Source of the DNA: a virus
Strand: one strand, 5' to 3'
Virus record (IMG/VR): IMGVR_UViG_3300009176_000064
Span: 1 to 29,992 of that record
Length of the DNA: 29,992 nt
The position numbers and the translations under genes are program-made. Each line of letters begins with the position of its first letter. The first letter of the stretch is position 1. Below, piece by piece: positions 1 to 29,992 of this stretch. The notes under the pieces were generated by a model that did no database searches, had not been told where the DNA came from, and saw only the letters and a program-made list of their open reading frames with translations.

Positions 1-1
1 C

Positions 2-118
2 ACGACCGCCAAGCCGGGCGCGTCCGACGACTGGCGCCTCGCCGTCAAGCGCGGAAACGACGGTCGTGACTACCGGCCAGAGGAAGAACGCGCGCTCAAG
101 CCGGTCAGGTTCAAGTAA
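2..118 (+). CDS. C-terminal fragment of a capsid-region phage protein
   Basis: The reading frame is open from the left edge and ends with a TAA that overlaps the next ATG (TAATG). Only 38 residues are visible. They include a stretch of the type SDDWRLAVKRGNDGRD followed by a charged tail. From memory, this resembles the C-terminal carbohydrate-binding/collagen-like end seen on some phage capsid-region proteins of rhizobia. Its place directly before the head-tail connector fits a capsid or capsid-accessory gene. The start lies outside the window, so the product cannot be named with certainty. Confidence 0.6.
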   Translation, partial: TTAKPGASDDWRLAVKRGNDGRDYRPEEERALKPVRFK

Positions 119-738
119 TGCATTCCGTCCTCGAGATCATCGACGAGTCGACCGACAGCGCCGGGCCTGACCTGATCAGCCTCGACGATCTCAAGCTCGC
201 GCTCGGGATCGAGGGTGCGACGGAAGATGCTGCGCTGCAAGCCGCCATCACCATGCAGTCACGGCTCATTGCAGAGTATTGCAATCGCCGCTTGGGGCTG
301 GCCGAGGCATTGGAGACGTTCACCTTCGACCGCAACGAGAACATGCTCGAGCGGCAGGCGCTGACGCTGTCGCTTTATCCCATCGTCGAGATCATCGAGG
401 TCTCGACTGCGGGCGCAACGGCGGCCGACATCGAATTCGATCCGGCGAGCGGACGGCTGTGGACCGGCGGTTGCTGGGCCGACACTGTCGTCGCCGTGCT
501 CTACCGGGGCGGCTACGACCTGCCGGACGAAGCGCCGGCGCGGTTGCAGCAGGCGATCATCCAGGCCGTCAACGACGGCCGCACCACCGGCTCGCGCGAT
601 CCCGGTCTACGTGAAGTGCAGCATGGGGATACCAGGGTCAGCTATTTCACGCCGTCGCTCTCGACAGCCTCGTCAGGATATCTGTCGGCGACCGTGGTCG
701 ACCTCATCAAGCCGTATCGGCGCCTGCACGTCGCCTAG
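118..738 (+). CDS. Head-tail connector protein (gp6-like)
   Basis: This 206-residue protein matches the gp6-like head-tail connector (adaptor) family, which forms the ring under the portal in HK97-like siphoviruses. The N-terminal part has the usual start (LISLDDLKLALGI, about residues 20-32), then a helix with AAITMQSRLIAEYCNRRLGL. The middle has a beta-rich segment, and the C-terminal part has a helix RLQQAIIQAVNDGR. The ATG overlaps the stop of the preceding gene, which indicates translational coupling. The family usually spans about 100 to 200 residues, so this copy is complete. Its position after the capsid region and before head-closure genes supports the call. Confidence 0.85.
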   Translation: MHSVLEIIDESTDSAGPDLISLDDLKLALGIEGATEDAALQAAITMQSRLIAEYCNRRLGLAEALETFTFDRNENMLERQALTLSLYPIVEIIEVSTAGATAADIEFDPASGRLWTGGCWADTVVAVLYRGGYDLPDEAPARLQQAIIQAVNDGRTTGSRDPGLREVQHGDTRVSYFTPSLSTASSGYLSATVVDLIKPYRRLHVA

Positions 739-750
739 GGAGGCATTGTC

Positions 751-990
751 ATGTCACTGGCCGGGGTTCTTCTGGGGCTGATCAATATCTGCATTGTCGT
801 CGCGATCCTGGTCCTGATTGGCTATGTCGCGATGTGGCTGCTCGGCCTGCTCGGCTTCCCGATCCCCGCGACGGTGCAGAAGATTTACATGGTCATCGTG
901 GCCTTGATCGCGCTTTACCTCATCGTCGCGCTGCTGCTGGGAATACCTTCAATCCGCATCATCGGCGCCGCAGGAACGCTGCTGGCATGA
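751..990 (+). CDS. Small two-span membrane protein
   Basis: This 79-residue protein is almost entirely hydrophobic, with two predicted membrane segments (about residues 7-35 and 43-65) split by a short loop containing FPIPATVQK. A good ribosome binding site, GGGAGG, lies seven bases before the ATG. The stop overlaps the start of the next gene (ATGA). I do not recognise a family. Its place beside three modification genes suggests a role with that cassette, for example membrane anchoring, but this is inference. A holin role is less likely because the lysis genes are at 15350-17521. Confidence 0.7.
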   Translation: MSLAGVLLGLINICIVVAILVLIGYVAMWLLGLLGFPIPATVQKIYMVIVALIALYLIVALLLGIPSIRIIGAAGTLLA

Positions 991-1628
991 GCACGTTCTG
1001 GCCGGTGCTGCGCGAATGGGAAGGTGAGACCGTCTTCATCGTCGGCGGCGGGCCGTCGGTGCTTGGCGTCGATCTCGAGGCCCTGCGCGCGCGGCGGGTC
1101 ATCGTCATCAACTCGAGCGTCTATGCGGTGCCATGGGCCGACTTTCTCTATTTCGGCGACTGGCGCTGGTGGAACGAACCGGAGAACCGGGCGGCGGTTG
1201 CCAACTTTCCGGGCCGGGTCGTCACCACCTCGCGCATGGTGTCGGAAGCCAAGAATGTGCTGGTCTGCCGCAAGACCAATCCGCCGGGGCTCGCGCGCGA
1301 GCGTGACAGCCTGATGCAGAAGTGGACCTCGCTGACGGCGGCCACCAACCTGGCGGCGCATCTCATCGGGCCGGGCGGCACCATCGTCTGGCTCGGCATC
1401 GACGGCAAGGCGGCACCGGACGGCCGGACCTGGCACCACAAGCCGCATCGCTGGGCGCCGAAGAAGGAATGCTACGATCGCCACCGTGCCGATCTCGCCA
1501 CCATGGTCGAGCCGCTGCGGGCCATGGGCATCACGTTATGGAACGCCAGCCCCGGCAGCGCCTATGCCGATCTGTGGCCGGTCATCAATCTGCAGGAAGT
1601 ACTGAGTGCGCGTAGTCGCGCGGCGTAG
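987..1628 (+). CDS. DUF115/MptE-like Rossmann-fold protein, cassette gene 1
   Basis: This 213-residue protein has a nucleotide-binding-like N-terminus with VFIVGGGPSVLG (about residues 16-27) and then NSSVYAVPWADFLYFGDWRWW. That pattern is typical of the DUF115 (6-hydroxymethylpterin pyrophosphokinase MptE-like) proteins that phages carry next to glycosyltransferases. The reading frame is open upstream to 834, but the ATG at 987 overlaps the previous stop in the usual ATGA form and is the better start. The end overlaps the next gene by 23 bases. Members are associated with transfer or modification of sugars; the substrate here is unknown. Confidence 0.7.
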   Translation: MSTFWPVLREWEGETVFIVGGGPSVLGVDLEALRARRVIVINSSVYAVPWADFLYFGDWRWWNEPENRAAVANFPGRVVTTSRMVSEAKNVLVCRKTNPPGLARERDSLMQKWTSLTAATNLAAHLIGPGGTIVWLGIDGKAAPDGRTWHHKPHRWAPKKECYDRHRADLATMVEPLRAMGITLWNASPGSAYADLWPVINLQEVLSARSRAA

Positions 1629-2508
1629 CCCCATCCTCGTTCGCGGGATGTGGGGGCTCGGCGACAACATCTTCGCGCGGCCGTTCGTGCGGGCGGCGGC
1701 AAGGGACCACGACCTTCACCTCGAGACGCCCTGGCCGGAACTCTATGCTGACCTCGATATCAAGTTCGTGTGTGGAACGCGCAAGCTGCGCACGCAGAGC
1801 AAGAACATCGCGCGGCAACCGCCCGAGCGATGGGTGCGGCCGGCGGCGATACCGATGCGCGAGATCAAGGTTGCCTATCGCGATCTGATATCGCAGTCGA
1901 TCATCAGTGCGCTCGAGCAGCGCTGGTCAAAGCTCAACGTCAGGTTCGATCCGGCGCTGTTCGATCTGCCGGATATGGGACCATCGCCGGTCAAGCCCGA
2001 TCGCCCGATCGCGGTCATCCGCCCGGTGACGGTGCGCAGCGAATGGCGTAACGAGGCGCGCAACCCGCGGCCGGAATATATTGCAGCCATCGCCGCTGAA
2101 TTGATGGTCACCCATACGGTGGTAGCGGTCGCCGACCTCTTGCCGAGCGAGGAATGGGTCGTTGGCGATCCGCCACCGGCACACCGCTACTTCGTCCACG
2201 GCGAGCTGACAGTGCGCGAACTGCTCGCCCTGGTGCGCGATGCGGACATCGTCGTCGGCGGCGTCGGCTGGATCGTCCCGGCCGCGCTCGCACTCAAGGT
2301 CAAGACCTTCGTCGTGCTGGGCGGCCACGGTGGCCACAACGCGCCCGAGAAGATCACCGACCCGCGGCTCGATCTGCGCCGCATCGGGTTTGCCAAACCG
2401 GAGAAGTTCTGCCGATGCACGAACATGTTGCACACCTGCGACAAGCGGATCGCGGACCCGCTCGGGCAGTTCTGCCGCTGGTGGGACAGTTCTCGCGCCG
2501 CTGCCTGA
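1606..2508 (+). CDS. Family 9-like glycosyltransferase, cassette gene 2
   Basis: This 300-residue protein resembles the GT9 (ADP-heptose:LPS heptosyltransferase-like) superfamily. The N-terminus carries a MWGLGDNIFARPFVRA segment (about residues 15-30), which matches the glycine-rich acceptor-side loop. The C-terminal half has DADIVVGGVGWIVPAALALKVKTFVVLGG, matching the donor-binding fold. The C-terminus is cysteine-rich (KFCRCTNMLHTC), which is common in phage copies. The start is GTG at 1606, supported by AGGAAG a few bases upstream and by overlap with the preceding gene. It may glycosylate a virion protein or alter host surface sugar; the sequence does not say which. Confidence 0.75.
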   Translation: MRVVARRSPILVRGMWGLGDNIFARPFVRAAARDHDLHLETPWPELYADLDIKFVCGTRKLRTQSKNIARQPPERWVRPAAIPMREIKVAYRDLISQSIISALEQRWSKLNVRFDPALFDLPDMGPSPVKPDRPIAVIRPVTVRSEWRNEARNPRPEYIAAIAAELMVTHTVVAVADLLPSEEWVVGDPPPAHRYFVHGELTVRELLALVRDADIVVGGVGWIVPAALALKVKTFVVLGGHGGHNAPEKITDPRLDLRRIGFAKPEKFCRCTNMLHTCDKRIADPLGQFCRWWDSSRAAA

Positions 2509-3116
2509 CCTGGTGGCTGCAGCACGGCATCGGCTATTACCCGGTCGAGGCTGGGCACGCGCCCTACGATCAGGACTACTTCGACAGCTTCGAACACAAT
2601 GCACAGACCGAACTTGGCCGCGCGCTGATGCAGGCGCGGTTCAATTTCGTCGAGCGGCATTATCGCGGCACGCTGATCGATGTCGGCATCGGCTCGGGCG
2701 CCTTTGTCGAACTGCGAAACCAACGCGGACGCTCGACCTATGGTTACGATGTCAACCCGGCCGGTCTCGCCTGGCTCGAGCAACGCATGTTGTTGGTTGA
2801 TCCGCATCTGGTCTCGTTCGATGCAGTGACACTGTGGGACGTGCTCGAGCACATCCCAGACTTCCAGTCGCTGCTCGCCAATGTGCGCGAGTGGGTGTTC
2901 CTCTCGCTGCCGATCTTCCGTGATGCCGAACACGCGTTGCGCTCAAAGCATTACAAGCCGGATGAACACTGCTGGTACTTCACCCGCGACGGGCTGGTGT
3001 TCGCGATGAAGATTTGCGGCTTCGCGCTGGTGACAGAGAACACGATGGAGACCGATCTCGGGCGCGAGGACATCGGGACGTTCGCATTCAAGCGGTGCAG
3101 CGATGATCGACTTTAG
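2481..3116 (+). CDS. Class I SAM-dependent methyltransferase, cassette gene 3
   Basis: With a GTG start at 2481 the protein is 211 residues long. SAM-binding motif I is LIDVGIGSGAF (about residues 65-75), the acidic end of strand 2 is GYDVN, and the later motif TLWDVLEHIPDF (about 107-118) matches the Methyltransf_23/UbiE-like pattern. The start is uncertain: the conserved part appears to begin near TWWLQHGIGYYPVE, and a CTG at 2505 overlapping the upstream stop (CTGA) is a possible unusual start. The gene is coupled to the glycosyltransferase upstream and overlaps the next gene. It probably methylates a sugar or protein related to the same cassette. Confidence 0.75.
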   Translation: MGQFSRRCLTWWLQHGIGYYPVEAGHAPYDQDYFDSFEHNAQTELGRALMQARFNFVERHYRGTLIDVGIGSGAFVELRNQRGRSTYGYDVNPAGLAWLEQRMLLVDPHLVSFDAVTLWDVLEHIPDFQSLLANVREWVFLSLPIFRDAEHALRSKHYKPDEHCWYFTRDGLVFAMKICGFALVTENTMETDLGREDIGTFAFKRCSDDRL

Positions 3117-3447
3117 CGCAGACCTCTACGATCCGGTCTATTCCGTGCTCGGCGTGCCGGCGACGCTGTCCACTGGGACGGCGGGTGAGATCGCGTTGAC
3201 CGTGATCGACAAGACCCGGTCGAAGACGCAGACCAGCGGCGGGGTAGAGACAAGCAGCGTCGGCCCCGGCGCCTATGCTCGCATCCCCGAGCTTGCCGCG
3301 AATGGGATTGCGGTTGGCGAATGCATCGGTGCCGTACTGACGTTCAACGGCCGAAGCTGGATCGTGCGCGAGGCGCCGGTGCAGGGCAGCCCGAACGGCG
3401 AAGACCTCGGCGAGGTCCGGTTCCTGCTGATGAAGGCCGCCGGGTGA
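3103..3447 (+). CDS. Head-tail joining / head-closure protein
   Basis: This 114-residue protein begins MIDFSADLYDPVYSVLGVPATL and is rich in beta strands. This is typical of the small head-closure (stopper) proteins of HK97/lambda-like siphoviruses. It contains a SSVGPGAYARIPELAANGI segment and ends with the EVRFLLMKAAG strand. It overlaps the methyltransferase stop by 14 bases, and its own TGA overlaps the ATG of the next gene. Size and position (after the connector, before the tail terminator) agree with the family. The assignment rests on position and general sequence pattern. Confidence 0.65.
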   Translation: MIDFSADLYDPVYSVLGVPATLSTGTAGEIALTVIDKTRSKTQTSGGVETSSVGPGAYARIPELAANGIAVGECIGAVLTFNGRSWIVREAPVQGSPNGEDLGEVRFLLMKAAG

Positions 3448-3902
3448 TGGTCGATGTTCGCGAGGACATCCTGGCGCGGCTGCTGGTGGTGGTTGCCACC
3501 ATTCCGAATATCCGTTCGGCCTATCGCAACAATCTCAATATCGACGAGACCGAATTGCCGGCGGTGATCGTGCTCGATGGCGACGAGGAAACCAACGATG
3601 CCACCGACCTGTCGATGCGGCCGGCCCATCGGCCGACCGTCGTCCAGTTCATGCCAGAGATCATCATCGCGGATCAGGCCGATCTGGTCGGTTCCAATCT
3701 CAGCATTATGCGCCGCGAGCTGATCAAGCGGGTGCTGTTCGATGCCGAACTTAACGAGCAGATCGTCAAGACCGGAACACGGGGCAACGGCGCGATCCGT
3801 TACCTCGGATGTCAGACCGATGTCGGCTGGATGCGCTCGTTGCACGGCGCGCTGAAGGCGCAATTCCTGTTCAAGTACTCAATGCGGCCGGAAGAACTCT
3901 AG
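3447..3902 (+). CDS. Tail terminator-like protein
   Basis: The ATG at 3447 overlaps the previous stop, giving 151 residues beginning MVDVREDILARLLVVVATIPNIRSA. The frame is open further upstream, but that part is a shadow of the preceding gene. The pattern DELPAVIVLDGDE, a central strand FMPEIIIAD and a helical segment with RRELIKRVLFDAEL agree with the small tail terminator/completion proteins that cap siphovirus tail tubes. Position just before the tail tube gene supports this. No catalytic motif is expected or seen. Alternative: another small neck protein. Confidence 0.65.
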   Translation: MVDVREDILARLLVVVATIPNIRSAYRNNLNIDETELPAVIVLDGDEETNDATDLSMRPAHRPTVVQFMPEIIIADQADLVGSNLSIMRRELIKRVLFDAELNEQIVKTGTRGNGAIRYLGCQTDVGWMRSLHGALKAQFLFKYSMRPEEL

Positions 3903-3921
3903 GAAAGGAAAGGTAACTGCC

Positions 3922-4449
3922 ATGCCCACGTCACCCAACGTCAACAACTATCACATCGGTAAAGGCATCGTGTCGTTCAAGGAGGCCGGCGCTTCGGTCT
4001 TCACTGATCTCGGCAATGCGCCGTCGTTTGTCTATTCGCCGACGGTGGAAAAGCTCGAGCATTTTAGTTCGAGAGAGGGCGTGAAAACAAAAGATTTCAC
4101 CGCCATCACCCAGGTCGGCGCCACCATCACGTTCTCGCTCGACGAGATCACCGGCCATAATCTTTCGTTCTTCGCGCTGGCCGAGCAAGGCACCGACACC
4201 GATGGCAACATCACACTAAGCGGCCTGTCGAAGACTGAGTTCAGTGGCCAGATCAAGGTGGTCGGTACCAACGACATCGGTCAGCAGGTCGACTTCCTTG
4301 CCACTGTCTCGTTCGTCCCGTCCGGTGATTTCAGCTTCATCACCAGCGAGGATGACTTCACGGTGATCGAGATCGAGGCCGAGGTGCAGAAGGATGCCGG
4401 TGGCTTCTTCGGTGTCTGGACGATCCGAGACGAAACCGTTTCAGCTTAA
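3922..4449 (+). CDS. Major tail tube protein
   Basis: This 175-residue, beta-rich protein starts MPTSPNVNNYHIGKGIVSFK and includes VEKLEHFSSREGVKTKDFTAITQVGATI (cited from about residue 37), a pattern typical of major tail proteins of alphaproteobacterial siphoviruses. Its length is normal for the family. A purine-rich leader AGGAAAGGAAAGG precedes the ATG, one of the strongest ribosome binding sites in the late region, as expected for a protein needed in hundreds of copies. No sheath or contractile-tail gene follows, so the tail is of the long non-contractile type. Confidence 0.85.
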   Translation: MPTSPNVNNYHIGKGIVSFKEAGASVFTDLGNAPSFVYSPTVEKLEHFSSREGVKTKDFTAITQVGATITFSLDEITGHNLSFFALAEQGTDTDGNITLSGLSKTEFSGQIKVVGTNDIGQQVDFLATVSFVPSGDFSFITSEDDFTVIEIEAEVQKDAGGFFGVWTIRDETVSA

Positions 4450-4458
4450 GGAGAAAGC

Positions 4459-4929
4459 ATGGCAGACCTTCTGGATATTGCGCCCTCGACATCCGTTGAG
4501 ATCGTCAAGATTGGCGAGCATCGGATCAAGGTGCATGGCATTTCCGTCGATGCCATCGCATCTATTGTTGCACGGTTCCCGAACTTGAGATCGATCGCCA
4601 GCGGCGATGTTGGTGGTGACATCATTCTGCGCTTGATCCAGGGATGTGGCGCGGCGGCCGGCCCTATCATCGCGGCCGGATGCGGGCATCTCGGTGACGA
4701 AGAATACGAACGGCTTGCCGCCAAGCTCTTGCCCGAGCAGCAGCTCAAGTTCTTGCGGGCAATCTTCGGGCTGACATTCCCAAACGGGATCGGCTCCTTC
4801 GTTCAGGAACTGACGAGCCTGATCGGCGGGGCCAGCGAAGAGCCAAAGGTCGTCAAAGTACGCTTGAGGAAATCGCCATCGCCATCACAGCCCTCGTCCG
4901 ACGAGGCTTCCCACCCGACTATACAATGA
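4459..4929 (+). CDS. Tail assembly chaperone, short form (gpG-like)
   Basis: This 156-residue protein sits between the tail tube and tape measure genes, where siphoviruses place the lambda gpG-type chaperone. An AAGGAGA ribosome binding site precedes the ATG. Residues 1-130 look like ordinary folded protein with alternating helices. The last 20 or so residues are low-complexity (RKSPSPSQPSSDEAS), while the overlapping -1 frame reads as well-formed protein, so the zero-frame tail is probably a by-product of frameshifting. The TGA overlaps the ATG at 4926. It is expected to bind the tape measure protein during tail assembly. Confidence 0.8.
   Translation: MADLLDIAPSTSVEIVKIGEHRIKVHGISVDAIASIVARFPNLRSIASGDVGGDIILRLIQGCGAAAGPIIAAGCGHLGDEEYERLAAKLLPEQQLKFLRAIFGLTFPNGIGSFVQELTSLIGGASEEPKVVKVRLRKSPSPSQPSSDEASHPTIQ
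4842..4872 (+). promoter_or_regulatory. Candidate -1 ribosomal frameshift region
   Basis: The -1 frame relative to the chaperone is open from at least 4803 through 5078. Two slip candidates are visible in the chaperone frame: G CCA AAG at 4842-4848, which resembles the lambda G GGA AAG heptamer in its last four bases, and G AGG AAA at 4866-4872. Slipping at the first joins the chaperone to the residues TLEEIAIAITALVRRGF and on into the 4926 reading frame. Neither heptamer is a perfect consensus, so the exact site is uncertain. Confidence 0.45.
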
Positions 4930-5078
4930 CGCTGACGCCGCGACAGATCACGGCCTATCTCGAATTTGGCGGCACGCTTGATCGCATCGATCGGGGATAT
5001 GCATTGATGATCGCTGCTATCGGCGCACAGGGCGACAGCAAGGGGATCGAGAAGATGCGCAAGGAATTGGCGGGATGA
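4926..5078 (+). CDS. Tail assembly chaperone extension (gpT-like)
   Basis: From the ATG at 4926 this frame encodes 50 residues (MTLTPRQITAYLEFGG ... EKMRKELAG). It lies in the -1 frame relative to the upstream chaperone, the same relation as lambda gpT to gpG. The frame is open well before the ATG and gives protein-like sequence there. It is therefore likely to be made as the C-terminal part of a frameshift fusion, with possible independent start by ATGA coupling. It ends by overlapping the next gene's ATG. The gpT part is expected to link the tape measure protein to tail tube subunits. Confidence 0.65.
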   Translation: MTLTPRQITAYLEFGGTLDRIDRGYALMIAAIGAQGDSKGIEKMRKELAG

Positions 5079-5623
5079 AGTTCGAAGTTAAAGCCGACGT
5101 GCCGGCCATGGTCAAGATGATCCGCGACAAGCAGCGACCGGTGGCTACGGCGGCGGTGGCGGCCCTGCGCGAGACGGCCGCCAATGCGGTGCAGGAAGGG
5201 CGCAGCGATATCGCGGGCGCCGGTAGGTTCGGGGGGAAGTGGCAAAGCGGATTGCAATATCGGACAAAGGATGCGGTGGAAGACGGCGAGCCGTCGCTGG
5301 AAGCCACGGCCGTCATCTTTCACAAGTTCGGCATCGCCGGTGTGTTTGAGCATGGCGCGACGATCCAGGGCAAGCCGCTGTTGTGGATACCGACCCAGGA
5401 AGGCGGCCCGCGCGCCAGCCGATCGGGCAAGAAACTTACCTCGGCAACCGTGCGCGGTCAGCCGATGCTGTTCGATGCCAACGATAAGGACCGCGATCGC
5501 AAGCCGCTCTACATCGGCGTGCCATCGGTTCGCATCCCGAAGAAATTCCGCATTACCGAGATCGTCAAGGAACACGCGGCAAAGTTCGCCGAGCTGTTCA
5601 GCAAGCATTTCAAGGACACGTAA
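5075..5623 (+). CDS. Tail-associated protein, DUF6441-like
   Basis: This 182-residue protein begins MKFEVKADVPAMVKMIRDKQ, then has an Ala-rich helix AVAALRETAANAVQEGR and the segments DIAGAGRFGGKW and GVFEHGATIQGKPLLWIP. From memory these mark the DUF6441 family, which alphaproteobacterial phages encode beside the tape measure gene. The function is not established; a minor tail or tail-completion role is inferred from position. The ATG overlaps the upstream stop. Length is usual for the family. Confidence 0.65.
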   Translation: MKFEVKADVPAMVKMIRDKQRPVATAAVAALRETAANAVQEGRSDIAGAGRFGGKWQSGLQYRTKDAVEDGEPSLEATAVIFHKFGIAGVFEHGATIQGKPLLWIPTQEGGPRASRSGKKLTSATVRGQPMLFDANDKDRDRKPLYIGVPSVRIPKKFRITEIVKEHAAKFAELFSKHFKDT

Positions 5624-5629
5624 CACGCC

Positions 5630-8600
5630 ATGGCTGAAAAAATCTCGATCGGCATTGGGCTTGAAGGCGGCGACGATGTCCGCAAGAGCCTTGAGGAGAT
5701 TGTCGGCGGCGTCGATGATCTCAAGAAGTCGGCGGACGAGCTGGGCAAAATTGATGCAACGGTGAAAGTCAACGCCGAGGGCGCCGACGAAGCCAAGGAC
5801 AGCATTGACGGTATCAAGGGCGCGGCAGAAGAGTTGGGCCAGACCGATGCCAAGGTGGAGGTCAAGGCTGAAGGCGCCGATGAGACCAAGACCAGCATCG
5901 ACGAAGTTAAGGCTGCGGCAGAGGAACTGGGCCATGTCGATGCCACGGTGAAAGTCGGGGTTGAGGGTGCCGATGAAGCCAAGGCCTCCCTCGATGGCGT
6001 GGCCGGGAGCGCAGGGGAAGCAAAGGGCCTTCTCGATCCGCTCTCCCAAACAGCGACCGTCGTCGGCACAGCCTTCGATGGCCTGTCGCTGGTGATGGCA
6101 CGAACCGAAACAGCAACGGACGCAATTGGCTCTGCCTTCACCAAACTGGGAGCCAAAATGACACGGTCGCTCGGGCCATTGGGTGTTTTTGCCCGCGCAC
6201 TGGGTCCGATCGGGATCGCGGCCGGTGTTGTGGCAGGCGCCCTCATAAAGTTCGGAGACAGTACGGCGGATGCGCTCAACAAACTCACCGCATCATCGGC
6301 AAAGCTGGATTTGACCGCCCAGAATTTTGACAGATTGCAGAAAGCCCTTGCGCAAACGGGTATATCACAAGACGCAATCCTTCCCGGCTTGCAGCAGTTG
6401 AAGGAAACGCTTTCCCAGGGCTTTTTCTCGACCGATGTCATCACGGGATTGCAGAACTTCATTGCCCAGCTGGAGCGCATGCCGGATAGCGCTGAACGAA
6501 CCAACCTGGCAATGAAGACGTTGGGCGATGCGCTTGGCGCCCAGGTGATTGCGGGCCTGCAAACAGGGACTATTTCTGCACAGAACTTCGCGGCCGCTCT
6601 TGGTGCGGTTACCCCGGCAACGCAACAACAAATAGTAGAAGCGGCGAAGTATCAACAAGCACTGAATCAACTCAGTGCTGCGTGGACCGAATTCAAGTCA
6701 GTCATCACGCCGATCACAACGCCAGTCTTGGAGTTTCTGACACGGGAACTAAAGATTCTAAGACTGGAAATCGGTTACCTTATTGCTCAATGGAATTTGC
6801 TGGTTGCGGCTATTCGAGTGCTTGATGCGAGTTCTCTGGAAAGTCAGAAAGCGGCAGCGCAGCAGGTTGTCACGGCATACAAGGAATTAACGAAGGCTGG
6901 TGAGGAGCTGCGGCAGGGAACGCAGCAAACTGGTCAGGCGGCAGCACAGGCCGCACAGCAATTTCAATTAGTGCGCAATCCTTTCACCGGGATGCCCGAG
7001 GCAATCGGTGCAACCAATCAGGCACTTCAGCAAACCGGGCAGGCAGCGGCGCAGGCCGGGCAGCAGGGCGCGCAAGCAGGACAGCAGGCTTCGCAAGGGT
7101 TCATGGTCTGGGATGAAAAACTCGGAGCGATAACGCAGAAGCAGGCAGAGGTAGGGCAATCAGCCGCACAAGCAGGACAGCAGGCTTCGCAAGGGTTCAT
7201 GGTCTGGGATGAAAAACTCGGAGCGATAACGCAGAAGCAGGCAGAGGTAGGGCAATCAGCCGCACAAGCAGGACAGCAAGCTACGTCGGTATGGGAATCA
7301 ATCTCCAATGTGGTACTTCAGGCCACGGGTAAAGTCGATGAGTATGGCGCTGCGCTTGGCCGCATTACCTGGGACGCCATCTCCAGCAATGGCGTTGCGG
7401 CATGGAATGCGGTGACCGGCGCGATCCAAGGCGCATACGATTGGCTGGTGAAGTATATCGACAAGGCGCTGCAGTTGGTCGGCCTGAAGCCAAGCGCCCC
7501 GGCAACGGGCGGCGGCGCCGGCATGGCTCGCGGCGGTCTGCTCGGCGGCCGTGGCACCGGCACTTCCGATAGCAACTTGGCCTGGCTGTCGCGTGGCGAA
7601 TACATCATGCCGGCGCGGGTGGTGGCGCAGCCAGGCGTCGCATCGTTTCTGGAAGCGCTGCGGCGGTCGGGACGAATACCGGGCTATGCCGCGGGCGGAT
7701 CGGTCGGGGGTGCTGGTAGTTCCCCGCTCGCGGGAGCATTCATCCGGGCCTTCGACGCGATGGATGCCGCCAACAAATCGAACCTGACAACAATGTACAA
7801 TCTTTCACAATCCATCCTCGCTGCAGGGACAGCCATGGATCAAAGTTTGCTGGGCATTCAAAACGGCATGCGCAATGCCATAAAGAGCCTGGAGGATTTG
7901 TTGAGGGCACCCGCCAAGGCCGGCGGCGGGCTGCTCGGTGGCCGTGGTACCGGCACGTCCGACAGCAACCTCGCCTGGCTGTCGCGCGGCGAATACGTGA
8001 TGCCGGCAAGCGCAGTCCGGCGACCCGGTGTGCTTGCATTCCTCGAAGCATTGCGGCGGTCGGGACGAATACCGGGCTTTCAGGAAGGCGGGCTAAGCAG
8101 CGGGCCAAACTTTCCCCAAGGGGGGTGGCCTTTTAGTGGTTGGGGCGATGGCATTAAGCAAATGGTAGCGTTGGGTAAAGCAAACAACAGTGCAATCCGT
8201 GCAGTCGACCAGAAAGTCAGCAAAGGGAACGCCGACTGCGCGCAACATTCGAAAGAGATCGAAGACAGTATTAATATATTCTGGGACGCACTCTTGAAGT
8301 CATCACAGGGGAAAGGGACGGGCGTGTCATCAGGCCGAAACTTTCCCCAAAGCGGGTGGCCTTTTGCCGCCGGTGGACTAATGGGCGGTCGTGGCACCGG
8401 TACCTCGGACAGCAACCTCGCCTGGCTGTCGCGTGGCGAGCACATCATGCCGGCACGGGCGGTGCGGCAACCCGGCGTGCTGGCCTTCCTCGAAGCGCTG
8501 CGGCGCTCGGGCGGCAACCTCAGCCGGGTGCTCGACGGTATGGGGCGGTTTGCACTTGGTGGCATGGTCCCGCGGGCAATCCCCGCATTCGCTACGGGCG

Positions 8601-8758
8601 GCCTAGCCGGCGGCATGAGCAACGTCACGATCCAGTTTCCCGGCCTGCCTGACATCACCGGCCTGCGTGCGTCGTCCGGCGCAGTCGATGAACTGCGCAA
8701 GGCGGCCGCGCTGGCGCAGGTCCGCTCGGGTGGCCGCAAGCCGAGCCGGTATTCCTGA
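5630..8758 (+). CDS. Tape measure protein
   Basis: At 1042 residues this is the longest gene. The N-terminus (about 1-135) has three 31-residue repeats containing VEGADEAK-like units and helices. A hydrophobic stretch near residues 185-205 (VFARALGPIGIAAGVVAGAL) is the membrane-active segment usual in tape measures. The middle (about 420-550) is Gln/Ala-rich and holds an exact 32-residue tandem repeat. The C-terminal part has three copies of a GGRGTGTSDSNLAWLSRGE module typical of tape measure C-termini. Using the general rule of about 0.15 nm per residue, the tail would be near 150 nm. The TGA overlaps the next ATG. Confidence 0.92.
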   Translation: MAEKISIGIGLEGGDDVRKSLEEIVGGVDDLKKSADELGKIDATVKVNAEGADEAKDSIDGIKGAAEELGQTDAKVEVKAEGADETKTSIDEVKAAAEELGHVDATVKVGVEGADEAKASLDGVAGSAGEAKGLLDPLSQTATVVGTAFDGLSLVMARTETATDAIGSAFTKLGAKMTRSLGPLGVFARALGPIGIAAGVVAGALIKFGDSTADALNKLTASSAKLDLTAQNFDRLQKALAQTGISQDAILPGLQQLKETLSQGFFSTDVITGLQNFIAQLERMPDSAERTNLAMKTLGDALGAQVIAGLQTGTISAQNFAAALGAVTPATQQQIVEAAKYQQALNQLSAAWTEFKSVITPITTPVLEFLTRELKILRLEIGYLIAQWNLLVAAIRVLDASSLESQKAAAQQVVTAYKELTKAGEELRQGTQQTGQAAAQAAQQFQLVRNPFTGMPEAIGATNQALQQTGQAAAQAGQQGAQAGQQASQGFMVWDEKLGAITQKQAEVGQSAAQAGQQASQGFMVWDEKLGAITQKQAEVGQSAAQAGQQATSVWESISNVVLQATGKVDEYGAALGRITWDAISSNGVAAWNAVTGAIQGAYDWLVKYIDKALQLVGLKPSAPATGGGAGMARGGLLGGRGTGTSDSNLAWLSRGEYIMPARVVAQPGVASFLEALRRSGRIPGYAAGGSVGGAGSSPLAGAFIRAFDAMDAANKSNLTTMYNLSQSILAAGTAMDQSLLGIQNGMRNAIKSLEDLLRAPAKAGGGLLGGRGTGTSDSNLAWLSRGEYVMPASAVRRPGVLAFLEALRRSGRIPGFQEGGLSSGPNFPQGGWPFSGWGDGIKQMVALGKANNSAIRAVDQKVSKGNADCAQHSKEIEDSINIFWDALLKSSQGKGTGVSSGRNFPQSGWPFAAGGLMGGRGTGTSDSNLAWLSRGEHIMPARAVRQPGVLAFLEALRRSGGNLSRVLDGMGRFALGGMVPRAIPAFATGGLAGGMSNVTIQFPGLPDITGLRASSGAVDELRKAAALAQVRSGGRKPSRYS
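5744..6022 (+). repeat. Three 31-residue repeats in tape measure N-terminus
   Basis: Residues 39-69, 70-100 and 101-131 of the tape measure protein align without gaps: each begins G-x-x-D-A-x-V, followed by a variable pair, EGAD-E-x-K and then a helix. The DNA copies have diverged in sequence, so this is an older duplication kept under selection rather than a recent expansion. Confidence 0.8.
7073..7264 (+). repeat. Exact 96-bp tandem duplication in tape measure gene
   Basis: Bases 7073-7168 and 7169-7264 are identical over 96 bp, and a third partial copy (CAAGCAGGACAGCA) starts at 7265. The unit is 32 codons, so the frame is kept and a segment containing GFMVWDEKLGAITQKQ is present twice. 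Perfect identity points to a recent duplication, or to sequence homogenisation. Confidence 0.95.
7532..8512 (+). repeat. Three dispersed copies of a tape measure C-terminal module
   Basis: A module of about 50 residues (GG-L-x-GGRGTGTSDSNLAWL, then SRGE-x-x-MPA and PGV-x-x-FLEALRRSG) begins near 7532, 7925 and 8372. Two of the linkers also share a motif of the form SSG-x-NFPQ-x-GWPF (near 8097 and 8328). Copies are diverged at synonymous positions, so they are not recent. Confidence 0.85.
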
Positions 8759-9138
8759 TGCCTGCCTATACGCTGCTATCGATCGATGGCATCGACTTCT
8801 CACAGTATGCCGTGCGCGGCATAACGATGACGCTTGAGCCAATCGAGCAGTCAAAGAACGTGGCCCGCGATTGTCGCGGCGACTTGGCCGACATCTCGGT
8901 CGCACAGTTCCGCCAATACAAGGTGACGGTGACCTGCACCGATCACGAGGCGCCTGAACTGACCGATGTGTGGCCCGGCCAGGATGTCACCATCACGTGC
9001 ATTGGTGGCCTCGGCGCCGGCAATCAAAGTGATGGTCAATTGATCATCTTGGCCAAGGTCACCACGTGGAACACCTCGCGGGATGAATGGGCGGCCGAGG
9101 TGGCCTGGCAGCTCGAGGCCGAACAACGGACGCCATAA
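8758..9138 (+). CDS. Minor tail protein, distal-tail position
   Basis: This 126-residue protein follows the tape measure gene directly (TGATG overlap) and precedes the large hub-like gene. This is the usual position of a distal tail or minor tail component. It starts MPAYTLLSIDGIDFSQYAVRG and is rich in beta strands, with ITMTLEPIEQSKNVARDCRGDL. I do not recognise a named family. The role is inferred from position and size; most distal tail proteins are longer than this one. Confidence 0.6.
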   Translation: MPAYTLLSIDGIDFSQYAVRGITMTLEPIEQSKNVARDCRGDLADISVAQFRQYKVTVTCTDHEAPELTDVWPGQDVTITCIGGLGAGNQSDGQLIILAKVTTWNTSRDEWAAEVAWQLEAEQRTP

Positions 9139-11130
9139 ATGCCGGCCGGTCTTCCCTATTTTGCCTGGATTGATGCCGGCGAGACGACGTTCGGCGCCGA
9201 GCATATGCGCTGGGACGAGGCGGTGTTCTCGTTCACGCTGGCGCAGGAGGAAGGCGATCCGGCAACCTTGACTGCTGTCGTGCGCCGCCCGGTCAATGAG
9301 GCCGGTGCCATGGTCGGGCTGCTCGGTCCCGGTCGCAAGATATGGTGCTGGTTTGCGCTCGACTGCGGCCCGGCTCTGGTCAAATTCCGTGGTCGGCTCG
9401 TCGGCATCCCGACCAGCATTTTCGAGGAGCTGGTGACGCTGGTGTTCGTAGCGCGGCCATTCGATGTCGTGGCGCAGAAGGAAGCCCTGGCCGAAACGCT
9501 ACGCGTGCTGCCGTACTATGATCCGGTGGTGCTCGACAAGGAACGACGCAAAGACCCCGATGTCGTGCTCGAGGGTTACACCAAGATATGGCATTACGAT
9601 CGCGAGACCCATGTGCTCACGGTCTCCGACGAGATCACCGGCGAGGATGGTCTGGTCGAGTTCGACGGCGCAAGCGAAACCGGAAAGATATTGTACGACG
9701 GGCTCGGCCTGACGCTTACAACTGGGCCGTTGACGCGCGTCGATGTCAGTGCCGAGTTCACCTGGACCCAGCAAGCCGTCGGCACCGTCGATCTGACCAG
9801 CTATATCATTGGCATTGCGCAGTTTGCCACAGAGGGTCAGGCCGGTTCGATTGCATCGTACACATTGACGGCCGACAGTTGGCCGAAGAACAAAACTGGC
9901 ATCGGCGACGGCTGGGAAGTTGCGGAGGGCAGATGCTACGAGAACTATGACCTGACGCTTCGGCAATGGACAGAAAGCGCAACGCTCGAAGTTGAAACGG
10001 GGGACGGACAAACCATCCAGGCAACCTCAACGCATTCGCGGAATAGTTTTGCAATTCCGCCAGGCAGCATGGTGGTGGGATACGACATCAAGGACGAGTG
10101 GAATGTCAGCTACAATGAGGATGGCGACGCCACAGGATACAGCAGCAATTTCTCATCCACTGCTTCCGTTCTGCCGCTGCATCACATCACGCCGACGCTG
10201 GTGGCGGGCTACAAGGCGGAACGGCAATGCACCGAGCTGGTGTCGTTCTCTTTGATCGCTGACGTGCAGCCGATCCTGACCGATCCCGAAGACGGCGAGG
10301 CCATGCGGATCGATGATGTCCGCTCGGTCAATCTCACTGAGGCGATCGACGGCGAGGCCCCGATCGGCGATCCGCGGCGGCGGTCCTACATCGCCACTGA
10401 ACGCGGCAATCAAAGCATCGAGCATCTGATCGCGTTGGCGCGGGCGCACCTGATGAAGCGCGCACGGGTGGTAGAGATCGCATTTGCGCCAAAGCTCGCG
10501 CGCATGCCTGAAATCACTCTGCGCAAGAATGTATCCCTGATCGAGCCGCGGGTCGGCGAGGCCGTCGGCAAGATCATCGGCTATTCGATCGCCCTCGACG
10601 GCTCGGATGGGCGGGTTCAATGCGAGGTCCGCATCGGCTGCACCATCGGCTACGGCGGCTCGCAGGTAGAGCTGGCGGGAACGCCGACCTATTGCAGCAT
10701 CGATTATGTCGGCACCGACTACCAGCAGTTCAATGATCGAGTGGTACTGTTTGATGAAGGCGATACCTCGGTCGGTTATCAGCCGCCAGAGGCAGCACCG
10801 AATGACGATGGCATCGACTTCTTGTCGGCGCTCAGAGCAGAGGATGTGATCGACATCCCACTTGTCGTCGAGAACCCGCCGCGGGATCAGCAGTCCTACA
10901 TCTTGCAGGCGACCCTCGGCCACACCCTGCCGAGAACACCGGCCGCGGACGAGGAGGAGCTGCAGAAATACTACGAGACGACCTCAGAGCTTGTCGGTGC
11001 CGCATTGAAGCAGGTCGAAACCAAACTGATCTTCAAACTCAAGAGCATGACCAGGGAATTCGAAAGCGATTACGAGTTGCAGGTCACCGATCTGAAAATC
11101 CCAACCGGTTATGATCTGGAGGCGGCATAA
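9139..11130 (+). CDS. Tail hub / baseplate-like protein
   Basis: This 663-residue protein starts one base after the previous stop. The N-terminal part (about 1-140) contains TLTAVVRRP, GRKIWCWFALDC and VTLVFVARPFDVVAQK, the beta-rich layout of the gp27-like hub proteins that close the siphovirus tail tip. The middle (about 220-350) is Ser/Thr/Gly-rich, and the C-terminal part has RRRSYIATERGNQSIEHLIALARAH (cited from about residue 413), also seen in phage tail tip proteins. The size suits a tail-tip hub. The call rests on position and overall pattern, not a catalytic motif. Confidence 0.65.
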   Translation: MPAGLPYFAWIDAGETTFGAEHMRWDEAVFSFTLAQEEGDPATLTAVVRRPVNEAGAMVGLLGPGRKIWCWFALDCGPALVKFRGRLVGIPTSIFEELVTLVFVARPFDVVAQKEALAETLRVLPYYDPVVLDKERRKDPDVVLEGYTKIWHYDRETHVLTVSDEITGEDGLVEFDGASETGKILYDGLGLTLTTGPLTRVDVSAEFTWTQQAVGTVDLTSYIIGIAQFATEGQAGSIASYTLTADSWPKNKTGIGDGWEVAEGRCYENYDLTLRQWTESATLEVETGDGQTIQATSTHSRNSFAIPPGSMVVGYDIKDEWNVSYNEDGDATGYSSNFSSTASVLPLHHITPTLVAGYKAERQCTELVSFSLIADVQPILTDPEDGEAMRIDDVRSVNLTEAIDGEAPIGDPRRRSYIATERGNQSIEHLIALARAHLMKRARVVEIAFAPKLARMPEITLRKNVSLIEPRVGEAVGKIIGYSIALDGSDGRVQCEVRIGCTIGYGGSQVELAGTPTYCSIDYVGTDYQQFNDRVVLFDEGDTSVGYQPPEAAPNDDGIDFLSALRAEDVIDIPLVVENPPRDQQSYILQATLGHTLPRTPAADEEELQKYYETTSELVGAALKQVETKLIFKLKSMTREFESDYELQVTDLKIPTGYDLEAA

Positions 11131-11612
11131 TGCCAGGCTTCGAAACCATCGTCCGGCCGGTCGTCTTCCCCAACATCCGGCCGGTGCCGACACGATCACT
11201 GCCGCCTGAGGATGACCCCGAGAAGGGCAAATGCACGATCGGCGGCGGTGGCGGCGGCATCATCGCCGTCACGGAAAATAAAAGCGTAAGCGGATCAACA
11301 CACAATCCGAAGGAAATCGAGCGCACGGTTGACCAGGCGCGGGTCCATCAAAAGAACGACGACGGGACCATCAACGAGGAGAACTTTGTTGATATCGAAG
11401 TCGCGAACAAAATCAAGATGAAGGTGGGTGCCCGCCCCGGCGGGGGGACGCCTTTTACCGGTTTCAATGGTGACGATGTGGTGAAAACGACGGCAGATAG
11501 GGGCTACACCGGCGATGATCTGATCGAGAACTATAGGTACGAGCCTGTCAAAGAAAAAGATAACATTAAGATCAAGAAAAAGAACATCATAAAGAAGGCA
11601 GAGAGCGCATGA
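11130..11612 (+). CDS. Small hydrophilic tail-region protein, unknown
   Basis: This 160-residue protein has a proline-rich N-terminus, a run of glycines (GGGGGGII, about residues 38-45), an acidic/basic middle and a strongly lysine-rich C-terminus (KEKDNIKIKKKNIIKKA). The last 60 bases are visibly A-rich compared with the neighbouring genes. The ATG overlaps the hub gene's stop and the end overlaps the next gene. No family is recognised. Its place among tail genes suggests a structural or assembly role at the tail tip. Confidence 0.6.
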   Translation: MPGFETIVRPVVFPNIRPVPTRSLPPEDDPEKGKCTIGGGGGGIIAVTENKSVSGSTHNPKEIERTVDQARVHQKNDDGTINEENFVDIEVANKIKMKVGARPGGGTPFTGFNGDDVVKTTADRGYTGDDLIENYRYEPVKEKDNIKIKKKNIIKKAESA

Positions 11613-12415
11613 CCATCGTTTTCGTCACCACCGGCCCGTGGGGCGGCGGCACCGGCGCGCCGAACAGTGCGGCGCAGGTTGACGGCAACTTCTACGATGT
11701 CGATCAGCGCATCGTCGACCTCTCGGCCGATGTGGCCGAGGGCAAGCGCATCGACACGGTGACCTATACCAGCAATTCCATGACGTTCCATTTTACCGAT
11801 GGTTCGTCGCAGGTCATTCCGCTGCCGGTTGCGACCCTCGAATATGCCGGCAACTGGCTCAACGATACGTTCTATTCTCGCGCCAACATCATCACGGCAC
11901 CAGGCATCGGCGTGTTCCAGGTGCTCGAGGATCACACCACGCCACCGGCACCGGCAACCTTCAATCCGAATGCAACGGACGAGAGCACCGATCTAAATCC
12001 GCTCTATCAGTTGTGGATGCCGCTGCGCGATGTGAACTACGACGCCGCGATCTTCGTGCCCGGCAGCATCCAGCGCAGTGCCGACGAGCTGCTGTTCCAG
12101 GGCATTGCAAATCGTTCAATGATGATTGGCTCGGGCGACGAGGGTGCCTATGCCTATCTCGATGTTGGCAACGATGCGCCCGGTGCCACCGATGTCATCC
12201 TGTCGATCGAGTGGAACGGGACCGAGGTCGGCACCATCACGTTTCCCGCCGGCGGCGATATCGATACCAGCGGCGGGCAGGTCGGCGAGTTCAACATTCC
12301 GCTGCCGGTAGGTTATGCCGCGGGCTCTCGCTATGCGCTGCGGGTCACGCAATCCGACAATGCGGAGCCGGCGGGCCTGTCGGTGACGCTGCCGTTCATT
12401 CGCACGGATATCTGA
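11609..12415 (+). CDS. Tail-tip/fibre-associated structural protein
   Basis: This 268-residue protein begins MTIVFVTTGPWGGGTGAPNSAAQVDGNFYD, written here only as the opening pattern, and includes a short helix QRIVDLSADV. It also has the segment LEYAGNWLNDTFYSRANIITAPG, a layout common in phage tail fibre proteins where a trimer-forming N-terminus is followed by a W-rich beta repeat. The C-terminal half is beta-rich. It overlaps genes on both sides by four bases or fewer. Likely a tail-tip or fibre adaptor; no enzymatic motif is visible. Confidence 0.6.
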   Translation: MTIVFVTTGPWGGGTGAPNSAAQVDGNFYDVDQRIVDLSADVAEGKRIDTVTYTSNSMTFHFTDGSSQVIPLPVATLEYAGNWLNDTFYSRANIITAPGIGVFQVLEDHTTPPAPATFNPNATDESTDLNPLYQLWMPLRDVNYDAAIFVPGSIQRSADELLFQGIANRSMMIGSGDEGAYAYLDVGNDAPGATDVILSIEWNGTEVGTITFPAGGDIDTSGGQVGEFNIPLPVGYAAGSRYALRVTQSDNAEPAGLSVTLPFIRTDI

Positions 12416-12570
12416 TGGCGGATTTAGCGGACGCGCTTGGCCTCGATTTCCTGACGCAGATCATAAATGTGCATTGGGAGAGCGGGCTCGCGGTAGAATT
12501 CGGCAACAAGGCTGAAGATGCGCCAGGGCTGAACGAAGATGCGTCGGTGGTACGGGCCGCAAGACAATGA
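12415..12570 (+). CDS. Small protein between tail fibre genes, unknown
   Basis: This 51-residue gene (MADLADALGLDFLTQIINVHWE ... VRAARQ, cited only at its ends) starts with an ATG overlapping the previous TGA and ends by ATGA overlap with the next gene. It lies wholly inside a longer frame that would start at 12013, but coupling at both ends supports the short version. No family is recognised. Confidence 0.55.
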   Translation: MADLADALGLDFLTQIINVHWESGLAVEFGNKAEDAPGLNEDASVVRAARQ

Positions 12571-13847
12571 GCTATCTCAGTCTGCCGGCCATCAACATGG
12601 CCGATTTCAGCAAAGGCACAATTTCGTTATGGTTTCGTTTTTCAGAAGATGCGGTTGAGGCGGCGCGGACATATGGCGCGGGCTATCAGACGCCGGACTT
12701 TGGTAACTTTGCATTCGGGCCAGATATTTTCAAAAGTACAATTCCATTGGTTACGTTTGGCCGCAAGGTGATGGCGCATACTTACGGCACGGTTGGCCAT
12801 GTCTGGACCCAGACAGAAGGCGGCGCTGTGTTGCAGGCGGTGACAAACGATGTTGTAACCAAGGACGATTCTCCCTGCGAGCCTTCCCATCTCGGTCTTG
12901 AGGTTCGCGATGCTGCCAGCGGTATCGACGGTGTCACTCTTAAAATAGCGTTTCAAACAGAAACGCGGGCAGAGGTACAGGGAATGGCGTTCGAGGCGAC
13001 CGACGTTCATTGGGCACAAGTCAGTGAGGGCGGGCCATTTCAGCAATACATGACTGTTCGGGACGTTTCCTTCATTCGCACCGGACAACCGGAATGGTTT
13101 TTGATCAGCCCGAAATTCAACGTCGAACCTGACAAATGGCATCATCTCCTGGTGTCATTTGATTTTACTGGATCGGTTAACGTGGTGGCGCTTGTGGCGC
13201 CGGGCGCAGGCTCTGAGACGGAAGAAGAGGTGCGGAACGCCACGATCAAGAGCTATTGCAAATGTTGCTATGCGTTCGATGACGAGAACAAGAAAGGGAA
13301 AGACAACATTGGAAATAGCATTGGTTTCGACCAGCCGACGATAGGTTGGGTGCCACAGGATGATAACGGGATCATTCCCCAGACCGCGGAGCGTGCGGTT
13401 GTGGCCTACTCGCCGACCCCGCCTAATCCATTCGTTACCGGCGGGAACGTGGACCCGGCATATCATTGGGAGGCATCACCGATCCCGATGAACGGCGGCC
13501 CGGTAGGGTTGCCGGCAAGTGCTGAATATGTCGATACGATTTATCATTGTGAAATGGCCGAATTCCAGATGTGGGGAGGCATCTCCCTGGATACGGAAAA
13601 CGTGATAAACCGGCGCGCCTTCGTCGACGCCAATGGCAAACCCGTCAAGCCTATAAAGGCGGAAGAACTGATGGGCCGAAGGCCGGATATCCAATTTCAT
13701 GGCACCAATAAATGGCAACAGGGATATAACACCGGAACGACCGGTGCCCAGGAGTCAACAACGGGGGAATTTGAAAAGATACCATCGGGCCAATTCATTC
13801 CGACCGCAAAGATCGCCAAATATTTGCCGGACCCCAGTTTGGCTTGA
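12567..13847 (+). CDS. LamG/concanavalin-like lectin, candidate receptor-binding protein
   Basis: This 426-residue protein resembles a LamG/concanavalin A-like lectin fold. The N-terminal strand is KGTISLWFRF (about residues 16-25), and the paired late strand is KWHHLLVSFDFTG (near residue 190). Both are hallmarks of LamG sandwich domains. A later CEMAEFQMWGGISLD segment gives the closing strand. The gene uses more A/T-ending codons than its neighbours, consistent with exchange between phages, which is common for receptor-binding genes. It most likely sits at the tail tip and binds host surface polysaccharide; that is inference from fold and position. Confidence 0.7.
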   Translation: MSYLSLPAINMADFSKGTISLWFRFSEDAVEAARTYGAGYQTPDFGNFAFGPDIFKSTIPLVTFGRKVMAHTYGTVGHVWTQTEGGAVLQAVTNDVVTKDDSPCEPSHLGLEVRDAASGIDGVTLKIAFQTETRAEVQGMAFEATDVHWAQVSEGGPFQQYMTVRDVSFIRTGQPEWFLISPKFNVEPDKWHHLLVSFDFTGSVNVVALVAPGAGSETEEEVRNATIKSYCKCCYAFDDENKKGKDNIGNSIGFDQPTIGWVPQDDNGIIPQTAERAVVAYSPTPPNPFVTGGNVDPAYHWEASPIPMNGGPVGLPASAEYVDTIYHCEMAEFQMWGGISLDTENVINRRAFVDANGKPVKPIKAEELMGRRPDIQFHGTNKWQQGYNTGTTGAQESTTGEFEKIPSGQFIPTAKIAKYLPDPSLA

Positions 13848-13867
13848 GCGAGGAAAGCACTGCTTGA

Positions 13868-14749
13868 ATGCTGGTCTGTAACGTCAGCCTTCGCCCAGCG
13901 CGTAGCGGGATTGCGGCCGCGATCACCGAAGCAGTGACGGCAGTCGACGCAATTGCTACGGGGAATGTGGTTTTCGCCACGCTGGTCGATGACCCGGCTT
14001 CGGTTGGTGACAACGTCAATGCTTACCTCGGCGAGATCATGCTCGAGGCCGCGAATGCCGATGCCCTCGCCGAGGCCGGCCTTACCTACAGTTCTGCGAT
14101 CAATGAGGCAATAACCGCTAGCGATACGCAATCTGCCACGGCGGCCGCAGCGCCAACAACATGGGATGCTGCCACAGCTACCGCTGTTACGCTTTCGGGC
14201 GGCAATCTTGTTGCAACCAATACCGGCACGACATCGGCCGATCAGGGTGTGCGTGTTGCCAGTAGCAGCGGGAAAACCAGCGGCAAATATTATTTCGAGA
14301 TAACGACTACGGTGTCTGGGACCGGCGGAAACATAGCTGTCGGCATTTGCACGACGACTTCGACTTACCCAAGTCTCGGGAATCTCGCGGCCGCAGCCGT
14401 GGTCGGTAACACTTCGATCCGCAATTCTGGTAACCTCTGGGCCAACGGTACTAATACCGGCATAACGATCGGAACTTATTCGGCGGTCGGACAAGTCGTT
14501 AGCGTGGCGGTTGATCTCGATAATCTTCGAATCTGGTTTCGTCGTGGCGCCAACAATTGGAACAACAGTGGCACCGCCAATCCGGCGACAAACACTGGCG
14601 GGATTGTAATCCCAGCCGGGACCATGGTTCCGGTTTGCATTTTCGGTGGCTCTGCTGGCGCCGCTGGTAATGCTTTTACTGCCAATTTCGGCGCATCGGC
14701 GTTTGCTGGAACAGTCCCATCAGGATTCACGTCAGGCTGGCCAGCCTGA
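13868..14749 (+). CDS. SPRY-domain tail protein, candidate receptor-binding
   Basis: This 293-residue protein has an alanine-rich helical N-terminus and a C-terminal SPRY (B30.2)-like domain from about residue 135. It reads KTSGKYYFEITTTVSG, then GNIAVGICT, a glycine-rich middle, VVSVAVDLDNLRIWFRRG and a closing strand ending FTSGW. These are the standard strands of SPRY modules found on phage tail proteins. The start at 13868 is preceded by GAGGAAAG at 11 bases, somewhat far. The gene follows the LamG-like gene by 20 bases. Together they may give two binding specificities. Confidence 0.72.
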   Translation: MLVCNVSLRPARSGIAAAITEAVTAVDAIATGNVVFATLVDDPASVGDNVNAYLGEIMLEAANADALAEAGLTYSSAINEAITASDTQSATAAAAPTTWDAATATAVTLSGGNLVATNTGTTSADQGVRVASSSGKTSGKYYFEITTTVSGTGGNIAVGICTTTSTYPSLGNLAAAAVVGNTSIRNSGNLWANGTNTGITIGTYSAVGQVVSVAVDLDNLRIWFRRGANNWNNSGTANPATNTGGIVIPAGTMVPVCIFGGSAGAAGNAFTANFGASAFAGTVPSGFTSGWPA

Positions 14750-14768
14750 CACGACGAAAGGAAAAACC

Positions 14769-15353
14769 ATGACTGATGAACGCGCACAGGCGCGCGAGAG
14801 CAATGATGCATGCGTGATCCGGGGCAGCGGGATCGGCGAGCGTGCCGAGGCACACGGCCGCTACGAGGTCGAATGCATCGGCGCCGATGGCAAACTCAAG
14901 TGGCGCGACACCATCGAGAATGTGGTGGCGACGGTCGGCAAGAACCTGGCGCTCGACACCTTCCTCGCGGGCTCGGCCTATACCGTGACTGGGCCTTACA
15001 TGGGTCTGATCTCCTCGACCTCGTATTCGGCGGTTGCTGCGGGCGACACCATGGCCTCGCATGCGGGCTGGCTCGAGGGCGGCGGTGCCAACGCACCGAC
15101 CTATACCGGCAATCGCAAGACTGCGGCCTGGTCGGCTGCGGCTTCTGGGGCCAAGGCGCTGTCGGCGGCGCTGTCGTTCGCCATCACCAGCACTGGGACC
15201 GTCAAGGGTGCATTCCTCTGCTACGGCAGTGGCGCGAGCGCCACCAAGGACAACACCAGCGGGACGCTATGGTCGGCCGGCACGTTCAGCACCGGCGACA
15301 AGGCGGTGGTTAACGGGGACACGCTCAACGTCAATTATTCCACATCGCTATGA
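14769..15353 (+). CDS. Tail-tip or decoration-type structural protein
   Basis: From the ATG at 14769 (AAGGA five to nine bases upstream) the protein is 194 residues long. It includes GRYEVECIGADGKLKWRDTI, TVGKNLALDTFLAGSAY and TVTGPYMGLIS, a conserved pattern found in many rhizobial phage structural proteins. The frame is open upstream to 14646 but that part overlaps the previous gene. Function is not established; position after the receptor-binding candidates suggests a virion surface role. Confidence 0.65.
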   Translation: MTDERAQARESNDACVIRGSGIGERAEAHGRYEVECIGADGKLKWRDTIENVVATVGKNLALDTFLAGSAYTVTGPYMGLISSTSYSAVAAGDTMASHAGWLEGGGANAPTYTGNRKTAAWSAAASGAKALSAALSFAITSTGTVKGAFLCYGSGASATKDNTSGTLWSAGTFSTGDKAVVNGDTLNVNYSTSL

Positions 15354-15472
15354 CGCCTCGACACTACGAGGTGCTGCCGTGGATCATCATCCTGCTATGT
15401 GCGCTCGCTATCCTGGCGTTCCTGTCCTGGCTCGGCTGGGACAACTGGTCTGACCTGCGCGAGGTGACGTGA
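15350..15472 (+). CDS. Tiny single-span membrane protein upstream of endolysin
   Basis: This 40-residue gene has one hydrophobic segment (about residues 9-30, VLPWIIILLCALAILAF) and a short polar tail. Its ATG overlaps the previous TGA and its TGA overlaps the endolysin ATG, so it is translationally coupled to both. It could be part of the lysis cassette (holin/antiholin or an inner-membrane spanin-type partner), but it is too short to assign by sequence. Several other small membrane proteins occur in the window. Confidence 0.65.
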   Translation: MTPRHYEVLPWIIILLCALAILAFLSWLGWDNWSDLREVT

Positions 15473-17013
15473 TGGCGGCCGAGGCTCCCGAGTGGCTCCT
15501 GGTAATGCGGGCGATGAATGGCCTCACGGAGACGCCGGGCTCGGGTGACAATGCAAAAATCCTCGCCATGCGCGACGAGATCGCCAAGACCTATCCTGAC
15601 ATGGCGAGCTATTGCGCGCTGTATCAACATGATGCGACGCCGTGGTGTGGGCTGGCTGTGGCCTATGCGATGACCATGGGCGGAGTGCGGCCGGTGTTCG
15701 GCAAGACCGACACCGACAAATGGATGTGGGCGCGGGCCTGGGACGATCTCGCATGGGGCTATGAATTGACGACGCCGCGGCCGGGCTGCGTGGTGGTGAT
15801 GGAGCGCGAGGGCGGCGGCCACGTCACACTGTACGAGCGGACAGAAGGCTCCTCGTATTGGTGCCGCGGCGGAAATCAGAGCGACGCCATCAATCAATCA
15901 AAATATCCCATCAGCAAGGTCGTCGCGCTGATGTGGCCGAAGGCGGAAGGCCCACCGCCACCGGCACCGCGGCGAAACCTTAAGAAGGGCGACAGCGGTC
16001 CTGATGTCGAGATGCTGCAGGCGGCACTCGGCATCCCGCCCGACGGCGAGTTCGGGGCGGTGACCGATGCCGGCGTCAAGGGCTTCCAGTGTGCCTGTGG
16101 CCTCGAGGTCGACGGCGAGGTCGGGCCGATGACCTGGGAGAAGATCGACGCGCTGGTGCTGCGCATGGAGACCGGCAGCGACGGCATCTCGGAGGAAACA
16201 AAACGCGCCATCACCGAGCTGGCGCTCACGCATCCGATCCAGAAGTTCGTCTGGGAAGACCGCGGCCGCTCGCCGTCAGGCTATATCGCCGGCATGGGTC
16301 AAGCGTATGCCCTGGCGCTGACGTGGTGGGTCGCGCGCGATCCGGCGGCGATCGAGATGGCGCAGGCGGCCGGTGATGCCGACGAGGACGCGCTCGCCTG
16401 GTACGCCGCGGAGTTTGCCAAGATCGGCATCAATGTTTCCGTGCCCGGCGTCGATACGCTGCGCGGGCTGTTCGCCCTAATGATTGGCCTCGGCATGCGG
16501 GAAAGTTCGGGCAAGTATTACGAAGGCCGCGACGTGTCGGCGACCAACACCACATCGGACACATGCGAGGCCGGGCTGTTCCAGATGTCGTGGAACATGA
16601 AGAGCGCCAGCCCGAGCATGGGCAAGCTGCTCGAGGAATTCTTTGCCGATCCGAACGGCTTCTTGCCGATCTTCTCCGAGGGGCTGACGCCGACCTCGGC
16701 CGGGCTGCAGAATTTCGGGTCCGGGCAGGGCGCGCTGTTCCAGTTCATGGCGAAGTATAGCCCCGCGTTCTGCGTGATGACGGCGGCGATCGGCCTGCGC
16801 ACACGGCGCAAGCACTGGGGGCCGATCAACCGGCGCGAGGTCGAGCTGGTCGCCGAGGCGGCCGACTACCTGGCACAGGTCGAGGAGCTGATTGCCGAAG
16901 GGCCGTCGCCGGAACCCGAGCCAGAGCCACCGCCCGAGCAGGAGGAAGCCCTCGTCGACATCGTCTTTGCCGGCCCGGTGCGGGTGACCGTCAATGGTCA
17001 AGAGGTGTCGTGA
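15472..17013 (+). CDS. Endolysin with NlpC/P60-like, PG-binding and lysozyme-like domains
   Basis: This 513-residue protein has three parts. Residues 1-157 match the TIGR02594-type peptidase, with a candidate catalytic Cys in TPWCG (C59) and His in GGGHV (H117). Residues about 168-227 are a peptidoglycan-binding PG_binding_1 domain (KKGDSGPDVEMLQAAL, then TWEKID). Residues about 250-470 form a lysozyme-like domain, with LFALMIGLGMRESSG (E344) and CEAGLFQMSW (E366) as candidate acidic residues. A Pro/Glu linker leads to a short beta C-terminus. A GTG one codon upstream is possible, but the ATG overlaps the previous stop. It should cut both peptide and glycan bonds of the wall. Confidence 0.85.
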   Translation: MAAEAPEWLLVMRAMNGLTETPGSGDNAKILAMRDEIAKTYPDMASYCALYQHDATPWCGLAVAYAMTMGGVRPVFGKTDTDKWMWARAWDDLAWGYELTTPRPGCVVVMEREGGGHVTLYERTEGSSYWCRGGNQSDAINQSKYPISKVVALMWPKAEGPPPPAPRRNLKKGDSGPDVEMLQAALGIPPDGEFGAVTDAGVKGFQCACGLEVDGEVGPMTWEKIDALVLRMETGSDGISEETKRAITELALTHPIQKFVWEDRGRSPSGYIAGMGQAYALALTWWVARDPAAIEMAQAAGDADEDALAWYAAEFAKIGINVSVPGVDTLRGLFALMIGLGMRESSGKYYEGRDVSATNTTSDTCEAGLFQMSWNMKSASPSMGKLLEEFFADPNGFLPIFSEGLTPTSAGLQNFGSGQGALFQFMAKYSPAFCVMTAAIGLRTRRKHWGPINRREVELVAEAADYLAQVEELIAEGPSPEPEPEPPPEQEEALVDIVFAGPVRVTVNGQEVS

Positions 17014-17327
17014 TGGGTGTCACCGAAGAAGCTGGCAAGGCGGTCGGTGGCTACGTCACGGCACTGGGCAGTCAGCCGGTGCTGCTGGTGCAGTCGCTGA
17101 TCATCGCGGGCGTGGTGTTCATTCTCTATGCGCAGGGATCGAAGTCATTCACCGAGCGCGAGGCGCTAACGAAGTCGATATTCGAGTCGCAGGCGCATGT
17201 GCGGGAAATCCTGTCGCAGTGCATCGTGCCGCCGGACGAGCGCAAGCGCAGCGACCTGAAGTCGCCAGTGTTCAAGTTGCAGGAAGCTGAAAGTCGGCCG
17301 CATGAATTATTCGTGATGCCGCCATGA
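17013..17327 (+). CDS. Single-span membrane protein, candidate holin or spanin
   Basis: This 104-residue protein has one membrane segment (about residues 21-41, VLLVQSLIIAGVVFILYAQG) followed by a charged, mostly helical domain (KSFTEREALTKSIFESQAHVRE, cited as a pattern). The C-terminus contains a CIVPPDERKR segment. It directly follows the endolysin with a one-base overlap and a GTG start option one codon earlier. The layout with a short N-terminus and cytoplasmic or periplasmic helical tail is consistent with a holin or an inner-membrane spanin subunit. No outer-membrane lipoprotein partner is visible. Confidence 0.6.
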   Translation: MGVTEEAGKAVGGYVTALGSQPVLLVQSLIIAGVVFILYAQGSKSFTEREALTKSIFESQAHVREILSQCIVPPDERKRSDLKSPVFKLQEAESRPHELFVMPP

Positions 17328-17521
17328 GTGCCGCCGATGATACCCGCGATGTGATCCTGGCCGGCTTGCGCCATGCATTGCAGATGCGGGTCGCCACGAT
17401 CTGGAACAACGTCACGCTGGCCGGAGAGCAGGCGCCGGGACCGCGGTTCAAGGAGGGCGTCACCAAGGCCGTTGCCTACTACGAGCAGGCGGTCGCGGCG
17501 GTCGAGAAGATGAAACTCTAG
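17324..17521 (+). CDS. Small protein ending the late operon, unknown
   Basis: This 65-residue helical protein (MSAADDTRDVILAGLRHAL...) overlaps the upstream gene by four bases (ATGA) and is followed within 27 bases by the intrinsic terminator, so it is the last gene of the late transcript. I do not recognise it. It has no membrane segment or signal peptide. Confidence 0.6.
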   Translation: MSAADDTRDVILAGLRHALQMRVATIWNNVTLAGEQAPGPRFKEGVTKAVAYYEQAVAAVEKMKL

Positions 17522-17547
17522 CTCTTCGCGGAAGCCCTGATCCGCAG

Positions 17548-17576
17548 CCTCGGTGGCCTCCCGCCGGGGTTTTTTT
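17548..17576 (+). terminator. Intrinsic terminator of the late operon
   Basis: A nine-pair stem (CCTCGGTGG with CCGCCGGGG, two G-T pairs) with a CCTC loop is followed by seven Ts. It lies 27 bases after the last late gene and is the clearest intrinsic terminator in the window. Confidence 0.93.
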
Positions 17577-17660
17577 ATGTCCCATAACGGAACTTGGCTC
17601 AAAATATAATATTCCAAAATGGCATCCGGGTGGGTTGCCATCGTGCCGTCATGTCCCATA
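17577..17660 (+). promoter_or_regulatory. Intergenic region with two ATGTCCCATA repeats
   Basis: ATGTCCCATA occurs at 17577-17586 and again at 17651-17660. Between them lie a TATAAT at 17605-17610 and the operator-like site at 17611-17625. No -35 box at the usual spacing is convincing. The region probably controls the XRE gene at 17718. Confidence 0.45.
17611..17625 (+). promoter_or_regulatory. Operator-like site ATTCCAAAATGGCAT
   Basis: This site differs by one base from the perfect palindrome at 18399-18413. It adjoins a TATAAT and lies about 90 bases before the 147-residue XRE regulator. Downstream, ATGGCA at 17619 pairs with TGCCAT at 17636 across 11 bases, adding a second possible half-site. 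Confidence 0.55.
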
Positions 17661-17717
17661 CTGTGGCGTGCTGTATTGCCGGAATTCAACCGGCCAAGAC
17701 CACGGGAGGCGACTGGA

Positions 17718-18161
17718 ATGGGAATGCGTTGCGATTATTGCATTGATATCGGGCGCCGCATCAAGCACGTCCGCGAAGATCAACGAATGACTCAGGGCGA
17801 ACTCGGCCGCATGCTGGGCGTCCCGTTCCAGATGGTGCAACGATGGGAGCGCGGCGAGCTGACGATCGAGCGCATCGTCGCCATCGCTATTGCGCTCAAG
17901 CTCGATTCCACCTGGCTGATCACGGGCCAATACGGGGTGCCCCCTCAGCTCTGCCGGGCGCTGAGTGATACCTCGGTGCGGCTGGAACGGGCCAAGAGCG
18001 CGAGCGAGTTGCTGGACCTGTTCAAGCGCCGCGACCAAATCCGACGCGAGCAGTTTGATCCATTGCTCGGTATCAAGCCGCTGCCGATGGCAGTGGGCGA
18101 GCTGTTGCGTGGGTTGCTGCCGGCAATCACGAAGTGCATCATTCTTGTTTCGCTATTCTAG
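17718..18161 (+). CDS. XRE-family regulator, candidate lysogeny repressor
   Basis: From the ATG at 17718 (GGGAGG about nine bases upstream) the protein is 147 residues. An XRE/Cro-CI helix-turn-helix lies at about residues 8-70 (IGRRIKHVREDQRMTQGELG and then MVQRWERGELTIERIVAIAI). The frame is open upstream to 17619, but that part has no good start signal. The C-terminal part is helical and has no LexA-like Ser/Lys protease signature, so it would not be cut by RecA. The product is likely a repressor or Cro-type regulator. It overlaps the end of the opposing gene at 18139-18384 by 23 bases. Confidence 0.75.
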   Translation: MGMRCDYCIDIGRRIKHVREDQRMTQGELGRMLGVPFQMVQRWERGELTIERIVAIAIALKLDSTWLITGQYGVPPQLCRALSDTSVRLERAKSASELLDLFKRRDQIRREQFDPLLGIKPLPMAVGELLRGLLPAITKCIILVSLF

Positions 18162-18384
18162 CGATCTTGGCGACGACCCTGTGCGGGCTGAACTTGAGGG
18201 CGCGGGCAAGGTCGCACAGTTCACAGACATCAATCCGCCTCTGGCCGCTTTCGATCTTGGCAAGCCAGGATTGAGTGCGGCCAAGTTTTGTCGCCACATC
18301 GCTTTGGCGCATGCCCGACGCTCGGCGTTTCTCAATCAGCAATCGAATTAGCGCCTTGTGGCTCGCGCGCTGAATCGTTTCCAT
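18139..18384 (-). CDS. Small XRE-family regulator, convergent to the first
   Basis: This 81-residue protein is nearly all helix-turn-helix, with RQSDVATKLGRTQSWLAKIESGQRRI (residues about 26-51) as the recognition region. It lies 57 bases downstream of integrase on the same strand, so it may be co-transcribed with it. AAGGA lies immediately before the ATG, which is closer than ideal. A palindromic operator-like site is 15 bases upstream. It could be Cro-like or a regulator of integrase. Its 3' end overlaps that of the 147-residue XRE gene, which could allow antisense interference. Confidence 0.72.
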   Translation of the reverse strand: METIQRASHKALIRLLIEKRRASGMRQSDVATKLGRTQSWLAKIESGQRRIDVCELCDLARALKFSPHRVVAKIARIAKQE

Positions 18385-18398
18385 TCCTTCTTATTTGA

Positions 18399-18413
18399 AT
18401 GCCAAAATGGCAT
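18399..18413 (-). promoter_or_regulatory. Palindromic operator ATGCCA-AAA-TGGCAT
   Basis: This is a perfect dyad with six-base arms and a three-base spacer in the 56-bp gap between integrase and the small XRE gene. A one-mismatch copy stands upstream of the other XRE gene at 17611-17625. The pairing suggests one repressor acts at both regulator genes. Confidence 0.6.
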
Positions 18414-18440
18414 AGGCCAAATCGGAATATCTGGAACATT

Positions 18441-19748
18441 CTAACCTGCGCGGCCGATCCGAACAACGTTGGAGGCCGCCTTCTTGCCGCTGACGATCGC
18501 CTGCAGTTCCCGCGCCCAGGCCTCGAGCGCCTGCCGCTTCTCGGCGTCATAGCGATGCATGTTGTAGTGCTTGCGGTTGACGCTCTGCGGGGTGTGGTTG
18601 GCGATGCGCTCGATCAGGCTATCGGCGCAGCCGAGCATGCCGAGCCGGGTGCATAGGGTGCGGCGCAGATCGTGCGGCGTCGGATACTCCTTGCGCCAGC
18701 TCTTGGCGCCGGGGCCGTCGCCATCGGTGAGGGCGTCGCCGAAGCGCCGCATCGCGGTGCCCAGCGCATGGCCTTCGATCGAGCTGCCGTCGACCGAGGA
18801 CGGGAACACGAACGTTGACCCATCGGGCACCAGCGCCAGCGCCTCGTTGACGGTATCGAGCAGGAGCGAGGGCAGGGGCAGCGCCAGTTGCTGCTTGGTC
18901 TTGACCCGCCCCGGCGGTAGCACCAGGCCGGCGGCGGCCTTGTCGTCGAGGTCGTGCAGCTCGTCCCGGCGCAGTCCGGCAACCTCGGACGAGCGCATGC
19001 CGGTGAGCAGCGCCAGCCGCAACGCCAAGCCGGTCGTGGGCGACACCGGCGACTGCACGATGTGGACCCAGAACAGCCGCAGCTCGTCGTCGGACAGCAC
19101 GCGATCCTTGGTGTGTTCCTTGCCGCGCTTTTTCAGGCCGGCGATCGGGTGGGATTCCATCAGGCCGACCTCGATGGCGAAGCTGAATATCTTGCTGACC
19201 AGCGCATGCACCCGGTTCGCGGCCGAGTGGTGGCCGGCGCCGATGATCTGCTCAAGCCGCTCGATCACGACCGGCCGCTTGATGTCGGCAAACGGCTGAG
19301 TGCCCCAGTACGGCAGAAGGTGTTTCTCAAGGTTGCGCTCGTTCTCCGCATAACTGCTGGCGCGATTGTGCCGCTTGGAGTGCTCGCGCAAATATCTTTC
19401 TGCGAGGTAGCCAAAGGTGCGCCGATCGAGGGCTTCATTCAGTTTCGCTTGCTTGGCTAGTCGCGCGACGACGGCAGGGTCTTGACCTTCGTCAATCTTG
19501 CCGCGCTGTTCGTCGGCCTTTTTTCTCGCTTGCTTGAGTGTGACGTTCGGATAGCTCCCGAGCTTCACGCGCTTGATCTTGCCGCGGAATGAGTACCGCA
19601 ACGACCAAGTGGCAACGCCACCTGCCGTCAGCCGTAGTTGCAGATTGCGGCAGGAGATGTCGTTGACCTCGATGCGGCCCGTCGTCGGGGGCTTCAAAGT
19701 TCGAAGGAAGTGGTCTGTGAGGTCTTTGCGCATTATGGGTTTTTCCAT
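18441..19748 (-). CDS. int: Tyrosine integrase (P4/DUF4102-type)
   Basis: This 435-residue protein carries an N-terminal DUF4102-type arm-binding domain (LKPPTTGRIEVNDISCRNLQLRL region, cited as positions 18-40), then a SAM-like core-binding domain (about 110-210) and a C-terminal catalytic domain. Expected catalytic residues are present: R252 (LTGMRSSEV), K283 or K285, H359 and R362 (PHDLRRT), H385 (ANHTP in place of the usual LGH) and Y395 (KHYNMHRY). It lies about 590 bp from the tRNA-half attachment site, which is its likely substrate. Two small genes precede it on the same strand with overlap. Confidence 0.93.
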   Translation of the reverse strand: MEKPIMRKDLTDHFLRTLKPPTTGRIEVNDISCRNLQLRLTAGGVATWSLRYSFRGKIKRVKLGSYPNVTLKQARKKADEQRGKIDEGQDPAVVARLAKQAKLNEALDRRTFGYLAERYLREHSKRHNRASSYAENERNLEKHLLPYWGTQPFADIKRPVVIERLEQIIGAGHHSAANRVHALVSKIFSFAIEVGLMESHPIAGLKKRGKEHTKDRVLSDDELRLFWVHIVQSPVSPTTGLALRLALLTGMRSSEVAGLRRDELHDLDDKAAAGLVLPPGRVKTKQQLALPLPSLLLDTVNEALALVPDGSTFVFPSSVDGSSIEGHALGTAMRRFGDALTDGDGPGAKSWRKEYPTPHDLRRTLCTRLGMLGCADSLIERIANHTPQSVNRKHYNMHRYDAEKRQALEAWARELQAIVSGKKAASNVVRIGRAG

Positions 19749-19933
19749 GTCTGGTAGTGTTCTTGTGCGCGCGCGATTGCGTCGCGTTTAGTGTAAAAAA
19801 CCTCGGAAGTGTCGTCCGGCAAGTAAAGATACCAGTCTCGGCCCACTGGGCCGCCTATCCGATACTCGCCTGTTGCGAAAAGCGCGCACCACCAGCCGTG
19901 CTTCTCGCGCGTCCATTTCAGTTCCTTGCGCAT
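19733..19933 (-). CDS. Small protein overlapping integrase start, unknown
   Basis: With the ATG at 19933 (ATGA overlap with the upstream gene) this is 66 residues: MRKELKWTREKHGWWCALFA, then a beta-rich part with GRDWYLYLPDD. Its last 16 bases overlap the integrase start, so integrase is likely translated by coupling. Tryptophan and tyrosine content suggests a small folded beta protein. I do not recognise it. Confidence 0.65.
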   Translation of the reverse strand: MRKELKWTREKHGWWCALFATGEYRIGGPVGRDWYLYLPDDTSEVFYTKRDAIARAQEHYQTWKNP

Positions 19934-20148
19934 CACTTGCCCCCGGCCTTGGCCTGTATTGCTCGTTCTATTTGGACAGTAACTTTTTCAAAGCACTTGG
20001 TAGCCTCGTGGGGGTCTGGTTGAATGCATTCAACCATCTGCCGTCGAAATTCTTTGACCTTACAGCTCTCGTCGCATCGGTTTTGCCATACCGATATTGT
20101 GACGATCGCAACTCCCGCGACGGCAGTGCCAATTATTAGTTTGTGCAT
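19933..20148 (-). CDS. Small protein with N-terminal membrane or signal segment
   Basis: From the ATG at 20148 this is 71 residues. An N-terminal hydrophobic stretch (residues about 4-20, LIIGTAVAGVAIVTISVW) is followed by a cysteine-containing domain (CDESC, VECIQ, KCFEK). The frame is open upstream to 20238, but those residues run into the attachment-site repeats and look non-coding. The cysteine spacing suggests a disulphide-bonded periplasmic domain or a metal site. Function unknown. It is the first gene of the integrase unit. Confidence 0.6.
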   Translation of the reverse strand: MHKLIIGTAVAGVAIVTISVWQNRCDESCKVKEFRRQMVECIQPDPHEATKCFEKVTVQIERAIQAKAGGK

Positions 20149-20475
20149 AATGATTTCCCTATTTTTTTGACCCCCAGACTCTGGGGTCAGGGGCAATTTG
20201 CTAAAAGGGTCCGGGGTCAGTCTGGGGTCAGTTTCCAAATTACTGCCCGATATGGCCTGTCACCAAACAACACGATAAACATTGGGGTTCGTGTTGGTCC
20301 GTCTTATTCCATACCGTTAGTTTATTGTCAATTTATAACTTCGAATCTGGGGGTCGCAAGTTCGAATCTTGCCGAGCGCGCCAATATATCAATGACTTAC
20401 CAGGGGCGGGCTAAACCGCCCAAATCGCCGGGGTCAGTCTGGGGGCAGGATTTCCGGTGGTATGGGCACGGGGGG
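20149..20475. other. attP region between integrase unit and leftward operon
   Basis: This 327-bp gap has no convincing gene. It holds the tRNA 3' half (20339-20383) and six or more GGGGTCA-type repeats on both sides. The TTATTCCATACC sequence near 20304 also occurs in the control region near 24785. Confidence 0.8.
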
Positions 20476-20478
20476 TCA
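20168..20478. repeat. Integrase arm-type site repeats flanking the att core
   Basis: Repeats of the type TCTGGGGTCAG occur as an inverted pair at 20168-20190, as a tandem pair at 20210-20220 and 20221-20231, and as a second tandem pair at 20427-20437 and 20438-20448. A further GGGGGTCA lies near 20471-20478. The tandem spacing is 11 bp, one turn of DNA. The two tandem pairs share 20 of 21 bases (20211-20231 against 20428-20448). This is the expected arrangement of arm-type binding sites around an attP core. Confidence 0.7.
20339..20383 (+). other. attP core: 3' half of tRNA-Arg(TCG)
   Basis: The segment matches tRNA positions 32-76 exactly: anticodon loop CTTCGAA (anticodon TCG, Arg), stem strand TCTGG, variable loop GGGTC, T-arm GCAAG-TTCGAAT-CTTGC, acceptor strand CGAGCGC, discriminator G and CCA. 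The 5' half (expected GCGCTCG and D-arm) is absent upstream, so it is not a working tRNA gene. Integration into a host tRNA-Arg would restore the 3' half of that gene. Confidence 0.88.
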
Positions 20479-22002
20479 TTTGTATCCCTCGTGCATCTTC
20501 TGTTTTATGATCTTGGCGACTTCCGGCTCTCGGATGTCGTCTTTGGACATGCGCCCGCGGTACCCAGCTAACGGAATGTTAATTTCGAGCGGTACGAGGT
20601 GATCGCGGCCGGGCACGCTAATGTGGACATCATAGCCCGCCCAGCGGAAGTCCCGCGCCCCGCGGAATGACATCGGGTGCGCCACGCCCTTCCTGTCGAT
20701 GAACGGCCTTACCATGTGGAAGATGCGGCGCTTCTTGCCGCTCTCAGTCAATTGGATGTCGCGGTCTCGGAAGAAGTACGGCGTGCGGTGGGGGCTCAGC
20801 CCGAACACTGCCGTCAGGTCACCCTTGGTGACCTCGACGCGCAGCATGGAGTAGGCGGACCTTTCAACGTCCCGCACCGCGTCGGTGAAGACGTGGCTGA
20901 GGTGCGTTTGCGCGTCCAAGCCGTAATGCTTCGACCATTCTTTGTACTCGTGGGGGAACTGCCAGTCCCACCATGGGCGGACCTTGTCGCCGTCGCCATC
21001 GCGGCGAGTCTTGAGGACTTTGATGCGCTCGCCGTCGTCGCTGATCTGGACGGGGAATTCCTGCGGCCGACCCCACTTGTAACGGATGCGCTCGCATTTC
21101 TCGACGCGGTCCCACCAGACGGTCAGCATGTAGAGCTTGCCGCCCCTCACTGGTTGCACCGTCCAGGGCATGTCCCTTACCCGCCGGAAGTACAGGAATT
21201 TGGGGCGCGCTTGGTAGTAGCCGCTCTTAAGCTTCACCATCTCGGCCGCTTCGTCGCGCGGGTTGACGCCGAAGGCGCAGCACCCGAATGCCGGCCAGGT
21301 CCGCTTGAACCAGGGCGACAGCCGAATCTCGTTCTTGTAGCTGTCGATGTCCTTGATTTTTTCGATGTCGTGCGGCTTATCGCTATACGAGCCCGTGGCC
21401 ATGTACGGCACCAGCGTTGCTCCGAGCTGCCGATAAAACCCGTAGGCGTCCGGGTCGTGCCGCTTCATGCGCTCGATGTAGACCCAGTAGCGGTCGAGCT
21501 GGTCGAGGATGGTATCCCTGAAGTTAAATTCGCCGTAGAACTCGGCCTCTTCGTACAAGACCTGCTCGCCATCGCCGGCCAACCACTCATCGACGATGAT
21601 GTGGTCGTTGGGGTCATCGATGATCTCCCCGCGTCCGAGAATTTCGACCTCGGGTTCAACCTTTTGCTCAGCCTCATTCGGCAGCCGTTCGTCGCGCTCT
21701 TCTTTGATCGGCTGTGGGCCACCTGGCTCGACCCACTTGTCGTGGCGCATGCGGGCGCGCTCGTACTTGCGGCGCTGGGCATCCAATGACCGTCGCGTGT
21801 GCCGGTTCTGCTTGGGATGAGGCGGCGGCGGAATGTCCATCGCCAGCAGCGGCACGATGTTGGGAGCAGCGGGAGGTGGCGGTGGTGTAGACGGCGGGGC
21901 TGAGAGCTTGGGCGCGGTAACAGGGATGACAAGATCATCCGGCGTCGGTCGCCGGAACACCAGCAGCAGGAACTGACGCCACCAGTTCCGAAGCGCGCCC
22001 AT
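20476..22002 (-). CDS. Large early protein of unknown function
   Basis: This 508-residue protein has an N-terminal hydrophobic or amphipathic stretch (about 7-18), a proline-rich low-complexity region (about 34-65), then charged and aromatic-rich sequence without a recognisable catalytic motif. The middle contains many Trp/Tyr/Arg clusters (WFKRTWPAFGCCAFGVNPRDE; RVRDMPWTVQPV; KVRPWWDWQFPHEYKEW). It starts four bases after the Xis-like gene stops, with an ATG on the same strand, so it is the last gene of the leftward operon. It ends close to the attP arm repeats. Similar proteins exist in rhizobial phages, as far as I recall, as hypotheticals. Confidence 0.75.
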   Translation of the reverse strand: MGALRNWWRQFLLLVFRRPTPDDLVIPVTAPKLSAPPSTPPPPPAAPNIVPLLAMDIPPPPHPKQNRHTRRSLDAQRRKYERARMRHDKWVEPGGPQPIKEERDERLPNEAEQKVEPEVEILGRGEIIDDPNDHIIVDEWLAGDGEQVLYEEAEFYGEFNFRDTILDQLDRYWVYIERMKRHDPDAYGFYRQLGATLVPYMATGSYSDKPHDIEKIKDIDSYKNEIRLSPWFKRTWPAFGCCAFGVNPRDEAAEMVKLKSGYYQARPKFLYFRRVRDMPWTVQPVRGGKLYMLTVWWDRVEKCERIRYKWGRPQEFPVQISDDGERIKVLKTRRDGDGDKVRPWWDWQFPHEYKEWSKHYGLDAQTHLSHVFTDAVRDVERSAYSMLRVEVTKGDLTAVFGLSPHRTPYFFRDRDIQLTESGKKRRIFHMVRPFIDRKGVAHPMSFRGARDFRWAGYDVHISVPGRDHLVPLEINIPLAGYRGRMSKDDIREPEVAKIIKQKMHEGYK

Positions 22003-22005
22003 GGC

Positions 22006-22251
22006 TTAGTCGCCCTGCCGCGCCTTGATATATCGATCGAGCGATGCTGTCACAACGCGGCGCTGGCGGCCTACAAAAATGCTGTCGACCTCTTTGGTCC
22101 AAACCAAGTCCCACATTTTTGACCGGCCGACCCGAAGCTCGGCTGCGGCCTCGGGGATGCTCATCAGTCGGGGTTGCGCGTTCATCTCCCTGGCCTTTGC
22201 CAGCCGGGTTTCGAACGAACGCCCATCACGGCGTGATTTGGTCGGGTTCAT
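22006..22251 (-). CDS. Excisionase-like winged-helix DNA-binding protein
   Basis: This 81-residue protein contains a MerR/Xis-type winged-helix pattern: RLMSIPEAAAELRVGRSKMWDLV (about residues 28-50), then VDSIFVGRQRRVVTASLDRYIKA. A basic N-terminal extension precedes it. The ATG overlaps the upstream stop (ATGA); a later internal ATG near residue 30 is possible. Its place in the leftward operon, with integrase and attP nearby, makes excisionase the first guess, but this fold is also used for transcription or DNA-packaging functions. Confidence 0.65.
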   Translation of the reverse strand: MNPTKSRRDGRSFETRLAKAREMNAQPRLMSIPEAAAELRVGRSKMWDLVWTKEVDSIFVGRQRRVVTASLDRYIKARQGD

Positions 22252-22478
22252 GGTTGTTGCTCATTTCGTTGGGCGCGCACGTCGGCAACATGCAAAAGCA
22301 CGGCCCGCAATTGCTCGCGCAGTTGCTTGATCTCTTCCAGGGCCATATCGTTCGTCTCGCGGAAGCTGAAAATCGCGGCGGCTTCATTAGCTCGCAGTTG
22401 CTCGATCTCGTCAGCGGCCTCCTCCGCAATGGTCCCCGTCCACTCATCGGCGCGCAGCCGTTCAACAATGTCGGTCAT
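22248..22478 (-). CDS. Coiled-coil small protein, junction paralogue A
   Basis: From the ATG at 22478 the protein is 76 residues starting MTDIVERLRADEW and containing ADEIEQLRANE and LEEIKQLREQLRAVLL, a heptad pattern typical of a coiled coil. GGAG lies ahead of the ATG. Its N-terminus resembles that of the next upstream gene (MTDIVE, then ADEIE-x-L), so the two are paralogous there. The stop overlaps the Xis-like ATG. Function unknown; probably an oligomeric accessory protein. Confidence 0.65.
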   Translation of the reverse strand: MTDIVERLRADEWTGTIAEEAADEIEQLRANEAAAIFSFRETNDMALEEIKQLREQLRAVLLHVADVRAQRNEQQP

Positions 22479-22852
22479 GGCTTTGGCTCCAGTGCGCGGC
22501 GCAGCGCCTCTGCGTGCTCGTCCGTCTGGCAATCAAGGAAGGCTAATGCGAGCGCCCGCAGCCGCTCGATTTCGGCCTGCAGCTGCTCGCACTCTTTCTC
22601 CGATCCTTGCCACAGACCTTGAAAGATACCGGCTGTGTCACGGGCTACACTTGTATCTGCAAGGGACCGCATGTGCCCTTGCAGTCGCTCGATCTCAAAT
22701 CCCTGTTCCCTGACAATCGCGGCAAGAGCGCCCAGTCGCTCGATCTCGTCGGCGGCCCACCACTCCCGTTCATTCTTGGGAATGTTGGGGTCCATGATCT
22801 GGCGCTCCAATTCTGCGCGAGGGGTGGCTTCATGCTCGACGATGTCGGTCAT
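22475..22852 (-). CDS. Coiled-coil small protein, junction paralogue B
   Basis: From the ATG at 22852 the protein is 125 residues, beginning MTDIVEHEATPRAELERQIM and continuing with long Glu/Arg-rich helices (REQGFEIERLQGHMRSLAD; EKECEQLQAEIERLRALALAF) before ending ALRRALEPKP. The predicted structure is a coiled coil. It shares its start with the 76-residue gene and its end with the neighbouring upstream genes. No enzymatic motif is seen. Confidence 0.65.
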   Translation of the reverse strand: MTDIVEHEATPRAELERQIMDPNIPKNEREWWAADEIERLGALAAIVREQGFEIERLQGHMRSLADTSVARDTAGIFQGLWQGSEKECEQLQAEIERLRALALAFLDCQTDEHAEALRRALEPKP

Positions 22853-23013
22853 GGCTTTGGCTCCAGGGCCGGTGCGCAAGAGCACGGCCACTCCGGGGAG
22901 GTTTCATCGACGGGCAATTCATCCCAGTCGTAGCACCAATGACAATACTTCCCGGTCAACACGCGCCCGCGCCATTTCATGCAATCGCGCCTCCAAGCAT
23001 CTGTCTCGGTCAT
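22849..23013 (-). CDS. Cysteine-rich 54-residue protein
   Basis: This short gene starts at the ATG at 23013 (in the repeat) and ends by ATGA overlap. The product begins MTETDAWRRDCMKWRGRV and contains GKYCHWCYDWDE and WPCSCAP. The CxxC and CxC pairs suggest a small zinc-binding fold. It ends ALEPKP like its neighbours. No close family is recognised; DNA or protein binding is a guess. Confidence 0.6.
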   Translation of the reverse strand: MTETDAWRRDCMKWRGRVLTGKYCHWCYDWDELPVDETSPEWPCSCAPALEPKP

Positions 23014-23123
23014 GGCTTTGGCTCCAGGGCGCGGCGGGCTTGGGCGGCGGATTCGAGCACAAGGGGTGCTAATGCCCGAACCCGCCCCGCAGATCGCCGG
23101 CTAGAACGAACAGCGATCCGCAT
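23010..23123 (-). CDS. Possible tiny or degenerate junction paralogue
   Basis: This 37-residue frame ends VRALAPLVLESAAQARRALEPKP, cited only by its last part. It resembles the C-terminus of the 125-residue coiled-coil gene (RALALAFL ... ALRRALEPKP). It runs into the repeat and overlaps the next start. The frame may be a remnant left by duplication rather than a working gene; no strong ribosome binding site is visible. Confidence 0.35.
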   Translation of the reverse strand: MRIAVRSSRRSAGRVRALAPLVLESAAQARRALEPKP

Positions 23124-23127
23124 CTCG

Positions 23128-23430
23128 TCATCCCGCGGCCTGTTCCTTCGGCCGCAGGTGCGCCGGCAGCGGTTGCTTGACGATGCGTGGCATCGGCTCC
23201 TCCTGCGGCAACTGATGCACGCGCTCGCGTTCGACCGGCAGAAATTTCTTGCGCTCCTCCATCAGCACGGAATTGACCTTGCCAACCATGTTCAGCAGAT
23301 GATCGAGCCACGCGATGTGATCGTAGGTTTCCTGCGCCTGCATGTGGCGCAGGTCATCGCCCCGGACGCGGGCGCCTTCCGCCATCCGCTGTAGTCCGAG
23401 CACTAAATCGGCGAGTCGGTCGGCCATCAT
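23128..23430 (-). CDS. Small helical protein downstream of RecT-like gene
   Basis: This is 100 residues from the ATG at 23430 (AAGGAG upstream), or 99 from the second ATG at 23427, which has better spacing. The sequence is helical (ADRLADLVLGLQRMAEGAR; YDHIAWLDHLLNMVGKVN), with a Pro/Lys-rich C-terminus. It overlaps the stop of the RecT-like gene. The family is not recognised. Position next to an annealing protein suggests a recombination or replication accessory role, by inference. Confidence 0.65.
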   Translation of the reverse strand: MMADRLADLVLGLQRMAEGARVRGDDLRHMQAQETYDHIAWLDHLLNMVGKVNSVLMEERKKFLPVERERVHQLPQEEPMPRIVKQPLPAHLRPKEQAAG

Positions 23431-24299
23431 TGTTCTCCTTCGGTGAAAAATTCCGGCAGCGGTTCGCCCTCCCATCCGGCGATCCAGGCGAGTTCCTCCC
23501 GCTTCATATTCGGATGGCGATATTCGGGCGGAACCGCGCGGCGCTGATGGCCATCGGACTTGGCCTGCTGGCCGTGCTTATATGCTTCGACAAGTTTCAT
23601 CTGCTGGCGAAGCTCCGCGCCGATTTTGGTGATGCGAGCCTTTTCCTCCCCGGTGCGCTGCTTGTAGAAGTCGTTGAAGACTTCCTCGCCGTGCTTGGCC
23701 GCCTCGCGGGCCATGGCCTCAAGAGAAACAGCCGCCCCGCCTGGGCTACCGACTGCGGGCGGGGCGGCATCTGCAGCGTCGAAAGGGGGTGCCAGCTCGG
23801 CGCCGTCAGATTGGGTGATCTTTGCACCGGGGATGTCTGCTACTTCGGTTTCATAGTCGGGCCAGCCGAGGCCGCAGATGCTCAATGTGGTCCGGCGCTT
23901 TGCCTTGGTGACGGCCTTCAGCACGGCATTGGCGCGCGCTTCGCCTTTCAAAATTGACGGGAATGCAACTGAACCCAAGTCCTCGTCCGAGCGACCGTCT
24001 GGCGTATGCGCCTTGACATGAACCGTCAGAATGTCGTCGGCGATGTGACGTGAAACAATCTCCAGCGACACACTATTAATTTTACGAAGTTGGTCAGCAC
24101 AAGTCCGCGTCGGATACAGCGCGAGCTTTCCGTTTAAGGTGATATAGACAAAGGGCTGCGTCAGTGGATTCAGCCCCAGCGATTTGCAGACTGCTTTGTA
24201 GTAGTCGACGCGCTCATCCGGTGTCAGCTTGGCAAGGTCACCCTTGGCAATGACGGATTCCATCACGTCGGCCTCAGGCATCTTTGCGGGCACATTCAT
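23427..24299 (-). CDS. RecT/Bet-like single-strand annealing protein
   Basis: The 290-residue protein resembles the Red-beta/RecT superfamily. It has LTPDERVDYYKAVCKSLGLN (about 25-44), then PLTQPFVYITLNGKLALYPTR, and a conserved helix KAVTKAKRRTTLSICGLG (about 128-145). A Pro/Ala-rich linker (about 165-195) leads to a helical, charged C-terminus. Such proteins pair complementary single strands during phage replication and recombination. No exonuclease partner is visible nearby. I am moderately sure of the superfamily, not of the subfamily. Confidence 0.65.
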   Translation of the reverse strand: MNVPAKMPEADVMESVIAKGDLAKLTPDERVDYYKAVCKSLGLNPLTQPFVYITLNGKLALYPTRTCADQLRKINSVSLEIVSRHIADDILTVHVKAHTPDGRSDEDLGSVAFPSILKGEARANAVLKAVTKAKRRTTLSICGLGWPDYETEVADIPGAKITQSDGAELAPPFDAADAAPPAVGSPGGAAVSLEAMAREAAKHGEEVFNDFYKQRTGEEKARITKIGAELRQQMKLVEAYKHGQQAKSDGHQRRAVPPEYRHPNMKREELAWIAGWEGEPLPEFFTEGEQ

Positions 24300-24529
24300 G
24301 AATTCACATCCTCATGCCTTTGGTCCCACTCGTTATCGCTGATCGTGCTGCGCTGTTCCCTGCGCTCGAGCACAGCCATTCGCCGATCGAGCAGTGTGTT
24401 CCAGTATTGTTGGTCGGCGACCGTTGGCGTCAGCCATTGCTCCATCAGGTGCCGCCATAGTTCGTCGGCCTCATCCCATCGGTAGTGGCGCGTGGCGTCG
24501 GCCCATCGCCGCATGAGGGTTTGTTTCAC
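24296..24529 (-). CDS. Small protein starting the leftward operon, unknown
   Basis: This 77-residue protein starts at GTG 24529 (or ATG 24514) and is helical: RRWADATRHYRWDEADELWR then HLMEQWLTP. Its GTG lies inside a TTCACGTGAA palindrome that resembles a parS site. It overlaps the RecT-like gene by four bases. No family is recognised. Confidence 0.55.
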   Translation of the reverse strand: MKQTLMRRWADATRHYRWDEADELWRHLMEQWLTPTVADQQYWNTLLDRRMAVLERREQRSTISDNEWDQRHEDVNS

Positions 24530-24537
24530 GTGAAGCC
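24522..24537. promoter_or_regulatory. parS-like palindrome TGTTTCACGTGAAGCC
   Basis: This 16-bp site matches 14 of 16 bases of the bacterial parS consensus TGTTTCACGTGAAACA, which chromosomal ParB binds and which is nearly invariant across bacteria. The central ten bases are a perfect palindrome. It lies at the start of the leftward operon, over the proposed GTG start. No ParA or ParB gene is seen in the window, so the protein would have to come from the host or from the unseen part of the genome. Confidence 0.4.
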
Positions 24538-24639
24538 AATGTGCTGATAGGTATGTTCGCCTAGCGTCTTGTCACGTTACACGATGAGGCCGATGCGGCA
24601 ACGGGGCGTCAAAAAAATCTACCGGGAACCGCAGAAGTT

Positions 24640-24669
24640 GTGTTGATAACCGCCGGTATAGGTCAACAC
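24640..24669. promoter_or_regulatory. GTGTTGA / TCAACAC dyad
   Basis: Perfect seven-base arms are separated by 16 bases. This could be a repressor operator or a weak RNA hairpin. Confidence 0.4.
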
Positions 24670-24780
24670 GCCTGCCGCAAGATATGCCGATGGAATGGGC
24701 ATAAGTTGCGGTCAAGGAGGGTGCAATACAACTGGAAAGGATGTGTGGAGGAACCCTCGGGGTGCTACAACATGGCGGTT

Positions 24781-24821
24781 CGTATTATTCCATACCGAAA
24801 TGTGCCAATAGGTATTGTTCC
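24781..24821. promoter_or_regulatory. Repeated operator-like sites in the control region
   Basis: CGTATTATTCCATACC at 24781-24796 and GGTATTGTTCCATTAG at 24811-24826 are related repeats. A third, CGTCTTATTCCATACC, lies near 20300 beside attP. TGTGCCAATAGGTATTG at 24801-24817 recurs with one change upstream of the HNH gene at 26171. Confidence 0.5.
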
Positions 24822-24905
24822 ATTAGTTTGCCAGATACCAGACATTAGCGTTAAGGTAACGCCACCTTAGCTCCCGAAATGCCAGAAGTTTTCAAGCGGC
24901 CGCAA

Positions 24906-24924
24906 CCCCTTATCCCATAAGGGG
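24906..24924. promoter_or_regulatory. CCCCTTAT-CCC-ATAAGGGG dyad
   Basis: A perfect eight-base inverted repeat with a three-base spacer lies 27 bases before the first rightward gene. It is followed by GCAAAAACC rather than a T-run, so an operator or leader hairpin is more likely than a terminator. Confidence 0.5.
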
Positions 24925-24951
24925 GCAAAAACCACGCGCATATGGAGCGCC

Positions 24952-25191
24952 ATGGTTGAGCACCTCGACCAGGAGAGCAAGCTCGAACGCCGCTCGCTGC
25001 GCAAGGCCAACGAGCTGTTCCTGCAACGGCTGCAGGCCGAGCACAGGCGTGCCGAACGCAATCGCCGGGCGCGTGAGGCCTATCACGCCGGCTATGACGG
25101 CAACGACGATTTCAGCCGCTCGATCGACGAGGCCTATGCGGTGATCCGCGAACGGGTGGCGGCCGGCGGCAAAGGGTGGACGCCGCCATGA
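24952..25191 (+). CDS. First rightward early gene, helical charged protein
   Basis: This 79-residue protein is rich in Arg, Glu and Ala (SKLERRSLRKANELFLQRLQ; HRRAERNRRAREAYHAGYDG), suggesting a helical, possibly nucleic-acid-binding product. GGAG lies five bases ahead of the ATG. The stop overlaps the next gene (ATGA). It is the first gene after the control region. I do not recognise it. Confidence 0.65.
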   Translation: MVEHLDQESKLERRSLRKANELFLQRLQAEHRRAERNRRAREAYHAGYDGNDDFSRSIDEAYAVIRERVAAGGKGWTPP

Positions 25192-25415
25192 CCGAGGGGC
25201 AACTGCGCTCGGCACTGAATGCCGCCATCCGGCAGGGCGAGCACAACGCGCAGGCGCTGATCGATACCGCGCTGGTGGTGCGCGATCTCAAGACCGCCAT
25301 CAGGGCGGCGATCGCGGCCATCGACCGCAAGTCATACGAGACCGCGCGGCAGGAACTCAAGCAGGCGCTGGACGAGATGCCGGTCGCCCAGCGCAGGCGA
25401 GAACGTGATGGGTGA
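25188..25415 (+). CDS. Small helical early protein, unknown
   Basis: From the ATG at 25188 this is 75 residues, starting MTEGQLRSALNAAIRQGEH and continuing as helices with many Ala and Arg residues. A GTG four codons earlier is a possible start, but the ATGA overlap favours 25188. It overlaps the next gene by eight bases. No family is recognised. Confidence 0.6.
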   Translation: MTEGQLRSALNAAIRQGEHNAQALIDTALVVRDLKTAIRAAIAAIDRKSYETARQELKQALDEMPVAQRRRERDG

Positions 25416-25602
25416 GCTTGGGGAACGTCTGATCAAGAGCGCCGAGGAAGCAGTCGCCATCGCTGACGATCAGCGCGACCGCATCTTCATGCTGACGCTG
25501 GTGGCCAAGCCGGGCAGTGACCCGATCCGCGCCATCCGCTGGCTGCTCAAGATGGCCCTGCGCCGGTTCCAGCTCCGCTGCACCAACATGCGGGAAATAT
25601 GA
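25408..25602 (+). CDS. Small early protein, unknown
   Basis: This 64-residue protein (MGELGERLIKSAEEAVAIAD ... RRFQLRCTNMREI, cited at its ends) is helical with an amphipathic C-terminus. The ATG at 25408 lies just after a possible GTG at 25405. It overlaps the genes on both sides, so the four small genes before the DUF1376 gene form one translationally coupled run. Function unknown. Confidence 0.6.
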   Translation: MGELGERLIKSAEEAVAIADDQRDRIFMLTLVAKPGSDPIRAIRWLLKMALRRFQLRCTNMREI

Positions 25603-26129
25603 ATGCGATGAAATATCCATGGATGCCATTGTTTAATGGCGATCTCCTCGCGGATACCATGCATTTATCGGCGCAAGAATTTGGCGCCTATATGCTTTTG
25701 ATTATCCACGCCTGGAAGCATGACGGGCGCGTGCCCTACGATCGCGCCTCTAGGATTGCGCGGATTCGGGCTGACCAGTGGCCCAAAGTCTTCAAGCGGC
25801 TGGAGCCATATTTCCAGTGGGACACGGACTCAATGGGACATCGAGTCCATGGTACACACTATAGGGTCTTGGCTGAGTTACACAACGCAGGCGAAATCAC
25901 CAATAAACGCAAGGACGCGGCCCTGCAAATGCACAGCAAACGGCGTGCAAGTGCATCAGTTTTGCATATGCATCCACCTTCACAATCACCTAAAGATACT
26001 TCTCTTGGTAAGGGAAGCGAAGCAGCCGCAGTGCAAGGCACCGAGTATCGGTCGCCGCCAAGGACGAAATCCGACAACGTCCTGCTGCCGCTGCCGCTCG
26101 TCGCTGCAAAGGGCAAGGATGAGGTATAG
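25599..26129 (+). CDS. DUF1376-family protein, likely replication-associated
   Basis: This 176-residue protein has the DUF1376 pattern: KYPWMPLFNGDLLADTMHLS, EFGAYMLLIIHAWKHDG, then a helix RASRIARIRADQWPKVFKRL and an aromatic strand (about residues 5-90). The C-terminal half is Ser/Lys-rich and looks disordered. DUF1376 proteins often sit in phage replication modules near helicases and initiator genes. The ATG overlaps the previous stop. The family assignment is firm; the biochemical role is not known. Confidence 0.8.
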   Translation: MNAMKYPWMPLFNGDLLADTMHLSAQEFGAYMLLIIHAWKHDGRVPYDRASRIARIRADQWPKVFKRLEPYFQWDTDSMGHRVHGTHYRVLAELHNAGEITNKRKDAALQMHSKRRASASVLHMHPPSQSPKDTSLGKGSEAAAVQGTEYRSPPRTKSDNVLLPLPLVAAKGKDEV

Positions 26130-26170
26130 ATGTGTTAAGTTGTGTGGCTATGTATCAGTATGTGGCATAA

Positions 26171-26187
26171 TGTGCCATTAGGTATTG
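26171..26187. promoter_or_regulatory. Second copy of TGTGCC-A/T-ATAGG-like operator
   Basis: TGTGCCATTAGGTATTG at 26171-26187 differs by one base from TGTGCCAATAGGTATTG at 24801. A TGGCA-TAATG-TGCCA dyad overlaps it. It lies about 50 bases before the HNH gene, so the HNH-helicase cassette probably has its own regulated promoter. Confidence 0.5.
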
Positions 26188-26237
26188 CTGTGCTTTCTGC
26201 TTGACGTTTGGGAAAAGTTTATTCAGCCTTCGCAAAC

Positions 26238-26450
26238 ATGCGACGGCTCGCAAGCCGACACCAACGGCTCGTTTGCTATCTTAGACAAGATGGGAAATGT
26301 GCCCTCTGCGGTTTTGATCTCGGAGAGAAATTCGAGGTCGACCATCTGCAACCGTTTAGCCAAAACGGAGCAACGTCATGGTTCAATCTGCAAGCGGTGC
26401 ATCCGCACTGCCATCATTCGAAAACCTCCGCCCAAAACAAAAAGAAATAG
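26238..26450 (+). CDS. HNH endonuclease
   Basis: This is 70 residues from the ATG at 26238; a TTG at 26208 would add ten. The zinc pairs are C21/C24 (CALCG) and a His/Cys-rich cluster ending HPHCHH (H57-H60). The HNH core is VDHLQPF (D35, H36) and N50. The last 73 bases overlap the start of the helicase gene in another frame, which is unusual. The region from here to about 28731 looks lower in GC than its neighbours. It may nick DNA for recombination or replication, or be part of a defence or homing-type cassette. Confidence 0.75.
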   Translation: MRRLASRHQRLVCYLRQDGKCALCGFDLGEKFEVDHLQPFSQNGATSWFNLQAVHPHCHHSKTSAQNKKK

Positions 26451-28213
26451 TCGAAGCATTCCGAGCCGGCGAAAATGTTGTCGTCGCTCAACTGCCAACC
26501 GGCTATGGTAAGACGCTCGCTGCCGCTTCAGCCTTGGCAATTTTGCGAGCACTCAATCAATCCAATCGCATGTTGGTCGTGGCTCAACGACGCGGGCAAG
26601 CGAAGCAGCTCGCCGAGGATTTACCCGATTGCTTGGCGACTTACGGCATCAAGACTCAAACCATCGTCGTTGGTAGAGATCAAGTTCGTGCTCTACGGGC
26701 ACATTCAGATGGCTCTGTCGTCGTATTCATTGTCACGATCCAATCTCTTGTCGCCAGCAAAGATACATGGGAAACAGTCAAAGCATTATTGCAAACTGGT
26801 CTGTGGTTCATCTTTGTAGATGAACACCATCATTACGGCGTCGGAGATGACGGCGACGATGCTGGATGGACTGAACAAATTCGAAATCTCAGCTTCGCGC
26901 GCATGCTCGCAACCAGTGCGACTGCAAGTCGATATGATCGACGTGATGCATTTCCCAAGCCAACGATTGTTGAGACTTATCGAAATGCTGCGGAAGCAGG
27001 CTACATCAAAAAACTATCACTGCACGCCTACCACTACACGATCGATGCTGTAACGGTGGACGGTGAAGTTATTCGCCTGACCACGGAAGAACTAGCACAG
27101 CAAGCAGGATCAGAAACGCCAGAAGCGATCGAAGCATACATGGCCGCACGTAAGATGCGGTTCTCACCAAAATACATTTCGCCACTTGTCATCTTTCCGG
27201 TCGATCGAATTATAGATAAGCGCGCGCAAGGCATCCGTTCGCAATTCCTCATTCAGGCCATGTCGTGCTCGCATGCAAAATGTGTTGTCGATCAGGTGCG
27301 CGCATTGTTGCCAGCAAATCTAAATGTCGATTGGGTTGGCACCGGGCCTAATGGTCGAACGGTGGAGGAAAATGAGAGGATCATCACCTCGTTCTGTCCA
27401 CCAAAAGATAAACTCACTGGACGACGAATGTGGACGCTGGATGGAATTGTCAACGTCGGCCTTGTTGGCGAAGCAATGGATTCCGTTGATGTCAGTGAGA
27501 TCATCTTTTTAACGCCAGCGCGCAAGACAATCACCAATAAACAAACCATCGGTCGCGCAAGTCGGCCGATGCTCTTGCCAAAAGATCTTCCCCAGATCGG
27601 ACACGTCAACGTCGACACCACGAGCCCGATGGCAGACGCTCGCTACATTGGACGCGGCGTTGAACTCTTATTCGATGATGATATCGAGCCTCCTGATGAC
27701 GATGAACCAACAAAACCAAGGGAGCCACCGACACCTGGGCCATACGAAGAATTGCCGGAAAAACTTGGATGGATCATTGCGGATATGCGTCTGCTCGAAA
27801 TTCGGAGCGAACCAATGTTCAAGGCGATATTCGAGAGAACGAGACCGCAAACATCGGAAGCACGTACAGACGAAGAAGTGTCGGTAATCGTCGAGCGTGG
27901 CATTCAGGAATATCTCAATCGTTCTAACAATGCGTCGGTTATCTTCGCTCAGAAACAAGATCAGATCGAAGCTGCTGTTTCCAAAATCGCCAGTCTGGTC
28001 ATTCGGCGTATGGTCGCTCTGAACATGTCGATCGAGCGGACATTGGCCGGTGACATCAAGAAGCGAATCAACACGCAAAAGAGGATAGCATTCGGACCAG
28101 TCAAAGATGCCGACGAAGCAACGCTCGATCGACACTGGGAATGGTTGAAAAATTTAGAGCGCGGCATCCTGCTAGGACACAACTTGGAAGGCTTGCCAAA
28201 GTGGCTGCGGTAA
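26378..28213 (+). CDS. SF2 helicase (DEAD/DEAH-like)
   Basis: This 611-residue protein has Walker A (LPTGYGKT, with K45), motif II (VDEHHH, D148-E149), motif III (TSATAS, 179-184) and motif VI (QTIGRASRP, 389-397), together a DExH-type SF2 helicase core. A Q-motif-like LRPKQKEI precedes Walker A. After motif VI is an acidic linker (DDDIEPPDDDEP) and a helical C-terminal domain (about 460-611) I cannot name. GGAG lies seven bases before the ATG at 26378. It could unwind replication forks or recombination structures, or act in a nuclease-helicase pair with the overlapping HNH. Confidence 0.85.
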   Translation: MVQSASGASALPSFENLRPKQKEIVEAFRAGENVVVAQLPTGYGKTLAAASALAILRALNQSNRMLVVAQRRGQAKQLAEDLPDCLATYGIKTQTIVVGRDQVRALRAHSDGSVVVFIVTIQSLVASKDTWETVKALLQTGLWFIFVDEHHHYGVGDDGDDAGWTEQIRNLSFARMLATSATASRYDRRDAFPKPTIVETYRNAAEAGYIKKLSLHAYHYTIDAVTVDGEVIRLTTEELAQQAGSETPEAIEAYMAARKMRFSPKYISPLVIFPVDRIIDKRAQGIRSQFLIQAMSCSHAKCVVDQVRALLPANLNVDWVGTGPNGRTVEENERIITSFCPPKDKLTGRRMWTLDGIVNVGLVGEAMDSVDVSEIIFLTPARKTITNKQTIGRASRPMLLPKDLPQIGHVNVDTTSPMADARYIGRGVELLFDDDIEPPDDDEPTKPREPPTPGPYEELPEKLGWIIADMRLLEIRSEPMFKAIFERTRPQTSEARTDEEVSVIVERGIQEYLNRSNNASVIFAQKQDQIEAAVSKIASLVIRRMVALNMSIERTLAGDIKKRINTQKRIAFGPVKDADEATLDRHWEWLKNLERGILLGHNLEGLPKWLR

Positions 28214-28731
28214 AAATCATCCGGCCGCCTGTTTGCTCTGATCCAGCAACCGACATCCCGCGCGAGCAATGGCCAGAGCTGATCGCCGAACGCAAGAGTT
28301 TCTGTAACGGCGTGCTTCCGCGTGACTGTCGCATGCTGCTGTTCTTCGTTGATGATGCCGAAAAAGCAGATTGGCTCGGCTACGGTTCACGCAACAACTA
28401 CCTGCATGAGGCGCTTGGACTCGATCCGCAGCAAGTCACATGGGCAATCGACGGCTTACGTCAACTCAAACCTGACGAGCCCATTGCCTATGATTGGGCG
28501 CAGAAACTTGGGAAGCAGGGTCGGCCAAAGAAGGGTAAAGAAAACCTTGCAATACAAGGTTTAAAATATGGAACCCGAGCGCATTGGCTTGTCCGTCTCG
28601 ATCGCGAGGGACACGCGGATCTTGCAACAAAGGTTAGATCCGGTGAAATGTCAGCTAACGCCGCAGCCGAGAAGTTGGGATGGCGCAAGAAACCAAAATT
28701 CGTTTGTCCTAATTGCGGTTTCACAACATGA
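28201..28731 (+). CDS. Unknown protein with C-terminal zinc-ribbon-like end
   Basis: Using the GTG at 28201 (GGAAGG about nine bases upstream), this is 176 residues; the frame is open upstream but overlaps the helicase. It contains an acidic and aromatic N-terminal half (MLLFFVDDAEKADWLGYG), a basic middle (LGKQGRPKKGKENLA), and GEMSANAAAEKLGWRKKP. The last part is a motif seen in several phage and plasmid proteins of unknown function. It ends with CPNCGFTT, a single zinc knuckle pair. A DNA-binding role is inferred. Confidence 0.6.
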   Translation: MAAVKIIRPPVCSDPATDIPREQWPELIAERKSFCNGVLPRDCRMLLFFVDDAEKADWLGYGSRNNYLHEALGLDPQQVTWAIDGLRQLKPDEPIAYDWAQKLGKQGRPKKGKENLAIQGLKYGTRAHWLVRLDREGHADLATKVRSGEMSANAAAEKLGWRKKPKFVCPNCGFTT

Positions 28732-28889
28732 CCCCCACCGAACAGCAAATCCTCGACCTGCTCGAGCGCAAGCCAGGCCTCGTCAACTTCACGCCGACCT
28801 ACCGCTGGCTGATCGAGGCCGTCGAGCTGCTGCTGCGTCACCAGATCGAACTGCGCGAGGAACTGCGCAACAACGGAATATTGCGGTGA
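28728..28889 (+). CDS. Small helical protein upstream of NusG-like gene
   Basis: This 53-residue protein (MTPTEQQILDLLERKPGLVN and a C-terminal helix WLIEAVELLLRHQIELREEL, cited in parts) starts by ATGA overlap and ends by TGA overlap with the GTG of the NusG-like gene. It is likely translated together with that factor. I do not recognise it; a regulatory partner is only a guess. Confidence 0.55.
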   Translation: MTPTEQQILDLLERKPGLVNFTPTYRWLIEAVELLLRHQIELREELRNNGILR

Positions 28890-29362
28890 CCTGGTGGGTC
28901 GTCCAGACCGAGAGCCAGCGCGAGCACGTCGTGCGCGTCCTACTTATGCGCGCCAGATACGAAACCTACATTCCGCGCATCAAGCACCGCAGCCGCATCA
29001 GCCCGCTATTCCCAAGCTATCTGTTCGTTCGATCGGCCGACCGCTGGTACCCCGTACGCTGGACCGACCATGTGGTGCGCGTGCTGATGTCCGGCGATCA
29101 GCCTGCGCAATTACCCGAGGCCGCGATCACCAGCATCCGCAAACGGGAATCCGGCGGATTCATCCGGCTACCCGCACCCCCGCAATTGCGCAAAGGGCAG
29201 CATGTGCGCGTCATCCGCGGCAGTTTCGAGGGATTGCTCGCCGTGCATCAGGGCATGGGCAGCAGGGAACGGGTCTGGGTGTTGCTCAACCTGATGGGCC
29301 AGCAAGTACCAGTGGAGCTACCCTGCAGGGATATTCAACCACTACCCGTTGTGGCGCATTAG
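28886..29362 (+). CDS. NusG-like transcription elongation factor
   Basis: From GTG 28886 (overlapping the previous stop) this is 158 residues with an NGN domain and a KOW domain. The NGN part starts WWVVQTESQREHVVRVLLMRAR and includes FPSYLFVRS. The KOW part is LRKGQHVRVIRGSFEGLLAV (about 101-120). Length and order match NusG/RfaH proteins. As a phage copy it probably acts as a specialised antiterminator or pausing factor. The adjacent inverted repeats (29386-29548) are candidate targets. It is too short and has the wrong fold to be lambda N or Q. Confidence 0.88.
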   Translation: MTWWVVQTESQREHVVRVLLMRARYETYIPRIKHRSRISPLFPSYLFVRSADRWYPVRWTDHVVRVLMSGDQPAQLPEAAITSIRKRESGGFIRLPAPPQLRKGQHVRVIRGSFEGLLAVHQGMGSRERVWVLLNLMGQQVPVELPCRDIQPLPVVAH

Positions 29363-29385
29363 CAAATCATGTACAAATCACATCA

Positions 29386-29548
29386 CCCCTTGCACATAAC
29401 GGCCTGATTATCCGCAGAATTCCCCATAAATCGGGAATTCCGTGCCGTGCAGCGCGTTTATGGAAACCTGCAGTGCAAGGGGTTGTGGTGCGGGTTTCGC
29501 TATGGACGCCAGGGTATCCGATCCTAGCCAAGCGTACTGATACCCTGG
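29386..29548 (+). promoter_or_regulatory. Three inverted repeats between NusG-like and HNH genes
   Basis: Three dyads lie here. CCCCTTGCAC at 29386-29395 pairs with GTGCAAGGGG at 29473-29482. Inside it, GAATTCCC at 29417-29424 pairs with GGGAATTC at 29433-29440. Further on, CCAGGGTATC at 29509-29518 pairs with GATACCCTGG at 29539-29548. As RNA these could fold into a nested structure and a separate hairpin just ahead of the HNH gene. None is followed by a T-run. Confidence 0.7.
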
Positions 29549-29555
29549 TGCTTCC

Positions 29556-29900
29556 ATGCCCAAGCTAAGAACCTTACCCCCACTGGTACGTACCACCACC
29601 ACTGCCACCACACCCCTACCCCCCAAGGTCAAGGACCATGCGTACACCACACCCCAGTACAGGGCATGGCGTGATGCAGTGGTACGTAGGGCAGACGGTA
29701 GGTGTGAGTACCATGACCACCATGGGCATAGGTGCAGTAGGGCAGCACCACAGCACCGTATGTATGCTGACCACATAGTGGAACTACGTGATGGTGGTGC
29801 ACTACATGATAGTACTAATGGTCAGTGCTTGTGTTACTCGCATCACACGATCAAGACGAATGAAGTAAGGAAGAAGCGACTTCAAACATTAATTAAGTAG
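29556..29900 (+). CDS. HNH endonuclease, terminase-adjacent type
   Basis: This 114-residue protein has the zinc residues C50, C60, C91 and C93, an ADHIVELRDGG core (D72, H73), N88 and a C-terminal CYSHHTIK, as in the HNH proteins that phages place next to the terminase genes and use with terminase for DNA processing. The gene uses AGG and CGT for nearly all arginines and none of the CGC/CGG codons favoured elsewhere, and it is full of GTAC- and ACC-rich sequence. This points to a different origin from the surrounding genes. The terminase genes are probably just beyond the right edge. Confidence 0.8.
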   Translation: MPKLRTLPPLVRTTTTATTPLPPKVKDHAYTTPQYRAWRDAVVRRADGRCEYHDHHGHRCSRAAPQHRMYADHIVELRDGGALHDSTNGQCLCYSHHTIKTNEVRKKRLQTLIK

Positions 29901-29992
29901 AATACAGTAGAGAGAAAATTCTTCTACACCTGTAGGAAGTTGCGTGCGACCGGGGGGTGGTGAAATATTCGAACTAGGCTCCCGCTATACCA
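29901..29992. other. Window-end region before the expected terminase
   Basis: No gene starts convincingly here. An imperfect hairpin (CTTCTACA with TGTAGGAAG, 29921-29939) and a GC-rich tract at 29946-29960 (GCGACCGGGGGGTGG) are visible. The tract could be part of a cohesive-end site, but that is speculation. Confidence 0.3.

Follow-up and report, generated by a model that had tools for sequence, protein, structure and literature searches.

A tRNA-Arg half between phage genes

The DNA analysed here, referred to as the window, is the entire 29,992 bp of IMG/VR record IMGVR_UViG_3300009176_000064, which is classed as linear. Between its integrase gene and an excisionase-like gene lies the 3' part of a tRNA-Arg(TCG) gene, consisting of the anticodon loop CTTCGAA (anticodon TCG), the variable loop, the T arm, the acceptor strand and CCA (Table 1). 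An earlier note on this DNA had reported a tRNA-Arg(TCG) 3' half lacking its 5' half at 20339–20383, about 590 bp from the integrase start and with phage genes on both sides. We confirmed the half, which is one base longer at its left (20338). With its start at 19748, the integrase gene begins 590 bp to the left of the core and reads away from it, and gene annotation of both flanks bore out the presence of phage genes on either side.

To the right, the sequence is of phage type from 22003 on (excisionase-like, primosomal, helicase, antiterminator and HNH genes) and runs to the cos end described below. The 508-aa protein encoded between the tRNA half and the excisionase-like gene had no match in Pfam, PHROG or NCBIfam or in any phage record; its relatives came from two viral contigs only (48% and 40% identity), and an AlphaFold2 model built from the three sequences (mean pLDDT 39) was too poor for a fold search. 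To the left, a methyltransferase-domain gene (2154–3116) lies amid the structural genes, and the tape measure gene (5730–8511) contains internal repeats, including one direct repeat of 121 bp (97.5%) and several others (~80%). The window itself carries no terminase, portal or capsid gene.

Table 1. Features of the window and sites predicted around the tRNA half
Feature	Position	Strand	Basis or remark
Head-tail adaptor gene	118–738	+	First gene of the window; relatives have it after terS-terL-capsid/protease-portal, ~9.0–9.7 kb in from the left cos end
Tyrosine integrase, 435 aa (Arm-DNA-bind_3 + Phage_int_M + Phage_integrase)	18441–19748	−	Starts 590 bp left of the core
Further P-arm element, partly palindromic, GACCCCCAGACTCTGGGGTCAG	20169–20190	+	Holds a GGGGNCAG unit at 20183
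Predicted P arm-type integrase sites, pair 11 bp apart (CCGGGGTCAGTCTGGGGTCAGTT)	20211–20233	+	By sequence
tRNA-Arg(TCG) 3' part, position 31 to CCA; attP core region	20338–20383	+	Sequence ACTTCGAATCTGGGGGTCGCAAGTTCGAATCTTGCCGAGCGCGCCA
Presumed 7-bp overlap for strand exchange (anticodon loop CTTCGAA)	20339–20345	+	Left identity limit and site class
Predicted IHF site TATCAATGACTTA (consensus WATCAANNNNTTR), P' arm	20387–20399	+	4 bp after CCA, by sequence
Predicted P' arm-type integrase sites, pair 11 bp apart (CCGGGGTCAGTCTGGGGGCAG)	20428–20448	+	By sequence
508-aa protein between xis and attP	20476–22002	−	L003 has two other genes there
Excisionase-like HTH protein, 81 aa (HTH_17, TIGR01764 "excise")	22006–22251	−	Profile match
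HNH endonuclease gene	29556–29900	+	Adjoins the packaging end
Right cos end of virion DNA, CCCGCTATACC followed by A	29954–29992	+	Shared contig ends

Bases 20338–20383 agree at 38 of 46 positions with the 3'-terminal 46 bases of a complete Methylobacterium tRNA-Arg(ACG) (ARAGORN); the second-best position in the window gives 26/46. Bases 1–31 of the same tRNA have no real match in the window (best, 20/31), and ARAGORN found no whole tRNA in it. When the 30 kb were searched for T arms with a 5/5 paired stem and a TTC[AG]ANY loop, a single match was returned, in the 20338–20383 region and followed by CGAGCGCGCCA. The exact core also occurs in an otherwise different viral contig, L002, and the core with two other T stems lies beside integrases in L003, L084 and L085. 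All three distinct T stems (GCAAG/CTTGC, GGGAG/CTCCC and GGGGG/CCCTC) are 100% paired. Three of the five pairs are changed on both sides, and the covariation is lost when the partner strand is slid by one to three columns. This covariation among three distinct sequences supports the tRNA identity, and the halves appear to be copies of functional tRNA genes from different hosts. A chance match was ruled out by length, context and T-stem covariation, and a broken or degenerate resident tRNA gene by the missing 5' half together with the attP arms that flank the core.

L002 (3390–4920 and 5537–5582) carries the identical tRNA half together with arm repeats and an IHF site, and the adjoining integrase seems to be an N-terminal remnant. 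In L084 (13402–13825) the integrase and the tRNA half are followed by bacterial-looking DNA with a signal-peptide-like ORF start; this stretch is probably the attR edge of a prophage integrated in the same tRNA.

Predicted arm-type and IHF sites around the core

The repeat CCGGGGTCAGTCTGGGG[T/G]CAG is present once on each side of the core (20211–20231 and 20428–20448), and each copy contains two GGGGNCAG units at an 11-bp spacing. The window has six GGGGNCAG sites, and five of them fall within 20183–20448; of 1000 windows simulated with a second-order Markov model, none had such a cluster (five sites in 267 bp). The IHF consensus has its only exact match in the window just after the CCA (0.48 expected), and the P arm has no exact consensus site. 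The exact IHF site is kept at the same place in L002; it is also kept in a Bradyrhizobium plasmid half-site and in L003, where many flanking bases differ and every fixed position of the consensus is retained.

The order P arm, core, IHF site and P' arm is that of a lambda-type attP: a tyrosine integrase with an arm-binding domain is encoded nearby, arm repeats lie on both sides of the core, and an IHF site lies in the P' arm. The roles given to the arm sites, the IHF site and the overlap are predictions from this layout. Integration sites centred on the anticodon form a known class of tRNA sites (PMC4383910, PMC8371274). Identity among L002, L003, L084 and L085 reaches its left limit at 20338, which, taken with this site class, points to a crossover in the anticodon loop.

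The right end of the window corresponds to a cos end

The window ends with CCCGCTATACCA. Two other contigs stop at the same place, G002 (L003/L010) at CCCGCTATACC and G005 at CGCGATACC (...ATACC), and the window ends one base later. Six relatives (L018, L020, L034, L038, L046 and L054) start exactly at [A/G]TCACGC..AGA, and two more start 6 or 8 bases before [A/G]TCACGC. L052 and G004 span the site, reading CTATACC-CGCGCCCTTA-GTCACGC and CTATACC-CGCCCGCTTT-GTCACGC, with 10 nt between the common ends. Library end repair removes 3' overhangs (PMC5557969), and the absence of these 10 nt is what would be expected if 3' overhangs had been lost in that step. Judged from these sequences, the right end of the window is a cos packaging end, probably of the 3' type, with a predicted 10-nt overhang that can be read from the relatives; the 3' polarity is deduced from the 10-nt gap and the chemistry of end repair. 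Fixed shared ends with a short gap, terS-terL at the left end and an HNH gene at the right are the features of the 3'-cos (HK97) type.

In relatives, ~9 kb precede the part that corresponds to the window. They carry terS-terL-protease/capsid-portal and begin right after the left cos end, which was taken from L020. The window had been described as starting after the capsid gene and ending at a terminase-adjacent HNH gene. Both descriptions hold, since in relatives the capsid gene precedes the head-tail adaptor gene that opens the window and terS-terL lie across cos. The suggested check, whether head genes join the two ends of the window, was likewise answered by the relatives, in which terS-terL-capsid-portal were found across cos. 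With the size taken from relatives, the window would be the right ~30 kb (the right three quarters) of a linear ~39-kb phage genome that ends at cos, and the attP would lie ~9.6 kb from the right genome end. The record thus looks like part of a linear virion molecule cut at cos, with ~9 kb absent at the left.

No direct end repeats were seen in the window, and the evidence for circularity comes from relatives. The two ends of G004 share 14 bases, a short overlap, and this contig is probably a complete circle of ~40.6 kb. In G006 (L052, L086 and L096), one end crosses cos into terS, and at the other a second cos-like sequence, CTATACCAGCCCCTTTG, leads into different DNA.

Why the probable attachment site lies within the genome

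We consider it very likely that 20338–20383 is the attP core of a temperate tailed phage that packages its DNA from cos and has a capsid and protease of the HK97 type, and that the window is the right ~30 kb of its linear virion genome. The arrangement of the site and the shared contig ends can be seen directly; from them we infer protein binding, the exchange point and integration into a host tRNA gene as follows. The integrase would bind the arm sites (20169–20233 and 20428–20448), IHF would bend the DNA at its predicted site, and strand exchange with a host tRNA-Arg(TCG) gene would take place in the anticodon loop. The 3' tRNA part supplied by the phage would rebuild the host gene, so that the hybrid tRNA gene stays functional after insertion. 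The prophage map would then open at attP, placing the integrase gene at one end and the 508-aa gene next to the rebuilt tRNA at the opposite end. Virion DNA would end at cos, leaving attP internal.

In temperate phages, attP is normally internal on the virion map. The site lies in mid-genome because the ends of virion DNA differ from those of the prophage. In an integrated prophage the att site would be at the phage/host border; here phage genes lie on both sides and those on the right continue to cos. The earlier proposal that this is the attP of a phage not sequenced as a prophage is therefore upheld by the attP arms and IHF site, the phage genes on both flanks and the right end at cos. Its wording, "free or circular", holds in its first part; circularity applies only as a topology in the cell, since the record itself looks linear and cut at cos. 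The record very likely represents a temperate cos phage caught outside the host chromosome.

The same proposal had offered two tandem copies as an option. The junction between two identical prophages, or within a concatemer in the host chromosome, would have the same sequence as attP and would also be flanked by phage genes on both sides. However, the window ends within one base of G002 and G005, at cos, and six relatives start across it, whereas a chromosomal tandem has no physical end there; nor was any host DNA seen. Tandem copies would leave it unexplained why unrelated assemblies stop at the same base; they are not needed, and we regard them as very improbable, even if some individual source molecules may have been of that kind. 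That the tRNA half is the attR of an integrated prophage, with host DNA or a second island to its right, draws on the 508-aa gene, which lacks a phage-library match and differs from the content of L003 at that place, but hardly merits belief, given that P' arm sites and an IHF site come after the core, that the DNA from 22003 is phage-type, 91–98% identical to L003 in large blocks, and reaches cos, and that L084, where the half is followed by only ~380 bp of DNA of host appearance and the IHF consensus is absent, has the look expected of an attR.

The preferred reading, an attP internal to a cos-ended phage genome, has counterparts among known systems, and a tRNA half in mid-genome is not unusual, as two published phages also carry one beside the integrase. 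Klebsiella phage KA2-1 (PQ571296.1, 43,668 bp) is a complete phage record in which a tyrosine integrase adjoins a tRNA-Arg-like 3' half, phage genes lie to either side and a near-IHF sequence follows the CCA. It differs in having a gammaproteobacterial host and the loop CTACGAA, as in tRNA-Arg(ACG), and is 79% identical over 62 bases. In the circular record of Pantoea phage PA-1 (OQ847583.1, 46,332 bp), a tRNA 3' half adjoins the integrase gene and tail genes lie on the other side. This half is 78.5% identical, its loop CTTCTAA is that of another tRNA, and it sits at the 3' end of the integrase gene, whereas that of the window sits before the start. HK97, the 3'-cos reference phage (PMC5557969), shares the prohead protease, the HK97-family capsid, TerS-TerL, a ~10-nt cos gap and a ~39-kb genome; its host and att site are different, and the likeness rests on gene content and ends, not on DNA similarity. 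Among tRNA-gene islands catalogued by Islander, 2083 belong to the class with an anticodon-centred attP (PMC4383910). They resemble the site described here in the 3' tRNA fragment within attP and in the anticodon-loop crossover class, and differ in that the window is an unintegrated phage.

Host of the phage

The earlier note had proposed a search of host genomes for the tRNA; no exact match to the 45 bp was found in 84,980 species genomes. Among bacterial genome contigs, no integrase relative was confirmed and no integrated copy was found. The closest half-sites in the plasmid collection and the closest whole tRNA genes belong mostly to Bradyrhizobium, Methylobacterium and Microvirga replicons, so that the host is likely an alphaproteobacterium. 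The likely hosts of the phage are limited to bacteria that possess a matching tRNA-Arg(TCG).

A near relative differs from the T stem onward

L003/L010 (IMGVR_UViG_3300025935_000027, 26,201 bp; contig G002) encodes an integrase 100% identical to that of the window, and from 8444 to 20356 of the window the two differ at 5 of 11,913 positions. The change sets in at 20357, inside the tRNA half, where the second T-stem pair lies; this stem is GGGAG/CTCCC in L003 and GCAAG/CTTGC in the window. The region from this point to 22002 corresponds to 7258–9400 of L003. There are 16 differences in 20357–20421 and none in 20422–20450; the P' arm of L003 is altered apart from its arm-type pair, which is unchanged. 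From 20451 to 22002 the sequences are unrelated: between attP and xis, L003 has a 262-aa and a 322-aa gene in place of the 508-aa gene. From 22003 on, they again agree in blocks. The right-hand half of the window core matches L002, which is otherwise different.

The abruptness of this change suggests a crossover at attP between phages that share an attachment site. In such an exchange, the attP of one phage would be joined to that of another by the integrase, in or next to the anticodon loop, and the product would be resolved elsewhere by homologous recombination. The unit swapped would comprise the tRNA 3' half, P' arm and adjoining gene cassette, and the integrase and P arm would stay. The near-identity up to 20356, the changed T stem and the different attP-xis cassettes would all be explained in this way. 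Ordinary homologous recombination within the common tRNA sequence would also produce the change, and mixed assembly of co-occurring strains may have done so. We found nothing specific in the literature on attP-by-attP exchange between phages. That attP acts as a hot spot of recombination among co-circulating phages with a common tRNA target is possible but rather doubtful, and the pair offers a small example in which the role of attP as a boundary of gene exchange can be put to the test.

A second cassette has been replaced between the two phages at 26211–28728, where the window encodes a 611-aa helicase and L003 has a 281-aa gene. In the early region of the window, a 25–34 bp repeat occurs in three near-identical copies (22462–22501, 22836–22869 and 23006–23036), and L003 keeps them.
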